A stretch of DNA of 64,000 nt, taken from the NCBI GenBank assembly GCA_014379965.1, contig JACMKU010000213.1:1-64000 (forward strand). Reading direction: 5' to 3'. Made by a program: the position numbers and the translations under genes. Below the pieces are notes generated by a model. The model was not told the origin of the DNA and did not search any database. It worked only from the letters and a program-made list of their open reading frames with translations. Positions 1-64,000 of the stretch are shown here, piece by piece (the stretch's first letter is position 1; each line of letters opens with the position of its first letter). This DNA is from Chitinophagaceae bacterium. Lineage in GTDB: Bacteria; Bacteroidota; Bacteroidia; Chitinophagales; Chitinophagaceae.

Positions 1-25
1 GATTGGGTTGATTAAGTTGACTAAG
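1..25. repeat. Left inverted-repeat arm, TTGATTRAG words
   Basis: The arm is built of about 9-bp words (TTGGGTTGATTAAGTTGA type). Positions 1-20 pair perfectly with 564-583 on the other side of the four-helix gene. The outer end cannot be seen because the window starts here. Confidence 0.8.
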
Positions 26-87
26 ACCGTTACCTGCTTTGCCGGGTAAACCTTGCTTACTCCGATTGCCCCCTGGTTGATCAGTAT

Positions 88-474
88 TCATATTTTCGGA
101 AACATGTTTTTTCTTAAATAATTGATATACCCATTTAATAGCCTTCTCACGTCATTGACTATGTTTTGGAGATACTCGCATTTTTCAACTGTGATGTATT
201 TACAATCTAACGCGTCGATCAAATGATTTTCAGTTTCACTCAGCGATCCTCGTGCAATTATGCAAAAATGCAGTTGATCCTTAAATGTGAATCTTCCGTG
301 GCCTTCGGCAATGGCTGCGTTTATGCCTCTCGATGATCGAATGATTTGATCCGTTAACCTATATCGTTCGTATTGTGGAAAGGCTTCTACCGTCTCCTTA
401 ATCTCATTCTTGAGAAATCTCGCACGCTTCCACAATTCTAGCTCAGTAAAGCTTTGGTAAGATCTTTCATGCAT
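88..474 (-). CDS. Four-helix bundle protein (23S rRNA intervening-sequence / S23 family)
   Basis: This 128-residue protein matches the S23/IVP family (typical length 115-130). The diagnostic central motif GINAAIAEGHGRF is at about residues 50-62, followed by a segment of type KDQLHFCIIARGSLSETENHL. The family forms a pentameric four-helix bundle that binds nucleic acid. It was first known from ORFs in 23S rRNA intervening sequences, and the Avd protein of diversity-generating retroelements is related. No enzymatic residues are known. There is no signal peptide or membrane segment. The gene lies downstream of paaB on the same strand, and inverted TTGATT-word arms flank it on both sides. No reverse transcriptase or rRNA is visible nearby, so a retroelement role is not supported. 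The family call is secure; the function here is unknown. Confidence 0.85.
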   Translation of the reverse strand: MHERSYQSFTELELWKRARFLKNEIKETVEAFPQYERYRLTDQIIRSSRGINAAIAEGHGRFTFKDQLHFCIIARGSLSETENHLIDALDCKYITVEKCEYLQNIVNDVRRLLNGYINYLRKNMFPKI

Positions 475-558
475 GTATCAATTTAATCTCAAGCAAACAC
501 AAAAAGACCGCACTTTCACTGTTAGAATAAGTCTTTTTCACTTTAAATAAGTGGGAAG

Positions 559-596
559 CCCAATCAACTTAATCAACCCAATCAACTTAATCAACA
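559..596. repeat. Right inverted-repeat arm, AATCAACYY words
   Basis: Two near-identical 18-bp units (CCCAATCAACTTAATCAA) stand in tandem, and bases 564-583 are the perfect complement of bases 1-20. The array ends just before the paaB stop codon at 598-600, so it occupies the paaB 3' flank. Confidence 0.85.
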
Positions 597-597
597 A

Positions 598-966
598 TCA
601 CATATGCTTCACTTCCTCAGGTAAGTCATAAAACGTCGGGTGCCTATAAATCTTATCCTCCGAAGGCTCGTACAAACTCGTTGATTCTTCGGGATTGGAG
701 GCATGCATATGCTTACTCTCCACTACCCATATACTCACCCCTTCCATACGGCGAGTATATACATCCCTTGCGTTTTCAATCGCCATCTGCGCATCGGCCG
801 CATGCAGACTGCCTGCATGCTTATGATCCAGGCCTTGCTTGCTCCGAATAAATACTTCCCAGAGCGGCCAGTCACTTTGCCTCACATTATTCGATGGAAT
901 ATCGGCGCCGCCAGATTTGTCTTCGGGAATGTCGCCGTAGTAGTATTTTTTTATCAGAGATGTCAT
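598..966 (-). CDS. paaB: 1,2-phenylacetyl-CoA epoxidase subunit PaaB
   Basis: PaaB is the small non-catalytic subunit of the phenylacetyl-CoA epoxidase, needed for a functional PaaABCE complex in aerobic phenylacetate breakdown. The conserved core WPLWEVFIRSKQGLDHKHAGSLHA, then DAQMAIENARDVYTRR and the SIWVV strand, is typical of the family. An upstream in-frame ATG at 1066-1068 would add a 34-residue tail of repeated Ile-Asn-Ser, which is simply translated word repeat. The start at 966 (MTSLIKKYYY) is therefore preferred, giving 122 residues against about 95 in E. coli. It lies behind paaA in the same operon, with a repeat hairpin between them. PaaC and PaaD are not in the window and may lie beyond position 1. 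Confidence 0.92.
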   Translation of the reverse strand: MTSLIKKYYYGDIPEDKSGGADIPSNNVRQSDWPLWEVFIRSKQGLDHKHAGSLHAADAQMAIENARDVYTRRMEGVSIWVVESKHMHASNPEESTSLYEPSEDKIYRHPTFYDLPEEVKHM

Positions 967-978
967 TCGGTTGATTAT

Positions 979-1069
979 GTTGATTAAGTTGATTGAGTTG
1001 ATTGAGTTGATTGAGTTGATCAGGGTGCACGCACTAATCAACTCAATCAACCCAATCAACTTAATCAAC
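979..1069. repeat. TTGATTRAG word array forming a 33-bp stem between paaA and paaB
   Basis: Bases 979-1011 consist of 9-bp tandem words (TTGATTAAG, TTGATTGAG) and pair with 1037-1069 with one mismatch in 33. The loop is 25 nt and includes GTGCAC. The right arm runs into the end of paaA: its stop codon at 1061-1063 and last residues (LVD) are written in the repeat word. The left arm ends 12 nt before the paaB start. The word is the same as in the arms at 1-20 and 564-583. Confidence 0.9.
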
Positions 1070-2017
1070 TAGTTCTTCCCTTTTAGCTGCATACGCCGCC
1101 GCCGCCTCCCTCACCCACTCACCCTCCTCCCACGCCTTCTTACGCGCGGCGACTCGTTCTTTGTTGCAGGGACCATTTCCTTTCACAACGTTCCAGAACT
1201 CATCCCAGTTGATCTCACCAAAATCATAATGCTTCGTCTCAGCATTCCACTTGAGATTTGGATCGGGAAGCGTCATGCCCAACACCTTTACCTGTTCAGC
1301 ACACATATCGACGAAGTTTTGTCTAAGCTCATCATTGCTCTTCCTCTTTATCTTCCAAAGCATGCTTTGCTCACTGTTAGTAGATGCGCTATCATGCGGC
1401 CCAAACATCATCAACGATGGCCACCACCACCTATTGATCGATTCCTGGCACATTGCCTTTTGCTCATCCGTGCCTTTCGACAATACCCAGAGTATCTCGA
1501 AACCCTGGCGCTGGTGAAAACTCTCTTCCTTACATATCCTCACCATCGCTCTTGCGTATGGTCCATATGAAGTCCTGCAAAGCATCACCTGGTTCAATAT
1601 TGCCGCGCCATCGACCAACCAGCCGATAGCACCCATATCCGCCCACGAAGGAGTCGGGTAATTAAAAATTGATGAGTATTTAGCCTTGCCGCTATGAAGA
1701 TCATTGATGGTTTGCTCTCGCGTGGTGCCTAGTGTTTCTGCTGCGGAATAGAGATAGAGTCCATGTCCCGCCTCATCCTGCACCTTTGCCAGCAAAATCG
1801 CCTTGCGTTTGAGTGATGGAGCCCTGGTGATCCAGTTACCTTCCGGCAACATGCCAACGATTTCGCTATGCGCATGCTGACTTATCTGACGGATATTCGT
1901 TTTCCTGTATGCGTCGGGCATCCAGTCCTTCGGTTCAATCTTCACCTCTTGGTCTATTTTGTCCTGGAATATCCTTTCTACAAGGGCATCCGGATGCACG
2001 GTTTCCTGGTCAGGCAT
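1061..2017 (-). CDS. paaA: 1,2-phenylacetyl-CoA epoxidase catalytic subunit PaaA
   Basis: PaaA is the di-iron monooxygenase subunit that epoxidises the ring of phenylacetyl-CoA with O2 and electrons from PaaE. At 318 residues it is close to the usual length of about 310. Ferritin-like iron-ligand motifs are intact: EAGH in [17 protein letters not shown] and EESFH in [15 protein letters not shown]. The sequence [18 protein letters not shown] is also typical. It is the first gene of a minus-strand unit that continues into paaB. A perfect 18-bp palindrome overlapping a good -7 box lies directly upstream. Its normal partners paaE and tetR are found 47 kb away at 49657-51390 on the same strand. 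Its last codons overlap a word-repeat hairpin. Confidence 0.96.
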
Positions 2018-2025
2018 GGCAAGAA

Positions 2026-2044
2026 AAATTTGAGCTCAAATTTA
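2026..2044 (-). promoter_or_regulatory. paaA promoter/operator: 18-bp palindrome overlapping a -7 box
   Basis: Bases 2026-2043 read AAATTTGAGCTCAAATTT, a perfect palindrome 9 bp upstream of the paaA start codon. On the minus strand, TAAATTTG at 2044-2037 fits the Bacteroidota -7 consensus TAnnTTTG exactly; only a weak TTTC lies at a -33-like distance. The core ATTTG-N4-CAAAT is the same as in the palindrome in front of the TetR gene (51427-51446). A repressor bound here would cover the promoter. Binding by that TetR is inference. Confidence 0.6.
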
Positions 2045-2123
2045 CGAAAACCCATCGGCTGAATGGAAATCCTTTTTACCGTTCGTCGATTTAGAGTCAA
2101 AGAAATTTCTATGGAAAAGACGC

Positions 2124-2804
2124 GTGTACTTTTTTTCTGAGAAATATTATACCTTAGTACTGCCTGATGTTAGTAGTAAACTGTTTCGATTGCCTGCAAA
2201 CGAGCTATACACCCCTGTTCAACTAAAAGAACTGCAAGCCAGAATTGCCGAAGACGATGAAAGCGCTTTCACGCTCATCTACCTTCACTTCGGTAAGAAG
2301 CTAAATCTATTCGCTGTATCACTGGTCCGCTCAAAGGAGATTGCCGAAGAATTGGTGGAAGATGTGTTCGTGAAACTCTGGGCAGGCCGCCATCGCATCA
2401 TCGAAATCGAAAACATAACGGTTTACTTGTATGTGTCTGTAAAAAACCAGGCACTAAACAAACTCTCCCAAAAAGCAAAGGAGCTAGTCGCCGCACCTTT
2501 CGATTATCTCGATACCGCAATCGATGAATTCGCCAGCGATCCCTACGACCTTATGATCACTTCCGAGATGATGGCACAGATGCAGCATTCCATCGAATCG
2601 CTGCCACCGCGGTGCAAGATGATATTCAAGCTGGTCAGGGAAGACGGACTTAAATACAAGGAAGTAGCCGAAATCCTCAATATCTCGGTCAATACCATTG
2701 ACGTTCAAATGGCTATAGCGGTTAAGAAGATCTGTACGGCACTCCAAATCCAGAAGCCGGTCAAGCATTCCCACGGCGTTCAGACCGCAAGGAAAGAAAT
2801 CTGA
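2124..2804 (+). CDS. ECF RNA polymerase sigma-70 factor of a PUL
   Basis: This extracytoplasmic-function sigma factor is of the Bacteroidota type paired with FecR. Region 2 is at about residues 45-95 (ALIYLHFGKKL-like segment, then EIAEELVEDVFVKLW). Region 4 is at about 140-205 (SIESLPPRCKMIFKLVREDGLKYKEVAEILNISVNTI), giving the usual two-domain layout. It is followed by its anti-sigma factor and SusC/SusD, so it probably drives the SusCD operon when the transporter senses substrate. The start is uncertain: the longest frame begins with GTG at 2124, and the ATG at 2111 is in another frame. A shorter start inside the first 35 residues would leave region 2 intact. The C-terminal tail past region 4 (about 20 residues) is not conserved. 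Confidence 0.9.
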   Translation: MYFFSEKYYTLVLPDVSSKLFRLPANELYTPVQLKELQARIAEDDESAFTLIYLHFGKKLNLFAVSLVRSKEIAEELVEDVFVKLWAGRHRIIEIENITVYLYVSVKNQALNKLSQKAKELVAAPFDYLDTAIDEFASDPYDLMITSEMMAQMQHSIESLPPRCKMIFKLVREDGLKYKEVAEILNISVNTIDVQMAIAVKKICTALQIQKPVKHSHGVQTARKEI

Positions 2805-2807
2805 GAA

Positions 2808-2837
2808 TTTTCCCCTTAAACTTAGTAGATATCTTTG
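2808..2837 (+). promoter_or_regulatory. Candidate Bacteroidota promoter for fecR
   Basis: TATCTTTG at 2830-2837 matches the -7 consensus TAnnTTTG exactly. TTTT at 2808-2811 sits 18 bp upstream, close to the -33 TTTG spacing. The fecR start follows 37 nt after the -7 box. This would give the anti-sigma factor a promoter of its own. The site was found by eye and not scored against background. Confidence 0.4.
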
Positions 2838-2874
2838 ATTTTCCTGTCTTTATAAAGACGAGGATAACTGCTGT

Positions 2875-3978
2875 ATGGATACACCCGGCCAAATCTGGCA
2901 TCTCATAGCCAAAACGCTCAACGGCGAAGCTTCCCGCCAGGAACAGGAGGAGCTCAGTCTCATCCTGCGCGAGGATGAAGCATTGCAGCAGCAGTATGAT
3001 GTGCTTACCCGCATCTGGTCAGAAAAAGAAAATTCCCTCGAGACTCCTAATAACGAGGACGCAAGAAACTCCATTTCCCGCATTATCAATAAAGCCGTGG
3101 TTGAAGCCCCGGTCGCAGAACTGCATTCCCCAGTCAAACGCATAAGCAGCAAGAGGTTATGGTATTCAGCAGCAGCCATATTGATCCTCGTTTCTGGTAG
3201 CTTATTTTGGAAGGCGCTCTCAGGCAGAAGTGAAAGCCCAAAGCAGGAAGCGTTGGAAGCGCGTAAGGGAAGCAGGACCCGGTCCCTCCTGCCAGACGGT
3301 ACCACTGTATGGCTGAACGCCGGTTCTAAACTTTATTATGATCATAACTTCTCTGAAAAGACACGGGAAGTCAGGCTAGAAGGTGAAGCTTTCTTCGATG
3401 TTGTCAAACAGGTCGACCGCCCGTTCATTGTTCATACTTCCGGCATCGATATCAAGGTGCTTGGTACCGCTTTCAACGTAAAATCATATCCCGAAGACAA
3501 GAATGTAGAGACCACATTATACCGCGGGCTGGTGCAAGTTTTTCGTCATGAAGAGACATCGAGCAAAGCAATTGAATTGAAACCAAATCAGAAGCTCATT
3601 CTCGCGAAGGAAGCAGCTAAAGAAACTGATGATTTGTCTCAGGAGATAAAGTCGATACCAACCAAGGCATTACCTGCCACATTCATCATTGCGCCGATTG
3701 ATAGTACGAAAAAGGAAAATGAAAGGTTTGAGACAGCGTGGCTATATAGTCGCCTTGAGTTTAGAGGAGATAGTTTCGAAGAATTGTCCAGGAAACTGGA
3801 AAGATGGTACAATGTCACCATTGTGTTTACAGATGAAGAGGTTAAACATTTAAATTTTAATGGATCATTTGAGAAGGAGACGATAACGCAAGCATTCGTG
3901 GCCCTGAAGACGGCCGTTCCATTCGATTATGAGACAAAAGGCAATGAAATATTCGTCAGTTCAAAAACTAGACGCTAA
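2875..3978 (+). CDS. FecR-family anti-sigma factor
   Basis: This is an inner-membrane anti-sigma regulator. The cytoplasmic N-terminus (about residues 1-95) is followed by one transmembrane helix at about 98-117 (LWYSAAAILILVSGSLFWKAL). A periplasmic FecR domain lies at about 130-225 (GSRTRSLLPDGTTVWLNAGSKLYY, EAFFDVVKQVDRPFIV, VLGTAFNVKSY). The C-terminal domain (about 290-362: LEFRGDSFEELSRKLERWYNVTIVF) resembles the STN-like domain usual in Bacteroidota FecR. At 367 residues the protein has standard length. It lies between the sigma factor and SusC. By family knowledge it contacts the SusC STN domain through its periplasmic part and releases the sigma factor on substrate import. Confidence 0.95.
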   Translation: MDTPGQIWHLIAKTLNGEASRQEQEELSLILREDEALQQQYDVLTRIWSEKENSLETPNNEDARNSISRIINKAVVEAPVAELHSPVKRISSKRLWYSAAAILILVSGSLFWKALSGRSESPKQEALEARKGSRTRSLLPDGTTVWLNAGSKLYYDHNFSEKTREVRLEGEAFFDVVKQVDRPFIVHTSGIDIKVLGTAFNVKSYPEDKNVETTLYRGLVQVFRHEETSSKAIELKPNQKLILAKEAAKETDDLSQEIKSIPTKALPATFIIAPIDSTKKENERFETAWLYSRLEFRGDSFEELSRKLERWYNVTIVFTDEEVKHLNFNGSFEKETITQAFVALKTAVPFDYETKGNEIFVSSKTRR

Positions 3979-3988
3979 AAATAAAATT

Positions 3989-4027
3989 CCCCTTCCTCTT
4001 CCTCATCACTGAGAAAGAAAGAAGGGG
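3989..4027 (+). repeat. Pyrimidine/purine hairpin between fecR and susC
   Basis: CCCCTTC at 3989-3995 pairs with GAAGGGG at 4021-4027 across a polypyrimidine/polypurine stretch, with a small inner CTC/GAG pair. There is no U-tract after it. It may act as a leader structure or a weak terminator between the regulator genes and the structural operon. Confidence 0.35.
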
Positions 4028-4112
4028 CGGTGAATGTTGACGCATTCCCAGGTAAAAGGCTAAAACTAAAAGTACCAACGTCGGATTGTTTAACCCTTAA
4101 TATGCTAAAAAT

Positions 4113-7100
4113 ATGAAATGTTTTATGACGGTTCTTAAAAAACCGTTGCAATCAAGAGTACTGCTTATTATGAAACTGACCTCGCTATTTATCCTCTTTT
4201 TCACTTTGAATGTGTCGGCAACTGGTTTCGGCCAGGACAAGATCAGCATTCGGGTAAAGAAAGCGGAAATAGCCGGTGTCCTTTCAACTATTGAGAAGCA
4301 GACTAACTACAGATTCCTTTACAATAACAAACTGGAAGACATCAGGGAAAAGGTTTCACTGAATGTGAAAAACGCAAACCTGGTGGAGGTACTTCGCATC
4401 TTGTTGGAGAAGACAAGATTGCTCTACGAAGTAATGGATAACAATCTTATCGTCATTAAAGAAAACCCTAATGCCCCAGAACGCGCTCCTGATGTTACTA
4501 TTAGGGGTAAAGTGACGGGAGATGGTGGGATTGCCGTAGCTGGAGCATCCATCCAGGTGAAGGGAACTACAATCGGAACCACAACAAACAATGAGGGAAA
4601 CTTTACACTGGTTGTTCCAGATGGTAATGTGACTTTGATCGTTTCGTCCGTTGGTTACGATCCGCAGGAAATTGCTTTAGCTGGAAGATCAGAGATTGCA
4701 GTAGGGTTAACGACATCTACAAAGATCATGGACCAGGTGGTTGTGATCGGTTATGGTACGGCCAGTAGGCGTGACCTGACTGGGTCCATTGTAAAAGTTG
4801 ATGGTAAAGTGGTTGCCGATAAACCAAATACTAACCCAGTAGCCAGCTTGCAAGGCAAGGTTGCGGGTCTTACAGTAGTTAATAGTGGAACTCCAGGCCG
4901 TGCTCCGGACATCCGCATCAGGGGAACGAATAGCCTTGGTGGTGACATCCATCCACTATATGTTGTAGATGGAGTATTCAATGATAACATTGATTATATC
5001 AACCCGAACGATATCGAATCCATTGAAATCCTCAAGGATCCTTCTTCACTCGCGATCTTCGGTGTTCGCGGAGCGAATGGAGTTATCGCAATCACTACCA
5101 AGAGAGGAAAAGCCGGTCAGACGCTGATCAACTTCAATACTTCTTATGGTATCAAGAAGCTGGTTGACAAGATTGAATGGGCAGACGCCGAGACATTCAA
5201 AACCTTATTTGAAGAAGAGAAATTGAATATCGGAGCTTTCTCACCCTTCGACTACAACATCTGGAATGCCAACACGGATTGGGTGGATGCTGTAACTAGG
5301 ACGGGCAAATTCAACGCAAACAACATAAGCATCTCGTCAAGCACTGACAAGAACAAGTTTTACATGGGTTTCGGTTATACTACCGACGAGGGCATCATCA
5401 AGCATGAAAAGTTGAAGAAGATCCTTCTCTCCATCGCAGATGAGCTTAAAATAAATAAATTCCTGAAACTTGGATTCAACATCAACGCCAGCAAGCAAGA
5501 CAATCCTTATGGTGCAGATTGGATACTTGATGCTGCAAGAAAGGTGATACCGAATGTTTCGGCTGGAACCAGATCAGTGTATGCCAAGAATCCTTATGGG
5601 CTGGATAGTGCTAATTACAATCTTTATTATGAACTTCCGGGCATTCAGAACTCCGGCGTAGTCAACCCTCTGCTTATTCTCGAGAATGAGTGGGATAAGA
5701 CCATCAGCCAGGAATACAGGACTGTAGCTAGTGCTTTTGCAGAGATCAGTTTCCTGAAAAATTTCAGCTTCAGGTCTACTGCTTATGCCGATATCAGCAA
5801 TGTGAATCGCAGGGTTTACTCTCCGCTCTATCTCGCATATGATGCTTCGGTCAATGCACCATTCTTATATGGAAGGCAGACTGCAGTAGGTGAAGGCGAC
5901 GAAACGTACAGGAAATTCCAGACCGATAATATCCTGAACTATAAGGGAAGGATCGGCGATCATAATATTACAGGTCTGCTTGGTTTTACTACATATGATT
6001 TCAGGTACGCTGGCAGGTCTGCGTCCTCCAGGCAAAGTGCTACTGGAAACGCCATACCGAACGACAAGCGATTTTGGTATGTGACAAACGGCTTTGAAGA
6101 TCCCCTCTCTCGCCAGTCCGGTTCTGATCAATATGAGAGAACAACGGCCTCGCTACTGATGAGGGCCTTATATAATTACCAGGGTAAGTATTACCTCAAT
6201 GGCTCATACAGGAAAGATGGTTCTTCTGTATTCCCAAGAAACAGGTGGCAGGATTTCTGGGCAGTAGGTGCTGCATGGGAATTGACTAAGGAGAACTTCA
6301 TGCAGTCTCAGCGCTTCTTTGATTTTGTGAAATTAAAAGCTTCAATGGGAGTTTTGGGAGTGCAGAATACTGGTGGTTACCGTTACCCTGCTTATCCTCT
6401 TCTCGCAGGTGGTACGGCTGCCGTCTTTGGTGACTTGGTTTACACTGCAGCACAGCAGGCTTACTTAGAGGATGCCAACCTGAAATGGGAAAGGAATCAC
6501 TCAAAGGAAGTCGGTGTTGAGCTCGACGCCTTTCAACGACGCTTGCATTTCGATGCTAGCTATTATACAAAAACGACGAAGGGTCTGCTTTCCCAGGTTC
6601 CGCAAGGTAGTGGGCTGGCTGATGGACTCCTGAACCAGGGAGCGCTTAAGAATAGCGGAATTGAACTCGCTGCTTCCTGGACTCAACGCCTTAGTGGAGA
6701 TCTGAACTTAATTGTTAGCGGTAATTTTACTACGTTTAACAATGAGGTTCTTGAATTGGCTGGTAACGGTACCCCAATTTTCAACGGACCATCAATCACT
6801 AGAGTAGGGTCGCCAGTAGGCTCCTTCTATGGTTATATTGTAGAAGGTTTGTACCAGAGCTACGCGGACAAGTTAAACTCGCCCGTAAATACGGAGTTTG
6901 TTTATGGTCCGGGTGATTTCAAATTCAAGGATGTGAATGGTGACGGCATCATTAACGCGCAGGACAAGACAATCATTGGAAACCCAACGCCGGACTTTAC
7001 TTATGGCGGTTCGGTAAGCCTGACATACAAAGGATTCGATGTTGGTGTTGACTTCGGTGGTGTTTACGGAAACGAGGTGTTTAGGCATTGGGGTGGTACG

Positions 7101-7475
7101 GAATCTCCGTTCCAGAGAGTGAACTATCCTGCCTTCAAGATAAACAGGTGGCACGGCGATGGAACATCCAATTGGGATCCAATCTTGGGTCAGAATCATA
7201 GGATCAACTATGAAATCTCAACCTACGAGATCGAGGACGGTAGTTATTTCCGTATAAGAAACGTGCAGGCAGGATTCAATTTCCCTTCAACTATGATATC
7301 CAGGATACATTTGAAGAGCCTGCGCCTTTTTGTAAATGCGCAGAATCTTAAGACGTGGAAGAGAAATTCTGGTTATTCACCTGAGTTCGGAGGATCTGCC
7401 ACTCAGTTCGGAGTAGACTATGCAGGAAATGCGATTCCGCTTGTAACAACCTTTGGCCTAAACGTGACTTTTTAA
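4113..7475 (+). CDS. SusC/RagA-type TonB-dependent outer-membrane transporter with STN domain
   Basis: This is the outer-membrane channel of the SusCD pair, importing glycan oligomers with TonB energy. Residues 1-40 are the signal region (hydrophobic LTSLFILFFTLNVSA). Residues 45-115 form an STN signalling domain, 128-202 a carboxypeptidase-D-like repeat (VTIRGKVTGDGGIAVAGASI), and 208-330 the plug, starting at VVIGYGTASRRDLTGSI. The beta-barrel follows and ends in the terminal aromatic FGLNVTF. At 1120 residues it is full length. The STN domain fits control by the upstream sigma/FecR pair. SusD follows after 23 bp. Specificity cannot be read from the sequence; the enzymes downstream suggest beta-glucan oligosaccharides. 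Confidence 0.97.
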   Translation: MKCFMTVLKKPLQSRVLLIMKLTSLFILFFTLNVSATGFGQDKISIRVKKAEIAGVLSTIEKQTNYRFLYNNKLEDIREKVSLNVKNANLVEVLRILLEKTRLLYEVMDNNLIVIKENPNAPERAPDVTIRGKVTGDGGIAVAGASIQVKGTTIGTTTNNEGNFTLVVPDGNVTLIVSSVGYDPQEIALAGRSEIAVGLTTSTKIMDQVVVIGYGTASRRDLTGSIVKVDGKVVADKPNTNPVASLQGKVAGLTVVNSGTPGRAPDIRIRGTNSLGGDIHPLYVVDGVFNDNIDYINPNDIESIEILKDPSSLAIFGVRGANGVIAITTKRGKAGQTLINFNTSYGIKKLVDKIEWADAETFKTLFEEEKLNIGAFSPFDYNIWNANTDWVDAVTRTGKFNANNISISSSTDKNKFYMGFGYTTDEGIIKHEKLKKILLSIADELKINKFLKLGFNINASKQDNPYGADWILDAARKVIPNVSAGTRSVYAKNPYGLDSANYNLYYELPGIQNSGVVNPLLILENEWDKTISQEYRTVASAFAEISFLKNFSFRSTAYADISNVNRRVYSPLYLAYDASVNAPFLYGRQTAVGEGDETYRKFQTDNILNYKGRIGDHNITGLLGFTTYDFRYAGRSASSRQSATGNAIPNDKRFWYVTNGFEDPLSRQSGSDQYERTTASLLMRALYNYQGKYYLNGSYRKDGSSVFPRNRWQDFWAVGAAWELTKENFMQSQRFFDFVKLKASMGVLGVQNTGGYRYPAYPLLAGGTAAVFGDLVYTAAQQAYLEDANLKWERNHSKEVGVELDAFQRRLHFDASYYTKTTKGLLSQVPQGSGLADGLLNQGALKNSGIELAASWTQRLSGDLNLIVSGNFTTFNNEVLELAGNGTPIFNGPSITRVGSPVGSFYGYIVEGLYQSYADKLNSPVNTEFVYGPGDFKFKDVNGDGIINAQDKTIIGNPTPDFTYGGSVSLTYKGFDVGVDFGGVYGNEVFRHWGGTESPFQRVNYPAFKINRWHGDGTSNWDPILGQNHRINYEISTYEIEDGSYFRIRNVQAGFNFPSTMISRIHLKSLRLFVNAQNLKTWKRNSGYSPEFGGSATQFGVDYAGNAIPLVTTFGLNVTF

Positions 7476-7498
7476 GATAATTTAATAAATAGAGACAT

Positions 7499-9001
7499 AT
7501 GAAAAAGACCAGAATCATTTTTTATGTTGTTCTACTGGCGATGCCGATACTGTTTGGGGGCTGTAAGAAGTTCCTCGATCGCAAGCCACTAACCGCAACA
7601 CTGGGCGACTTAAATCAAGGAGGCATTGAAGCCGAGATCTTTGGTTTATATAGCAATCTTCGCAACAGCGCAGGATTTACCAGCATTCCCTGGATTGGCA
7701 TACACGACTTCAGATCCGATGACTCGGAGAAAGGAAGCGATGCAGCAGATGGAGCTGAGTGGGTTGCTCCTTTCGACCAGTTTCAGTATGTGAAGGACCT
7801 TTGGGCAACCAATACCTACTGGGATGATCACGTGAGCCTGATCTCACTTGCCAATTCTGCGATCGCTAAGGCCGATTCACTCGGAGTAAACGATGCCATC
7901 ACAAGAGCTAACATCGCCGAGGCGCGTTTCCTTAGAGCTTATTCCTACTTCGACATGGTGAGAACATTTGGCGAGGTGCCTATCTACGATAAGAAGATCA
8001 ATGCGTCGGCTGACCTTTGCATAGCAAAATCCTCCGTAGCTAATGTGTATGCATTCATCGATCAGGACCTACAGTTTGCAAGGGCTAATCTTCCAACTAC
8101 CTGGGGCGCTCAATACCCCGGAAGGTTGACGAGTGGTGCCGCAGCAGCATTGCATGCTAAGTCATACCTCTATAGACAACAGTGGGCTACCACGCTTGGC
8201 GTAGCGCAACAAATCATCAACTCAGGGACATACGCATTATTCCCAAGTTATTTCGGAATCTTCAAGGACGCGGGAGAAAACTCAAGTGAGTCCATCTTTG
8301 AAATACAGGCATATGTAAGTCCAAACGGCGCCGTCGATCAAGGTATGGTCTACGCTACTACCCAAGGGGTAAGAGCTGCGACTGCAACCGGATGGAATCT
8401 TGGATGGGGATGGAACACACCAACAGATAATCTCGTGAATGCCTTTGAAGCAAATGATCCACGCAAAGGCTCAACCATCTTGTTCTCCGGTCAGTCCGAT
8501 GATCCTGCAACTGGTGGATATGGAAGGGTCCTTCCAAATTCCATATTCGACATCCCTGCCGGACCGCTTCCTCGCAAATACTGGAATAAGAAGATATATG
8601 CTGATCCTGCAAAACGTGCCGCAACCAATCACAGCGACAATCCAAGCTGGATTAACAAGCGAGTTATCAGGTACGCAGACGTAGTACTTATGGCTGCCGA
8701 AGCGGCTAATGAGTCTGCCAATGGCATTCTTGCAGCCACCTATCTTAATATGGTACGGGCACGCGTTAGTATGCCTGCTGTTGCTTTCGTCAACCAGGCT
8801 CAAATGAGGGCTGCCATCAAGCATGAAAGGCGAGTTGAATTCGGCGTTGAAGGCGAACGTTTCTTTGACCTGGTAAGATGGGGCGATGCAGTGAGTGTGC
8901 TTGGACCATTGGGCTATACCCATAGGGCCAGGTATTATCCAATCCCACAACCGGTGATCAACAGGTGCGGAACGACAATTGTCCAGAATCCAGAATGGTA
9001 A
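7499..9001 (+). CDS. SusD/RagB-family surface glycan-binding lipoprotein
   Basis: SusD is the lid of the SusCD transporter. The signal peptide ends in a lipobox, LFGGC, with Cys22 as the lipidated residue. The N-terminal KKFLDRKPLTATLGD pattern and the TPR-like helices (AEARFLRAYSYFDMVRTFGEVPIYDK at about 140-166) are typical. So is the C-terminal block (YADVVLMAAEAANES, LNMVRARVSMP, HERRVEFGVEGERFFDLVRWGD). The length of 500 residues is normal. It directly follows susC and is certainly cotranscribed. The bound sugar is not evident from the sequence. Confidence 0.96.
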   Translation: MKKTRIIFYVVLLAMPILFGGCKKFLDRKPLTATLGDLNQGGIEAEIFGLYSNLRNSAGFTSIPWIGIHDFRSDDSEKGSDAADGAEWVAPFDQFQYVKDLWATNTYWDDHVSLISLANSAIAKADSLGVNDAITRANIAEARFLRAYSYFDMVRTFGEVPIYDKKINASADLCIAKSSVANVYAFIDQDLQFARANLPTTWGAQYPGRLTSGAAAALHAKSYLYRQQWATTLGVAQQIINSGTYALFPSYFGIFKDAGENSSESIFEIQAYVSPNGAVDQGMVYATTQGVRAATATGWNLGWGWNTPTDNLVNAFEANDPRKGSTILFSGQSDDPATGGYGRVLPNSIFDIPAGPLPRKYWNKKIYADPAKRAATNHSDNPSWINKRVIRYADVVLMAAEAANESANGILAATYLNMVRARVSMPAVAFVNQAQMRAAIKHERRVEFGVEGERFFDLVRWGDAVSVLGPLGYTHRARYYPIPQPVINRCGTTIVQNPEW

Positions 9002-9056
9002 TCGAATAAATATGGGGCATGAAATACTGTCCCATTATTTCTAACTTGAAAACGTA

Positions 9057-9923
9057 ATGAAAATGAAACATAAAATACAGTTATATACCCTGGGAGTTCT
9101 GGCGATGCTGTCAGTGTTGGGTTGTCAAAAAAAGGAAAGACCCTCATTGGGTGATTATCCGAAGGATGCCAACGCACCCGGCGGTCCCCTGAAATTCTAT
9201 GCAGCTTACGATGGCAGTTCAGCTGATCCGTTGATGAATGCTGTAGACAGCATCAGGGCGAACTTCGCCTCAAGCAATCCCCTCGCATCAATTCCCGGAA
9301 TTTCCGGAAAAGCCGTGCAAGGTGTGTTTGACAAGGCCATTAAGTATGCATCAGCAAATGACTTTGCCACCTCTACCAGCTTTAGCATTTCCGTATGGAT
9401 TAAGGCAACTCCCTGGGCAGGTGGAGCTGGATTTGTATTCTCGCTCACCAATAAGGACTATTGGCATAATAGCGCAATATTCCTGATGTTCGAGGACCAA
9501 GGTCAGAGCAGCACAACTGCGGCGGCTATGAAGTTTGCAGTAATGGACCAGTGGTTTGAATTCGTTGGGCCTAACCTTCTTCAGAAGCCGGTATTAAACG
9601 GTCAATGGCACCAATTGGTATTCGTTTACGATCAAACAACGTCTAAGCTGACATACTACTTTGATGGTGCTGCCATAACTGGCCTCGCCGCCAGCCTGAC
9701 TGATATGAAGAACGGAGGCAATCCACGCGGGCCTGTTAAACTTACAGACAACGACGGCAATGCCGGTTCACTGGTTGTCGGAGGATGGAACAAGCAAGCC
9801 GGTATCACAGGCCCTACCGATGGTTGGGTTCTCGGTTTCAATGGTGGAATTGATCAATTCAGGATGTATGGCAAAGTGTTGACCGCGTCCGAAGTATTGG
9901 CGCTATACAACAGCAAGCTGTAA
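9057..9923 (+). CDS. LamG/concanavalin A-like surface lipoprotein of the PUL
   Basis: This is a lipoprotein with lipobox SVLGC (Cys23) and a single concanavalin A-like LamG domain over about residues 50-285. Landmarks are SFSISVWIKATPW, GQWHQLVFVYDQTTSKLTYYFDGAAI and the closing GGIDQFRMYGKVLTASEVLALYN. Such proteins often fill the SusE/SusF slot after SusD as extra surface glycan-binding proteins. No catalytic motif is visible. A second ATG six bases downstream is an equally good start. A strong stem-loop follows the gene, so it may close the high-expression susCD segment. Confidence 0.85.
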   Translation: MKMKHKIQLYTLGVLAMLSVLGCQKKERPSLGDYPKDANAPGGPLKFYAAYDGSSADPLMNAVDSIRANFASSNPLASIPGISGKAVQGVFDKAIKYASANDFATSTSFSISVWIKATPWAGGAGFVFSLTNKDYWHNSAIFLMFEDQGQSSTTAAAMKFAVMDQWFEFVGPNLLQKPVLNGQWHQLVFVYDQTTSKLTYYFDGAAITGLAASLTDMKNGGNPRGPVKLTDNDGNAGSLVVGGWNKQAGITGPTDGWVLGFNGGIDQFRMYGKVLTASEVLALYNSKL

Positions 9924-9953
9924 AACAAAGTCGTAATCTTATTTCAAAATTAG

Positions 9954-9991
9954 TAAAGGGCTGTACTCACGTATCAGCCCTTTAAATTTAT
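9954..9991 (+). terminator. Internal stem-loop terminator after the SusCD-LamG segment
   Basis: TAAAGGGCTG at 9954-9963 pairs perfectly with CAGCCCTTTA at 9975-9984 across an 11-nt loop, and the T-rich stretch AATTTATTTCTC follows. It looks like an intrinsic terminator or attenuator six bases before the next start codon. Partial read-through would make transporter transcripts more abundant than enzyme transcripts. Confidence 0.7.
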
Positions 9992-9996
9992 TTCTC

Positions 9997-12900
9997 ATGC
10001 TAAGGGTAACCATCAAAATTCTTTCGGCCTGTCTTCTCATAACATCATGTCGACAATCATCGGAAGGATTATTTGTTGAGATGTCACCCTCGTCTACCAA
10101 CATTCATTTCGAGAATAAACTGGAGAAAAAAAAACATCTTAATATACTCTACTACCTATATTATTACAATGGAGGCGGTGTCGCCACGGGTGACATCAAC
10201 AATGACGGACTACCGGATATCTACTTTACCGCTAATAGCAAGGGGAATAATAAACTTTACCTGAATAAAGGGAATTTCGAATTCGAAGACATAACCGAAA
10301 AAGCAGGTGTTGCCGGAACAGCTGACTGGTGCACCGGCGTGTCGATGGCCGATGTCAATAGTGATGGCTTACTTGATATATACGTGAGTGCTGTCAGCTC
10401 CAAATACGAGCTCACGGGCAACAACGAACTCTACTTAAATAAAGGCAATAATTCTTTCGTTCCGATGGCGAAGGAGTATGGTCTCAATTTCACAGGCTTT
10501 ACTACGCAGTCCGCCTTCTTCGACTATGACCGTGATGGTGACCTTGATTGCTACGTACTCAACCAATCGCAGCAACCCCATGCTAATATCGTCGACACTT
10601 CTAAACGCAGGAAGTACGATCCACAATCCGGTGATGTTTTATATAGGAATGATTTATCAACAACGGGCAGTTTTACAGATGTCTCAAAAGCGGCAGGTAT
10701 TTCTCAAAGTAATCTTGGTTACGGTCTCGGCATCGCAATCGGTGATATTGACAACGATGGCTGGGATGATGTGTACATAGGTAACGATTTTCATGAAAAC
10801 GATTATTACTACCACAACAATCAAGATGGCACGTTTACTGAGAGTGGCGCGAAGCACTTCGGGCATTACAGCAGGTTCAGTATGGGCAATGATGTAGCGG
10901 ATTATAATAATGACGGACAGTTGGATATCATAACAGTGGACATGCTGCCACCCGATGAGAAAACATTGAAGACTTACGGCAGTGATGAGAATCCGGATAT
11001 CTACAAGGTTAAGCTCGAGGTTCGGGGCTATCAGAATCAATACTCAAGGAATTGTCTCCAACGCAATAATGGAAATGGTGAGAGTTTCAGTGAGACGGCG
11101 CTAATGAGTGGAGTATCGGCCACAGACTGGAGCTGGGCCCCTCTGTTTGCCGATTTCGACAATGATGGAAATAAAGACCTGGTCATTTCGAGCGGGATTG
11201 TAAAGCGTCCCGTTGATCTCGACTACATCCGATTCGTTTCTGATTTGCAGACTAAGAAAGGCTTGAATCAAACGGATGAATATGACGATGTCGCCATTGA
11301 TGGAATGCCCGATGGCGGTTCTCACCCTTTCTTTTTCAAAGGAAGTGGCGAAAACTCATTCCAGGATGTCAGCAACGACTGGGGCACTGGAAAAATGAAA
11401 GGATACTACAACGGAACAGCATATGCCGATTTCGACAATGATGGCGATCTTGATCTCGTCATGAACTGCATAGATGAAAAAGCGTTGATGTTAAAAAACA
11501 ATGCCCCTCGTAAGCATTTCGTTTCGTTACAGTTTAAAGGCGATAGTGTAAACACTTTCGGCCTGGGAGCCAAAGCCTATGTATTCGCTGGGAACAAATT
11601 GCAATATCAACAATTGATGTTGACCAGGGGATTTCAATCCAGTTGTGATGCGAGGCTACATTTTGGCTTAGACAGTGTTGCCACCATCGATAGCCTCCTG
11701 GTCGTATGGCCTGATCAAAGGTTCCAGCTAATACGTAATCCCAAATCTAACCAGGGTCTCCAGGTGAATAAGGCGGATGCTTCCGGTCAATTCGACTACC
11801 AAAGTTTCTTTCCTGCTCCAAGTAGCCTGGTGGAAGAGATAGTACCAAAGAGCGATATGGGATGGACGCACAAGGAAAATGATTTCCTCGATTTCAATAT
11901 CCAATACCTGATACCTCACCAGCTATCGACACGGGGACCAAAAGTAGCGGTAGGCGATGTAAACAACGACGGACTGGATGACTTCTATGTCTGCGGCGCA
12001 ACCGGCCAGGCTGGAAGTCTAATGATCCGCAACAAGGATGGTAGATTCTCTTCGGCAGACACTGCGATCTTCAACCGTAATATCGTAAGTGAAGAAGTTG
12101 ACGCAATATTTTTTGACGCTAACAACGATGGATCGAAGGATCTCTATATAGTTAGTGGCGGAAATGAATTTCCTAACGGCCATGCGAACTATGCCGATAA
12201 GTTATTTCTAAATGACGGAAAAGGTCACTTCCGATTAGCGGATCGTCCGTTTCCCCCACAACTAACAAATAAATCATCTGTCGCCGCCGCAGATGTCGAT
12301 AAAGATGGAGACATAGACCTCTTCGTCGGCGGACTTTCTGATCCAAGAAAATATGGCTACGCACAAGCGTCATACCTGCTACTGAATGATGGCAAAGGAA
12401 ATTTCAAAGAAGCGGCCACGTCACTGGTAAAGCTTGATAATCTCGGAATGGTTACGTCTGCGGCATTTGCAGATGTCGATAACGACGCCGATCCGGATCT
12501 CTTAGTAACCGGTGAGTGGATGCCGCTGAAGATCTTCATGAATAATAATGGTATATTTTCTCCTGCAGATGTTCCCCAATCTACCGGTCTGTGGCAAACG
12601 ATTTGCACTACAGATGTCAATGGTGATGGCTTTGTAGACATACTTGCAGGAAACTGGGGGCATAACTCGAAACTATATGCTGGAAAATCAGGTCCCTTAA
12701 AACTTTACTCCAAGGATTTTGATAAGAATGGCACTACAGAGCAGGTAATGGCTTATACAATAGATGGTAATGAATATACATTCCTTTGTAAGGATGAATT
12801 GGAGCGTCCATTACCCGTATTGAAGAAGGCCTATCTTAAATATAGTGATGTCGCGGGGAAGACAGTGCAGTACATGTTCTACGACCTATTCAAGGATTAC

Positions 12901-13323
12901 CAGGAAATGAAAGCCGAGACGTTGACATCTTCTTGTTTTATTAATGATGGCAAAGGAAATTTTCGCCGGGAAGACCTGCCAGAAGAATTACAACTGGCAC
13001 CGGTATTTTCGTTTGTGCCATGGCAGCATGACGGAACAACGACCTACCTTGCAGGCGGTAATTTCTATGGTGTCATTCCTTATGAAGGACGGTACGATGC
13101 ACTGTTCCCAACCTTTTTTTCCTTTGATAAGGGCACCGGAACATTTAACCTAAATGGCAAACTCTCGATACCGCGAGGGGAAGTGAGAGATCTCAAAGTA
13201 TTCAGTAACGGAAATGGAGGCAAGACACTTCTGATCGCCAGGAACAATAACGACCTGCTGTTTTACCAGCCAAAGAACGCTGTTATTAATTCATCAATTA
13301 CAAAAGCAACTTATGCGAAATAA
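9997..13323 (+). CDS. Giant FG-GAP/VCBS-repeat and ASPIC/UnbV lipoprotein (CRTAC1-like)
   Basis: This 1108-residue lipoprotein has lipobox ITSC (Cys18). It carries many FG-GAP/VCBS repeats with calcium-binding DxNxDGxxD loops (DINNDGLPDIYF, DVNSDGLLDIYV, DYDRDGDLDCYV and others) in two blocks, about residues 55-500 and 645-900. They are split by an ASPIC/UnbV domain at about 515-580 (GLGAKAYVFAGNKLQYQQL, ending DSLLVVWPDQRFQ). The repeats would build beta-propellers on the cell surface. Relatives are common beside SusCD pairs in soil Bacteroidota and are thought to bind glycan or protein, but no activity is established. Its stop overlaps the next start by 11 bp, so it is translationally coupled to the GH30 gene. 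Confidence 0.88.
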   Translation: MLRVTIKILSACLLITSCRQSSEGLFVEMSPSSTNIHFENKLEKKKHLNILYYLYYYNGGGVATGDINNDGLPDIYFTANSKGNNKLYLNKGNFEFEDITEKAGVAGTADWCTGVSMADVNSDGLLDIYVSAVSSKYELTGNNELYLNKGNNSFVPMAKEYGLNFTGFTTQSAFFDYDRDGDLDCYVLNQSQQPHANIVDTSKRRKYDPQSGDVLYRNDLSTTGSFTDVSKAAGISQSNLGYGLGIAIGDIDNDGWDDVYIGNDFHENDYYYHNNQDGTFTESGAKHFGHYSRFSMGNDVADYNNDGQLDIITVDMLPPDEKTLKTYGSDENPDIYKVKLEVRGYQNQYSRNCLQRNNGNGESFSETALMSGVSATDWSWAPLFADFDNDGNKDLVISSGIVKRPVDLDYIRFVSDLQTKKGLNQTDEYDDVAIDGMPDGGSHPFFFKGSGENSFQDVSNDWGTGKMKGYYNGTAYADFDNDGDLDLVMNCIDEKALMLKNNAPRKHFVSLQFKGDSVNTFGLGAKAYVFAGNKLQYQQLMLTRGFQSSCDARLHFGLDSVATIDSLLVVWPDQRFQLIRNPKSNQGLQVNKADASGQFDYQSFFPAPSSLVEEIVPKSDMGWTHKENDFLDFNIQYLIPHQLSTRGPKVAVGDVNNDGLDDFYVCGATGQAGSLMIRNKDGRFSSADTAIFNRNIVSEEVDAIFFDANNDGSKDLYIVSGGNEFPNGHANYADKLFLNDGKGHFRLADRPFPPQLTNKSSVAAADVDKDGDIDLFVGGLSDPRKYGYAQASYLLLNDGKGNFKEAATSLVKLDNLGMVTSAAFADVDNDADPDLLVTGEWMPLKIFMNNNGIFSPADVPQSTGLWQTICTTDVNGDGFVDILAGNWGHNSKLYAGKSGPLKLYSKDFDKNGTTEQVMAYTIDGNEYTFLCKDELERPLPVLKKAYLKYSDVAGKTVQYMFYDLFKDYQEMKAETLTSSCFINDGKGNFRREDLPEELQLAPVFSFVPWQHDGTTTYLAGGNFYGVIPYEGRYDALFPTFFSFDKGTGTFNLNGKLSIPRGEVRDLKVFSNGNGGKTLLIARNNNDLLFYQPKNAVINSSITKATYAK

Positions 13324-14755
13324 ATATATCCTGTTCCCTTTAGTCTTCGGAATAACTACTCTATGTTGTTTTTGTACTAACAAAGGAACAGGGGGTGGAG
13401 GCACGCCCCCACCCCCTCCTACTCCCGGGCCCGAGGCAGAAGTTTGGATGACGAGAAGCAATGCGACCACATTATTGCAAAAGCAACCCGGCGTGTTCGC
13501 TTTCGGTACTACATCAAATAGTGATCCTTTCGTAGATGTTGACTCGGCCACGCGAATGCAATCAGTCGATGGTTTTGGATACACTTTGACCGGCGGAAGC
13601 GCTATGCTTCTAAATAGAATGAATGCGCCTGACAGGGCCGTCCTTCTTAGCGAATTGTTCGGCAACGGAGCCTCATCGATAGGTGTTAGTTACCTCAGGT
13701 TAAGCATTGGCGCATCGGACCTCAGCCCAACTGTCTTTAGCTACGACGATATGCCCACAGGCCAAACGGACGTGACACTAGCTAATTTCAGTCTTTCACA
13801 AGATACCGTGGACCTTATTCCCGTGTTGAAAGAGATCCTTGCAATCAACCCTGCAATCAAGCTGATGGGTTCCCCCTGGAGTCCTCCTGTATGGATGAAA
13901 GATAACGGTAGTTCAATAGGTGGAAGTCTACTCCCCCAATACTACAGCGTCTATGCGCAGTACTTTGTAAAATACATTCTTGCAATGAAAGCGAAAGGCA
14001 TCACCATCGATGCCATCACAATACAGAACGAACCGCAGCATGGAGGAAACAACCCTAGTATGTTGATGACCGCCACTCAACAAGCCGATTTTATTAAGGG
14101 ACATCTTGGACCTGCCTTCCAGGCAGCCGCGATTACCACCAAGATCATTGTGTGGGATCATAATTGTGATAACCCCGGCTACCCAATTACCGTTCTGAAC
14201 GATGTTGCAGCCCGTCAATTTATCAACGGTTCAGCATTTCACCTATATGCCGGCGACATCAGTGCTTTGACGCAGGTACATAATGCATATCCGGATAAGG
14301 ATTTATACTTCACGGAACAATGGACAGGAGCCAACGGTTCATTCGATGGCGATTTCAAATGGCACGTCAAAAATGTGGTCATTGGCTCAATGCGCAACTG
14401 GAGCAAGGTCGCGCTGGAGTGGAACCTGGCTAGCGATCAAGCTTACAATCCGCATACACCTGGTGGTTGTACAGAATGTAAGGGTGCAATTACTATCTCC
14501 GGCTCAGCAGTGAGCAGGAATGTCGGCTACTACATCATCGCGCAGGCATCGAAGTTCGTACCCGCCGGATCCGTGCGGATCGCAAGCAACCTGGTAGGGA
14601 TACTCCAAACCGTCGCCTTCCAGGCACCAGATGGAAAAAAGATCTTGATCGTATTGAATGAAGGGGCGAATGCCTCTCAATTTAATATTCGTTATAAAGG
14701 AAAATGGCTGAATACATCGGTGCCCGCAGGAACGGCATCAACATATATCTGGTAG
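13313..14755 (+). CDS. GH30-family glycoside hydrolase (beta-1,6-glucanase-like), lipoprotein
   Basis: This is a family GH30 retaining enzyme with (beta/alpha)8 barrel plus beta-sandwich. Predicted acid/base Glu240 lies in TIQNEPQ, and predicted nucleophile Glu335 in YFTEQW; GSPWSPPVWMKD is a family landmark at about 184-195. A C-terminal beta domain starts at about 390. The N-terminus has a hydrophobic stretch and cysteines (Cys18, 19, 21) followed by a glycine/proline-rich linker, which fits a surface lipoprotein. GH30 covers beta-1,6-glucanase, glucosylceramidase and xylanase activities. The GH16 and GH144 neighbours make beta-1,6-glucan the best guess. It overlaps the upstream gene by 11 bp. 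Confidence 0.9.
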   Translation: MRNKYILFPLVFGITTLCCFCTNKGTGGGGTPPPPPTPGPEAEVWMTRSNATTLLQKQPGVFAFGTTSNSDPFVDVDSATRMQSVDGFGYTLTGGSAMLLNRMNAPDRAVLLSELFGNGASSIGVSYLRLSIGASDLSPTVFSYDDMPTGQTDVTLANFSLSQDTVDLIPVLKEILAINPAIKLMGSPWSPPVWMKDNGSSIGGSLLPQYYSVYAQYFVKYILAMKAKGITIDAITIQNEPQHGGNNPSMLMTATQQADFIKGHLGPAFQAAAITTKIIVWDHNCDNPGYPITVLNDVAARQFINGSAFHLYAGDISALTQVHNAYPDKDLYFTEQWTGANGSFDGDFKWHVKNVVIGSMRNWSKVALEWNLASDQAYNPHTPGGCTECKGAITISGSAVSRNVGYYIIAQASKFVPAGSVRIASNLVGILQTVAFQAPDGKKILIVLNEGANASQFNIRYKGKWLNTSVPAGTASTYIW

Positions 14756-14841
14756 TAACGTCATTAGCTCTTATGTAATTCGCATGACTGGAACCTACCC
14801 CGTCTGTGGATCAACTATATTTTAATATCAATAAAGCCACA

Positions 14842-16317
14842 ATGAAAAAGAATCTTTTTGTTTTGATCACTCTCGCACTCTTCGCCTGCTCACAGACAAA
14901 GGATGCAAATCAAGACCAGCCTTCCGGAGCGGCCGGGGCCGCCTATTCCACTGATGGCAAGAAACCGCTCGTATACACTACTGCTGACACGGCCAATCTG
15001 AGGTTATCACTCACAGATACCCTCGAGTTCAAACAAATGGGTCAGCCCTTCGAAACACAGATCTGTGTATTCGTCGATCCCGATATGACTTTCCAAACCT
15101 ATTTCGGTACAGGTGCAGCACTTACAGACGCATCTGCAGAAACCTTTGCTAAGCTGCCCGCAGACAAACAGAAAGAATTCATGCAGGCCTACTTCGACAA
15201 GGAAAAAGGAATCGGATATACTGTTGCCCGTACGAATATCAACAGCTGCGACTTCAGCAGCGACATGTATACATACGTTTCCAATAACGATAAGGAATTG
15301 AAAACTTTCAATATCGATCACGACAGGAAGTACAAGATCCCGTTCATCAAGCAGGCAATTGCCGCGGCCGGTGGTAAGTTGGATCTTTTCGCCAGTCCCT
15401 GGAGTCCACCCGCCTGGATGAAAGACAATAACAACATGTTGCAGGGTGGAAAGCTAAAGCCTGATCATTACGCGAGCTGGGCGCTTTACTATACGAAGTT
15501 TATCAAGGAATATGAAAAGGAAGGAATTCCAGTTTGGGGCATCTCCATACAGAATGAGCCCATGGCAAAGCAACGTTGGGAGAGTTGCATATATACGGGA
15601 GAAGAAGAGACAGATTTTCTTAAAAATCATCTTGGCCCGACCATGCAAAAAGAAGGACTTGGTGACAAGAAGATCATTGTTTGGGATCATAATCGCGATT
15701 TAATCTACCAGCGTGCGCAGACCTATTTCAAGGACCCAGAGGCATCGAAATACATCTGGGGTATTGGTTTTCACTGGTACGAAGACTGGAGTGGTGGTCA
15801 ACCAATGTATGAGAACCTTAAGAGAGTTCATGAAGCATTTCCAGATAAGAATATTTTCTTCACTGAGGGTTGCGCTGAGAGTTTCGATGCCAAAAGATAT
15901 AATGCATGGGTGCTCGGTGAGGAGTATGGGCGTTCCATGATCAATGATTTCAATAACGGTATGGTAGGCTTCACCGATTGGAATATTCTACTCGATGAGA
16001 CAGGAGGTCCTAATCACGTACAGAACTTCTGCTTCGCCCCTGTCCATGGAGATACTAAGACTGGAAAACTTATTTACACCAATTCATATTATTACATCGG
16101 ACATTTTTCGAAGTTCATAAAGCCCGGCGCGAAGAGGGTAAGCAGCGCAGCCAGCCGAAGCCAGTTGCTAACGACTGCATTCAGGAACGAAGATGGAAAG
16201 ATGGTCGTTGTTGTAATGAACCAGGGAAGTGGGCGGTTTCCTTATTATATATGGATCAACGGGCAAGCTGCAGAAGTGCAGGCTCTTCCGCACTCTATCA
16301 ATACGATTGTGTTCTAA
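14842..16317 (+). CDS. Second GH30-family glycoside hydrolase, lipoprotein
   Basis: This is a second GH30 enzyme, clearly diverged from its upstream neighbour. A GTG 36 bases upstream is in frame, but the ATG at 14842 begins a clean lipoprotein signal (MKKNLFVLITLALFAC), so it is taken as the start (491 residues). The acid/base is predicted as Glu239 in SIQNEPMAKQRWESC and the nucleophile as Glu342 in FFTEGCAESFD. The FASPWSPPAWMKDN landmark and ADKQKEFMQAYFDKEKGIGYTVARTNI are typical of the glucosylceramidase/beta-1,6-glucanase branch. Two GH30 enzymes in one operon may split endo and exo steps; this cannot be told from the sequence. Confidence 0.92.
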   Translation: MKKNLFVLITLALFACSQTKDANQDQPSGAAGAAYSTDGKKPLVYTTADTANLRLSLTDTLEFKQMGQPFETQICVFVDPDMTFQTYFGTGAALTDASAETFAKLPADKQKEFMQAYFDKEKGIGYTVARTNINSCDFSSDMYTYVSNNDKELKTFNIDHDRKYKIPFIKQAIAAAGGKLDLFASPWSPPAWMKDNNNMLQGGKLKPDHYASWALYYTKFIKEYEKEGIPVWGISIQNEPMAKQRWESCIYTGEEETDFLKNHLGPTMQKEGLGDKKIIVWDHNRDLIYQRAQTYFKDPEASKYIWGIGFHWYEDWSGGQPMYENLKRVHEAFPDKNIFFTEGCAESFDAKRYNAWVLGEEYGRSMINDFNNGMVGFTDWNILLDETGGPNHVQNFCFAPVHGDTKTGKLIYTNSYYYIGHFSKFIKPGAKRVSSAASRSQLLTTAFRNEDGKMVVVVMNQGSGRFPYYIWINGQAAEVQALPHSINTIVF

Positions 16318-16334
16318 CTTAAAGATCGAATATC

Positions 16335-18011
16335 ATGCGCAGAATAGTGAGTTCAATAATAGTGGGGTGCTGCATTTTTGTAGCGTGCGGTAAAGGTGGC
16401 GATCCTGCGCCTCCCCCTCCTCCACCGGCACCCGTGAATTTTGGAATCAGTTCCTGGACGGTGAATGGCGTCCCCGGCCAGACGATTAACTATAATGTTC
16501 CAAGAAATGCACCTATTCGTTTTCAATTCGGCGCCGCAATCAACCGTGCGACCGTGGCTTCAAACATTAGATTCCAGGATAATTCTGCTGTAGCGATTAA
16601 TGCCACTGTATCTTACTCAAACGGCGACAGTGTTATCATCCTGCAACCGACGAGCCCTCTCAATTATCTTTCGAGGTATCATGTGACTGTGACAGATCAA
16701 CTAAAGTCTACAACCGGCGGAAGACTAGTTACCGGTACAGATCTTACACTAACGACGATAATCGATTCATCAAGAAAATTTCCTATTATAACGGATAATG
16801 AATTGCTAGAGCTTGTACAAAAACAGACTTTCAAATACTTCTGGGATTTCGGGCACCCTGTAAGCGGACTGGCAAGAGAACGCAATACTTCAGGTGAAAC
16901 AATTACATCGGGCGGATCTGGCTTCGGCATGATGTCGATCGTTACTGGGATCAGCCGCGGATTCATCACGAGACCACAAGGTTTGACCCGGTTGCAAACC
17001 ATGGTTAGCTTCCTGAAGAATACCGCCCAGAAATTTCACGGGGCATTCCCACACTGGCTCAATGGTAGCACAGGTGTCGCGATTCCTTTTAGCACGAAGG
17101 ACAACGGCGCCGATCTTGTCGAGACTTCCTACCTCATGATGGGGCTCCTGACTGCAAGACAGTACTTCAATACCGCCGATCCAGCCGAGGTCACCTTACG
17201 CAATGATATCAACAGCATTTGGAATGGAGTCGAGTGGAATTGGTTCAGGCAGAATAATCAAAATGTTCTGTACTGGCACTGGAGTCCAAATTATAATTGG
17301 GAAATGAATCATCCTATTCGGGGATGGAACGAATGCCTGATAACATATGTCCTGGCCGCTTCATCCACAACTTTCTCCATACCGCCCATCGTCTATACCG
17401 CAGGCTGGGCGGGCAATGGGACGAATGGATTTATCAACGGAGGAAGTTATTATGGAATTCCGTTGCCACTTGGTCCTGCCTATGGCGGACCTCTCTTCTT
17501 CGAACACTACAGTTTTATGGGGATTAAGCCAACGGGATTAAGCGATGCTTATGCGAATTACCAAACGCAAACAACAAATCACACCCGGATCAACTATGAA
17601 CATAGTCGCGCCAATCCAGCTAATCATTTTGGTTATAGCGATTCGGTGTGGGGATTGACGGCTAGCGACATCCCTAATGGATACGCAGCCAGTTCTCCGA
17701 CAAATGATATCGGCGTTATCGCACCAACCGCGGCCCTTTCATCTTTCCCGTACACACCGATAGAGTCGATGAAAGCGCTCAAGTTTTTCTATTATGTACT
17801 CGGCGATAAGCTTTGGGGCCAATATGGATTCAAAGATGCGTTCTCATTAAAAGACATCTGGTTTGCGGATTCATACCTGGCCATTGACCAGGGACCTATT
17901 ATCGTGATGATTGAAAATTATCGTACAGGATTGTTGTGGAATTTATTTACGAGCTGTCCCGAGGTGAAAGCGGGCATGTTATCACTAGGCTTCACCGCTC
18001 CCTACCTATGA
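16335..18011 (+). CDS. GH144-type glucoamylase-domain enzyme with N-terminal Ig-like domain, lipoprotein
   Basis: The lipoprotein signal ends at VAC (Cys18), followed by a proline-rich linker (about 24-33) like that of the first GH30. An SbsA-like Ig domain lies at about 36-135, and the 'glucoamylase'/GH144 (alpha/alpha)6 domain at about 150-555. Conserved blocks are KQTFKYFWDFGHPVSGLARER, YWHWSPNYNWEMNHPIRGWNECLITY, WGLTASDIPNGY, IAPTAALSSFPYTP and IDQGPIIVMIENYRTGLLW. GH144 holds the endo-beta-1,2-glucanase described from Chitinophaga and an exo-acting sophorose-releasing relative from Parabacteroides. This is the first of three paralogues here and the only one with an added domain. It is likely surface exposed. 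Confidence 0.88.
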   Translation: MRRIVSSIIVGCCIFVACGKGGDPAPPPPPPAPVNFGISSWTVNGVPGQTINYNVPRNAPIRFQFGAAINRATVASNIRFQDNSAVAINATVSYSNGDSVIILQPTSPLNYLSRYHVTVTDQLKSTTGGRLVTGTDLTLTTIIDSSRKFPIITDNELLELVQKQTFKYFWDFGHPVSGLARERNTSGETITSGGSGFGMMSIVTGISRGFITRPQGLTRLQTMVSFLKNTAQKFHGAFPHWLNGSTGVAIPFSTKDNGADLVETSYLMMGLLTARQYFNTADPAEVTLRNDINSIWNGVEWNWFRQNNQNVLYWHWSPNYNWEMNHPIRGWNECLITYVLAASSTTFSIPPIVYTAGWAGNGTNGFINGGSYYGIPLPLGPAYGGPLFFEHYSFMGIKPTGLSDAYANYQTQTTNHTRINYEHSRANPANHFGYSDSVWGLTASDIPNGYAASSPTNDIGVIAPTAALSSFPYTPIESMKALKFFYYVLGDKLWGQYGFKDAFSLKDIWFADSYLAIDQGPIIVMIENYRTGLLWNLFTSCPEVKAGMLSLGFTAPYL

Positions 18012-18056
18012 GAATACCCAGCAATCTCGTCGGCTAAATTCTTAAAAACCTAAGAA

Positions 18057-18857
18057 ATGAACAGGAAACATCTCCTGATTTCGGCACTATTGATGTCTAT
18101 TCTTTTCGCTTGCAACTCGCCGAAATCCGACTGGGAATTAGTGTGGGGCGATGAATTTAATTACAATGGCCTGCCCGACACAACTAAATGGAACTATGAT
18201 ACCGCCAGCAATGGCGGCTGGGGAAACAACGAACTACAATACTACACTTACCGCGATACTGCCAATGCACGGGTAGAGAATGGGCAGTTGGTCATTGAAG
18301 CAAGGAAGGAAAAAATCGATTCCTTTAACTATAGTTCTGCGAGACTTATTACTGAGGGTAAAGCGGCCTGGCAGTATGGAAAAATGGAAGTTCGCGCAAG
18401 AGTACCCTCGGGTGTCGGCTCATGGCCAGCCATCTGGACACTCGCGGAAGGCATAAAAGTCTGGCCCGACGACGGCGAGATCGACATCATGGAGCATGTC
18501 GGTCACAACCAGGGTTATGTACATGGATCCATTCATTGTAAGCAATACAATCATATCATAGGAACCCAAAAGACAGACACCACATTTGTGCCTGATTGTT
18601 CAACTGCATTTCATGTGTATTCAATGGAATGGGACAGCACTGTAATCAACGTCGCTATAGATGGCAAACCCTTCTTTACTTTCCCTAATGAAAAGAAAGG
18701 CTATGAATACTGGCCTTTTGACAACAAAATGTACCTGATCCTAAACATCGCAGTAGGTGGTAACTGGGGAGGTCAGAAAGGTGTCGATGACAGCATCTTC
18801 CCTATACGAATGGAAATAGACTATGTAAGAGTATACCAGAAAACCAACAATAAATGA
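18057..18857 (+). CDS. GH16-family endo-beta-1,3-glucanase (laminarinase-like), lipoprotein
   Basis: This 266-residue lipoprotein (lipobox LFAC, Cys19) carries a single GH16 jelly-roll domain. The catalytic signature ExDxxE is present as GEIDIMEHVG, with predicted nucleophile Glu141, Asp143 and acid/base Glu146. Other landmarks are WGNNELQYYT, GKMEVRARVPSGVGSWPAIWTL and NIAVGGNWGGQKG. The extra residue in the EIDIME motif and the surrounding sequence are of the laminarinase type, not the agarase or carrageenase type. Its stop overlaps the ATGA start of the next GH144 gene, so the two are translationally coupled. The expected reaction is endo-cleavage of beta-1,3 or mixed-linkage glucan. Confidence 0.93.
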   Translation: MNRKHLLISALLMSILFACNSPKSDWELVWGDEFNYNGLPDTTKWNYDTASNGGWGNNELQYYTYRDTANARVENGQLVIEARKEKIDSFNYSSARLITEGKAAWQYGKMEVRARVPSGVGSWPAIWTLAEGIKVWPDDGEIDIMEHVGHNQGYVHGSIHCKQYNHIIGTQKTDTTFVPDCSTAFHVYSMEWDSTVINVAIDGKPFFTFPNEKKGYEYWPFDNKMYLILNIAVGGNWGGQKGVDDSIFPIRMEIDYVRVYQKTNNK

Positions 18858-20158
18858 GAACCCGCTTAATTGCAACAGTTTTTCTTCTGCTACCGGCAAC
18901 CATGTTTTCCCAGAAAAAGGAACTGTCGGATTCGGCACTGCTTGACCTTGTACAGAAACAAACCTTCCGATATTTCTGGGATTTTGCTCACCCCGTGAGC
19001 GGATTGTCGAGAGAACGCAGCAATGCGAATTTCGGTTATGGCCACGAAGTAGTCACAACCGGTGGTACTGGATTCGGCATCATGTCCGTGATCGTTGCAA
19101 CACAACGCGGATGGATTGCAAGGGATACCGCAGCAAGGTTCATGCTGAAGATGGTAAACTTTTTATTGAAGGCGAATTCGTACCATGGCGTATTTGCACA
19201 TTGGCTCGATGGCGCGACGGGTAAGACGATCCCGTTTAGCAGGAAGGATGATGGCGCCGATCTCGTAGAGACCTCCTATCTCTTCCAGGGTCTACTCTGT
19301 GCGAGACAGTATTTCAACGGCGACTCTCGCACAGAGCGTGAGTTAAGGAATAGAATTGGTTGGATGTGGTCGGGCATAGAATGGGATTGGTTTACCAAGG
19401 GCGGCCAGGAAGTGCTCTACTGGCACTGGAGTCCTAACAACGGCTGGGCTATGAACTTCCCTGTTCGTGGATTCAACGAATGCCTGATCATGTATATTCT
19501 CGCTGCAAGTGGCGATAACTATCCTGTGAGCCCTGCAGTATATCATCGGGGTTGGGCTGAGAGCAATTTCTTTAAAAATGGAAAAGAGTTCTACGGACAT
19601 AAGTTACCCCTGGGTTTCGATTATGGTGGCCCCCTGTTTTTTTCACAATACTCTTTCCTTGGCTTGGATCCGCGGGGCTTGAAAGACAGGTATGCCGACT
19701 ATTGGGAGCAAAACAGAAATCATACGCTAATCAATCGAGAACATTGCGTACGGAATCCAAAAAAGTTTAAAGGATATTCAGAGAGTTGCTGGGGCCTGAC
19801 TGCGAGCGATACGTATAATGGTTACGATGCCCACTCTCCCACTAATGATAATGGCACAATCACTCCGACAGCGGCATTATCAGCGTTTCCCTATACTCCG
19901 GAATATTCCATGAAGGCGTTGAGGCATTTCTATTATGATCATGGTGATAAGATTTGGAGCGAGTACGGTTTCGTAGATGCCTTTAACGAAACGAAGAATT
20001 GGACAGCGGAATCACATCTCGCCATCGACCAGGGGCCGATAATAGTGATGATAGAAAATTATCGCACCGGCCTCCTTTGGAAATTGTTCATGAGCTGCCC
20101 CGAGATACAAAGAGGATTGAAGAAACTAGGGTTTGAAAGCCCGGCCTTAAAGAATTGA
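18854..20158 (+). CDS. GH144-type glucoamylase-domain enzyme, secreted
   Basis: This is the second GH144-type paralogue, with 434 residues and an SPI signal peptide (MRTRLIATVFLLLPATMFSQ), so it is periplasmic or exported, not lipidated. The family blocks are all present: KQTFRYFWDFAHPVSGLSRER, YWHWSPNNGWAMNFPVRGFNECLIMY, FFSQYSFLGLDPRG, WGLTASDTYNGYDAHSPTND and IDQGPIIVMIENYRTGLLWKLF. It shares a 4-bp overlap with the GH16 gene. The difference in localisation from the lipoprotein paralogue suggests consecutive steps on the same beta-1,2-glucan: surface endo-cleavage, then periplasmic trimming. This division is inference. Confidence 0.9.
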   Translation: MRTRLIATVFLLLPATMFSQKKELSDSALLDLVQKQTFRYFWDFAHPVSGLSRERSNANFGYGHEVVTTGGTGFGIMSVIVATQRGWIARDTAARFMLKMVNFLLKANSYHGVFAHWLDGATGKTIPFSRKDDGADLVETSYLFQGLLCARQYFNGDSRTERELRNRIGWMWSGIEWDWFTKGGQEVLYWHWSPNNGWAMNFPVRGFNECLIMYILAASGDNYPVSPAVYHRGWAESNFFKNGKEFYGHKLPLGFDYGGPLFFSQYSFLGLDPRGLKDRYADYWEQNRNHTLINREHCVRNPKKFKGYSESCWGLTASDTYNGYDAHSPTNDNGTITPTAALSAFPYTPEYSMKALRHFYYDHGDKIWSEYGFVDAFNETKNWTAESHLAIDQGPIIVMIENYRTGLLWKLFMSCPEIQRGLKKLGFESPALKN

Positions 20159-20185
20159 GCCGTAGGCAAATGACCATTCAGCCAT

Positions 20186-21424
20186 ATGAAGAATTGTATA
20201 TTAATATTAATCCTATTAACAGCGACTGGTATTTTGCGAGCTCAAAAAGCCCGGAAGGCTATCTTCGTGATTGCAGATGGCATACCCGCCGATGTGATCG
20301 AATCTCAGAAGACTCCCGCATTAAAGGAAATCGCGAAGGAAGGTGGTTATGCCCGCGCCTATGTTGGAGGTGAGAAAGATGGATACTCTCAAAGTCCTAC
20401 CATTTCCGCAGTGGGGTACAATAGTCTTCTCACCGGTACCTGGGCGAATAAACACAATGTTTGGGACAATGATATAACCGCTCCGAATTATAACTACTGG
20501 AACGTCTTCCGCTTATTAGAAACGCAATACCCAAAAAAGAAGACAGCTGTTTTTTCAACTTGGTTGGACAATCGCACAAAACTGGTCGGAAGCGAAGCAA
20601 AAGCGGCAGGCAACCTTCAACCCGATTACTTCCTCGACGGGCTCGAACTGGATACCATTCGTTTCCCACACGATACTGCCGGATATTTTTATTACCTCAT
20701 AGATGAGACTGTAACGGACAAGGCCGCCGAGACAATACGAAAATCCGCGCCGGATCTCACTTGGATTTACCTCGAATACACCGATGAGATGGGTCACAGA
20801 CATGGAGATGGTGACAAGATGAACGATGCTGTAGAAAAAATGGACAAGCAGATAGGTCGCATCCGTGAGGCAATGAAGTATAGGGAAAAAAACTTCAAAG
20901 AAGATTGGGTCATCTTCATCACCACCGATCACGGACGTGATTCGCTTAAAGGTCATGATCATGGAGGACAAAGCGACAGGGAAAGAACGACGTGGATTGT
21001 AACCGATGCCGCTGATTTGAACGAACGTTTTACAAAGCAGCGTCCCGGCATAGTCGATATCCTGCCGACACTTACTAGATTTTTACAGTTGACAATGACG
21101 CGGGAAAGGCTGAGGGAAGTAGATGGAGTATCGCTAACCGGAAAGCTTTCAGCCACCGATGCAAAAGCTGTTTATAGAAAAGATAAAATCCGTGTCACCT
21201 GGAAGCCAATACTCCAAAAAGGGTTGGCCCGGGTGTACTTATCAACTACCGATTCTTTTGCTATTGGAGGGCATGATAAGTACAGGCTGGTACAACAAGT
21301 ACCCGTTGCAAATGGAGCAACCGAGTTTGATGTTAGCAAGTATCCTTCTGAAGTTTATAAAATATCGATCGAGATGCCCTATAATTTATTAAACACGCGC
21401 ATCGTGATCGGGAAGAAAAATTAA
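20186..21424 (+). CDS. Alkaline-phosphatase-superfamily phosphodiesterase (NPP-like), secreted
   Basis: This is a type I phosphodiesterase/nucleotide-pyrophosphatase-like protein of 412 residues with an SPI signal (ILILILLTATGILRAQ). All metal and nucleophile positions of the superfamily can be found: Asp31 in VIADGIPAD, a Thr or Ser nucleophile in SPTISAVGYNSLLTGTW, Asp and His in YTDEMGHRHG, Asp-His in FITTDHGRD, and His in GHDHGGQ. The C-terminal part (about 310-412) is a beta-rich extension. The CxPSR sulfatase motif is absent, so it is not a formylglycine sulfatase. It sits between two GH144 genes in a tight operon. That position suggests removal of phosphoglycerol or phosphoethanolamine groups from a beta-1,2-glucan; this is inference. 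Confidence 0.8.
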   Translation: MKNCILILILLTATGILRAQKARKAIFVIADGIPADVIESQKTPALKEIAKEGGYARAYVGGEKDGYSQSPTISAVGYNSLLTGTWANKHNVWDNDITAPNYNYWNVFRLLETQYPKKKTAVFSTWLDNRTKLVGSEAKAAGNLQPDYFLDGLELDTIRFPHDTAGYFYYLIDETVTDKAAETIRKSAPDLTWIYLEYTDEMGHRHGDGDKMNDAVEKMDKQIGRIREAMKYREKNFKEDWVIFITTDHGRDSLKGHDHGGQSDRERTTWIVTDAADLNERFTKQRPGIVDILPTLTRFLQLTMTRERLREVDGVSLTGKLSATDAKAVYRKDKIRVTWKPILQKGLARVYLSTTDSFAIGGHDKYRLVQQVPVANGATEFDVSKYPSEVYKISIEMPYNLLNTRIVIGKKN

Positions 21425-21442
21425 TCGACATAACGCAATATT

Positions 21443-22879
21443 ATGCTTCGCCAACTAACCATAGTTGCTATTACCATAACCTTTACAGGGCTGTTGCATG
21501 CGCAGACGAAATCATCCTCAGCCCGTAATAACGCCGTTGCAATTACACCCGTCGGAATAATTAAGAACCTTTCAGATACGGCACTACTAGAGGTGGTCCA
21601 GCGACAGACCTTCCGATTCTTCTGGGAAGGCGCCCACCCCGTTAGCGGTCTCGCCCTCGAACGAAGCAATACGGTTCTGGCGGAACATTACTGGGATTAC
21701 ATCAATGAAGCCTGGGATGAGCCTAATTTCAGCAAGACTAAGTTTGGTCCAGACGCTGGCGCCATCGGCGGCACCGGTTTTGGCATCATGAGCACCATTG
21801 TCGCAGTGGAACGCGGATGGATCGGGAGAGATACGGCCATCCGGCGACTTATAAAGATTGCGGACTTCCTTATAAACGCCGATTGCTATCACGGAATCTA
21901 TCCGCACTTCATGAACGGCCGAACTGGCAAGACAATACGATTTGACCGGCTGGATGATGGCGCAGACATCGTCGAAACATCGTATCTGCTAATGGGTTTC
22001 CTCTGCGCACGGGAATACTTTACCGGGAAAACTCCTCGCGAAATATATCTCCGCAAAAGGATCGACCAGATGTGGGGTGCAGCCAACTGGAACTGGCACA
22101 CAAAAGGCGAGAACAAACTATACTGGCACTGGAGTCCTTATAACGGATTCGATATGAACTTTCCGGTGTGGGGATGGAATGAATGCCTGATCACCTACAT
22201 CCTTGCAGCATCTTCGCCGCGACATGGAATATCAAAACAGGTATATGATGGCACCTGGACCGGTAGCAATGGCTTCAAGAATGGTAAGACATACTATGGC
22301 TACACACTGCCATTAGGGAATTATGATAGAGGTGGCCCTTTGTTCTTCGAGCAGTATACCTTTCTCGGTATAGATCCCAATGGCCTGAAGGATACTATCG
22401 GCATCGACTATTTCGAACAGGCGCGCAATCACACCCTGATCAATCGTGCCTATTGCATTGAGAATCCAAAGAAGTTTAAAGGGTATGGTGAGAACTGCTG
22501 GGGACTTACTGCCGGAGATAGTTACAAAGGTTACGTCGCGCATTGTCCAGAAGTCGATTTCGGAGTAATTCAACCGACTGCAGCCATATCTTCAATCCCC
22601 TTTACCCCGAAGGAAAGCATGGACGCTATTCGTCATTTCTATTACAATCTTGGCGACAAAATCTGGAGTAAGTACGGTTTCGTGGATGGATTCAGCATTC
22701 ATCACAATTGGTACGCAAAATCTCACCTGGCAATAGACCAGGGGCCGATCGTAGTAATGATTGAAAATTACAGGACGGGACTACTATGGAAATTATTCAT
22801 GAAGATCCCGGACATACAGAATGGATTGAAGAAGCTGGGATTTTCCAGCCCGTGGATCAAAGACGATAAGAAGAACTGA
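21443..22879 (+). CDS. Third GH144-type glucoamylase-domain enzyme, secreted
   Basis: This 478-residue protein has an SPI signal (MLRQLTIVAITITFTGLLHAQ). The glucoamylase/GH144 domain covers about 45-470: RQTFRFFWEGAHPVSGLALER, YWHWSPYNGFDMNFPVWGWNECLITY, FFEQYTFLGIDPNGLKD, WGLTAGDSYKGYVAHCPEVDFG and IDQGPIVVMIENYRTGLLWKLF. Compared with the other two it has an insertion of about 20 residues after LALERSN (EHYWDYINEAWDEPNFSKT). It also has Gly in place of Ser in the WGLTAGD block and an altered segment after YVAHCPEVD, where the others read SPTND. The changes near this conserved loop hint at different chain-length specificity or an exo mode. Confidence 0.88.
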   Translation: MLRQLTIVAITITFTGLLHAQTKSSSARNNAVAITPVGIIKNLSDTALLEVVQRQTFRFFWEGAHPVSGLALERSNTVLAEHYWDYINEAWDEPNFSKTKFGPDAGAIGGTGFGIMSTIVAVERGWIGRDTAIRRLIKIADFLINADCYHGIYPHFMNGRTGKTIRFDRLDDGADIVETSYLLMGFLCAREYFTGKTPREIYLRKRIDQMWGAANWNWHTKGENKLYWHWSPYNGFDMNFPVWGWNECLITYILAASSPRHGISKQVYDGTWTGSNGFKNGKTYYGYTLPLGNYDRGGPLFFEQYTFLGIDPNGLKDTIGIDYFEQARNHTLINRAYCIENPKKFKGYGENCWGLTAGDSYKGYVAHCPEVDFGVIQPTAAISSIPFTPKESMDAIRHFYYNLGDKIWSKYGFVDGFSIHHNWYAKSHLAIDQGPIVVMIENYRTGLLWKLFMKIPDIQNGLKKLGFSSPWIKDDKKN

Positions 22880-22918
22880 AATTCTAATAGAGCCTTAGTC
22901 ATAAAAAAACGTGTACAT

Positions 22919-24085
22919 ATGAGTACCATCACGCGACAAAAATTTCTTCAGTACACTGCGGCAGCGGGTGCCGCCGCACTCCTTTCATCCCTGGAAGGAT
23001 TTGCACTGCAACGACCGGACAAAAAACTCCGGGTTGCCATTATCGGTTGCGGTAGCGTTAGCAACAGATATATACCGCATCTGCAGACTTCTTCATTGAT
23101 AGAAATAGTCAGCCTTTGTGACATCAAATATGATCGTGCTTTAGCCCAGGCGAAACAATACAATGTACAGGCGAGTACGTACCCGAACATTGATAAGATG
23201 CTCGCAGGCGTTCCATTCGACATGATGGTGACGCTCACGGATATGCAGGCACACGGGATGTTGAATAAGAAAGCTCTGCTAGCCGGCAAACACGTATGGA
23301 GCGAGAAGCCCATGGCAAATACCTATGCCGAGGGTAAAGCATTATTCGATCTGGCAAAATCAAAGAAGCTGAGGATATGGGGAGCGCCTGCTGTAGTGAA
23401 CAGTCCGCAATTTGTGTTCATGAGCAAGGCTATACAAGAGGGCAAACTTGGCCGTGTGGCTAGTGCACATGGCCAATACGGTCACACAGGTCCTACATGG
23501 AGCGCCTTCTTCTATGAGAAACTAGGTGGAAGTATGCCCGATCTTGGCGTATATAACATGGCAACACTTACGGGACTTCTTGGACCTGCAAGATCGGTGA
23601 TGGCAATGACGAGCATCATTAAACCCGAGAGAAAGATAGACGATAAAGGTATTATCAAAGTAGAGGCAGAGGACAATGCGCACGTGCTGCTCGAACATGA
23701 CAAAGGTGTGATATCACACGTAATGTGTGGATTTAACTATTTCGATCCGCACGGGCACGAGGCTACCAACCAGACGCTTCATTCTATTCAGATATACGGC
23801 GACTATGGCAATCTGAGATTGATAGGATATGATTGGGAAACGAACGGCGTCTACCTGGATAACTCATGGACGGAGCCACCGAAATTACACCAGAAGGATT
23901 CCGAAGGTTATCAATGGCAGGAAGGTGCAACCAAGGTTGGAGAAGCAATGATGAAGGGAGTCGAACCGAGAATTAATGCCGAGCATGCACTTCATGTCCT
24001 GGAGATCATCGAGGCAGCAAGAAAATCTTCTGCTACGGGAATGAAAGTGAAATTGAAGAGCAAATTTAAGTGGCCGATGGTGTGA
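22919..24085 (+). CDS. Gfo/Idh/MocA-family oxidoreductase with signal-like N-terminus
   Basis: This 388-residue NAD(P)-dependent sugar oxidoreductase has an N-terminal Rossmann fold (RVAIIGCGSVSNRYIPHL, with the nucleotide loop at about 43-48) and a C-terminal alpha/beta domain. It carries the EKPMANT motif with the conserved lysine. An N-terminal hydrophobic alanine-rich stretch (about 10-30) follows TRQKFLQ and looks like a Tat-type leader with only one arginine. Many Bacteroidota Gfo/Idh proteins beside GMC oxidoreductases are exported and act on sugars or 3-keto-sugars. It is the last gene of the glucan operon, 39 bp after the third GH144. The substrate is unknown. Confidence 0.87.
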   Translation: MSTITRQKFLQYTAAAGAAALLSSLEGFALQRPDKKLRVAIIGCGSVSNRYIPHLQTSSLIEIVSLCDIKYDRALAQAKQYNVQASTYPNIDKMLAGVPFDMMVTLTDMQAHGMLNKKALLAGKHVWSEKPMANTYAEGKALFDLAKSKKLRIWGAPAVVNSPQFVFMSKAIQEGKLGRVASAHGQYGHTGPTWSAFFYEKLGGSMPDLGVYNMATLTGLLGPARSVMAMTSIIKPERKIDDKGIIKVEAEDNAHVLLEHDKGVISHVMCGFNYFDPHGHEATNQTLHSIQIYGDYGNLRLIGYDWETNGVYLDNSWTEPPKLHQKDSEGYQWQEGATKVGEAMMKGVEPRINAEHALHVLEIIEAARKSSATGMKVKLKSKFKWPMV

Positions 24086-24089
24086 GGGG

Positions 24090-24182
24090 GCGTGAATGGT
24101 GAGTTGTCAGTGGTCAGTGGCATTCTTTAAACGGCCCAAACTTTTAAACCTTTAAACTTCAAGCTTTATAACTTTTTAAACC
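24090..24182. repeat. Two word arrays (GTGAATGGTGAG and TTTAAACCT types) at an operon boundary
   Basis: Bases 24092-24120 repeat GTGAATGGTGAGTTGTCAG/TGGTCAGTGG-like words, and 24141-24182 repeat TTTAAACC(T) words. They fill the 104-bp gap between the Gfo/Idh gene and the PhyH gene. G-rich words of this type reappear as the C-rich complement at 27349-27382, on the far side of the PhyH-DoxX-GMC unit. No clear promoter was found. Confidence 0.7.
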
Positions 24183-24189
24183 TCCTGAC

Positions 24190-25017
24190 ATGCCAAACTT
24201 TCAACTAAACAATCAACAAATCAGCGACTATCATCGTGATGGGTACCTGATAGTAGAAAATTTCCTTTCAGGGGAAGAAGCCGATAAACTTTATCGAATA
24301 GCCACGGAAGATGGCACTATGCAAAAGCATGCGTTTGACCTGAACGATCAGCAGGGTAAAAAAACGAAGTTATCATTGTGGTATACTCCCGGTAATGACA
24401 CCTATGGCCTTCTCACTAAGAGTGAGCGGATGGTGAACTCAGCTTATAAACTCATGGAAGGCGATAGCGCCGTTTGCCATTTTCACAGCAAGCTTATGCA
24501 AAAAGAACCTAAGGTAGGTGGCGCATGGGAATGGCACCAGGATTATGGGTATTGGTATAAAAATGAGTTTCTATTCCCAGGCCAAATGATATCCGTGATG
24601 ATCGCCATCACCGAAGCCAATAAAGCCAATGGGTGCCTGCAGGTGATCAAGGGAACTCATCATATGGGTCGTATTGAACATGGCTTTGCCGGCGAGCAGG
24701 TAGGCGCTTCTCAACATTACGTTGACCTTGCATTGAAGACGCTTGAGTTAGTTTACGTAGAGTTGAAACCTGGCGATGCGCTGTTCTTCCATAGCAACCT
24801 TCTCCATCGATCAGAGGCTAACACATCAGATAAATCACGTTGGTCCCTCATCTCCTGCTACAACAGGGCTTCAAACATTCCCTACAACGAACCGTCGGGA
24901 AGCAGCACAGTTCCGCTGGAAATGGTACCGGATGAAGCATTGATGACATGGGAGGCAGACGGTCTTGGTGACTCGGCTAATTTCCTTGCAAAAGAAAAAG
25001 ATGAGGCACTGAAATGA
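24190..25017 (+). CDS. Phytanoyl-CoA dioxygenase (PhyH) family protein
   Basis: This 275-residue cytoplasmic protein belongs to the Fe(II)/2-oxoglutarate-dependent PhyH family. The metal triad is readable: His116 and Asp118 in WEWHQDYGYWY and His206 in NLLHRSEAN; the Arg after it (SDKSRWSL) would hold 2-oxoglutarate. The N-terminal DGYLIVENFLSGEEADKLY block is typical. PhyH proteins hydroxylate varied small molecules, so the substrate cannot be given. It overlaps the DoxX gene by 4 bp and is followed by a GMC oxidoreductase, an arrangement suggesting one oxidative pathway for a sugar or small metabolite. Confidence 0.9.
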   Translation: MPNFQLNNQQISDYHRDGYLIVENFLSGEEADKLYRIATEDGTMQKHAFDLNDQQGKKTKLSLWYTPGNDTYGLLTKSERMVNSAYKLMEGDSAVCHFHSKLMQKEPKVGGAWEWHQDYGYWYKNEFLFPGQMISVMIAITEANKANGCLQVIKGTHHMGRIEHGFAGEQVGASQHYVDLALKTLELVYVELKPGDALFFHSNLLHRSEANTSDKSRWSLISCYNRASNIPYNEPSGSSTVPLEMVPDEALMTWEADGLGDSANFLAKEKDEALK

Positions 25018-25427
25018 GTAATAAAATGTTTTCCGCCGCTCCTTTGTGGGACCAGCAGGGTATCGCGCTTATAAGGATCATCACCGGTTTTTTCCTTGCA
25101 TATCATGGATGGGAATTGTTCAGCGCCGAGAAGATGCAAGGGTACGTGGGTTGGGAAATGTTTAAGGGCCAGCCACTAGCCAAGATCATGGTATATGCAG
25201 GAAAGGCTGCAGAGCTTATCGGAGGATTATTGCTTATGATTGGATTCCTAACCAGGATTGCATCAGTAATTGTAGCATGCACTATGCTTTACATAAGTAT
25301 GTTTGTAGGCCTTGGCAAGATCTGGTACGAAGATCAGCACCCATTCCTTTTCGTATTGCTTGCCCTGGTATTTATTTTCTGCGGACCTGGAAGCTGGAGC
25401 CTGGATAAACAAGTAGTCAAGAAATAA
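25014..25427 (+). CDS. DoxX-family membrane protein
   Basis: This 137-residue protein has four predicted transmembrane helices and the DoxX start pattern QGIALIRIITGFFLAYHGWELF. Other family landmarks are AELIGGLLLMIGFLTRIASVIVA and the terminal LLALVFIFCGPGSWSLD. DoxX proteins are quinone- or redox-associated membrane subunits of loosely defined role. It is translationally coupled to the PhyH gene by an ATGA overlap, and the GMC gene follows after 15 bp. It might link oxidation by the neighbouring GMC enzyme to the respiratory chain; this is inference. Confidence 0.9.
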   Translation: MSNKMFSAAPLWDQQGIALIRIITGFFLAYHGWELFSAEKMQGYVGWEMFKGQPLAKIMVYAGKAAELIGGLLLMIGFLTRIASVIVACTMLYISMFVGLGKIWYEDQHPFLFVLLALVFIFCGPGSWSLDKQVVKK

Positions 25428-25442
25428 ATCTCAAGAGATCAT

Positions 25443-27167
25443 ATGCCCGATAGTGTCGATGTAAATATTAATACGGATGGAAAAGAGCAACACAGCTATG
25501 ATGCCATCGTCATCGGTAGTGGCATTAGCGGCGGCTGGGCCGCAAAGGAGTTATGTGAAAAGGGTTTGAAGACACTTGTATTGGAACGTGGAAGAAACAT
25601 TGAGCACTTGAAAGATTATCCTACGATGAACATGTCAACCTGGGACTTCGCGCATCGTGGCAGAATCACCAAGGAGACAAGGGATCAAAACCCACTTATC
25701 AGCAGAGGGGCCGGATATGATGCAACGACAAAACATTTCTTTATAAACGACAAGGACCATCCATACATCCAGGAGAAACCGTTCGACTGGATAAGGGGCT
25801 ACCAGGTAGGCGGTAAATCGCTAATCTGGGGGCGCAGTTGCCAGCGATGGAGTGACTGGGACTTCTCTGCTCCAGAGCGTTATGGCTATGCCGCCGACTG
25901 GCCGATCAGGTACAGCGACATTGCGCCATGGTATAGTCACACAGAGAAATTCATTGGAGTGTGTGGAAGTCGCGAGAATATCGAATCGATGCCGGATGGC
26001 GAATTCCTCCCTTCTATGGAGTTCAACACAGTAGAGAAACATTTCAAAGACGTAGTCTGGAAAAAGTACAATCGATATTACATCCCAGGCCGCTGGGCAC
26101 ACATAACCGAACCTCAGCCAATTCATGTTGAACAAGGCCGTGGGCTTTGCCTTAATAGGGACCTTTGCATGCGCGGCTGTCCTTTCGGTGCATATTTCAG
26201 TTCTGTAACGTCGACGCTTCCCTGGGCGAAAAAGACGGGCAACCTGACTATCAGGCCGCATTCTGTAGTGCATTCCGTGATTTATGATGAGAAAAAAGGT
26301 AAGGCCACTGGCGTGAGAGTCATAGATGCAAATACCAAGCAAGCCACCGAATACTTTGCCAATATCATTTTCGTGAATGCATCAGCACTCAACAGCAATC
26401 TAATCCTGCTGAACTCAACCTCAAATCGCTTCCCCAAAGGACTCGGGAACGACAGCGAGCTAATGGGAAAATACATTTGCTTTCATAATTACCGGGGAAG
26501 CATGAATGCAGAATTTGACGGCTTGGAAGACAAGTATTACAAAGTGAAGCGGCCGGCCGAATGCGTGATACCTAACTTCCGCAATCTAAAGGAGAGGGAT
26601 ACGGACTTCCTTGGCGGGTACGTGATCTTCAGCGGTGGCTACCGACAGAAGTTGCATTATAACCAGCCTGATGGAATTGGCGCCGAGTACAAGGAACAAC
26701 TCTGCGAGCCTGGACCCTGGGGCATGTATATGTACATGCAGGGAGAGACCATACCGAAGAAAGAGAATCATGTGCGACTGAGCACAGACAAGAAGGATGA
26801 TTATGGAATGCCTCTTTTGATAACGTCAGTTGGTTACGATGATAATGACGATAAAATGGTAAAGGATTTTTTAGAGCAGGGAAGAGCGATGTTTGAAGCG
26901 GCGGGCGCAAAGAATATCAATGTTCATGATAATAAGCAACCCCCGGGTCTCGATATCCACGAGATGGGCGGAATCAGAATGGGCAGGGATCCAGAAACCT
27001 CCCTGTTGAACGAATGGAACCAATTACACCATTGCAAGAATGTATATGTTACAGATGGAGCGTGTATGACGAGTACGGGAAACCAGAGTCCATCAATATT
27101 ATATATGGCGTTCACGGCCCGTGCCGCGAATCATGCAGTGGAGGAATTAAAAAAAGGTAATCTATAA
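25443..27167 (+). CDS. GMC-family FAD oxidoreductase
   Basis: This 574-residue flavoprotein carries the FAD-binding motif AIVIGSGISGGWAAKELCEKG near residue 21 and a RGYQVGGKSLIWGRSCQRW block. The C-terminal GMC block (about 510-560) is HEMGGIRMGRD, then NVYVTDGACMTSTGNQSPSILYMAFTARAANHA. It belongs to the long-chain GMC group that includes bacterial sugar 3-dehydrogenases (glucoside to 3-ketoglucoside), usually periplasmic and linked to a partner. No signal peptide is visible, which is unusual for that group. Cysteines in NRDLCMRGCPFGAY may be of structural use. Context with Gfo/Idh and DoxX supports sugar oxidation. Confidence 0.9.
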   Translation: MPDSVDVNINTDGKEQHSYDAIVIGSGISGGWAAKELCEKGLKTLVLERGRNIEHLKDYPTMNMSTWDFAHRGRITKETRDQNPLISRGAGYDATTKHFFINDKDHPYIQEKPFDWIRGYQVGGKSLIWGRSCQRWSDWDFSAPERYGYAADWPIRYSDIAPWYSHTEKFIGVCGSRENIESMPDGEFLPSMEFNTVEKHFKDVVWKKYNRYYIPGRWAHITEPQPIHVEQGRGLCLNRDLCMRGCPFGAYFSSVTSTLPWAKKTGNLTIRPHSVVHSVIYDEKKGKATGVRVIDANTKQATEYFANIIFVNASALNSNLILLNSTSNRFPKGLGNDSELMGKYICFHNYRGSMNAEFDGLEDKYYKVKRPAECVIPNFRNLKERDTDFLGGYVIFSGGYRQKLHYNQPDGIGAEYKEQLCEPGPWGMYMYMQGETIPKKENHVRLSTDKKDDYGMPLLITSVGYDDNDDKMVKDFLEQGRAMFEAAGAKNINVHDNKQPPGLDIHEMGGIRMGRDPETSLLNEWNQLHHCKNVYVTDGACMTSTGNQSPSILYMAFTARAANHAVEELKKGNL

Positions 27168-27187
27168 ATATGTTTCACGCAAAGAAG

Positions 27188-27302
27188 GTTTCACGCAAAG
27201 ACGCAAAGATTCGCAAAGGCGCAAAAGGCTGCCACGAGTTGCAGACTTTTTGGCCTTGTAAGACTTCGCGTCCTTGCGAATCTTTGCGTCTTTGCGTGAA
27301 AC
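27188..27302. repeat. 35-bp inverted repeat of GCAAAGACGC words upstream of the GH43-like gene
   Basis: Left arm 27188-27222 and right arm 27268-27302 match at 33 of 35 positions, the outer 29 perfectly. They are built of 9-bp words (CGCAAAGAC, CGCAAAGAT). The loop is 45 nt. The stem ends 16 nt before the ATG of the next gene, so it lies in its leader. Similar GCAAAGACGC words occur in many bacterial intergenic regions in my experience. Confidence 0.92.
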
Positions 27303-27318
27303 AATTAATCAACGTAGC

Positions 27319-29157
27319 ATGAAAAAGACTAGTCAATACTGTAGGCGTCTACTCACCACTCACCGCTCACCACTCACTTTCCTGCTATTTCTATCCATCA
27401 TGAGTCCCGACCTGAATGCTCAAAAGCAACAATCCACCTATTGCAACCCCGTCAACATTGACTACGGCTATACCCCCATTCCTAACTTCAGTGATTGGGG
27501 ACGACATCGGGCAACGGCAGACCCAGTGGTTGTTAATTATAAAGGTGACTATTACTTATTCAGCACTAATCAATGGGGCTACTGGGTGAGCAATGATATG
27601 CTGAATTGGAAATTCAACTCCCGCAAATTCCTACGCCCCTGGCATAAGGGCATCTATGATGAGCTCTGCGCCCCAGCCGTTGGCATCATTGGCGATACGA
27701 TGCTCGTGTTTGGCTCTACTTACTCGAGCAACTTCACGATTTGGATGAGCACCAATCCAAAAGCTAATGAATGGAAGCCTCTCGTGGACTCATTCGAAAT
27801 TGGCGGATGGGACCCATCCTTCTTCACCGATGACGACGGTCGTTTCTATATGTATAATGGAAGTAGCAACAAATTTCCTATGTATGGTATTGAGTTGGAC
27901 CGGAAAACAATGAAGCCAATAGGAACGCGAAAGGAGATGTACTTACTCGAACATTGGCGCTATGGCTGGCAACGATTCGGCGAGAACATGGATAATACCT
28001 TCCTCGATCCCTTCATCGAAGGATCTCATATGACGAAATATAGGGGTAAATATTACTTGCAGTATGGCGCGCCAGGTACTGAATTCAGCGGGTATGCCGA
28101 TGGCCTCCTGGTTGGCGACAATCCACTTGGTCCATTTACTGCTGTATCGGATCCACTCAGTTATAAGTTGGGCGGATTCGTTAGAGGTGCTGGACACGGC
28201 GCTACCTTCGAAGACAATTTCAAAAACTTCTGGCATATCTCTACTACTGTGGTATCCGTGAAAAATACTTTCGAACGAAGGCTGGGAATGTGGCCAACAG
28301 GCTTCGACGCAAGCGGTATGATGTACTGCAATACTGCATTTGGCGACTACCCTCATTACCTTCCTTCCGCGACTCAACCGAAAGGCGAAGCTATCGCTCC
28401 CAATCCGGGCGCAGGTTATTTTACTGGCTGGATGTTGTTGAACTACAACAAGCCCGTGCAGGTCTCTTCCACATTGGGTGGCTATGCGGCGAACCATGCG
28501 GTAGACGAATTGATCAAGACATACTGGAGTGCTACCAGCGGCAACAAAGGCGAATGGATCCAATCCGATCTCGGCACTATATCCACCGTGAACGCCGTAC
28601 AGGTAAACTATGCGGATCAGGACGTTTCCTTTTCTAAAGAAATGGACAGTGTCTTCCTGGGGAAATCACTCGGCGTCTACCACCAGTATAAACTTCATTA
28701 TTCCACAGATGGAAAAAAATGGAACATCCTTGTCGACAAAAGTAACAATAGGACAGATGTTCCTCATGACTACGTTGAACTATCACAACCTGTGCAGGCG
28801 CGATATATCCGGCTGGAGAATATTGCCATGCCTACAGGCAAATTTGCCATCAGCGGTTTGCGCATATTCGGGAAAGGAAGCGGAAACAAACCGGATGTTG
28901 TGAAAGGCTTCATAGTACTAAGAACGGAAAAAGATAAACGAAGCGCATTCATCAAATGGCGTCCGGTGGATAATGCCTTCGCATATAACATCTACTATGG
29001 AACCCATCCCGAGAAACTCTACACCACTGTAATGGTGCATGCAAACAATGAATATTGGATGAAATCGATGGATTCCGAAGTGCCCTATTATTATTCAATT
29101 GAGGCAATCAACGAGAACGGAGTTTCAGCGAGGACTAAAGTAATCGAGGTGAAATAA
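27319..29157 (+). CDS. GH43-like glycosidase with discoidin (F5/8 C) and Fn3-like domains, secreted
   Basis: The ATG at 27319 is chosen over an upstream TTG at 27274, whose extension would be translated repeat. It gives 612 residues with a signal segment ending in LNAQ. A five-bladed propeller hydrolase domain covers about 30-360. Candidate acids are Asp in RATADPVVVNYKGDYYLFST, Asp in GGWDPSFFTDDDGRFYMYNG and Glu in PFIEGSHMTKYRGKYYLQYG. A discoidin-type domain (about 375-530) and a short Fn3-like domain follow. The signal peptide is partly encoded by a CTCACC-word array (TTHRSPLT). It is the first gene of a plus-strand unit with SGNH, GH97, GH3 and GH172. GH43 specificity is not predictable here. 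Confidence 0.82.
   Translation: MKKTSQYCRRLLTTHRSPLTFLLFLSIMSPDLNAQKQQSTYCNPVNIDYGYTPIPNFSDWGRHRATADPVVVNYKGDYYLFSTNQWGYWVSNDMLNWKFNSRKFLRPWHKGIYDELCAPAVGIIGDTMLVFGSTYSSNFTIWMSTNPKANEWKPLVDSFEIGGWDPSFFTDDDGRFYMYNGSSNKFPMYGIELDRKTMKPIGTRKEMYLLEHWRYGWQRFGENMDNTFLDPFIEGSHMTKYRGKYYLQYGAPGTEFSGYADGLLVGDNPLGPFTAVSDPLSYKLGGFVRGAGHGATFEDNFKNFWHISTTVVSVKNTFERRLGMWPTGFDASGMMYCNTAFGDYPHYLPSATQPKGEAIAPNPGAGYFTGWMLLNYNKPVQVSSTLGGYAANHAVDELIKTYWSATSGNKGEWIQSDLGTISTVNAVQVNYADQDVSFSKEMDSVFLGKSLGVYHQYKLHYSTDGKKWNILVDKSNNRTDVPHDYVELSQPVQARYIRLENIAMPTGKFAISGLRIFGKGSGNKPDVVKGFIVLRTEKDKRSAFIKWRPVDNAFAYNIYYGTHPEKLYTTVMVHANNEYWMKSMDSEVPYYYSIEAINENGVSARTKVIEVK
27349..27382. repeat. CTCACCACTCAC word array inside the GH43-like signal-peptide codons
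   Basis: Four copies of a CTCACCACT/CTCACCGCT-like word lie within the coding sequence and encode the polar segment before the hydrophobic core of the signal peptide. Related words lie at 24092-24120 (complement), 49521-49650 and 52558-52607. Confidence 0.75.
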
Positions 29158-29214
29158 GGTGAGTATTTTTTGACGTGGAGAATTTTGTAATTAAAAAATT
29201 TCGGAGGTAAGGTT

Positions 29215-29898
29215 ATGAAACATATATCTCTTTTCGTTTTATCACTGCTTGCTGTCATCCTGGTATCTGGACAACAGGAAAAAGCTGCGTATTATGATGA
29301 AATTAGGGAGCTCAAGAGACAGGATAGTCTCCGCGGCTTTCCCGCAAAGAAGTCGATCCTCTTTATCGGCAGCTCTTCCTTTACCATGTGGAAGGATGTT
29401 AAGGATAACTTCCCCGGCTACTCTATCATAAATCATGGCTTCGGCGGCTCCACATTGCTCGACGTTATCCATTATGTCAACGATATAGTTTCTGCCGCAT
29501 ATACCCGACAGATCATCATCTACTGTGGGGAAAACGATCTCGCCGCTGCCGATAGCGTCACAGATGTCATTGTCGCTGAAAGATTCAAGATGCTGTTTAA
29601 CCGGCTTCGTAAGAAGATAAAGAATATTCCAATCGTATATATTTCAATGAAACCGAGTCCTAGCCGACAGATGCTTCTCGGTAAAATGAGAGATGGAAAT
29701 GCACGCATACGCGCTTTTCTTAAGACTCAAAAGGCCACTTCCTATGTGGATGTATACAAGGAAATGATCGATGATGAGGGTAAGCCGATTCCAGAACTCT
29801 TCCTCGACGACAACCTACACATGAATAAGCAGGGATATGCCATCTGGCAGAAAATGTTAGCTCCCCATTTGATAAAGGAAAAGAAATTGGTGAAATAA
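29215..29898 (+). CDS. SGNH/GDSL-family hydrolase, secreted
   Basis: This 227-residue protein has a signal peptide (LFVLSLLAVILVSGQ). SGNH blocks are present: block I ILFIGSSSFTMW with the catalytic Ser in GSSS, block II GFGGSTLLDV (Gly), block III YCGENDLA (Asn), and block V DNLHMNKQGY (Asp/His). It would cleave esters, for example acetyl groups of a polysaccharide or lysophospholipid. It lies between GH43-like and GH97 genes, which fits glycan de-esterification. The close homologues described as GDSL lipases from Bacteroidota are of the same size. Confidence 0.9.
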   Translation: MKHISLFVLSLLAVILVSGQQEKAAYYDEIRELKRQDSLRGFPAKKSILFIGSSSFTMWKDVKDNFPGYSIINHGFGGSTLLDVIHYVNDIVSAAYTRQIIIYCGENDLAAADSVTDVIVAERFKMLFNRLRKKIKNIPIVYISMKPSPSRQMLLGKMRDGNARIRAFLKTQKATSYVDVYKEMIDDEGKPIPELFLDDNLHMNKQGYAIWQKMLAPHLIKEKKLVK

Positions 29899-29925
29899 TT
29901 CAGTTATCTAAACAAAATACAAACT

Positions 29926-31935
29926 ATGCGTAATGCCTTAAATAGGATGGTTGCCGCGGCTCATATAAGATACCATTGGCATCTTTATTTTTTCGCAATC
30001 CTATTATTTCCTGTAAGCTTGTGGTCACAGAAGCATACAGAGCTCACATCACCAGACGGTCAAATAGTGTTCACTCTCCACACTGAAGATGGGCCGCCAA
30101 CCTATTCCATAGAATTTCAAAAGATCCTGCTTATCGACAAATCATTAATGAGTGTCCATGTAAAAGACATTGGAACACTTCAGCAGGCTTACCTTGAAAA
30201 GCCGGCAGTCTTCAAAGAAATAAACGAAACCTATAAACTAATTGTCGGCAAAGCCAACCCGGTTCAAAATCGCGCGAGACAGGTAATTCTCTGGCTCGGC
30301 GATCGACGCAACCCAAACTACCATATTGGCCTTGAAGTACGCACCTTCAATGATGGCGTTGCCTTCAGATACTTGTTTGTTGGAAAAAAAGGTACCGCGT
30401 TTACGCTGCATGATGAGAAAACCGAGTTCAGATTTCCAAAGGAGCCAGTCGTGAAAGCCCTGATCTTACCAAACTTCACCAGTTCGCATGAAGGGTTGTA
30501 TACGACGGAATCCCTCAGCAAGATCAAGGAAGACACACTGATGGATATGCCAGCACTGTTTCGTTTTCCCGAAAACATCTATCTCGCAATTACCGAAGCG
30601 GCCCTGGATGATTATGCAGGAATGTACCTTGTCAAGCGTAATGGCGTAGTCAGAAGCCAACTCTCCCCGCTTCCGGCTGAACCCTCGACAATGGTTAAAG
30701 CAACGTATCCCCATAAAAGCCCCTGGCGCGTATTAATGATCAGCCAGCGAATAGGCGCATTGCTCGAATCGAATATCCTGACCAGCCTCAACGAACCCTC
30801 CGCTATCAAAGACCATAGCTGGATAAAGCCAGGCACGTCCACATTCCCCTGGTGGAATGGCACGGTTATACCTCCGGGCATCAAGGGTGGGAACAACTTC
30901 GAGACAAACAAATACTACATTGATTTTTGCGCAGCCAACAACATTACCTACCATACAATTGTCGAATATGACGGCCACGAGTGGTACACTAATGACGCTG
31001 GAAATTACCAACCAGGTCCCAATACCGATATAACGAAGCCCGTTGACGGCTTGGATATGAAGAAAATCTGTGATTATGGCAAGCAGAAAAATGTTGGAAT
31101 CAGGGTGTGGACCCACTGGAAGGCACTCTATCCTAAACTCGATGAAGCCTTCGCCTTGTTTGAGAAATGGGGTTTAAGCGGAATGATGGTCGACTTCATG
31201 GACCGGGACGACCAGGAGATGGTAAACATTCAAATGGAGATATTACGCAAAGCCGCCGCTCACCATCTTCACATACAGTTTCATGGTGCATACAAACCAA
31301 CGGGTCTTCACCGCACCTGGCCAAACGAGTTTACGAGGGAAGGCACACTTAACTATGAGCATCACAAATGGGACGACCTGGTCACACCAAATGCGGATCT
31401 CGACATTGCCTTCACACGTTTGCTCGCCGGATCAACCGATTATCATCTCGGTGGCTTCAGGGCACTGCCGTTCAAAAAATTCGTAGTCAGCAACACGCGC
31501 CCTTTCTCAATCGGTACTCGCTGCCATATGCTGGCCATGTACATCGTTCTTGAAAATTATCTGCCGATGGTCGGCGATGATCCCGAGGCGTATAATAACC
31601 AACCCGGATTCGAAGTACTAAAACAACTACCCGGTACTTGGGATGAAACAAAAGTCCCCGCGGCAGAAGTGGACCGATATGTATCTATTGCACGCCGAAG
31701 CGGAACGAAGTGGTATATTGGGACAATCAACGACAGTACAGCCAGGCAACTTGATATCGACTTATCGTTTATCGGTGCTGGCGATTACACGGCAACCGTC
31801 TATAGCGACGCTCCTGATTCGCATGAGCATGGTGATCATTTGACGACACAATCAATGACAGTCAACAGCAATATTAAGCTACGAGTTGTCCTCGCCCCCG
31901 GTGGAGGCAACCTGATAATTTTGAATAAAAAATAA
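29926..31935 (+). CDS. GH97-family glycoside hydrolase, secreted
   Basis: This 669-residue periplasmic enzyme has an N-terminal signal segment ending near SLWSQ. The GH97 N-domain (beta-sandwich, about 40-290) contains SPDGQIVFTLHTEDGPPTYSIEFQ and EVRTFNDGVAFRYLF. The catalytic barrel (about 295-560) contains NKYYIDFCAANNITYHTIVEYDG, GMMVDFMDRDDQEMV and FHGAYKPTGLHRTWPN, and a C-terminal beta domain follows. Asp in VDFMDRDD is at the position where retaining GH97 members carry their nucleophile, so a retaining alpha-galactosidase-like or related activity is more likely than the inverting SusB type. GH3 follows after 11 bp. Confidence 0.92.
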   Translation: MRNALNRMVAAAHIRYHWHLYFFAILLFPVSLWSQKHTELTSPDGQIVFTLHTEDGPPTYSIEFQKILLIDKSLMSVHVKDIGTLQQAYLEKPAVFKEINETYKLIVGKANPVQNRARQVILWLGDRRNPNYHIGLEVRTFNDGVAFRYLFVGKKGTAFTLHDEKTEFRFPKEPVVKALILPNFTSSHEGLYTTESLSKIKEDTLMDMPALFRFPENIYLAITEAALDDYAGMYLVKRNGVVRSQLSPLPAEPSTMVKATYPHKSPWRVLMISQRIGALLESNILTSLNEPSAIKDHSWIKPGTSTFPWWNGTVIPPGIKGGNNFETNKYYIDFCAANNITYHTIVEYDGHEWYTNDAGNYQPGPNTDITKPVDGLDMKKICDYGKQKNVGIRVWTHWKALYPKLDEAFALFEKWGLSGMMVDFMDRDDQEMVNIQMEILRKAAAHHLHIQFHGAYKPTGLHRTWPNEFTREGTLNYEHHKWDDLVTPNADLDIAFTRLLAGSTDYHLGGFRALPFKKFVVSNTRPFSIGTRCHMLAMYIVLENYLPMVGDDPEAYNNQPGFEVLKQLPGTWDETKVPAAEVDRYVSIARRSGTKWYIGTINDSTARQLDIDLSFIGAGDYTATVYSDAPDSHEHGDHLTTQSMTVNSNIKLRVVLAPGGGNLIILNKK

Positions 31936-31946
31936 AAACTAATAAG

Positions 31947-34247
31947 ATGTACAGCACACGTATTCCTCTAATCTTCTTCGCCATTTTATTGAGCCAGTTA
32001 ATCTCGGCGCAAACAACGCCTGCTGCTTCCGCTAATGCGAAAATGAAAACATTCGTCGATGCGCTGATGAAGAAAATGACACTGGATGAGAAAATCGGCC
32101 AACTCAACCTGCCCGGCTCCGGCGATATCGTTACGGGCCAGGCTGGCAACTCCGACATCGCGAAAAAGATAAAAGAGGGAAAGGTAGGCGGCCTCTTCAA
32201 CATCAAGTCCGTCGCCAAGATCAAAGACGTACAGAAGATCGCCGTTGAGCAGAGTCGATTGAAAATACCGCTGATATTCGGTATGGATGTGATCCATGGT
32301 TACGAGACGGTATTTCCCATTCCACTTGGATTATCGTGCAGTTGGGATATGCAGGCGGTTGAAAGGAGCGCACGTATCGCGGCCATCGAGGCAAGTGCAG
32401 ATGGAATCTGTTGGACATTTTCTCCAATGGTAGACATCGCACGTGACGCCCGTTGGGGAAGGATAGCGGAAGGAAGTGGAGAAGATCCCTATCTCGGATC
32501 GCAGATAGCGAAGGCAATGGTGAAAGGATACCAGGGCAATGATCTTTCACTCAACAATACGATAATGGCCTGCGTGAAACATTTTGCATTGTATGGCGCG
32601 GCAGAAGCCGGCAGGGACTATAACACGACCGACATGAGCCACCAACGAATGTATAACGACTATCTTCCTCCTTACAAAGCTGCGACAGATGCTGGTGCAG
32701 GCAGCGTGATGGCCTCATTTAACGAGATTGATGGAATACCCGCTACCGCTAATAAATGGTTGCTTACAGATGTATTGCGCAAGCAATGGGGCTTCAAAGG
32801 TTTTGTGGTTACGGATTACACCGGCATCAATGAGATGATCGACCATGGCATGGGAGATCTGCAGAACGTTTCAGGGCTGGCATTGAAAGCAGGTATCGAT
32901 ATGGACATGGTGGGTGAGGGGATATTGACGACAATAAAAAAATCATTACAGGAAGGAAAGGTTACTATCCAGCAGATCGATGCTGCCTGCAGGCGCATCC
33001 TCGAGGCTAAATACAAATTGGGATTGTTCGAAGACCCGTACAGGTATTGTGATGAACAGCGGGCGAAGACTGAAATCTTCACCGACGCGCATCGCAAAGA
33101 AGCACGAGAGATCGCAGCACAGAGTTTCGTGCTGTTGAAGAATCAGCAGAACGTACTCCCCCTAAAAAAATCGGGTACGGTGGCTCTCATCGGACCGCTT
33201 GCCGACAACAAGGAAAACATGCCCGGCACATGGAGTGTTGCAGCCAACTTTGCCAACGCAACTTCGTTGCTCACTGGCCTCAAGGCCGTTGCTGGCAACA
33301 ATGTAAAGATCCTGACCGCAAGAGGTTCTAACCTCGATGAGGATAGTGTATTCGAGGAGAGAGCTGGAATGTTTGGTAAATCGCTTCGACGTGATAGTCG
33401 CGCCGCGAATGTAATACTAGATGAAGCCTTAGCTATCGCCAACCAATCGGATGTCATCGTAGCCGCACTTGGTGAGTCATCAGAAATGAGCGGTGAAAGC
33501 AGCAGCAGAAGCAACATTGAGATTCCAAAGATTCAGCAAGACCTCCTTCGTGCTCTTTTAAAAACAGGCAAACCGGTTGTCCTTGTTTTGTTCACTGGGC
33601 GGCCACTCGCTTTGAAATGGGAACAGGAAAACGTTCCAGCTATCCTGAATGTGTGGTTCGGCGGATCCGAGGCCGGCTTTGCGATCGCGGATGTTCTCTT
33701 CGGCGATGTCAACCCATCAGGCAAATTGAGCACGACATTCCCACAGAACATAGGCCAGGTGCCCATATTTTATAGTCATAAGAATACGGGACGTCCACTA
33801 CCTTCCGGTCAGTGGTTTCAAAAGTTTCGTAGCAACTACTTAGATGTAAGTAATGAACCCTTGTACCCATTTGGATTTGGATTGAGTTATTCCAATTTCT
33901 CATACGGAGATATTAAACTGAGCAGTGTTGCCCTCAGGGGAAACCAGACACTCACAGCAAGCATTACTGTAACGAACAACGGTTCGGTTGCCGGTAAAGA
34001 GGTGGTACAACTATATATCCGGGACCTTATTGGAAGCGTGACGAGGCCCGTAAAAGAATTGAAAGGATTTCAAAAAGTGGAATTGAAGGCAGGTGAGACA
34101 AAGACAGTGACCTTTTCAATCACTACCAATGATCTCAAATTCTATAATTATGATTTGAAGTACGATTGGGAACCCGGAGAATTCGTGATCATGATCGGTG
34201 GCAATTCCCGCGATGTAAAAGAGGGAAAGGTCAACTGGAAGAAATAA
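31947..34247 (+). CDS. bglX: GH3-family beta-glucosidase (BglX-like), secreted
   Basis: This 766-residue protein has a signal peptide (IFFAILLSQLISAQ) and the full BglX layout: GH3 N-terminal barrel (about 35-370), C-terminal sandwich (about 400-620) and a fibronectin III-like domain (about 675-755: GKEVVQLYIRDLIGSVTRPVKELKGF). The nucleophile is the Asp in GFKGFVVTDYTGINEM. The usual acid/base region is ALGESSEMSGESSSRSNIEIP. It would remove terminal beta-linked glucose or related sugars from imported oligosaccharides in the periplasm. It follows GH97 closely and is followed by GH172. A second GH3 at 44100 is a diverged paralogue. Confidence 0.93.
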   Translation: MYSTRIPLIFFAILLSQLISAQTTPAASANAKMKTFVDALMKKMTLDEKIGQLNLPGSGDIVTGQAGNSDIAKKIKEGKVGGLFNIKSVAKIKDVQKIAVEQSRLKIPLIFGMDVIHGYETVFPIPLGLSCSWDMQAVERSARIAAIEASADGICWTFSPMVDIARDARWGRIAEGSGEDPYLGSQIAKAMVKGYQGNDLSLNNTIMACVKHFALYGAAEAGRDYNTTDMSHQRMYNDYLPPYKAATDAGAGSVMASFNEIDGIPATANKWLLTDVLRKQWGFKGFVVTDYTGINEMIDHGMGDLQNVSGLALKAGIDMDMVGEGILTTIKKSLQEGKVTIQQIDAACRRILEAKYKLGLFEDPYRYCDEQRAKTEIFTDAHRKEAREIAAQSFVLLKNQQNVLPLKKSGTVALIGPLADNKENMPGTWSVAANFANATSLLTGLKAVAGNNVKILTARGSNLDEDSVFEERAGMFGKSLRRDSRAANVILDEALAIANQSDVIVAALGESSEMSGESSSRSNIEIPKIQQDLLRALLKTGKPVVLVLFTGRPLALKWEQENVPAILNVWFGGSEAGFAIADVLFGDVNPSGKLSTTFPQNIGQVPIFYSHKNTGRPLPSGQWFQKFRSNYLDVSNEPLYPFGFGLSYSNFSYGDIKLSSVALRGNQTLTASITVTNNGSVAGKEVVQLYIRDLIGSVTRPVKELKGFQKVELKAGETKTVTFSITTNDLKFYNYDLKYDWEPGEFVIMIGGNSRDVKEGKVNWKK

Positions 34248-34273
34248 CTCCTCACGAGAGTAAACAATGCTTG

Positions 34274-35458
34274 ATGAGAATAATAACGTTTTTCCTTGTG
34301 GCCTTCATGGGACCTTCTGCATTTTCGCAGTCGCTCTTCGACATGCCTGCAAATACGCAGAGTAGGGTTAGCAGTTTCGAGAACCTGAATGGTAAGACGG
34401 GAAGTGGAGGCAAGACAAATCAGGGAGCAAAGGGAAATGCCTTCGAATGGATACAACTTGGTGAAACAAAGATTTTACTGAACACTACAGGGGAAGGCAT
34501 CATACAACGCATATGGATGACGATCGATAAAGATCCATTGAAGCTTAGATCACTTAGGCTCCAGATGTTCTGGGACTATTCTCCAAAGCCTGCCGTGGAT
34601 GTCCCGATGGGTGATTTCTTCGTATACAACCTGGGTAAAGGTGTTGCATTTGAATCTTCATTGTTCTCAACTGCTGAGGGCCGCTCCTTCAACTGTTACA
34701 TACCCATGCCCTTTAGAAAGGCTGCGAAGATTCAGTTGATCAATGAAGGCAGGTCGGTCGTTAAGTTGTATTATGATGTAGACTTCATACTTCAGAAACT
34801 GGCTCCAAGCGCAATGTATTTTCATGCTGCCTGGACAAGACAGATGACGGCAAAGCTGGGAGCTGATTTCGAGATTTTGCCTAAAGTAACCGGGAAGGGG
34901 CGCTTTCTCGGAATGAGCGTCGGGCTAATCACCGATTCAACCTATGAGAAAAGTTGGTGGGGAGAGGGAGAGGTAAAAATGTTCATGGATGATGATAAGG
35001 AGTATCCGACCATTGTGGGTACCGGAGCAGAGGACTATATCGGGAGTGCGTGGGGTTTAGGTGCCTTCACTAATATGTACCAGGGATGTACGATCGCTAA
35101 TGATTCCACCCGGGAATTCAATTTCTATCGATGGCATGTCCCGGATGCAATCTATTTTTCTAAGAGTATGAGGGTTACGATCCAGCAAATTGGTGGTTGG
35201 GGTAACGAGGATGTAAAAAAATTGTTTCTGAAAGGAGTAAATCTCAAACCCATTACGATTGATCGGCCGGAGGGCTTTGTTCGACTGCTGGACATGCCCA
35301 ATGCTCCACAGATAACCGATGATAAATTCCCAAACGGCTGGGTCAACTTTTACAGGGTGGATGACTATAGCGCGGTGAGCTATTTCTATCTCGATAGGCC
35401 AATGAATAATCTACCGGCACTCGCGAGTGTGGAGGTAAGGACAAAGAATGTAAGATAG
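34274..35458 (+). CDS. GH172 / DUF2961-family protein, secreted
   Basis: An in-frame ATG at 34166 lies inside the GH3 gene. The ATG at 34274 begins a clean signal peptide (MRIITFFLVAFMGPSAFSQ), so the protein is taken as 394 residues. The DUF2961 domain spans about 20-390: FENLNGKTGSGG, FEWIQLGETKILLN, GEGIIQRIWMTI, MGDFFVYNLG, GTGAEDYIGSAWGLG and DSTREFNFYRWHVPDAIYFSKSMRVTIQ. GH172 includes difructose dianhydride synthase/hydrolase and arabinan- or fructofuranosidase-type enzymes that act as trimers. It is the last gene of this unit, 26 bp after the GH3 stop. Confidence 0.88.
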   Translation: MRIITFFLVAFMGPSAFSQSLFDMPANTQSRVSSFENLNGKTGSGGKTNQGAKGNAFEWIQLGETKILLNTTGEGIIQRIWMTIDKDPLKLRSLRLQMFWDYSPKPAVDVPMGDFFVYNLGKGVAFESSLFSTAEGRSFNCYIPMPFRKAAKIQLINEGRSVVKLYYDVDFILQKLAPSAMYFHAAWTRQMTAKLGADFEILPKVTGKGRFLGMSVGLITDSTYEKSWWGEGEVKMFMDDDKEYPTIVGTGAEDYIGSAWGLGAFTNMYQGCTIANDSTREFNFYRWHVPDAIYFSKSMRVTIQQIGGWGNEDVKKLFLKGVNLKPITIDRPEGFVRLLDMPNAPQITDDKFPNGWVNFYRVDDYSAVSYFYLDRPMNNLPALASVEVRTKNVR

Positions 35459-35460
35459 GT

Positions 35461-35580
35461 GAGTGTGCGGTTGATTGGTTGATTGGTCGCTGCGTTTCTA
35501 AGAAAGTTAATACCGACGAGTAGCGTTTTACCTGAGCTTCAAAATCGAGCGACGGAGAAACCAACCATTTACCCAACCAA
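35461..35580. repeat. Weak TTGATTGG word hairpin downstream of GH172
   Basis: GGTTGATTGGTTGATTGGT at 35470-35488 faces AACCAACC and CCCAACCAAC at 35561-35580. The pairing is imperfect. It separates the plus-strand GH172 gene from the oppositely oriented broken isomerase gene, a position that suits a bidirectional stop signal. Confidence 0.45.
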
Positions 35581-36381
35581 CTCTTTTCTCAAATACTCCA
35601 TCATCCATCGATTTATTTCCCACTGATCCGCGAGCGGTTCCTGGGTAATCGGGGCCAGGGGCATATATGGAGCGGGGCCAAACTCGGGTGTAATCGTGAT
35701 TTCGGTTCTTCCAATCTTTCGATTCTCTTCTACGATGCTCTTCCACCAACGAGTGTGTTGCGTGAGAGCAGTCTTCCATTCGGGATGACGCGGATCCGTT
35801 ACCTGTGCACTTTGTGTGTGACCTACTCGCGCATGAATATGGATGGTATGACGAAAAGCTTTTTCTAATGCTCCTTGTTGATCTTCGAGAAAGCTCTCGG
35901 AGACATTACACCAATGTGAAAAATCGGCTGTGATGGGGAGGTTAGGAATTCTTTCAAGAAAATGACTGGTAATGTGTGCTGCGAACAAAGCTTTGTTCCG
36001 ATGCGTCTCATGGGCAATAGGAATGCCTGTACTCTTCGTGATCTCACTGGCCAATTCAAACAACTCGCAATTCTGATCAACGGAGAAATAATCCTTGCCA
36101 GTTTGGGCGTCGATCTTTATAGGGAATACTGATGCAATGTGCCTGAGGTGCTTCTCATATTACGCCTTATGCTGATCGAAATCTTTCTCAAATGATTGCC
36201 AGTATTGGCCAATTAGTAAGAGCTCATGCTTCTTGATGGCTCCCATCATCTCTTCTTTCTCATTACTGAATGGAACGCCCGCCTCCACGCCATCATATCC
36301 CGCATGCTTCACCTTATTGCCAAACTGGTCCCATGCAAGGTCTTCGCTTCCCCAGCGGGGACAGAAGAATAGCAGTTTCAT
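35569..36381 (-). pseudogene. Sugar phosphate isomerase/epimerase (TIM-barrel) broken by one in-frame TAA
   Basis: Two same-frame pieces belong to one AP-endonuclease-type sugar isomerase. The first (from 36381) begins MKLLFFCPRWGSEDLAWDQFGNKVK and ends at TAA at 36160-36162 after FDQHKA. Translation past the stop continues at once as YEKHLRHIASVFPIKIDAQTGKDYFSVDQN, then FELASEITKSTGIPIAHETHRNKA, and ends normally at 35569. No frameshift is needed: a single C-to-T change of a CAA codon would explain it. The full product would be about 270 residues, normal for the family. Restart at an ATG at 36063 would give a headless barrel. Either a real recent loss or a base-calling error is possible. Confidence 0.82.
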
Positions 36382-36405
36382 TCGTAGTGCTTTTGTGGTG
36401 AAGAT

Positions 36406-36564
36406 AAGTCCGGAAAGACGGAAAGTCCGGAAGTCCGAAAGACTAGTCTGGTTAAAGAGGATTTCTAATGGAATAGAAACAAATATGCTAATATTGAACG
36501 AGTAGGAAAGATTCTCCTATCAGACTCGTCTTCCGGACTTCCGGACTTTCGGTCTTCCGGGCTT
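36406..36564. repeat. GGAAAGTCC word inverted repeat
   Basis: Left arm 36406-36449 (AAGTCCGGAAAGACGGAAAG type) and right arm 36522-36564 are complementary over about 43 nt with a few mismatches and one indel. The intervening 72 nt is AT-rich. The right arm is coding: it forms the last residues and stop region of the kinase gene ending at 36520. Confidence 0.88.
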
Positions 36565-37659
36565 CGCTGCCTCCCGCCTCAAATCTCCCGCCTCCTGCCT
36601 AACGCCTCCTGCCTCCCTATTCCACACCGCCGCCCTCATCCACGCTTCTTTCTCCAAAAGTTTGCGTAACAATGTTGCCTGATTAAGCGCCCGCATATAA
36701 TTCTGCTTTTCAAATGAAGCGCCATAGTAAGAATCATCCTCGAGGTAATCTGTGAGAAATCGAAGTGCCTGCATATAGGTCATGAATAAACCGGAATAGA
36801 CAAACTGGTTTAGCTCAGTGGCGCTCAACTCACTTCCCATCTGTTCGAGATATCCATCTACAATTGCCTTGAAATATTCTTCCCTTATTTCAATACGCGA
36901 ATAATCTTTCTCCTCTTCACTGACAGGAGAAACATAAGTGCGGATCATATCACCAACATCACTGATAAAATAGCCAGGCATAAGCGTATCAAGATCTATC
37001 ACACAGATTCCCTTTCCGTTTTGGTCAAATAAGACATTGCTAATCTTGGTATCATGATGGGTGGCACGGAGCTTCATCCCACCCTCGATTTTCAAATTAT
37101 TGAAAGTCTCGACGATATGAGCATGCGCGCGAAGAAAGCAAATGATCTCTGAGCACTCCGTTATTCTTAATGCATTTCCATTTTTGATAGCATTCCTGAA
37201 CTTCTCAAACCTTGCTCCCAGGTCGTGAAAGCAGGGTAGAGTAGTTTTCAATTTTCGAACTGGCAGATCTTTGAGTGTCCTGGCGAAGAGACCAAATTGC
37301 CTCGCAGCTTCATAGGCCTGAGCTGGCGACTGCACAACATCATAAGCGAAGGAATCTTCCACAAAAGGAAAGAGTCGGAAATAGCCATAGTCAGGATAAT
37401 GAACTATTGCTTCGCCGGAGTGGGACATGATGGGCTGTATGAACGAATAATGAGGATGCTTGTCTGCAAGCCATCGGCCAATAAGTCGAATATTGTTGTC
37501 AATCTTCGCGGGCTCTTTGAAGACGCAATCATTGATTCGTTGTAATAAATATGTTCTTTCGGAACTCCTGATTTTCCACGTATCATTGATCAAACCATTT
37601 CCGTAAACGTGGATTTCTTCGGGCAGGACACCATATGATGACAATACTTTTTCTAACAT
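36520..37659 (-). CDS. APH-type sugar kinase (phosphotransferase enzyme family)
   Basis: This 379-residue protein kinase-like small-molecule kinase resembles the N-acetylhexosamine 1-kinase/aminoglycoside phosphotransferase group. The catalytic loop is THHDTKISNVLFD (HxDxxxxN) at about 195-207 and the metal motif VIDLDTLMPG at about 214-223. The N-lobe begins YGNGLINDTWKI. A role in phosphorylating a hexosamine or other sugar fits the neighbouring isomerase, ROK and NagB-like genes. The last 33 or so residues (NREAGGVRQEAGDLRREAAK onward) are translated word repeats with no family resemblance. The native end is therefore near WMRAAVW. Confidence 0.85.
   Translation of the reverse strand: MLEKVLSSYGVLPEEIHVYGNGLINDTWKIRSSERTYLLQRINDCVFKEPAKIDNNIRLIGRWLADKHPHYSFIQPIMSHSGEAIVHYPDYGYFRLFPFVEDSFAYDVVQSPAQAYEAARQFGLFARTLKDLPVRKLKTTLPCFHDLGARFEKFRNAIKNGNALRITECSEIICFLRAHAHIVETFNNLKIEGGMKLRATHHDTKISNVLFDQNGKGICVIDLDTLMPGYFISDVGDMIRTYVSPVSEEEKDYSRIEIREEYFKAIVDGYLEQMGSELSATELNQFVYSGLFMTYMQALRFLTDYLEDDSYYGASFEKQNYMRALNQATLLRKLLEKEAWMRAAVWNREAGGVRQEAGDLRREAAKPGRPKVRKSGRRV
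36565..36620. repeat. CTCCCGCCTC word array within the kinase C-terminal codons
   Basis: About five copies of a CCTCCTGCCT/CTCCCGCCTC word follow the inverted repeat and lie in the coding strand's last 30 codons. On the minus strand they read GGAGGCGGGAG. No complementary arm was seen nearby. Confidence 0.75.
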
Positions 37660-37857
37660 AACTCCTCAGCTGAATTCTACATCTCTCAGCGACGCTAAAT
37701 AAACGCATATTCGGGGTATTGAGTTGTGTTGTGTTGTAATGTTGGAAAATAGCGCAACCGATTGTGTACTCATATCAAACGATTGATCCAATTTTATTTA
37801 TTGAATATTCTTTTGAACCATCGTTTGTTAAGGCGAAAAAAGCGGCAACTTACAGAT

Positions 37858-38499
37858 ATGGACCTCATGATACCCTTGCTACAAAACATAGATCACAAGA
37901 CCGAGATGGAGAATATATCTTCCATTCTCGATGGGGTCAGTCGTCATCAGATACAACAGAGCGCATGGACGCTAACCTCCAGCATTCCAAAAGTATCTTT
38001 CTGCATTGCTCATGCTAACAATTGCATATTACTTAAATATTTCGTCAACGAACCGGCTATCCGCATTGTTCACTATACTGACAATAGTCCCGTGCATGAA
38101 GACAGTTGTGTGGAGTTTTTCCTGGCCTTCAACAATGATGAGGAGCATTACAATCTCGAATTCAATTGCGCAGGTACATGTCTTATGGGATTTGGAAAAA
38201 ATTCCTCGGATAGAAAGTTAATCAATGAAGCGTTGGTTCATAATATCCGGCGGTTTACAAGGATCATACGAACTGAGGATAGCCGCCGTGCAATAAACTG
38301 GGAACTCACATTAATGATACCACTCTCGGTATTTGCGTTTCATAAGATAGATGAATTGACTAACAGACAAGGCCGCGTCAATTTTTTCAAATGTGGCGAT
38401 AAATTACCTGAGCCGCATTTTCTCTCTTGGAAAAACATAGAATCCGCCAATCCTGATTTTCACCTGCCGCAGTTCTTCGGATCGGTGCATTTCCAATGA
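37858..38499 (+). CDS. CBM9/DOMON-like carbohydrate-binding-type protein without signal peptide
   Basis: This beta-sandwich protein resembles the family-9 carbohydrate-binding-like domain: IRIVHYTDNSPVHEDSCVEFFLAF, EHYNLEFNCAGTCLMGFGK, INWELTLMIPLSVFAF, RVNFFKCGDKLPEPHFLSWKNI, PDFHLPQFFGSVHF. The frame is open from 37762, but its first 32 residues are basic and low in family similarity. The ATG at 37858 is therefore preferred (213 residues). Neither start gives a convincing signal peptide, which is odd for a family usually secreted. It stands 48 bp before a DUF4091 gene, and CBM9-like and DUF4091 genes are often paired. It may act inside the cell; this is unknown. Confidence 0.7.
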   Translation: MDLMIPLLQNIDHKTEMENISSILDGVSRHQIQQSAWTLTSSIPKVSFCIAHANNCILLKYFVNEPAIRIVHYTDNSPVHEDSCVEFFLAFNNDEEHYNLEFNCAGTCLMGFGKNSSDRKLINEALVHNIRRFTRIIRTEDSRRAINWELTLMIPLSVFAFHKIDELTNRQGRVNFFKCGDKLPEPHFLSWKNIESANPDFHLPQFFGSVHFQ

Positions 38500-38547
38500 A
38501 CCGACAAAAACTATTGTAGATTTACCTGTGCTTGTAAAATAATTGAC

Positions 38548-40362
38548 ATGAACAAAATTGTCTTCACCCTCGCCATATGTTTCACCTGGATTAATGTGCA
38601 TGCCCAAATTTACAATGGACAGCTTAAGATATCCTCCATACCGGCGCCTGCACATCACTACCAGCAGGAGTATACTTTTGATACAGTAGCCAATCCTGGC
38701 GCCTGGCTGAGTGTTTCAAAAGGAATGCATACCTCATTCGCGACTACGGATGAATTGTACTTCCGGCGAGAGGTTCCGCAACTCGAAAAGGAAAATAAAC
38801 AATTCGAGAGTCGTGTATGGAAAGGTGAACGGCTTAATGCGGTTGTACTCGTATGGTCTACTGATACTACCAACCAGGTAAGGTTTACAGCCAATGATCT
38901 CAAGAGCAAAAACGGTAGGGTTATAAGCAAGGCGAACTTCACTCTTAGCCTTGTCCGATACGTTGCGGGCAACTATCCATACGGTGCGAAGGACGTTACC
39001 TGTGGAGCCAGTCCATACAAAGACCTTTATTTGATGCCCGACAGATTCGAACCGCTTACCAGGTTCGATCTGCCGGGCAATTCTCTTCGACCTGTTTGGA
39101 TCTCGCTTGATGTGCCACAGACGACTGAGCCTGGAGAATATGAAGGAAGCATCGATGTTAGGTCACAGGACCACCACTCCTCTTTGAAGTTTAAAGTTAT
39201 CGTTCAACGGCAGGTGTTGCCTAAGCCTAAGGAATGGAAACACAGGCTCGACCTTTGGCAGAATCCATGGGTGGTTGCTTGGGAAAACAATGTACAGCCC
39301 TGGTCGGAGGAGCACCTGGCACTATTAAAGAAACACTTGAAGCTATATGCAGATGCCGGCGGAAAGTATATCACTACTTATGCCACGCATTCTCCATGGG
39401 CGGACAATTCTTATATGATCGAAGGTGGAATGATTGAGTGGATCAAACGAAAAGATGGATCATGGAAGTTCGACTATGCAATTTTCGATAAGTATGTACA
39501 GCTCGCAATCAACGCAGGGATCGACAAGGCAATCACGTTGTATACCCCCGTCCCATGGGGCTTTCGTTTCCGAATACTGGATGAGGCTTCAGGTAACTAT
39601 GTACATGAGTCGTGGGCACCCGACTCGAAAATGTTTTCAGATATATGGAATGTTTTCCTGACTGATTTGAAAAAACACCTTGAAGGGAAAGGCTGGTTCA
39701 ACATTACTTACCTCGGCATCAATGAGAATGCGATGGATCAGACACTGGCTGCTATAAAAGTGATAAAAAAACATTCCTCAAAATGGAGAATTACCTATGC
39801 TGGTGATTGGCACCAGGAATTGGATTTATTACTTGACGACTATTGCTTCCTGTATGGAAAGGAATCGGGGGTAGATATAGTCAAGGCCAGGACCGCCCGT
39901 GGATTCACGACAACCTATTATGTCTGCTGTAATCCACCAGTACCAAACAATTTCGTCTTCTCTCCACCGGTTGAAGGAAGGTGGATCAGTTGGTATACCG
40001 CTGCTCATAGCTATGATGGTTTTCTCAGGTGGGCATACGATGCATGGCCAGCAGACCCGAACAGGGACGCTCGTCATGACTTTTGGCCAGCGGGTGATTG
40101 CTTCTTAGTGTATCCCGGCGGAAACAGTTGTATTCGCTTTGAAAAACTAAGGGAAGGCATAGTAGACTTCGAGAAGATCAGGATCCTTAGAGCAAAGGCT
40201 GCAAGGTCTAATGATAGACAGGTGAAAGTTTTACTCTCACAATTGGAGGACCACCTCGCAACATTACTTTTGGAGAAAGATTTTGAAACGAAGAAGATTA
40301 GAGCGGATGTCGACAAAGGAAAGCAACTCATCGACCAGTTGAGTGAAAAACTAAACGGTTAA
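38548..40362 (+). CDS. DUF4091 glycoside-hydrolase-like protein, secreted
   Basis: This 604-residue protein has a signal peptide ending in NVHAQ. An N-terminal beta domain (about 25-220) is followed by a TIM-barrel-like region (about 225-470: WKHRLDLWQNPWVVAWEN, YADAGGKYITTYATHSPWADN, YLGINENAMDQTLAAI) and a C-terminal DUF4091 domain (about 480-530: RWISWYTAAHSYDGFLRWAYDAWPADPNRD). It resembles GH123-like beta-N-acetylgalactosaminidases, but the activity of this branch is not established. The Glu in INENAMD and the Asp in YAGDWH are candidate acids. The DUF5107 gene follows after 6 bp, so the two are one unit. Confidence 0.85.
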   Translation: MNKIVFTLAICFTWINVHAQIYNGQLKISSIPAPAHHYQQEYTFDTVANPGAWLSVSKGMHTSFATTDELYFRREVPQLEKENKQFESRVWKGERLNAVVLVWSTDTTNQVRFTANDLKSKNGRVISKANFTLSLVRYVAGNYPYGAKDVTCGASPYKDLYLMPDRFEPLTRFDLPGNSLRPVWISLDVPQTTEPGEYEGSIDVRSQDHHSSLKFKVIVQRQVLPKPKEWKHRLDLWQNPWVVAWENNVQPWSEEHLALLKKHLKLYADAGGKYITTYATHSPWADNSYMIEGGMIEWIKRKDGSWKFDYAIFDKYVQLAINAGIDKAITLYTPVPWGFRFRILDEASGNYVHESWAPDSKMFSDIWNVFLTDLKKHLEGKGWFNITYLGINENAMDQTLAAIKVIKKHSSKWRITYAGDWHQELDLLLDDYCFLYGKESGVDIVKARTARGFTTTYYVCCNPPVPNNFVFSPPVEGRWISWYTAAHSYDGFLRWAYDAWPADPNRDARHDFWPAGDCFLVYPGGNSCIRFEKLREGIVDFEKIRILRAKAARSNDRQVKVLLSQLEDHLATLLLEKDFETKKIRADVDKGKQLIDQLSEKLNG

Positions 40363-40368
40363 CAAACT

Positions 40369-42165
40369 ATGCGGAATTCATGTTTAAGTCTTGTCTCTTT
40401 ATGTTTCTTCCTAACAGACAGCATCGCTCAGGCAGGGAGAGTCACCTGTACTGAATATAGCGACTACATACCTACTCATTCGCTGGTGCCAGCGGGTCCC
40501 GTCCCAAGTGCATACGATCCTAATGGGATTTATCCCTACATGAGTTTTGTGGAGACTTCCTCCCGGGCCTCGCCGGTCAAGTACAGGTTCATCGTACTGG
40601 AAAATAATAGGCTGAAGGCAACCATCTGTCCCGATCTTGGAGGAAAAGTGTATTCCCTCGTGCACAAGCCGTCGAAGAAAGAAGTATTGTATGTGCCGGG
40701 ACATATTCGATACACGCGAATATTGCCAAGGTTCTACTTCGTTGCGGGTGGAATTGAAGTGAGTTTTCCCGTATCGCACTCACCTACACAAAATGAGAAG
40801 TTGTTGTACAAGATCGACAGGAGTGATGGCAGGACTTATGTAACATGCGGCGAAAGAGAACTTCGTTTCGGAATGCAATGGTCCGTCGAATATTCTCTCG
40901 GAAATGATGACTCCTTTCTGACCGAGAGAGTAGTCTATCACAATCCCGGAAAGATTAGCTACCCATGGATGTCTTGGTCCAATGCTGCGCTTCCTTCTGC
41001 ACCGGACACAAGATTTGATTTTCCTAAGGGGAGAGTTTTATCTCACTCATCCCGAATAGATAGTTTCGAATGGGAAGGCAGTGGGGTTCGTACTGAATCA
41101 GACATAAAAGAGATGACGGGCTACTTCTGGAAGACAAAAAACGTAAACGCATTCGGTGCATTTACGCCCTCGCTCGGCTCAGGGCTCTACCATATTGCGG
41201 ATGAAAAAATAACTCCCGGCATTAAACTCTGGAGTTATGGTACGGGCCAGGATCGCGACTGGGCACTGCAGAGTACGCCGAACTCGCAGCCCTATTTGGA
41301 AATCCAGGGAGGTCCTGCAGGAGATCAATCTGTCAAACTAGAATTGAACCCCGGTCAAACTCGCTGGCACGTAGAATATTGGTTTCCTACTGATAGTGAA
41401 ATGAATATCCAAACTCTTCGGTTACCAACGGTTCTGCTTCGCAATCTTAAGAAAGTACAATTGTTTGAATGGGCGAGGGCACATGAAGTGAAACCCTGGT
41501 TGGAATTACAGAAGGCATACTCTTTAAAAACTAAGACTCCCGATCCACCATTGGCTGAATTGAATAATTGGCCGCCTTCTGGCATGGAGAACCTGGAACC
41601 CGCATTCAAATGGGCAATTGCAAATTCATCTATAAAGAAAGCCAATCAGTGGAAGTATTATTATGGCACCTGGCTCGCGGGCAGGGGTAATATCGATGGC
41701 GCGATCCGGATACTCAATGCTTCGGTGATTGGGCAAGCGAAGGCTCTGCTCGGCAGGCTTCTCACGATCAAAGGAGATTTTGTCGGAGCAAGAAATGCCT
41801 ATGGTATGATCGAGGAGCAATGGTTGCAATTGCATCCCCAGATAATGGTAGAAAGAGATCGGGTCCTTCGCAGACTTGGCAGACAGACATTGGATGAACG
41901 CAGTAGATGGCTGTCGAAGGTCGATGCGTTGACGGATGAAGCAATCATCGAACGGAGAGTGCAACTGCTCATTGATCGCGAGCAGTATGATGCTGCGAAA
42001 AACCTTCTCCTGTCAACGCCGTTTCAAAAAGTCCACCAGACCTATACCCGCACGGGACTATGGATGCAACTATGTAAGAAGCTTAATCTCTCCTGCAATG
42101 ACGTACCGGTTCAACTGGGCGAAGACAAACTTGCCGTCTTCGGTGCCTACCGCGAATTTGAATGA
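40369..42165 (+). CDS. DUF5107-domain protein with C-terminal TPR-like region, secreted
   Basis: This 598-residue protein has an N-terminal signal segment (LSLVSLCFFLTDSIAQ). The DUF5107 domain, a galactose-mutarotase-like beta-sandwich, covers about 40-340: YRFIVLENNRLKATICPDLGGKVYSLVHKPS, GGIEVSFPVSHSPTQNE, WMSWSNAALPSAPDTRFDFP. The C-terminal third is helical and TPR-like (about 420-590). Larger DUF5107 proteins carry many TPRs, so this is a short version. Function is unknown; the fold suggests sugar binding or epimerisation. Its stop lies 3 bp from the convergent ROK gene. Confidence 0.82.
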   Translation: MRNSCLSLVSLCFFLTDSIAQAGRVTCTEYSDYIPTHSLVPAGPVPSAYDPNGIYPYMSFVETSSRASPVKYRFIVLENNRLKATICPDLGGKVYSLVHKPSKKEVLYVPGHIRYTRILPRFYFVAGGIEVSFPVSHSPTQNEKLLYKIDRSDGRTYVTCGERELRFGMQWSVEYSLGNDDSFLTERVVYHNPGKISYPWMSWSNAALPSAPDTRFDFPKGRVLSHSSRIDSFEWEGSGVRTESDIKEMTGYFWKTKNVNAFGAFTPSLGSGLYHIADEKITPGIKLWSYGTGQDRDWALQSTPNSQPYLEIQGGPAGDQSVKLELNPGQTRWHVEYWFPTDSEMNIQTLRLPTVLLRNLKKVQLFEWARAHEVKPWLELQKAYSLKTKTPDPPLAELNNWPPSGMENLEPAFKWAIANSSIKKANQWKYYYGTWLAGRGNIDGAIRILNASVIGQAKALLGRLLTIKGDFVGARNAYGMIEEQWLQLHPQIMVERDRVLRRLGRQTLDERSRWLSKVDALTDEAIIERRVQLLIDREQYDAAKNLLLSTPFQKVHQTYTRTGLWMQLCKKLNLSCNDVPVQLGEDKLAVFGAYREFE

Positions 42166-42168
42166 TGG

Positions 42169-43017
42169 TTATCGTTTGTTATAATGCAGGGCCGCAGCTC
42201 CCAAAATCCCACTATTTGGCAATTGAGTAACCTTGATCTCCAATTTCTCAACAGCATTTTGAAAGACGAAATTCTTCACTTGTTCCCACATGGCAGCCGA
42301 GAAGAATGAATATGCCCGGCTTACAGATCCACCCAATATGATTAGATCAACGTCGTAAGCTAAAAGTATTGTCTTTAGAGCATTACCTAAGTGGACGCCC
42401 AACTCTGCATACATTCTCAAGGCTTCTTGATTTCCAGCTTGCGCTTCGAGGAAGATGTTTTCTCCATTTCTCCCATACACATTTTGAAAAAATTGACCAC
42501 TCGCATAGTATTCATAATACTTGTCGAGGTACTGGATCATTCCGAACTCGCCCGCGCCACCCGATTTGCCCGTATATAATTTGCTGTTCAGAATTATACC
42601 CGAACCCAGTCCCGTACCAAGTGTGACGCCAATTAAAGAATCATGACCTATGCCCTGGCCAAAATAGAATTCACCGAGTGCAAAACAATTCGCATCGTTG
42701 TTGATCAATACAGGTACCTGGTAACGCGCCTCCATGATTTCCTTCAGTCGAACGGATTTCCATGATGGAATGTTCATCACATCGTAAACTACTCCCTCGT
42801 CCTGGTCTACCAATCCGGGAACACCAATCCCGATTGCGTCGATGCCGGGACCAAATACCTTATCCACAATTTTAAAAAGCGTCTCGAGTATTTCGTCAAT
42901 CGAAACTTCTGCACCAAGCGCCTTAGAATCGATATCGCCAGGTACTTCGCTTTCTACCCGCGCGGCACGTACGTAGGTGCCTCCAATGTCAATTCCTATG
43001 ATTGCTTCGTTACTCAT
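42169..43017 (-). CDS. ROK-family sugar kinase/regulator
   Basis: This 282-residue ROK protein has the ATP-binding GIDIGGTYVRAARV at the N-terminus, the catalytic region INNDANCFALGEFYFG, and GVTLGTGLGSGIILN. There is no N-terminal helix-turn-helix, so it is a kinase and not a repressor. The zinc-binding CxCGxxGCxE motif of glucokinases is missing: after GGAGEFGMIQYLD the sequence reads YYEYYASGQFFQNVYG. Zinc-less ROK kinases exist. It overlaps the NagB-like gene by 4 bp, pointing to phosphorylation of an amino sugar or hexose coupled to deamination or isomerisation. Confidence 0.9.
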   Translation of the reverse strand: MSNEAIIGIDIGGTYVRAARVESEVPGDIDSKALGAEVSIDEILETLFKIVDKVFGPGIDAIGIGVPGLVDQDEGVVYDVMNIPSWKSVRLKEIMEARYQVPVLINNDANCFALGEFYFGQGIGHDSLIGVTLGTGLGSGIILNSKLYTGKSGGAGEFGMIQYLDKYYEYYASGQFFQNVYGRNGENIFLEAQAGNQEALRMYAELGVHLGNALKTILLAYDVDLIILGGSVSRAYSFFSAAMWEQVKNFVFQNAVEKLEIKVTQLPNSGILGAAALHYNKR

Positions 43018-43739
43018 TTTATAAATTTCGCTGCAGCCTCATCGAGATAGATTGTAAGTGCAGGGTGTCGGCGCAAGAAAGTTCCAGGAAGAGCATCGGA
43101 AATTTCTTCACTCAGCACCCTTGCTGCGATCTCAGCTTTATGTTCACCACTTACCAGTACAATGATGTTCTTCGCAGCAAGAATACTCGCGATACCCAAC
43201 GTGATTCCCTGCGTCAGGGATTGTTGTTGCTTGAAATATTTCTGTCCCACGGCCTGTGTCATGGGATCTAGTTGTGAGAGGTGTGACCGAAGGGATGCAG
43301 ACGCACCGGGTTCATTCATCCCGATATGGCCATTCATACCAAGCCCGAGTATTACCACATCGATGCCTCCATGGCTCGCGATGAAGTCTTCCACTTCCTG
43401 GCATTCCTTTTCAGGGTCTGCTGCCCTCCCATCGAAAAAACGGATTTTCTGCTTAGGTACTTCGAGGGGCTGAAACAACTGCCGATCCAGGTGATATCGG
43501 CAACTACCCTCGTCATTGCCATTCATTCCCATCCACTCGTCAAGCCCTACATATGTCCATCTTGACAAGTCCGCCTTTCCTCGAGCCGATAGATCCACTA
43601 AGGCTTTGTACATTCCCGCCGTGGAGTCGCCCGAGGCAGGACATATTAACGACGGCCGATCCGTACTTGTCAAACGTATTGCTTCCATGGCGCTTCTTCC
43701 CGACAGCTCTTCGTAAGTTTCAGTGATGATGATTTCCAT
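43014..43739 (-). CDS. Glucosamine-6-phosphate deaminase-like protein (NagB family)
   Basis: This 241-residue member of the NagB/6-phosphogluconolactonase fold carries the NagB signature VVILGLGMNGHIGMNEPG with the His and Glu of the active site at about 132-138. The substrate-binding ICPASGDSTAGMYKAL near residue 33 and YVGLDEWMGM at about 63-72 are also present. It would convert glucosamine-6-phosphate to fructose-6-phosphate and ammonia, although some relatives act on other sugar phosphates. It is the first gene of a two-gene minus-strand unit with the ROK kinase. Its upstream region is a large word-repeat hairpin shared with the divergent GH3 gene. Confidence 0.9.
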   Translation of the reverse strand: MEIIITETYEELSGRSAMEAIRLTSTDRPSLICPASGDSTAGMYKALVDLSARGKADLSRWTYVGLDEWMGMNGNDEGSCRYHLDRQLFQPLEVPKQKIRFFDGRAADPEKECQEVEDFIASHGGIDVVILGLGMNGHIGMNEPGASASLRSHLSQLDPMTQAVGQKYFKQQQSLTQGITLGIASILAAKNIIVLVSGEHKAEIAARVLSEEISDALPGTFLRRHPALTIYLDEAAAKFIK

Positions 43740-43770
43740 GATTGTTGTTTCCGTGGTTTTTGAGAGGTAA

Positions 43771-44008
43771 GTGGGGAATGGCTAGTGGCTAGTGGCTAGT
43801 GACTAGTGGCTAGTGACTAGTGGCTAGTGGGGCTTACCTCATCGTACCAGCGTTAAAGTTTAAACGGTGTCCCAAAATACATTACCATTTATAGACTTCA
43901 TTCACAATTTTTCGACTTGCAACAAAAATACGTAAACTACCTAGTGTAGGATCCCCACTAGCTACTAGCCTCTAGCTACTAGCCTCCCGCCCCCAGCCTC
44001 CAGCCCGC
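43771..44008. repeat. GGCTAGTGACTAGT word inverted repeat around a divergent promoter region
   Basis: The 360-bp gap between the NagB-like and GH3 genes holds a G-rich word array at 43771-43834 (GGCTAGT, GACTAGT) and its complement at 43953-44008 (CCACTAGCTACTAGCC, then CTCCCGCCCCCAGCCTCC words). The 118-nt middle is AT-rich and is the likely site of both promoters, though I found no convincing -33/-7 pair. If so, both transcripts begin with the same C-rich words. Bases 44009-44099 hold nothing I can identify. Confidence 0.88.
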
Positions 44009-44099
44009 CTTTTCCCTTCAAATTAATTAACTTCATTCCATTCCCGGAAGAGATCTGCACTTTCGAAACGATTCTTAATTAATCAGATAATAAAATACG

Positions 44100-46331
44100 A
44101 TGAGAAGACTTTCTTGCTTTCTGTTGATCACGGTTGTCCAATTGTCTACCATGTTTTGTTTTGGGCAACGTAAGACCATCGATCAGCGTGTGGATTCAGT
44201 ATTGAAATTAATGACGCTCGAAGAAAAAGTAGGCCAGCTAAACCAGTACAACGGCGACTGGGCTTATACAGGCCCTATCACAAAAGACGGCGACAAGCAG
44301 GCACAGATTCGCAATGGCCAATTGGGATCGATGCTAAATGTGATAACTGTGGAGCATACACGACAGTTGCAGGAGATGGCTATGCAATCGCGACTGAAAA
44401 TTCCTTTATTATTCGGGCAGGATATCATTCATGGCTTCAGGACCATCTTTCCCATTCCGCTTGCAGAGGCAGCGAGTTGGGACCTTGCCCTTATGGAAAG
44501 GTCTGCAAGGATTGCAGCTATTGAAGCATCGGCTGCCGGCGTACACTGGACCTTTGCACCTATGGTAGACATCGCACGAGATCCGCGGTGGGGTCGAGTA
44601 ATGGAAGGTGCCGGCGAAGATCCTTACCTGGGTTCACTGATTGCGGCGGCTCGTGTTAAGGGCTTCCAGGGTAGAGGACTTGGCAATACAGATGCGTTGA
44701 TGGCTTGTGCGAAACACTTCGCCGCATATGGAGCAGCTGTTGGAGGACGCGACTACAATTCGGTCGATATGAGTGAGCGCCAACTCTGGGAAACATACCT
44801 CCCTCCTTTCAAAGCGGCCGCAGAAGCTGGAGTCGCTACATTCATGAACTCGTTTAACGATCTGAACGGTATACCCGCCACGTCTAACAAGTTGCTTCAA
44901 AGAGATATACTTAAAGGACAATGGAAGTTCAAGGGATTTGTCGTGAGCGATTGGGGATCGGTTGGAGAAATGGTGAATCACGGTAACGTAAAGGATAATT
45001 ATGAAGCTGCGCTTGCGGCGCTAACCGGCGGGAGCGACATGGACATGGAAAGCCGAAGCTACCGCGATCATCTCGCTAAACTGGTTAGAGAAGGAAAGGT
45101 CAAGATATCACTGATTGACGACGCAGTTAGAAGAATTCTAAAAAAGAAGTTTGAAATGGGCCTTTTCGAAGATCCTTATCGATTCTGCAATAAAGAAAGA
45201 CAGGACAGCCAATGGAATAATGCCGCGCATCTGCGTGAATCAAGGAGCATGGCGGCGAAGACGATTGTTTTGCTTAAGAACCAGGGTCAGGTATTACCAT
45301 TGCCTAAGCAAGGGAAAACCATCGCACTCATAGGTCCGTTTGTAAAAGCAGTGCGCGATAATCTTGGCTTTTGGTCGTACCAATGGCCTGACGATTCTAC
45401 ACGCATCGTTTCATTGTGGCAGGGCGTTCAGAATAAACTCGGCAGCGCAGACAAGATGCTTTATGCGAAAGGCTGTGAAATCAGGGATACTTCACGGAGC
45501 GGATTTGCTGAAGCAGTTGAGGTAGCTAGCCGTGCGGACATTGTGGTAATGAATGTAGGCGAAGCACATGATATGAGCGGTGAAGCAAAGAGCCGCAGCA
45601 ACATTCATTTACCAGGCGCCCAGGAGGAACTCATTAAAGCGATACAAGCGACAGGTAAACCCGTGGTAGTCTTAATCAATGCCGGACGCCCACTCGTATT
45701 CAATTGGACAGCGGATAATGTTCCTGCAATACTTTATACCTGGTGGCTCGGTACCGAAGCCGGAAATGCAATCGCCGATGTTTTGTTTGGAGACTATAAT
45801 CCCTCCGCGAAACTACCAATGAGCTTTCCACGCACAGAAGGACAGATTCCAATCTACTACAATCATTATAATTCAGGCAGGCCTGCAAAAACCGATAGCG
45901 ATCTCAATTATGTATCCGCTTACATTGACCTGCCCAACAGCCCGAAATTTCCATTCGGTTTCGGACTTAGCTATACACAATTCGAATACGGAGACATTTC
46001 ACTCAGCAAAACTTCCCTGCGATCCACAGATAAACTGGTAGCGCGGGTGACGGTAAGAAACTCGGGAAGCTTCTCCGGGGAGGAGACTGTACAGCTATAC
46101 ATCAGGGACATGGTCGGATCGGTTATTCGTCCTGTCAAGGAATTAAAAGGCTTCAAGAAGATCACCTTGAAACCAGGTGAATCACGAGTCATTGAATTTA
46201 CCATATCGGTCAACGATCTGAGATTTTATAACGAAAAACTCGCCAATGACTGGGAGCCCGGTGAGTTCGAAATCATGATCGGTGGAAACTCACGTGATGT
46301 GAAAAAGATGAAAATTAACTGGGCCAGGTAA
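44100..46331 (+). CDS. Second GH3-family beta-glucosidase (BglX-like), secreted
   Basis: This 743-residue GH3 enzyme has a signal segment ending in FCFGQ and the BglX layout of N-terminal barrel, sandwich and Fn3-like domain. The nucleophile is the Asp in GFVVSDWGSVGEM. Other landmarks are GQDIIHGFRTIFPIPLAEAASWD, GGSDMDMESRSYRDHL and GEEDPYLG-type GAGEDPYLGS. The acid/base loop is NVGEAHDMSGEAKSRSNIHLP. It is diverged from the GH3 at 31947, so it is not a recent copy. GH97 follows after 23 bp, the reverse order of the first GH97-GH3 pair. Confidence 0.93.
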   Translation: MRRLSCFLLITVVQLSTMFCFGQRKTIDQRVDSVLKLMTLEEKVGQLNQYNGDWAYTGPITKDGDKQAQIRNGQLGSMLNVITVEHTRQLQEMAMQSRLKIPLLFGQDIIHGFRTIFPIPLAEAASWDLALMERSARIAAIEASAAGVHWTFAPMVDIARDPRWGRVMEGAGEDPYLGSLIAAARVKGFQGRGLGNTDALMACAKHFAAYGAAVGGRDYNSVDMSERQLWETYLPPFKAAAEAGVATFMNSFNDLNGIPATSNKLLQRDILKGQWKFKGFVVSDWGSVGEMVNHGNVKDNYEAALAALTGGSDMDMESRSYRDHLAKLVREGKVKISLIDDAVRRILKKKFEMGLFEDPYRFCNKERQDSQWNNAAHLRESRSMAAKTIVLLKNQGQVLPLPKQGKTIALIGPFVKAVRDNLGFWSYQWPDDSTRIVSLWQGVQNKLGSADKMLYAKGCEIRDTSRSGFAEAVEVASRADIVVMNVGEAHDMSGEAKSRSNIHLPGAQEELIKAIQATGKPVVVLINAGRPLVFNWTADNVPAILYTWWLGTEAGNAIADVLFGDYNPSAKLPMSFPRTEGQIPIYYNHYNSGRPAKTDSDLNYVSAYIDLPNSPKFPFGFGLSYTQFEYGDISLSKTSLRSTDKLVARVTVRNSGSFSGEETVQLYIRDMVGSVIRPVKELKGFKKITLKPGESRVIEFTISVNDLRFYNEKLANDWEPGEFEIMIGGNSRDVKKMKINWAR

Positions 46332-46354
46332 GAGGCCTTAAAACAACCGTCATA

Positions 46355-48325
46355 ATGAAAGGCTGGATATCGCTTGCATTCATCGTATTGCTAGGTTGCC
46401 GTGCGGAGGCTCAGCAAAACTTCATGGTCACATCTCCCGGTGCTTCCTTGAAACTGAAAATTGCGACCGGATCACAGTTGGCATGGGCTCTCTATGCGGG
46501 GGACACTTTGTTACAGTCATCAGACGGTATTGAACTGGAACTGAGGGGAGGTCGCAGGCTTTCATTAAACCTCGGCAGCGTGAAGTCTAAATCATCTGCC
46601 GTAAGAGAAACTATACAGGTGCCCGTCCCATATCGAAGGAAACAGGTATTAAATCATTACAACCAGCTGATCCTTACATTCAACAAATATTACGCTGTCG
46701 AATTTCGCGTTTACGACAATGGAATGGCCTACCGGATCGGCATCCAATTAAAAGATACAGTTCTTGTTCATAATGAACGGGCTGTTTTTAGTTTTGATAG
46801 TACTGCCACAATGTGGCATCCCCAGTTAGACCGTCCAACCGGCCGCGATAAATATCATACCGGCTTCGAAGGACAATACCGTAAGGTTCGTTTGTTAGAC
46901 TTTCCAGACACCGCAATGACGTATGCACCGGTAGTGATCTCGCTCAAGAATGGATTTCATATTGCTATCACGGATGCGAATCTTAATGATTACCCAGGTA
47001 TGTTTCTCAAGCGATCCGGCAATACACTTCAAGGTGAATTTGCACCCTACCCATTGGAGGAAGAAATGACCAGTGGAGAATTTCCACAGCTTATCGTGAC
47101 TAAGCGCGCTCCCTATATTGCAAAGATTGCCGGAACACGAATGCTTCCCTGGCGCGCGGTACTAGTAGCCAGGTCGGACATTGACCTTCCTTCGAATGAT
47201 ATCGTCTACGCCCTCGGTGATCCTTCGAAACTAGAGGACGCATCGTGGGTAAAGGCAGGCAAAGGCACGGATGAATGGATCTGCGGCATCAACCTATTCA
47301 ATGTTCCTTTTGTAGCAGGGTTGAATACCGCAACGTATAAGTTCTACATCGACTTCGCGAAGAAGTTTGGATTCGATCAAATAATGCTCGACGCCGGGTG
47401 GAGTAATTATAAAGACCTGTTCGACATCAACCCATCCATCAATATGGATACCATTGCGGCCTATGGACGGCAGCAAGGCATCAAGCTCATGCTATGGACA
47501 CTTTGCTCCACCCTTGATAGACAACTGGAGCCTGCTCTCGCGCAATTTAACAAATGGGGAGTGACCAGCATCATGACTGATTTCATGGATAGGGATGACC
47601 AGCAAATGGTGAATTTCTATCATCGCATTGCACGCGCATGTGCTGATCACAAGATATCAGTGATGTTTCATGGAGCCTTCCCACCCAAGGGTTTCAATCG
47701 CACGTGGCCGAATGCCATTACATACGAAGGCGCTCTCGGCGCGGAATGGAATATCTGGAGCGAACTTGCCACGCCGGAACATAATGTTGCACTTGCCTAC
47801 ACACGAATGCTTGCGGGCCCATTAGATTACGAGCCGGGATTATTATTGAATGCACAGAAGGATCAGTTCAGACCCATTGGCAAGAATCCAATGAGCATCG
47901 GCACGCGCTGTCACCAATTGGCGATGTTCGCCGTGTATGATAGTCCTTTGCAAATCTTTAGCGGAAATCCCAGCCAGGCGTTGAAAGAGCCGGAGTTCAT
48001 GCAACTCCTAGGGAGTGTGCCAGTGACGTGGGATGACACGAAGATCTTATCCGGTAAGATCGGAGAGTTCATCGTGACGGCTCGTAAAACCGGTAACGAT
48101 TGGTACATAGCTGGCCTAAACAATTCTACTGCCAGGTATCTGCAACTTCCTGCAAACTTCCTTCCCCCTGGCACATACAGGGCGACTCTTTGTAAGGATG
48201 GGCTTAATGCTCACCAATATGGCAGCGACTATGAGATCGTCAACTCCGAGTTGCGCCACGACCAATCAATAGATATCCATATGGCACCCGGAGGCGGATT
48301 TCTCCTGAGACTCATTCACAAGTAA
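46355..48325 (+). CDS. Second GH97-family glycoside hydrolase, exported
   Basis: This 656-residue GH97 enzyme has an N-terminal signal: LLGC at residues 12-15 is a possible lipobox, but AEAQ at 17-20 could equally be an SPI site. GH97 domains are complete: FRVYDNGMAYRIGIQL, KFYIDFAKKFGFDQIMLDAGW, SIMTDFMDRDDQQMV, FHGAFPPKGFNRTWPNAITYEG, GTRCHQLAMFAVYDSPLQI and the C-terminal HMAPGGGFLLRL. As in the first GH97, the TDFMDRDD segment suggests the retaining subgroup. It forms one unit with the preceding GH3. Confidence 0.92.
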   Translation: MKGWISLAFIVLLGCRAEAQQNFMVTSPGASLKLKIATGSQLAWALYAGDTLLQSSDGIELELRGGRRLSLNLGSVKSKSSAVRETIQVPVPYRRKQVLNHYNQLILTFNKYYAVEFRVYDNGMAYRIGIQLKDTVLVHNERAVFSFDSTATMWHPQLDRPTGRDKYHTGFEGQYRKVRLLDFPDTAMTYAPVVISLKNGFHIAITDANLNDYPGMFLKRSGNTLQGEFAPYPLEEEMTSGEFPQLIVTKRAPYIAKIAGTRMLPWRAVLVARSDIDLPSNDIVYALGDPSKLEDASWVKAGKGTDEWICGINLFNVPFVAGLNTATYKFYIDFAKKFGFDQIMLDAGWSNYKDLFDINPSINMDTIAAYGRQQGIKLMLWTLCSTLDRQLEPALAQFNKWGVTSIMTDFMDRDDQQMVNFYHRIARACADHKISVMFHGAFPPKGFNRTWPNAITYEGALGAEWNIWSELATPEHNVALAYTRMLAGPLDYEPGLLLNAQKDQFRPIGKNPMSIGTRCHQLAMFAVYDSPLQIFSGNPSQALKEPEFMQLLGSVPVTWDDTKILSGKIGEFIVTARKTGNDWYIAGLNNSTARYLQLPANFLPPGTYRATLCKDGLNAHQYGSDYEIVNSELRHDQSIDIHMAPGGGFLLRLIHK

Positions 48326-48341
48326 GAACGGGCGAATAAAA

Positions 48342-48349
48342 TATCTTTG
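48342..48349 (+). promoter_or_regulatory. Candidate -7 box for the formylglycine-enzyme-like gene
   Basis: TATCTTTG fits the Bacteroidota -7 consensus exactly and lies 62 nt before the TTG start at 48412. No good -33 TTTG is seen at the expected distance, so support is partial. Confidence 0.3.
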
Positions 48350-48411
48350 TCTCTGGAATAATGGAAAAGATGCGTCAAGCCAACTAAGAAACCAAGCAAC
48401 TAATAACAAAC

Positions 48412-49524
48412 TTGAGGTCTCTACTAACCTATATCATCATATCAACCGTTGCATTCCTCGCACTCACCAAGTGCCGGCACGCAACCGCACGCCAGACCAG
48501 TGATGCTAGTCACCGATTAATTGCCTGCCAGGCGGAGTTGCCCTCACGACATATTCCCATAGGTAATTCGTCCGAAATAAAACAAGGAAACGTCTCATAT
48601 GATGGAATGGTTAAGATACCCTCCGGTGAATTCATGATGGGGGCTTCAGACGAAGATGGCCGCCAGGAAGAATATCCGAGACACGCCGTTAAGGTAGATG
48701 CCTTCTGGATGGATGTAACCGAAGTAACCAATGCGCAGTTCGCAAAATTCGTCGCGGAGACGGGGTATGTGACTACTGCAGAAAGAAAACCAGATTGGAA
48801 CGAATTAAAAAAGCAATTGCCCCCAGGAACCGCAAAGCCAGATGAAAGTCAGTTGGTCGCCGCCTCGTTGGTATTCACTCCGCCCACCTATCCGGTTCCT
48901 CTTGATGACGCGAGTCAATGGTGGACCTGGACCGCCGGAGCCGATTGGAAACATCCTCAAGGTCCACGGAGTACAATAGATGGGAAAGACGACCATCCGG
49001 TCGTTCATATATCATGGGACGATGCTATCGCCTATTGCAAATGGTCAGGGAAAAGACTTCCCACCGAAGCGGAATGGGAATGGGCAGCACGCGGTGGTAT
49101 AAATGATGCAGAGTATCCATGGGGTAAAGAGGAGATCGAGAATGGCAAGAGCAAAGCGAATACGTGGCAGGGAAATTTTCCCGATAAGAATACAAAGGAT
49201 GATAACTACTATACATCGGCACCCACCCGCTCTTTTCCTGCAAATGCCTATGGACTCTTCGATATGGCCGGCAATGTTTGGGAATGGTGCAACGATTGGT
49301 ACAGTGCAGACTATTACCAAATGCAGAAAGGAAAACTCAGCGACAACCCCAGAGGACCGAAAGATAGTTATGATCCTATGGAACCAACCATCTCAAAGAA
49401 GATTGTAAGAGGCGGTTCCTTTCTTTGCAACGCATCTTATTGTAAAGGATACAGAGTAAGTGCTCGAATGAAGACATCGCCAGATACGGGATTGGAGCAT
49501 ACGGGGTTTAGGTGCGTGCGGTGA
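48412..49524 (+). CDS. Formylglycine-generating enzyme homologue (SUMF1 family), lipoprotein
   Basis: This 370-residue protein starts with TTG and a lipoprotein signal (LTKC, Cys21). The FGE-sulfatase domain spans about 65-370: MVKIPSGEFMMGASDEDG, FWMDVTEVTNAQFAKFVAETGYVT, HPVVHISWDDAIAYCKWSGKRLPTEAEWEWAARGG, FDMAGNVWEWCNDWY. The end reads GGSFLCNASYCKGYRVSARM, which keeps both cysteines of the catalytic Cys-x4-Cys pair of true FGE, so copper-dependent oxidation of a sulfatase cysteine is plausible. No type I sulfatase with CxPSR is encoded in the window. It is convergent with paaE across a word hairpin. Confidence 0.88.
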   Translation: MRSLLTYIIISTVAFLALTKCRHATARQTSDASHRLIACQAELPSRHIPIGNSSEIKQGNVSYDGMVKIPSGEFMMGASDEDGRQEEYPRHAVKVDAFWMDVTEVTNAQFAKFVAETGYVTTAERKPDWNELKKQLPPGTAKPDESQLVAASLVFTPPTYPVPLDDASQWWTWTAGADWKHPQGPRSTIDGKDDHPVVHISWDDAIAYCKWSGKRLPTEAEWEWAARGGINDAEYPWGKEEIENGKSKANTWQGNFPDKNTKDDNYYTSAPTRSFPANAYGLFDMAGNVWEWCNDWYSADYYQMQKGKLSDNPRGPKDSYDPMEPTISKKIVRGGSFLCNASYCKGYRVSARMKTSPDTGLEHTGFRCVR

Positions 49525-49660
49525 GTGGGTGAATAGTGAATGGTGAGTAGTGAGTGGCTACCCGTATTAGAATCGCATTTAGTTTTCGAACATGTGTGGA
49601 TTTTTCTAATATCCGAGAGTCATTCACTACTCACTATTCACAATTCACTAGGCTCACTAC
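49521..49660. repeat. GTGAATAGTGAATGGTGAG word hairpin between convergent genes
   Basis: GTGAATAGTGAATGGTGAGTAGTGA-type words at 49529-49553 pair with 49624-49648 at 23 of 25 positions. The 70-nt loop is AT-rich. The hairpin fills the space between the convergent FGE-like and paaE genes, the place expected of a bidirectional terminator. Confidence 0.85.
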
Positions 49661-50739
49661 TTTATGTCAAAATCCACCACAACTCTCCCCGTACGAGGAT
49701 GACTCTGGCAGGTAAGAATATATCCTTGCTCAATTTCTTCTTCCTCCAGCCCCCAGTGTACATCCATCATCACTTCTCCCTCGAGTAGCCTTGCTTTGCA
49801 GGTGCAACATACTCCTCCCTTGCAGGCGAAGGGTAGGTCTGCTCCCTGTTGGAGAGCAGCATCCAGTATTGTGGTATCGCTGGTGAGTGGAAGATCAAAG
49901 TCAAAACTCCTGCCGTCCAATTTCACACTGATATGGCTCTTTGGTCCTGTCTCGGTTTCCTTACCTGGTAGTTGTGTTTTGATCGCAGACTTTTGTCCGG
50001 GCGTAGTAAATAGTTCGAAGTGAATCTTCTTTTTGTCAAGTCCTTTTTGTTCCAGGAATTCTTTAGCGGTAAATATCATCTCCTCCGGACCGCAAATGAA
50101 TATCTCATCCATCGATGCATAGTTGACGGCCTTAGATAATTCCGTCAACTTATCAAGATTGATTCTCCCGAAATTCAAAGGAGAGTCGGTCCTTTCACGA
50201 CTGAGTATATTGATGAGATTAAAACGCTGAAGGTAATTATTCTTGATAGCTTCCAATTCTTCAAAGAAGATTATAGAAGCCCGGCTTCGGTTTCCGTAAA
50301 TGAGCGTAAAGCTACTTTGAGGTTCAGTGTGCAAGGTAGTTTTTATGATAGAAAGAACCGGGGTAATCCCACTGCCGGCGGCAATGGCCAAATAGTTCTT
50401 TCTATTCGCGACATCCAGCTCAACATGAAATTTACCAACTGGCGGCATCACTTCTATTTCATCACCGGCCTTCAACGAATCATTGGCGAAAGAAGAAAAT
50501 AGCCCCCCGTCCACTTTCTTAATTGCCACACGCCACTTATTCTCCATTGGTGTGCTGCAGATCGAATACGTACGTCTCACCTCTTCACCATTGATATGGG
50601 TACGCATCGAAAGGCTTTGACCTTGCTTAAAACGAAAAGTATCCATTAAATCGGCGGGTATATCGAATAGCACCGATACGCAGTCGGCAGTTTCCCGGGT
50701 GACTTCCTTGATCTTAAGCTTATGAAAGTGAATTGACAT
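49657..50739 (-). CDS. paaE: 1,2-phenylacetyl-CoA epoxidase reductase subunit PaaE
   Basis: This 360-residue reductase delivers electrons from NADPH to the PaaA di-iron centre. The N-terminal FAD domain (about 5-105) contains RRTYSICSTPMENKWRVAIKKVDGG with the RxYS flavin motif. The NAD(P) domain (about 110-235) contains AIAAGSGITPVLSIIKT and ICGPEEMI. The C-terminal plant-type [2Fe-2S] ferredoxin domain (about 260-360) carries ACKGGVCCTCKARL, with the fourth cysteine in ILTCQSHP. It lies directly behind the tetR gene. Its partners paaA and paaB are 47 kb away at the other end of the carbohydrate locus, on the same strand. Confidence 0.95.
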   Translation of the reverse strand: MSIHFHKLKIKEVTRETADCVSVLFDIPADLMDTFRFKQGQSLSMRTHINGEEVRRTYSICSTPMENKWRVAIKKVDGGLFSSFANDSLKAGDEIEVMPPVGKFHVELDVANRKNYLAIAAGSGITPVLSIIKTTLHTEPQSSFTLIYGNRSRASIIFFEELEAIKNNYLQRFNLINILSRERTDSPLNFGRINLDKLTELSKAVNYASMDEIFICGPEEMIFTAKEFLEQKGLDKKKIHFELFTTPGQKSAIKTQLPGKETETGPKSHISVKLDGRSFDFDLPLTSDTTILDAALQQGADLPFACKGGVCCTCKARLLEGEVMMDVHWGLEEEEIEQGYILTCQSHPRTGRVVVDFDIK

Positions 50740-50802
50740 CGTATCCTTTTATTGAACGATGCAAAGTAAATGCTTTTTGATTTGAGGCGACGGTGAGGAC
50801 AA

Positions 50803-51390
50803 TCAACATTTGAGCCCGCCAATCAGGTAGGACACCATATTCTCTTCCAATTCCTCCGGAGAATAGTTTTTCTGGCTACGATGCCAGAACTCAAGACCGC
50901 GCACTGCCGATAAGATCGTGAGTACGGCCACATAGGGAAGAATAGGTTTTATTTCCTTGGAAGCGATCCCTTCGCTGATGAAACTCTCCAGGCGTTGTAC
51001 ATAGCTGCGACGTTGGGTAATGAAATCATTAAGTGGCTGCGCCTCGAGATGGATCCATTCGTTGATCATAACGTGATAATCTTCGAACTTGTGTAACATC
51101 ATCTTTATATGAAAGCGAATTACAGACTCGATCTTCTGCAAACTGGTAAGTCCTGAACTGTCCATTTCATCGATGTGCCGGTTGCAATCCTCGGAAATGC
51201 GGAAAATGATCTGGTGGAGTATCTCCGACTTTGACTGAATATGGTTATACAAACTGGCAGCTTCGATTCCAACACTCTCGGCCAGGTCTCGCATAGAGGT
51301 AGCGGGAAATCCTTTTTCCCTAAACATGGAAGCGGCTTTTTGAACAATGAGTTCTTTCTTGGAAGCTTTTTTTCGTTGGGCCTTGGCCAT
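50803..51390 (-). CDS. TetR-family regulator, probably of the paa genes
   Basis: The frame is open to 51624, but the ATG at 51390 (MAKAQRKKASKKELIVQKA) gives the normal TetR start and 195 residues. The helix-turn-helix is at about 20-55: AASMFREKGFPATSMRDLAESVGIEAASLYNHIQSKSEIL. The ligand domain follows. It lies upstream of paaE on the same strand with a 63-bp gap, and a perfect palindrome stands 36 bp before its start. In other bacteria PaaR-type TetR proteins release DNA on binding phenylacetyl-CoA. That it controls paaE and paaA here is supported by the shared palindrome core but not proven. Confidence 0.9.
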   Translation of the reverse strand: MAKAQRKKASKKELIVQKAASMFREKGFPATSMRDLAESVGIEAASLYNHIQSKSEILHQIIFRISEDCNRHIDEMDSSGLTSLQKIESVIRFHIKMMLHKFEDYHVMINEWIHLEAQPLNDFITQRRSYVQRLESFISEGIASKEIKPILPYVAVLTILSAVRGLEFWHRSQKNYSPEELEENMVSYLIGGLKC

Positions 51391-51426
51391 ACTCAAAGAT
51401 AATGGAGTTGTATTAAATGGGAATTG

Positions 51427-51446
51427 TGGATTTGTATCCAAATCCA
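51427..51446. promoter_or_regulatory. Putative TetR operator: TGGATTTG-TATC-CAAATCCA
   Basis: Two perfect 8-bp arms with a 4-bp spacer stand between the divergent tetR and pfkB-family genes. Each arm is one base from the -7 consensus TAnnTTTG, so a bound repressor would cover possible -7 boxes in both directions. The core ATTTG-N4-CAAAT is also found in front of paaA (2027-2041 region). Confidence 0.65.
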
Positions 51447-51556
51447 ACCCATGGATGTGTCCGTCTTCCTTGGCAATTCTCAATTCCGAAATCCGGCCAT
51501 ATTGATGTAATATTGCCGGCTGAAACATAATTCTCAACCCCCTAATTCCTGATTTC

Positions 51557-52480
51557 ATGGCCCTTATCACCGTTGGCTCGATGGCTTTTGACGCAATAGA
51601 AACTCCATTTGGTAAAGTAGACAAGATAGTTGGTGGCGCAGCGACATACGTAGCCTATGCAGCCGCGAATTTCGTAACTCCTGTGCAGCAGGTGTCGATC
51701 GTTGGCTATGACTTTCCGAAGGAAGAAATGGAGGAGCTTAAACGCAGAGGAGTGCAATTGGATGGGGTTGAGATAGTGGCCGACAAGAAATCCTTCTTCT
51801 GGAGTGGCAGGTATCATGAGGATATGAATAGCCGCGACACACTTGTGACCGACCTCAATGTGCTCGCAGACTTTAATCCCAAAGTACCCGATAGCTATCA
51901 GGGCTCTGAGTACCTGATGCTGGGAAACCTTGCTCCAGCTACGCAGATCAGCGTGATCAAGCAGATGAAGAAAAGACCGAAACTCATCGCGATGGATACC
52001 ATGAATTTCTGGATGGAAATCGCCATGGATGATCTCAAGGAAGTACTAACCATGGTCGACATTCTCATGGTCAATGACGCCGAAGCAAGACAACTTACAG
52101 GGCAGTTTTCGTTAGTGAAGGCCGCAAAACAGATCTTGAAAATGGGACCCAAGTTCCTCGTTATAAAGAAAGGCGAGCATGGCGCATTGCTTTTTCACGA
52201 GGACAGCGTATTCTTCGCTCCAGCCCTTCCACTCGAGGAGGTATTCGATCCAACCGGTGCGGGCGACACTTTCGCCGGTGGCTTCATGGGTCACATAGCG
52301 AAAACAGGCGACATCTCTTTCGATAATATGAAGAGGGCGATTATCATTGGTTCCGCCATGGCCAGCTTCTGCGTAGAAAAATTTGGCGCTACCCGCCTAA
52401 AAGAACTTACCCGCAAGGATATCGACCGCCGGGTCGAACAATTCAAGGAGTTGGTGAATTTTGAGATTGAGTTGGTGTGA
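51557..52480 (+). CDS. PfkB-family carbohydrate kinase
   Basis: This 307-residue cytoplasmic kinase of the ribokinase/PfkB family has the N-terminal substrate motif KIVGGAATYVAYAAANF (about 24-40) and the C-terminal signature DPTGAGDTFAGGF, with the catalytic Asp in GAGD at about 234-237. The substrate could be a sugar, a sugar phosphate or adenosine; the sequence does not decide. It diverges from tetR, with the putative operator between them, so it may share control with the paa genes or simply be a neighbour. Confidence 0.9.
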   Translation: MALITVGSMAFDAIETPFGKVDKIVGGAATYVAYAAANFVTPVQQVSIVGYDFPKEEMEELKRRGVQLDGVEIVADKKSFFWSGRYHEDMNSRDTLVTDLNVLADFNPKVPDSYQGSEYLMLGNLAPATQISVIKQMKKRPKLIAMDTMNFWMEIAMDDLKEVLTMVDILMVNDAEARQLTGQFSLVKAAKQILKMGPKFLVIKKGEHGALLFHEDSVFFAPALPLEEVFDPTGAGDTFAGGFMGHIAKTGDISFDNMKRAIIIGSAMASFCVEKFGATRLKELTRKDIDRRVEQFKELVNFEIELV

Positions 52481-52492
52481 TCCGGTTGTGAG

Positions 52493-52615
52493 TCGTCATT
52501 GCGAGCGAAGCGAAGCAAATGGTTTCCGGAGAGCGAGAAACAGAGCGAGAAACAGGGGGCACTCACTATTCACTACTCACCATTCACCACTGACCACTCA
52601 CTCTCCCATCCACCC
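52493..52615. repeat. CATTGCGAGCGAAGCGAAGCAA word plus CTCACTATTCACT word array
   Basis: Bases 52496-52520 carry GTCATTGCGAGCGAAGCGAAG-type sequence, an intergenic word I recall from many unrelated bacterial genomes. Then come two GAGCGAGAAACAG units and a CTCACTATTCACTACTCACC array (52558-52607). The block separates the convergent PfkB and LytTR genes, and its end enters the last codons of the LytTR gene. Confidence 0.75.
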
Positions 52616-53353
52616 CTTAAACCCCGCCACATTCTCCTGGCTGATCACAATGTCTTCGCTCACGGGAGGAGCCACTTCGAGTTGTAGCTTACTCTTCGGA
52701 TAGGCTTTTATTTTCTTGATGGCAGACTGCTGAACCAGGTATTTTCGATTGACACGGTAAAATTCAGAAGGGTCGAGGACCTTTTCAATGTCAGTGAGAG
52801 ATTGATCAAGGATGAATTTCTGGTTCTTATTATCAACCATGCACACGAGTTTATGCGCCGCATAGAAATAGGCGATGTCTTCCGTCTTCACACTGATATA
52901 GTCAGTGCCGCGTTTTACCAGGAATCTCTTCTTGTGTCCATTCGAGGCTGGCTGTTGCTGCCACTTCATCAACTGTTGAAGGCTGGACGTGAAGTGTTGC
53001 TTTAGCTTATCATACTTTTTCAAAGCCGTCTCTAGCTTATCCTGCTTAATCGGCTTCAGTAGGTAGTCGATGCTATTATGCTCGAAAGCCTCTTGCCAAT
53101 ATTCATCGAAGGCGGTGCAGAAAATCACCGGGCTCGTTACGGCAACTTTCTCGAATATTTTGAATGAGAGGCCATCTCCTAATTCGATATCCATGAATAA
53201 TAGCCCAGGCATAGGGTTTTGTTCCAGCCACTCTACAGAAGCCTTGACGGTATGAAGTACTGCTGCCACTTCAATAGACGGGTCTACCTTTTCTATCGCC
53301 TTCAACAGCTTCTCTGCGGCCGGCTTCTCGTCCTCTATGATGATTACTCTCAT
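52598..53353 (-). CDS. LytTR-family response regulator
   Basis: The ATG at 53353 (MRVIIIEDEKPAAEKLL) is used; a TTG two codons earlier is unlikely. The receiver domain covers residues 1-120, with the phospho-acceptor Asp in LLFMDIELGDG, the acidic pair near the N-terminus and Lys in YLLKPIKQ. The LytTR DNA-binding domain covers about 145-245 (FLVKRGTDYISVKTEDIAYFYAAHK, FYRVNRKYLV). It is 31 bp downstream of a LytS/YehU-type histidine kinase on the same strand, forming a standard Bacteroidota two-component pair. Target genes are unknown. Confidence 0.94.
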   Translation of the reverse strand: MRVIIIEDEKPAAEKLLKAIEKVDPSIEVAAVLHTVKASVEWLEQNPMPGLLFMDIELGDGLSFKIFEKVAVTSPVIFCTAFDEYWQEAFEHNSIDYLLKPIKQDKLETALKKYDKLKQHFTSSLQQLMKWQQQPASNGHKKRFLVKRGTDYISVKTEDIAYFYAAHKLVCMVDNKNQKFILDQSLTDIEKVLDPSEFYRVNRKYLVQQSAIKKIKAYPKSKLQLEVAPPVSEDIVISQENVAGFKGWMGE

Positions 53354-53384
53354 ATGCAATGTTTTATGCCCGACACGCTGTGCC

Positions 53385-54446
53385 TTACCCGATCCTCAGC
53401 AAAGGCAAAATAACGGTGAAATCATTTTCTTCCTCAAGGATCACTACTTCTTTATCGGTCGTGAGTTTGTACCGTTCCCGCAAATTCTGAAGTCCGATAC
53501 GCGAAGAGGTCTTACGAAGGTCCTTTCTGCGTATTTCATTGTGAACATATATCTTGTCTTCTCTCATCTCTATCTCCAGTAGCAATGGGTTGGATTCCGA
53601 AATCTCATTGTGCTTCATCGCATTCTCGGCAAGTACCTGTAGCGAGATCGGCGGTACAAGGTAAGTGTCGAGAGCCTGTTCGTCTATTTTTATCTTGAGA
53701 CTTACGGCAGTATCGAATCGTATTTGTAGCAATAAAAAATAACTCTTTAGAAACTCCATCTCCTCTCGCAGCAACACAAGATCCCTGGCCTTATTCTGCA
53801 GAATGTATCTATACACATCTGCAAGGTTGTCGTTGAATTGCTTCGCCTTCGCCGGTCGATCTTCGATCAGGTGACTGAGCGTATTAAGCGAGTTGAATAT
53901 GAAATGCGGGTCGATCTGGTTCTTCAGTGCCTCCAGTTGTGCCTCGGCACGCGCCCGCTCGAGCTGTTCATTCCTGATGATCTCGCTTTCTGATTCCTTT
54001 ACGAGGAAAACGGTCTCATATACGTGTGTAATGAAGATCACCGCCACGAGTATGATCAATGCGGACTGGGACACTACATTCCAGTTAACGACATTTCCAG
54101 AGAATAGTTTATACCACCCCACCAATAATAACACGCTGACCGGTACAGTGAAGAAAATTATAGCTAGCATTAGCACAGTAATTTTCTGCAGTGGTTTGTT
54201 AATCCAGTCGAAATAACTACGCAATGAAAAATGAAGAAACCGGTTGCCGTGCCAGATGATAAATGCTATGAGAATGGTGTATAGAAAGCTAAGCTTAACC
54301 TCCCAGTTCGTAAAGTTCTGCCCATTGATCATACCAGTGATCAGCGGAATCACAATCCCGAAGAACGGGATAAGGATCAATCGAAACCCGATGTCGTTGA
54401 TCTTATAATCGGTTTTTGGACTGGTCGCCTGTTTTGGTATATTCAT
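53385..54446 (-). CDS. LytS/YehU-type sensor histidine kinase
   Basis: The protein has four transmembrane helices in the first 140 residues, a coiled segment (ESEIIRNEQLERARAEAQLEALKNQ), and the histidine kinase domain with the phospho-accepting His in QIDPHFIFNSLNTLSHL near residue 178. The ATPase part contains VPPISLQVLAENAMKHNEI and SRIGLQNLRERY. The frame is open to 54524; the ATG at 54446 is preferred because it leaves 94 bp for divergent promoters before the DUF1761 gene and drops an unconserved tail. The cognate response regulator follows directly. The signal sensed is unknown. Confidence 0.92.
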   Translation of the reverse strand: MNIPKQATSPKTDYKINDIGFRLILIPFFGIVIPLITGMINGQNFTNWEVKLSFLYTILIAFIIWHGNRFLHFSLRSYFDWINKPLQKITVLMLAIIFFTVPVSVLLLVGWYKLFSGNVVNWNVVSQSALIILVAVIFITHVYETVFLVKESESEIIRNEQLERARAEAQLEALKNQIDPHFIFNSLNTLSHLIEDRPAKAKQFNDNLADVYRYILQNKARDLVLLREEMEFLKSYFLLLQIRFDTAVSLKIKIDEQALDTYLVPPISLQVLAENAMKHNEISESNPLLLEIEMREDKIYVHNEIRRKDLRKTSSRIGLQNLRERYKLTTDKEVVILEEENDFTVILPLLRIG

Positions 54447-54540
54447 CCTATCATTTTCCACCTTAGATCGTAATTCAATTGTCGTGTAAAAATTAGACAA
54501 TAGTTTAGATATACAACCTTTCACCTAAAAACTCTTGCTT

Positions 54541-54975
54541 ATGGATATGGGATCAATCAATTGGCTGGCCGTGCTCGTAGCCGGAATATCATCTTTCGTT
54601 GTCGGTGGGATCTGGTATTCACCGGGGCTCTTCGGTAAGGCATGGATGAAAGATAACGGGTTCACTACCGAGGATGTAAAAAAAGGAAACTCCGGGAAGA
54701 TCTTCGGATGGACATTCATCTTTTCACTTTTAATGGCGGCAAACCTCGGCATGTTCCTGGCCGACCCACCCGCCACCTGCCCGGAAGGATGCGGAATAAG
54801 AACTGACCTTATCTGGGGCGCAACCGCCGGCTTTCTCGCCGGCATCTGGACTTTTTGCGCCATTGCCATTCATAGTCTCTTCGAACAGAAACCATGGCGA
54901 CTCATCCTGATCAATGGATTCTATAGTATTGTGGCTCTGACTTTAATGGGAGCTATTATAGGGGTGTGGCGGTAG
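54541..54975 (+). CDS. DUF1761-family membrane protein
   Basis: This 144-residue protein has four transmembrane helices. It starts MDMGSINWLAVLVAGISSFVVGGIWYSPGLFGKAW, where the GGIWYSP motif is the family signature. The upstream TTG is two codons earlier and less likely. Function is unknown. It is divergent from the histidine kinase gene and might be a target of that system; this is only a positional guess. A TTGATT-word hairpin follows its stop codon. Confidence 0.9.
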   Translation: MDMGSINWLAVLVAGISSFVVGGIWYSPGLFGKAWMKDNGFTTEDVKKGNSGKIFGWTFIFSLLMAANLGMFLADPPATCPEGCGIRTDLIWGATAGFLAGIWTFCAIAIHSLFEQKPWRLILINGFYSIVALTLMGAIIGVWR

Positions 54976-54978
54976 TTA

Positions 54979-55046
54979 GTTGAATGGGTTGATTTGGTTG
55001 ATTGGGAAATCAACTCAGTCAACTTAATCAACTTAATCAACCAACC
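54979..55046. repeat. TTGATT word hairpin after DUF1761
   Basis: The tip is GTTGATT-GGGA-AATCAAC (54997-55014), a perfect 7-bp stem with a tetraloop. It is extended by imperfect pairing of GTTGAATGGGTTGATTTG at 54979-54996 with TCAGTCAACTTAATCAAC and following words up to 55046. The word is the same family as at 1-25, 559-596 and 979-1069. Confidence 0.88.
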
Positions 55047-55106
55047 AAAATGATGAACGGAAAGGACACCCCATTTTCTTTCCTGAACTTTAGAGAAACC
55101 AGTTTT

Positions 55107-55610
55107 ATGCAAAGAAGAAACTTTCTCCAAAAAGCCATCATAGGTACAGGTGGGTTACTTGCCACACCATATCTTTTTGGTCAGACTACAAAGCCCAAAG
55201 TAGAACCATTGCCTGACGAAAAAGTCAAAGAGTTCGTTAGTGCCGGACATAATAACCTCGAAAAGGTAAAGACCCTACTTGTTGAATTCCCTACATTGAT
55301 TTATGCATCATGGGATCTGGGCGGCGGAGATTTCGAGACCGCATTAGAAGGAGCGGGCCACGTTGGAGATAAGGAAATAGCTAATTACCTCATTAACGCC
55401 GGATCCAGAACAAACCTGTTTGTTCTTACCATGCTGGGAAAGACTTCGCTCGTGAAGCCTTTTCTCGAAGCCTTTCCTGCCTACCTTACAGCGAGGGGAC
55501 CACACGGTTTCACGCTGTTGCATCATGCGCAAAGGGGTAAGGAGGATGCACGAGAATTGTTAGAATATCTACAGAGCAAAGGATTGAAGGAAACCAAGGT
55601 AGCCCTGTAG
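55107..55610 (+). CDS. Ankyrin-repeat-like protein with Tat-type signal
   Basis: Several upstream in-frame starts exist, but their translation begins with repeat-encoded Gln-Leu-Asn residues. The ATG at 55107 gives MQRRNFLQKAIIGTGGLLATPYLFG, a twin-arginine-type leader, and a 167-residue protein. Two or three ankyrin-like helices follow: VKEFVSAGHNNLEKVKTLLVEFPTLI, FETALEGAGHVGDKEIANYLINAGSRTN and FTLLHHAQRGKEDARELLEYLQSKG. It resembles the small exported ankyrin proteins common in this phylum. Function is unknown. Confidence 0.82.
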   Translation: MQRRNFLQKAIIGTGGLLATPYLFGQTTKPKVEPLPDEKVKEFVSAGHNNLEKVKTLLVEFPTLIYASWDLGGGDFETALEGAGHVGDKEIANYLINAGSRTNLFVLTMLGKTSLVKPFLEAFPAYLTARGPHGFTLLHHAQRGKEDARELLEYLQSKGLKETKVAL

Positions 55611-55642
55611 CCCTTAACTTTCCATTCTAAACAAACAAGCTT

Positions 55643-56734
55643 ATGAAACATATTTTTCTCCTTGCCATAGGCATCGCCTGTTGGCAAGTAAACTTCGCGC
55701 AGCTGGATCTTCCTTCTGGTGGCGGAAATCCCAGGGCAACAATCAGTGAAGAAGTCGGCATCACTAGCATTACAATCAAATATGCCAGGCCCGATGTGAG
55801 TGGTAGAGAGGGAAAGATCTGGGGCAGCCTGGTTACTTACGGATTCAGCTCCCAAAACAATCTGACGAATAGACCAACCAGTCCCTGGAGGGCTGGAGCC
55901 AATGACAATACCATTATAACGTTTGAACATGATGTTAAGGTGGAAGGAAAAGACGTAAAGGCCGGTACGTACGGGCTACACTTTGCGGTTTGGCCCGATA
56001 GCGTCATGCTCATTCTATCAAACCAAAGTAGTGCATGGGGAAGTTTCTATTACGAACAGAAGGATGATGCATTACGTGTTATCGTTAAACCCAGGGCGCT
56101 GGATAAATCCGTAGAATGGCTGAAATACGAGTTCATTGAACACAAGGAAAAGTATTGCACCATCGCTATGATGTGGGAGAAATCAATGATCCCGTTCAGA
56201 GTTGATGTAGACGTTGATAATATTGTACTGTCCAGAGTTCGTGACCAGGTGAGGAGCCAGGCCGGATTTAATAACCTTAACCTGGTGGCGGCATCGAATT
56301 ATTTCCTTACCCGCAATTTGAATCTGGAAGAAGCACTAACCTGGAGTCAGCGTGCGGCGGGATTAAGGAGCTTTACTACGTTCAGGACATTGGCAACGGC
56401 GTACGAGAAATTGAATCGTCTGAAGGAAGCCGACTCAGTAATGGTAGACGCATTGACGATGGCGAACGCCAATCAGTATGCCGTCTATGCACGGGCACTC
56501 ATTCCCCAGAAAAGATTCGATAAGGCTATCTCCACCTTGCAGGCAGGACAGTCGAAGTTCGGGGATGTGTTCATCATCAACAATGGATTAATGTTCGTGT
56601 ATTCCGGCCAGGGAGATTTTAAGAAAGCACTCGCCGCAGGTGAAAAGGCATATGCGCAAGCACCGAGTGAAGGAGCCAAGAAAACGATCGAGGGCCAACT
56701 GGCTAAACTGAAAGAGAATAAGGACATCAATTAA
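55643..56734 (+). CDS. DUF2911-family protein with TPR-like C-terminus, secreted
   Basis: This 363-residue protein has an N-terminal signal ending around NFAQ. The DUF2911 domain covers about 20-165: SITIKYARPDVSGREGKIWGSLVTYG, WRAGANDNTIITFEHDVKVEGKDVKAGTYGLHFAVWPD, SSAWGSFYYEQKDDALRVIVKP. The C-terminal half holds three TPR-like repeats (ALTWSQRAAGLRSFTTFRTLATAYEKL, PQKRFDKAISTLQ, QGDFKKALAAGEKAYAQAP). It is common in Bacteroidota, with no known function. It follows the ankyrin gene on the same strand by 32 bp. Confidence 0.9.
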   Translation: MKHIFLLAIGIACWQVNFAQLDLPSGGGNPRATISEEVGITSITIKYARPDVSGREGKIWGSLVTYGFSSQNNLTNRPTSPWRAGANDNTIITFEHDVKVEGKDVKAGTYGLHFAVWPDSVMLILSNQSSAWGSFYYEQKDDALRVIVKPRALDKSVEWLKYEFIEHKEKYCTIAMMWEKSMIPFRVDVDVDNIVLSRVRDQVRSQAGFNNLNLVAASNYFLTRNLNLEEALTWSQRAAGLRSFTTFRTLATAYEKLNRLKEADSVMVDALTMANANQYAVYARALIPQKRFDKAISTLQAGQSKFGDVFIINNGLMFVYSGQGDFKKALAAGEKAYAQAPSEGAKKTIEGQLAKLKENKDIN

Positions 56735-56780
56735 TCAATGGAATTTTCCGCAAATCATTCAATCACCAAAAATACCTTTC

Positions 56781-57161
56781 ATGACAAGTGCTATCAGTTG
56801 GTTTGAGATTCCAGCAACCGATCTGGACCGAGCCACGAAATTTTACGAGGCAATATTTGGAGTATCGTTGATCCCGATGGATATGCCATCCATTAAGATG
56901 CGAATGTTTCCTGTTGATGATCCAATGACGGGCATCGGCGGCGCTATCGTCGATAGTGGCGGCTTCCATACGCCTTCGGCAACGCATGGACCGCTGATCT
57001 ACCTGAATGGAAATCCCGATGTCCAAGGCGTACTCGATAAGGTAGCCAAGGCGGGCGGAAAAATAATGGTCCCAAAAACAGCAATCTCACCGGAGTACGG
57101 CTTCATGGGAGTATTTACAGATACCGAAGGTAATCGCATAGGGCTGCATAGTATGGGCTGA
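56781..57161 (+). CDS. VOC-family (glyoxalase/bleomycin-resistance-like) protein
   Basis: This 126-residue single VOC domain has two beta-alpha-beta-beta-beta modules: ISWFEIPATDLDRATKFYEAIFGVSL at the start and GKIMVPKTAISPEYGFMGVFTDTEGNRIGLHS at the end. VOC proteins bind a metal and act as dioxygenases, lyases or resistance proteins. The substrate here is unknown. It lies in a run of small plus-strand genes of the stress or detoxification type. Confidence 0.9.
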   Translation: MTSAISWFEIPATDLDRATKFYEAIFGVSLIPMDMPSIKMRMFPVDDPMTGIGGAIVDSGGFHTPSATHGPLIYLNGNPDVQGVLDKVAKAGGKIMVPKTAISPEYGFMGVFTDTEGNRIGLHSMG

Positions 57162-57169
57162 GATCCTAG

Positions 57170-57358
57170 ATAGTTGAGATACAAGATACTTTGGGATACT
57201 AGATACTTGGGATACTAGATACTAGATTGAGGGTTTTCTTTGTTAGAGTTTTGGAGTGGGATACTGGATCTAAGTGAAGCTCTATCCAAAAATCCAGCAT
57301 CCAGTATCTAGAATCCCAACCGCAGTAAACCATCAAACTAAAGAACCCAGCATCCAGT
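57170..57358. repeat. GGGATACTAGATACT word array before the DinB gene
   Basis: The 197-bp gap holds words of type GATACTTGGGATACTAGATACTAGAT at 57177-57226 and complementary words (ATCCAGCATCCAGTATCTAGAATCCC) at 57290-57319 and 57345-57358. GGGATACTAGATACTAGAT pairs with the right arm at about 16 of 19 positions. The last word runs directly into the DinB start codon at 57359. No promoter was recognised. Confidence 0.82.
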
Positions 57359-57883
57359 ATGGACTTCGAATTAGACAAATCATATGAGATACTCCGACGC
57401 ACGCCGGCCGTGTTACGTTCCCTGCTCTCGGGAATTAGTGAAGAGTGGACGATGAGTAATGAAGGTCCAGATAGTTTTTCCCCGTATGATGTGGTTGGTC
57501 ACCTGATTCATGGCGAGAAGACCGATTGGCCCGATCGCGCCAGGATGATCTTACAGCACGGTATTACCCAGACCTTCGTTCCATATGATCGATTCGCAAT
57601 GTTTGAAGAAAGCAAGGGGAAGACCCTTGGAACACTGCTTGATGAATTCGAGATTGTGAGGAATAATAATCTGGCATGGCTTGAGTCATTGAATCTTTCG
57701 CCAGTGGAACTTGCAAGTAAAGGAATACATCCCAGCTTCGGCGAGGTTAGGCTTGATCAACTGTTGGCTACCTGGGTGGTTCACGACTTAACACATATCG
57801 CGCAGATTGGGCGAGTCATGGCAAAACAATACAAGGGTGCGATCGGACCCTGGACTGAATTCTTTAGAATATTGAACTTTTAA
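57359..57883 (+). CDS. DinB-family protein (metal-dependent four-helix bundle)
   Basis: This 174-residue protein starts MDFELDKSYEILRRTPAVLRSLLSGISEEW. It contains the DinB/YfiT-type metal motifs: VVGHLIHGEKTDWPDR with the first His at about 46, and WVVHDLTHIAQIGRVMAKQY with two His at about 142-146. The family includes thiol-dependent transferases with a nickel or zinc site. Its role here is unknown. The YjbR-like gene follows after 9 bp, so they are cotranscribed. Confidence 0.9.
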   Translation: MDFELDKSYEILRRTPAVLRSLLSGISEEWTMSNEGPDSFSPYDVVGHLIHGEKTDWPDRARMILQHGITQTFVPYDRFAMFEESKGKTLGTLLDEFEIVRNNNLAWLESLNLSPVELASKGIHPSFGEVRLDQLLATWVVHDLTHIAQIGRVMAKQYKGAIGPWTEFFRILNF

Positions 57884-57892
57884 TCACATTAA

Positions 57893-58243
57893 ATGACGTT
57901 AGAAGGCATAGAAGAAATTTGTACTCGGATGCCACACGTTACCGCCGACATAAAATGGGAGACGCATGTGTGCTACTGTGTCGGTGGAAAGATATTCATC
58001 ATAACGAATCCAGAAAACCTGCCCGTAACGGCATCGTTCAAAGTCGACGATGATGATTTTGGATCGCTCTCCGAAAAGGAAGGGTGTAAACCAGCTCCCT
58101 ATCTTGCCAAGTATAAATGGATTTATATTGATGACATCAACAGAATGTCAAAGAAGGAGTGGGAGAAATATTTGAAGAAGGCGCACCAGATTGTAGCGGC
58201 GAAACTTCCCCCCAAAATTAAGAAGCAACTTGGGATTGGGTGA
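57893..58243 (+). CDS. MmcQ/YjbR-family DNA-binding-fold protein
   Basis: This 116-residue protein has the YjbR/CyaY-like fold: MTLEGIEEICTRMPHVTADIKWETHVCYCVGGKIFIIT, FKVDDDDFGSLSEKEGCKPAPYLAKYKWIYIDD, WEKYLKKAHQIVAAKLP. The family is widespread with a double-wing fold resembling DNA-binding domains, but its function is not established. It forms an operon with the DinB gene. Confidence 0.9.
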   Translation: MTLEGIEEICTRMPHVTADIKWETHVCYCVGGKIFIITNPENLPVTASFKVDDDDFGSLSEKEGCKPAPYLAKYKWIYIDDINRMSKKEWEKYLKKAHQIVAAKLPPKIKKQLGIG

Positions 58244-58252
58244 GGGTAGGTT

Positions 58253-58375
58253 GTTGGTTGATTGGGCCTGCCCCGGACAAGATCCACGGTTAATTCTGGA
58301 ACACTAATTTCATACAAGCTCACCTTTTACATTTTATATTTTATATTTTTCATTCTACATTTTTTATAGAAGTCC
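58253..58375. repeat. TTGGTTGATTGGG word and CATTTTATATTT word array
   Basis: A short TTGTTGGTTGATTGGG stretch at 58251-58267 is followed at 58324-58372 by CATTTTATATTTTATATTTTTCATTC words. Both lie between the convergent YjbR-like and DUF1579 genes, next to a canonical terminator. Confidence 0.6.
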
Positions 58376-58385
58376 TACTAAAATG

Positions 58386-58410
58386 AAAAAAGCCCGACAA
58401 ACGCCGGGCT
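58386..58410 (-). terminator. Rho-independent terminator of the DUF1579 gene
   Basis: On the minus strand, AGCCCG (58410-58405) and CGGGCT (58396-58391) form a stem with an 8-nt loop, followed directly by a run of T residues (58390-58386). It stands 22 bp after the DUF1579 stop codon and could also work for the convergent genes. Confidence 0.85.
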
Positions 58411-58432
58411 TCTCTATTAATAAGCACTTCGA

Positions 58433-59095
58433 TTATTTACCTCTCGTATATTTTATTTCCATGGTCTTGAATTGTTTGCCTGTCTTCATATCAGGGCCCC
58501 ACATTTCCATGATCTGGGTATTCTCATCAACAATCTTGAACGTTTCTTTGATGTCGCAATCTTTGCCAGTGGCTGGATTGGTCTGAGTGCCAGTAAGTGT
58601 CACGGTCTTTGAAGCATCATCCCATGTTCCGGAAAGATTCATGATACCTGTTCCCATATTGTCTACCCATGATGATACATACATTTTCTTAGCATTATCA
58701 TATCCCATGGTGGCAACTCCTTCGAAAGGCATTCCTTCGAAACTGCCTGTGTGTTTTGATTGTTGGTAGCGGCCACCGAGGATCATTGTATTGACCGACT
58801 TCACCATAGATTTTTGGGGAGCGCCGCCTTCTTCCATCCACATGGTCATTTCTCCATTCCATGTGCCATTTGATTTAGCCATCATAGCGTGTGGTTCCCC
58901 GGGCGTCATGAACTCCATCCACGACTTCATCATTGTGGCCGAATCTACAGCGACCCAGGCTTCTTTGTGATCCTTATCCGCTGATGAGGACTCTTTCGTC
59001 GACTCAGAGGCTGTCTTCTCATCCGTTTTCGTGTCATTATTGCACGAAGAGATGAGGAAAGCTGCAGCGCATAGCGCAAGTGTAATCCTTTTCAT
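58433..59095 (-). CDS. DUF1579-family lipoprotein
   Basis: This 220-residue lipoprotein has lipobox LISSC (Cys18), a Ser/Lys/Glu-rich linker (about 19-45) and a DUF1579 lipocalin-like domain over about 45-218: SWMEFMTPGEPHAMMAKSNGTWNGEMTMWMEEG, RYQQSKHTGSFEGMPFEGVATMGYDNAKKMYVSSWVDNMGTGIMN, GTWDDASKTVTLTGTQ. The role is unknown; lipocalin-like folds often bind small hydrophobic ligands. A good terminator follows it. Confidence 0.9.
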   Translation of the reverse strand: MKRITLALCAAAFLISSCNNDTKTDEKTASESTKESSSADKDHKEAWVAVDSATMMKSWMEFMTPGEPHAMMAKSNGTWNGEMTMWMEEGGAPQKSMVKSVNTMILGGRYQQSKHTGSFEGMPFEGVATMGYDNAKKMYVSSWVDNMGTGIMNLSGTWDDASKTVTLTGTQTNPATGKDCDIKETFKIVDENTQIMEMWGPDMKTGKQFKTMEIKYTRGK

Positions 59096-59202
59096 AAAAG
59101 CAAGTTTTGATTTAGAGGTTTAAGGTAGGAAAAATACCAAAACACACCAATCCAAAAAAAATTAAAAGACGAAACCGGAAATCGGCCGGACGAAAAAACA
59201 GG

Positions 59203-62073
59203 TTAATGTGCTTCCAGCCAGTTGTTCCCCTCGCCGCATTCGGCAATCACAGGAACTTCATGTGGCAGGATCATGGCGGATTGCATGGATTCCAATATAA
59301 GTGGTTTCAGTTCATTGACTTCTGACTTCAGCGCATCGAACACCAGTTCATCATGCACCTGTAGGATCATCCTGCTTTCCATCTTCGCCTTCTTCATTGC
59401 ATCCTGCACTTTTTTCATCGCCAGCTTAATCATGTCTGCCGCTGTACCTTGTATGGGCGAATTGATCGCGTTTCGCTCAGCGAAGCCACGCACGGTAAAA
59501 TTGGCCGAATTGATGTCACGTAACCACCTTTTTCTCCCCATCAAGGTTTGAACGTATCCATGCTCCCTCGCATAGTTGATGGTATCATCCATGTACTTCT
59601 GGATTCCAGGGAATTCTTTCTTATAATTATCGATGATCGTCTTAGCCTCCGTACGGGAAATTCCCAAATTATCGGCAAGTCCAAAGGCACCTTGCCCGTA
59701 TATAATTCCGAAGTTCACGCTCTTCGCCTTGTATCGCATTTCTTTCGTTACATCCTTCTCTTCCACATTGTATACCCTTGCCGCCGTTGCTGTGTGAATA
59801 TCCGTTCCCTTCTTGAATGCAGCCGTCATGTTCTCGTCGCCGCTGATGGACGCAACTATTCTCAATTCTATCTGTGAATAATCCGCGGAGAGTAATACAT
59901 GTTTGTCGTCTCGGGGGATGAACGCCTTTCTTATCTCTTTCCCCCTGTCCGTCCTCACAGGGATGTTCTGTAAGTTTGGATTGTTGCTCGCAAGCCTGCC
60001 AGTCACGGCTACTGCCTGCCCGTAGGTAGTATGGACACGACCTGTCTTTTTATTGATTAGCAGTGGTAAGGAGTCTACATATGTCGATTTCAGCTTTGTG
60101 AGTTCACGAAAAGCAAGGATGTCGTCAACGATCTGGTGACCTTTCACTGCTAGTTTTGAAAGTACATCTTCGCCTGTCTGGTATTGGCCGGTCTTCGTCT
60201 TCTTGGCCGAAGGATCCAGTTTTAGTTTATCGAAAAGCACTTCACCGAGTTGTCTCGGGGATGCAAGATTAAATCGTACGCCGGCTTGTTTGTAAACACT
60301 CTCCTCTGCTGTCTTCGCATCCTTCTCCAATTGCTTAGAGTAATCAGCAAGGAAATCGACATCGATTCGTATCCCTTCAAATTCCATTTCCGCAAGCACC
60401 TTCACCAATGGATTCTCCACCTCGGAAAACACGCGCTCAACATCCTTCGTTTTCAGGAGAGGCGCAAAAGCGTGTTTAAGCTGCAGCGTTATATCTGCGT
60501 CTTCTACGGCATATTCCTTTATCTTTTCAAGCTCCACATCTCGCATCGTACCCTGACCCTTTCCTTTCTTGCCAATCAATTCTTCTATGTGGATCGGTTC
60601 ATAACCCAGATACTTCGCGCTAAGCAGGTCCATACTTCGCTTACCGTCGGGTTCAATGACATAGTGAGCAAGCATGGTATCGAATAAATTTCCCGCCACT
60701 TCCACATTATACCATTTCAAAATGAGCAGGTCGTATTTTATGTTCTGGCCAACCCATCTCTTCGTATTGTCGGCGAACAGTGGCTTAAACTGCTCAAGGG
60801 TTTCCAATACTTTTTCTCTCTCAGGCGACATAGGAATATAATAACCCGTTCCAGGAGTGATGGAAAAACTAAGGCCTACCAATTCTGCAGTGTTGGCGTC
60901 GATGTTCGTTGTCTCCGTATCAAAAGAGATCTCCTCGTGTTTCTTCAGTTCAGCGATCAGCTTCGTTATCTCTTTCGGGTCTGTGACTGCCTGGTAGGTA
61001 TGCGGTGTATTATTGATGTTCTTCTCCGCAATAAGGCCCGTACCCTCCTGCTCTCCGGCATTCTCGGCGACAGATGTCAAAGTGCCATTCGATTCCGTTT
61101 TTTGTGGAGGAGCGTCGACGATATTTCCAAACAGATCGGTCTGCACTCCTTGAGGTATCTCTCTTTCGCCGGGACCTTTCGGACCAGAGGAAATGGAAAA
61201 TTCCTCACCGAGCAATCTCTTGCCGAGAGTCTTGAACTCCAATTCAGTGAATATCGCATTGAGTTTCTCTTTGTCCCATTCCTTGAGTCTGAAGTTTTCT
61301 TCATGAAAACTAACGGGCACATTGGTTATAATAGTTGCCAGTTTTTTCGAAAGCATTGCATCTTCCCTTCCCTTTCGGATCTTTTCGCCCAATGCGCCTT
61401 TGATGCCGTCTGCATTGGCGAGCGCATTTTCGAGTGTTCCATATTCGGCCAGGAGTTTCGCCGCAGTTTTTTCGCCTACACCGGCAATACCGGGAATGTT
61501 GTCGACAGCGTCTCCCATCAATCCAAGGATATCTACCACCTGCGACACATCTTTAATATTCCATTTGGCGCATACCTCTACAGGTCCCATTATTTCAACA
61601 TCACCACCCTGGTAACCGGGCTTATATATTTTAATCTTATCGGATACTAATTGACCATAGTCTTTGTCTGGTGTGACCATGTATACATCGTATCCTACCT
61701 TCGCCGCCTGTTGGCTGAGTGTACCAATCACATCATCCGCTTCAAAGCCGTCCAGCTCCATGCATGGTATGTTGAAACCTGAAACGATCCTCTTGATGTC
61801 GGGCACTGCAGACAGGATGTCCTCAGGAGCCTCCTGGCGGTTGGCTTTGTAGTCGGCAAAATCAGTATGTCTCTCTGTAGGAGCATGCGTATCAAAACAC
61901 ACGGCCATATGGGAAGGAGTCTGGTTTTTGATCAATTCGACTAGCGCGTTCGTGAAACCGAATTGCGCATTGGTATTTCTTCCGGTTGATGTTAGCCTCG
62001 GGTTTCGAATCAATGCATAGTATGCGCGGAAAATCAGGGCCATCGCATCCAGGAGAAAAAGTTTCTTTGCCAT
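59203..62073 (-). CDS. polA: DNA polymerase I
   Basis: This 956-residue full-length Pol I has three domains. The 5' nuclease (about 1-300) contains LFLLDAMALIFRAYYAL, LDGFEADDVIGTL and GLMGDAVDNIPGI. The 3'-5' exonuclease (about 375-560) contains ISFDTETTNIDANTAELVG, in which the DxE pair is intact, so proofreading is likely. The polymerase domain (about 600-950) contains LLSADYSQIELRIVAS, RYKAKSVNFGIIYGQGAFGLAD and MILQVHDELVFD. The enzyme fills gaps in repair and removes Okazaki primers. It is followed by a weak GC hairpin and T-rich tract. uvrB lies upstream on the same strand, separated by a small gene. Confidence 0.98.
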   Translation of the reverse strand: MAKKLFLLDAMALIFRAYYALIRNPRLTSTGRNTNAQFGFTNALVELIKNQTPSHMAVCFDTHAPTERHTDFADYKANRQEAPEDILSAVPDIKRIVSGFNIPCMELDGFEADDVIGTLSQQAAKVGYDVYMVTPDKDYGQLVSDKIKIYKPGYQGGDVEIMGPVEVCAKWNIKDVSQVVDILGLMGDAVDNIPGIAGVGEKTAAKLLAEYGTLENALANADGIKGALGEKIRKGREDAMLSKKLATIITNVPVSFHEENFRLKEWDKEKLNAIFTELEFKTLGKRLLGEEFSISSGPKGPGEREIPQGVQTDLFGNIVDAPPQKTESNGTLTSVAENAGEQEGTGLIAEKNINNTPHTYQAVTDPKEITKLIAELKKHEEISFDTETTNIDANTAELVGLSFSITPGTGYYIPMSPEREKVLETLEQFKPLFADNTKRWVGQNIKYDLLILKWYNVEVAGNLFDTMLAHYVIEPDGKRSMDLLSAKYLGYEPIHIEELIGKKGKGQGTMRDVELEKIKEYAVEDADITLQLKHAFAPLLKTKDVERVFSEVENPLVKVLAEMEFEGIRIDVDFLADYSKQLEKDAKTAEESVYKQAGVRFNLASPRQLGEVLFDKLKLDPSAKKTKTGQYQTGEDVLSKLAVKGHQIVDDILAFRELTKLKSTYVDSLPLLINKKTGRVHTTYGQAVAVTGRLASNNPNLQNIPVRTDRGKEIRKAFIPRDDKHVLLSADYSQIELRIVASISGDENMTAAFKKGTDIHTATAARVYNVEEKDVTKEMRYKAKSVNFGIIYGQGAFGLADNLGISRTEAKTIIDNYKKEFPGIQKYMDDTINYAREHGYVQTLMGRKRWLRDINSANFTVRGFAERNAINSPIQGTAADMIKLAMKKVQDAMKKAKMESRMILQVHDELVFDALKSEVNELKPLILESMQSAMILPHEVPVIAECGEGNNWLEAH

Positions 62074-62146
62074 TGCGCTAAGTTAAGCCCAACAGGACCT
62101 TCCCCAAAAGACGAGGATAAAATTGTAGAGGACTGGCCTAAAACAC

Positions 62147-62174
62147 AAAAACCCCGGTAAAAACCAGGGGTTTG
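62147..62174 (-). terminator. Stem-loop terminator of the small membrane-anchored protein gene
   Basis: CCCCGG at 62152-62157 pairs with CCAGGGG at 62164-62170 (one bulged A), with AAAA and TTT flanks that extend the stem. On the minus strand it is followed by a T-run. It lies 28 bp after the stop codon at 62202. Confidence 0.75.
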
Positions 62175-62201
62175 TGCTATCTAAAACTCTGCTTTGCTTG
62201 C

Positions 62202-62444
62202 TTAGTTAATCGAGAGGTTCGTGCCTTGATTGCTTCCTGACTGTGAAGCCTCTCCTGTTTTCTGTTGCAAATATTTTTCAGGCTGGCTCACGGGAACCGT
62301 ACCTACAACGGAAGCTGTGGCCTGGATCGTTGGAACGGGAATGCCGGCAGCAGACTTATCGTTGTGAATAAAATTCAGGTATAACGCGAAAAACAAGAGG
62401 TTGAAAGCAAAAAAGTTAACAATACGGCGGAGGCGACGTTTCAT
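62202..62444 (-). CDS. Small single-pass membrane protein, unrecognised
   Basis: The longest frame starts at 62528, but the ATG at 62444 gives MKRRLRRIVNFFAFNLLFFALYLNFIHN, a basic N-terminus followed by one hydrophobic helix. The polar tail is rich in Ser, Gln, Thr and Gly (total 80 residues). It has the shape of a membrane-anchored protein with a short periplasmic tail or an uncleaved signal. I recognise no family. The gene has its own terminator and lies between uvrB and polA on the same strand, which supports it being real. Confidence 0.55.
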   Translation of the reverse strand: MKRRLRRIVNFFAFNLLFFALYLNFIHNDKSAAGIPVPTIQATASVVGTVPVSQPEKYLQQKTGEASQSGSNQGTNLSIN

Positions 62445-62575
62445 GGGATGTTGGATTATTTCAGTTAACAAATATTGGTACTTCGTTCTGGAGTCCAAGA
62501 TAGAAACCCTACACATAGATACAAACACTTAGCAGGTATAATTCTGGAAACTTAGCAGAACTACTTTATGATGTT

Positions 62576-62589
62576 TCGTAGATCTACGA
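62576..62589. repeat. 14-bp palindrome after uvrB
   Basis: TCGTAGATCTACGA is a perfect palindrome 4 bp beyond the uvrB stop. There is no T-tract, so it is not an obvious terminator. Confidence 0.5.
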
Positions 62590-62592
62590 GTG

Positions 62593-64000
62593 CTATTTTT
62601 TCATCTCCTCTAGTTTCTTTTGAAGCAGGAACATTTCGTCGCGAAGCCTGGCGGCCTCCATGAAGTCGAGATCCCGTGCTGCTTTTTCCATTTCCTTCTT
62701 GATCCTGCCAACCGCCTTTTCCATTTGCGGAATTGTCTTGTATTCGGCCTGTTCTTCTGCTGCTACCGTGACAAGATCCTCGCTGGGTGCGATAGCATAT
62801 GGATTCGCAGGATCGTATCCTTTTATATCTAATACAGATGTTTGAGCAAAAACTTCCTTGGTCGACTTGATGATTGTGCGCGGTGTAATCCCATGCTCGA
62901 TGTTGAAGGCCACCTGTTTCTCTCTCCTGCGATTCGTCTCATCAATGGTCCTCTGCATGCTCTCTGTCATCTTATCCGCATAGAAGATCACAAGTCCATC
63001 AACATTACGTGCCGCCCGCCCGGCAGTCTGAGTCAGCGATTTCTCATTCCTTAGAAATCCTTCTTTATCCGCATCGAGAATGGCGACTAACGACACCTCG
63101 GGAAGATCCAACCCCTCTCTAAGCAGGTTTACGCCAACGAGCACATCAATTTCACCAAGCCTTAGTTGTCGCAAAATCTCTACCCGGTCGAGCGTGTGTA
63201 CCTCGCTATGAATGTATTTCGATTTCACGTTAATCCTATGCAGGTATTTGTCCATCTCTTCCGCCATTCGTTTTGTCAGCGTAGTCACCAATACACGATC
63301 CCCTTTCTTAATTGTCTTATCGATCTCATCGAGGAGGTCATCTATCTGGTTAACACTTGGTCGAATCTCGATCGGTGGATCGAGCAATCCCGTTGGTCTT
63401 ACTACCTGCTCCACCACTATTCCGCCTGTCTTCTCGAGTTCGAAATCATCGGGTGTCGCTGATACATAGATGGTCTGGTTAGTCAGTGATTCGAATTCAT
63501 GAAAATTCAATGGGCGATTATCTAATGCCGAAGGCAGCCTGAATCCATAATCAACGAGAATCAATTTCCTGCTACGGTCACCACCATACATACCACTCAC
63601 CTGTGGGATCGTTTGGTGACTTTCGTCCACAACGAGCAGGAAGTCTTTCGGAAAATAATCAAGCAGGCAAAAAGGACGCGTGCCTGCTCGCCGCCTGTCG
63701 AAGAAGCGAGAATAATTTTCAATGCCATTGCAGTACCCAAGTTCACGGATCATCTCCAGGTCGTACTCGACTCTTTCCTTCAAACGTTGCGCCTCGATGA
63801 ATTTTCCCGTACTCTTGAAATAATCTACCTGTGCGCCCATCTCATCCTGGATCTCATAGATTACTTGTTGGAGAATGTCTTTTGGCGCAACATATAAATT
63901 CGCAGGGAAGATTGCAGCATTATCCATTTTGCCAATCCGCTTTCCCGTCACCACATCCATGCTTTCAATTTCTTCGATCTCGTCGCCGAAGAATGTGACC
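62593..64000 (-). CDS. uvrB: Excinuclease ABC subunit UvrB, partial (N-terminus beyond the window)
   Basis: The C-terminal part of UvrB, the damage-verifying helicase subunit of nucleotide excision repair, runs to the window end. The reading frame continues upstream of the internal Met at 63960 as VTFFGDEIEEIES, which fits UvrB, so the gene extends past 64000. Visible parts are RVEYDLEMIRELGYCNGIENYSRFF, the DEAD-type VVDESHQTIPQVSGMYGGD, helicase motifs in VLVTTLTKRMAEEMDKYL and GEIDVLVGVNLLREGLDLPEVSLVAILDADKEGFLR, QTAGRAARN, and the C-terminal UVR domain (IKKEMEKAARDLDFMEAARLRDEM) that contacts UvrC. Confidence 0.97.
   Translation of the reverse strand, partial: VTFFGDEIEEIESMDVVTGKRIGKMDNAAIFPANLYVAPKDILQQVIYEIQDEMGAQVDYFKSTGKFIEAQRLKERVEYDLEMIRELGYCNGIENYSRFFDRRRAGTRPFCLLDYFPKDFLLVVDESHQTIPQVSGMYGGDRSRKLILVDYGFRLPSALDNRPLNFHEFESLTNQTIYVSATPDDFELEKTGGIVVEQVVRPTGLLDPPIEIRPSVNQIDDLLDEIDKTIKKGDRVLVTTLTKRMAEEMDKYLHRINVKSKYIHSEVHTLDRVEILRQLRLGEIDVLVGVNLLREGLDLPEVSLVAILDADKEGFLRNEKSLTQTAGRAARNVDGLVIFYADKMTESMQRTIDETNRRREKQVAFNIEHGITPRTIIKSTKEVFAQTSVLDIKGYDPANPYAIAPSEDLVTVAAEEQAEYKTIPQMEKAVGRIKKEMEKAARDLDFMEAARLRDEMFLLQKKLEEMKK

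Follow-up and report, generated by a model that had tools for sequence, protein, structure and literature searches.

A GH144-linked branch of Bacteroidota phosphodiesterases and its possible role in beta-1,2-glucan utilization

Why should a phosphodiesterase be encoded among glucan-degrading enzymes? The question is raised by a 64,000-nucleotide stretch of Chitinophagaceae contig JACMKU010000213.1 (the window), in which positions 13313-22879 hold seven co-directional genes encoding GH30, GH30, GH144, GH16, GH144, a PF01663 phosphodiesterase (PDE) and GH144. An earlier note on this DNA had described the seven genes as a tight operon and proposed that the PDE strips phospho-groups from the periplasmic glucans of other bacteria, with fungal-type glucan as a second food. 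The gene order and the tight spacing were confirmed (intergenic gaps of -4 to +86 bp), as was the location of the PDE between two GH144 genes, with GH144b before it (27 bp gap) and GH144c after it (18 bp gap). The extent required revision, as the run is part of a larger SusC/D-type locus spanning about 2.1-34.2 kb (Table 1).

Table 1. Features of the SusC/D-type locus in the window; leaders, whether lipoprotein-like or plain signal peptides, are predictions.
Position	Strand	Feature	Basis
2124..3978	+	Probable regulatory pair: ECF sigma factor, FecR anti-sigma factor	Pfam PF08281, PF04773/PF16344
4113..9001	+	SusC-type TonB receptor and SusD (SusD_RagB) lipoprotein	Pfam PF07715/PF13715, PF07980/PF14322
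9057..9923	+	LamG-fold lipoprotein, probable glycan-binding protein	Pfam PF13385; lipobox
9997..13323	+	FG-GAP / ASPIC-UnbV repeat protein	Pfam PF13517, PF07593
13313..14755	+	GH30a lipoprotein, like endo-beta-1,6-glucanase BT3312	Pfam PF02055 E 4.8e-41
14842..16317	+	GH30b lipoprotein (start at ATG 14842 by choice; ORF tool begins at GTG 14806)	Pfam PF02055 E 1.1e-76
16335..18011	+	GH144a lipoprotein, Big_5 domain N-terminal to catalytic domain	PF10091 E 1.7e-67
18057..18857	+	GH16 laminarinase-like lipoprotein	Pfam E 1.5e-24; PDB 3iln 297 bits
18854..20158	+	GH144b, plain signal peptide	PF10091 E 1e-82
20186..21424	+	PDE, GH144-linked branch, plain signal peptide	PF01663 E 1.8e-21
21443..22879	+	GH144c, plain signal peptide, directly after PDE	PF10091 E 2.5e-80
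22919..24085	+	Gfo/Idh/MocA oxidoreductase, Tat-like leader (by eye)	Pfam PF01408/PF22725
24190..25017	+	PhyH-type 2-oxoglutarate oxygenase	Pfam PF05721
25014..27167	+	DoxX membrane protein and GMC oxidoreductase	PF07681; PF05199/PF00732
27274..34247	+	Interval of four genes: GH43 with F5/8C domain, then GDSL esterase, GH97 and GH3 at the positions below	Pfam
29215-29898	+	GDSL esterase	Pfam
29926-31935	+	GH97	Pfam
31947-34247	+	GH3	Pfam

Glycosidases of the locus

The three PF10091 proteins were assigned to GH144, the beta-1,2-glucanase family, because of their PDB matches over the catalytic domain to CpSGL of Chitinophaga pinensis, a proven beta-1,2-glucanase (PDB 5gzh; E 3e-164 for GH144b, 8e-141 for GH144c and 1e-138 for GH144a). 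Judged by alignment, all three retain the catalytic residues: counting along the alignments, CpSGL E142/E211 correspond to E263/E333 in GH144a, E139/E209 in GH144b and E178/E247 in GH144c. The Parabacteroides GH144 protein BDI_3064 (PDB 5z06), which reportedly has exo activity and releases sophorose, was also matched (2e-129 by GH144b, 1e-106 by GH144c and 1e-119 by GH144a), but the nearest solved relative of the three is 4gl3. In contrast to the single CpSGL used for comparison, the window has three paralogues in one locus, and no PF10091 gene beyond these three was found in the 4.73 Mb assembly, rated 90.4% complete. Two papers describe CpSGL E211 as the general acid and give the role of the acidic residue E142 (PMC12102758, PMC11842490), and the second also mentions an exo activity for GH144.

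GH30a and GH30b were filed as GH30 only, because their scores against the NCBIfam model NF053856 (endo-beta-1,6-glucanase, BT3312 type) of 374.6 and 259.1 bits are under the curated cut-off of 700. GH30a matched PDB 5ngk with 271.8 bits, whereas GH30b was nearer to glucosylceramidase-type GH30 (PDB 2wnw 276 bits and human GBA1 255, versus 194 for 5ngk). BT3312 is said to be the GH30 of a fungal beta-1,6-glucan locus of Bacteroides; a GH30 of that kind is common to both loci.

Active site, fold and leader of the phosphodiesterase

PDE residues D31, S74, N95, D200, H204, D248, H249 and H259 were invariant in 45/45 aligned rows (the alignment was made without L036), bearing out the complete alkaline-phosphatase-superfamily metal set that had been claimed. 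S74 takes the place of the nucleophile and aligns to an NPP threonine, which we take to be the NPP nucleophile. A W-x-DNRT motif (126-131) was likewise conserved across the PDE family. The PDE model (pLDDT 87.7) matched XaNPP 7n1s with Z 25.1 and an rmsd of 2.7 over 256 residues. A fold search intended to name the substrate returned Z values of 24.6-25.5 with mono- and diesterases tied, and so the fold neither separates diesterase from monoesterase nor gives a substrate. The superfamily fold and metal set are common to the PDE and Xanthomonas NPP (2gsn), ENPP7 (5tcd), SPAP and PafA, while identity to these NPPs and phosphatases is about 15-21% over the aligned part.

Identity as a sulfatase was rejected: the Sulfatase model scored 30.5 bits (cut-off 25), but PF01663 scored 77.6, and no sulfatase signature motif is seen at S74. 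A comparison of catalytic Lys/Arg residues with PafA through the long relative L021 was also abandoned, as L021 was unlike PafA by eye. In three same-genus loci (L034, L035 and L036) the PDE leader is lipoprotein-like, so the predicted compartment of the enzyme varies.

Linkage of the phosphodiesterase to GH144

Related loci were drawn from the top 55 rows of a longer match list, window included, with G230 fragments and lower rows left out; L173, which has no GH144c over 60% identity, was dropped, and the counts refer to 54 GH144c loci. Judged by length, the contigs of L047, L050, L055 and L068 are the same as those of L035, L034, L037 and L038, respectively, and those of L132, L150 and L151 the same as those of L044, L045 and L078, each contig being entered at most once per count or tree. 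Since regions were about 20 kb, and 11/54 were under 15 kb, neighbour counts are lower bounds, with undercounting worst for GH3 and GH43. The PDE is an optional part of these loci, as only 9/54 have it, and a PDE in every GH144c locus is thereby ruled out. A second kind of phosphoesterase (EEP) was present in 4/54, one of them with the PDE, and an FG-GAP / ASPIC-UnbV protein in 27/54.

The PDE tree also takes in L036, L039, L040 and L041; L100, whose PDE ORF was not recovered, was left out, and the L128 PDE, cut by a contig end, is in no tree. All 10 GH144-linked PDEs lie within one 11-row branch of the 84-row tree (support 100/99), and the GH144-linkage label changes twice on this tree, versus 9.6 times in shuffles. 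The remaining row, L048, lacks a GH144 gene in the 10 kb around its PDE; two are present elsewhere in its genome, which is one of seven that were chosen rather than sampled. With L048 counted in the linked branch, 7/9 diagnostic substitutions in the 45-row alignment fall at residues 85-172 (Fisher p 0.0015, for a region picked after the positions were known), between the nucleophile and the second metal motif, and include E/D136 to S; four control clades showed no such clustering there (p 0.13 to 0.97). Linkage persists at about 55-66% PDE identity across Flavisolibacter, Ferruginibacter and other lineages. The single branch and its retention across several lineages make a chance neighbourhood of PDE and GH144 unlikely.

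On the GH144c tree PDE presence requires 7 changes, at least 5 of them forced, which does not support a single insertion beside GH144c, whereas in the PDE tree the linked enzymes form a single branch. Two histories would fit this distribution: the PDE may have been present ancestrally and lost from some loci, or it may have been transferred from one such locus to another.

The neighbourhoods of other family members bear on the main rival explanation, in which an enzyme for general phosphorus scavenging has moved into a glucan locus. There the PDE would act on soluble phosphodiesters (of lipid head groups, nucleotides or nucleic acid) and play no part in glucan use. Among the 80 best PDE-family loci, with the family identity of each neighbour checked on one representative, the recurrent neighbours are SusC, SusD-like_2 (in 19, directly upstream), acid phosphatase (in 10, directly downstream) and metallophosphoesterase (in 9). 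Outside the linked branch, 30/74 rows lie less than 10 kb from a gene for SusD-like_2, acid phosphatase or metallophosphoesterase, which is a phosphorus-scavenging setting (for L036 and L040 the SusD2 label was assigned manually, and the neighbour labelling does not extend to L039 and L041). In L036 and L150 the PDE retains its own SusC-like and SusD2 pair inside the GH144 locus.

Flavobacterium is known to have low-phosphate loci that pair PusCD with a phosphodiesterase (PMC8115612), and PMC6499787 reports 576 susC/D loci without CAZymes that hold PF00149/PF01663 phosphodiesterases, with nucleic acid as the suggested target. The combination of SusC/D and phosphodiesterase is common to the Flavobacterium loci and ours, and many PDE relatives occur in similar loci. 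The window locus differs in being rich in glycosidases and in having a SusD of the SusD_RagB rather than the SusD-like_2 type; where a PUS locus has phosphatases or phosphodiesterases replacing CAZymes beside SusCD, it holds GH30, GH144, GH16 and GH3. Scavenging would also account for a PDE found in so few GH144c loci. Against it stand the single branch with its clustered substitutions, the short gaps to both flanking GH144 genes and the linkage kept across lineages. Of the phosphatase kinds sought, acid phosphatase or metallophosphoesterase lay beside 0/10 linked PDEs versus 14/74 others, too few to decide. The same absence weighs against a glucan role too, in which a phosphate may be left behind on the sugar. 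On balance we regard scavenging as possible but rather unlikely.

A decorated beta-1,2-glucan as the candidate substrate

Osmoregulated periplasmic glucans (OPGs) occur in most Gram-negative bacteria (PMC10514313); that paper and PMC3818809 give group-1 glucans a beta-1,2 backbone, beta-1,6 branches and phosphoglycerol, phosphoethanolamine and succinyl groups, and PMC11842490 states that the substituted positions on OPGs had not been identified. Among the 54 loci, GH144a was found in 38, GH144b in 36, GH30 in 24 and GDSL esterase in 17 (including 3 of the 9 PDE loci), versus GH16 in two, the window and L125. The GH30, GDSL esterase and GH16 frequencies fit group-1 glucans and, because GH16 is rare and GH30 common, the locus core fits the beta-1,2 backbone and beta-1,6 branches of proteobacterial periplasmic glucans better than a fungal wall. 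We judge the chances about even that this is a polysaccharide-utilisation locus (PUL) for a beta-1,2-glucan that also contains beta-1,6 linkages, and in this case beta-1,3 ones, most like the OPGs of other Gram-negative bacteria, and that the PDE removes its phosphodiesters.

Fungal walls also contain phosphodiesters, for example where a GPI remnant joins wall protein to beta-1,6-glucan and in mannan, and one paper reportedly deals with phosphate removal in yeast-mannan loci. Were the fungal wall the food, with the PDE cutting these bonds, the resemblance of GH30a to BT3312 and of GH16 to laminarinases would be explained, but not the frequency of GH144a and GH144b relative to GH16, and fungal walls are not, to our knowledge, rich in beta-1,2-glucan. 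We consider this very improbable, and the proposal of fungal-type glucan as a second food has weaker support, if any, leaning as it does on GH16.

Gfo/Idh labels occurred in 31/54 loci, commonly after GH144c, although some (about 24% identity) are paralogues since labels are best BLAST hits. PhyH was present in 11/54 and an SDR-ROK-SIS module in 14/54, never together, and a Rieske protein like GbcA is added in three loci. This repertoire would suit a modified beta-1,2-linked glucoside as the true substrate, with PDE, Gfo/Idh, PhyH and GMC acting on the modification. SusC/D, GH30 and GH3, however, suit a polymer, and we know of no pathway joining Gfo/Idh, PhyH, GMC and PDE; this alternative appears improbable.

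The analysis establishes the gene identities, a complete PDE active site, predicted leaders and a PDE branch tied to GH144; for the decorated OPG-like glucan, the substrate, the compartments, the order of action and the side on which the phosphodiester is cut are inferred. The surface lipoproteins GH144a, GH30a, GH30b and GH16 would cleave the glucan, SusC/D would take the pieces into the periplasm, and periplasmic GH144b, GH144c and GH3 would complete degradation. The PDE, recruited from a Bacteroidota family often found beside phosphatases, would work within the cell envelope, cutting phosphoglycerol-, phosphoethanolamine- or phosphocholine-type phosphodiester substituents off beta-1,2-glucan oligosaccharides and letting the other enzymes pass along them. 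Removal of glucan phospho-groups, as first proposed, is favoured by the GH144 identities with their catalytic residues, the GH144-tied branch, the complete PDE active site, the predicted leaders and the second phosphoesterase kind (EEP) in some loci; the presence of the PDE in a minority of loci, the SusC/SusD-like_2 and phosphatase partners of the family elsewhere, and the varying compartment weigh against it. More tentatively, the PDE branch may have become dedicated to removing phosphoglycerol, phosphoethanolamine or phosphocholine from the periplasmic glucans of bacteria. The locus would then consume the decorated glucans of Proteobacteria and draw both carbon and phosphorus from them, which we think possible though on the doubtful side. 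We know of no earlier degradative enzyme dedicated to this phospho-decoration, and the PDE would then be the first. Phosphoglycerol transferase II of E. coli only moves the group between glucans (PMC3818809).

The Bacteroidetes GH144 PULs of PMC6499787, like ours, combine SusC/D with GH144 and are interpreted as serving beta-1,2-glucan use. In the marine examples the added enzyme is a sulfatase and the authors propose a sulfate-decorated beta-1,2-glucan, whereas here it is a PDE with a putative phosphodiester decoration; the idea of a decorated beta-1,2-glucan locus is therefore already in print for sulfate. In that paper GH144 and phosphodiesterase appear in separate passages, the phosphodiesterase loci being those without CAZymes. 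Among the papers listed in a literature search, judged mostly by abstract and with few subscription journals covered, none dealt with a GH144 locus that includes a phosphodiesterase.

If the reading is correct, bacterial envelope glucans would be a food with phosphorus attached, and a PDE specific for periplasmic glucans would be an analytical tool for their substituent groups. The idea could be tested in culture, as the named type strain Flavisolibacter ginsengisoli DSM 18119 (L044) has a similar arrangement, with four PF10091 genes and the PDE directly before GH144c.

Layout of the locus and its glycosidases

ORF calling and Pfam matching recovered, at the coordinates stated, the seven genes reported by an earlier note, which had called them a tight operon. 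Intergenic gaps are -4 to +86 bp. The seven occupy the central part of a longer series of genes that all read in one direction. The assembly that contains the window totals 4.73 Mb in 221 contigs (rated 90.4% complete); the window lies on its 97.8 kb contig C58, and the three GH144 genes are the only PF10091 genes found in the assembly.

Features of the window in and around the seven-gene block
Feature	Position	Setting	Basis
ECF sigma, FecR	2124-3978	upstream of the seven genes, co-directional	domain matches
SusC, SusD, LamG lipoprotein		upstream, co-directional	
FG-GAP/ASPIC protein (1,108 residues)	9997-13323	upstream, co-directional	
GH30a, GH30b, GH144a, GH16, GH144b, phosphodiesterase (PDE), GH144c	13313-22879	seven-gene block	ORF calling, Pfam
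Gfo/Idh, PhyH, DoxX, GMC, GH43, GDSL esterase, GH97, GH3	reaching 34247	downstream, co-directional	
Second carbohydrate cluster: DUF2961, CBM9-like, GH123, DUF5107/BDI_1685-like, another GH3	34250-46331	next	

GH144a, GH144b and GH144c each align with CpSGL, the proven beta-1,2-glucanase of Chitinophaga pinensis (5gzh), with BDI_3064 and with other solved members (closest solved chain for each, 4gl3). All three retain the CpSGL catalytic-site residues E142 and E211 in the alignment, which supports the claim of three GH144-type enzymes. GH30a best matched the endo-beta-1,6-glucanase BT3312 (5ngk, 272 bits), and GH30b was closer to glucosylceramidase-type GH30 (2wnw, 276 bits; GBA1, 255; 5ngk, 194), a relationship with which removal of single beta-1,6-glucosyl branches would fit. 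The GH16 was laminarinase-like by sequence comparison. Leader types were assigned by pattern check rather than SignalP, and by visual inspection for SusD and some of the cysteine positions: lipoprotein-like for GH144a, GH30a, GH30b, GH16, LamG, SusD and the FG-GAP protein, and plain signal peptides for GH144b, PDE, GH144c, GDSL and GH3. Unlike the window PDE, three same-genus copies (L034, L035, L036) have a lipoprotein-like leader.

The phosphodiesterase and its relatives

The PDE matched PF01663 (77.6 bits), and its structure model (pLDDT 87.7, pTM 0.87; loop 88-97 partly <50) resembled SPAP, cofactor-independent phosphoglycerate mutase, XaNPP, PafA and ENPP7 with tied Z scores of 24.6-25.5. 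Every metal-site position was invariant in 45/45 aligned rows. Thus the Pfam match and modelled fold settle the superfamily, and discriminate neither the substrate nor a diesterase from a monoesterase.

A contig scan returned at least 589 stretches encoding PDE relatives, and neighbours were analyzed for 79 of the best 80 (L100 was dropped). Among these best-scoring loci, GH144 lay within 10 kb in 8/79, SusC was a neighbour in 33 (two genes upstream in 20), SusD-like_2 was immediately upstream in 19, a HAD-type acid phosphatase (PF03767), which we take to be e(P4)-like, was immediately downstream in 10, and a metallophosphoesterase was present in 9; the last three families were verified on one representative each. 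These settings resemble the PusCD phosphate-utilisation loci known in Flavobacterium (excerpts of PMC8115612), and also the 576 susC/D loci that lack CAZymes but encode PF00149 or PF01663 phosphodiesterases (excerpts of PMC6499787). For the window PDE, the strongest counter-reading is pure phosphorus scavenging, which many of its relatives probably perform.

Among the relatives retrieved, the closest PDEs from named genomes were mostly from Chitinophagaceae. In a tree of 84 PDEs (the 79 loci, the window, L036, L039, L040 and L041), all 10 rows with a nearby GH144 gene fell within one 11-row branch (support 100/99); its remaining member, L048, comes from a Flavihumibacter soli genome that encodes two GH144-domain proteins at other sites. 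Outside the branch, 30/74 rows had neighbours labelled SusD-like_2, acid phosphatase or metallophosphoesterase. Nine alignment positions distinguish the branch, and seven lie at residues 85-172, between the nucleophile and the second metal motif (Fisher p 0.0015, indicative only, the boundary having been chosen post hoc); comparable clustering was absent in four other PDE clades tested (p 0.13, 0.97, 0.40, 0.93). We read this clustering as an altered substrate pocket.

Occurrence of the phosphodiesterase in GH144c loci

Searching GH144c against 294 genomes of the family gave 174 matches at E 1e-100 or better, and the 55 top-scoring yielded 54 usable loci. These top loci contained GH144a (38/54), GH144b (36), Gfo/Idh (31), FG-GAP (27), either GH30 kind (24; GH30a 22, GH30b 19), GH43 (22), GH3 (19), GDSL (17) and GH16 (2). 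The PDE was found in 9/54, an EEP (endonuclease/exonuclease/phosphatase-family) phosphoesterase in 4, a metallophosphoesterase in 1, and any of the four phosphoesterase kinds looked for in 13. The PDE is an optional component of GH144c loci; on a GH144c tree of the 54 loci plus L046 and L070, its presence needed seven changes, at least five of them forced. In L036 and L150 it stands behind a SusC-like/SusD-like_2 pair, adjoining GH144c, and in L139 and L148 such a pair precedes GH144c with the PDE missing; the PDE looks like a piece of an exchangeable unit.

The EEP protein (~283 aa; L131, L144, L146, L151, L046) is a candidate second phosphoesterase, and L046 and L151 hold both it and the PDE. 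After GH144c and Gfo/Idh (window 22919-27167), loci carry either a PhyH set (11/54, including the window) or an SDR-ROK kinase set (14/54; mostly with SIS isomerase and MetE-like proteins, some with NagB and UlaG-like), never together (0/54).

Periplasmic glucan as the proposed substrate

In group 1 of the periplasmic glucans, a beta-1,2-linked backbone bears beta-1,6 branches; in groups 2, 3 and 4 the glucans are cyclic, with beta-1,2 links, beta-1,2 links plus a single alpha-1,6 link, and beta-1,3/1,6 links, respectively (excerpts of PMC10514313). E. coli glucans bear phosphoglycerol, phosphoethanolamine and succinyl groups (excerpts of PMC3818809). The conserved core of GH144, GH30 and esterase matches group 1 in linkage and ester decoration, though the GDSL esterase accompanies the PDE in only 3/9 PDE loci; the window's additional GH16 and GH97 could extend the range to the other groups. 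On this reading the locus may feed on periplasmic glucan, and the PDE would strip phosphodiester groups from the oligosaccharides. The PDE would be placed with GH144b and GH144c, whose genes adjoin its own and whose leaders are of the same kind in the window.

Every single component of the locus is of a known kind, and GH144 loci of marine species that include a sulfatase to remove a decoration have already been proposed (excerpts of PMC6499787). No description of a GH144 locus with its own phosphodiesterase branch was found in the openly licensed literature searched. A sulfatase-family protein in two PDE-bearing GH144c loci, L128 (2043-3590) and L150, recalls the marine loci.

Some GH144c operons encode a Rieske oxygenase (L138:16061-17263; L036, with a MetE-like methyltransferase; L128), whose presence may hint at a substrate that carries methyl or choline groups. 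The L138 copy scored 368.5 bits against glycine betaine monooxygenase GbcA, under the cut-off of 670. In four Bacteroidota genomes (G320, G321, G323, G325) a PF10091 domain lies in open frames of ~2,900 residues, roughly as large as cyclic beta-1,2-glucan synthases; some Bacteroidota may themselves produce beta-1,2-glucan.
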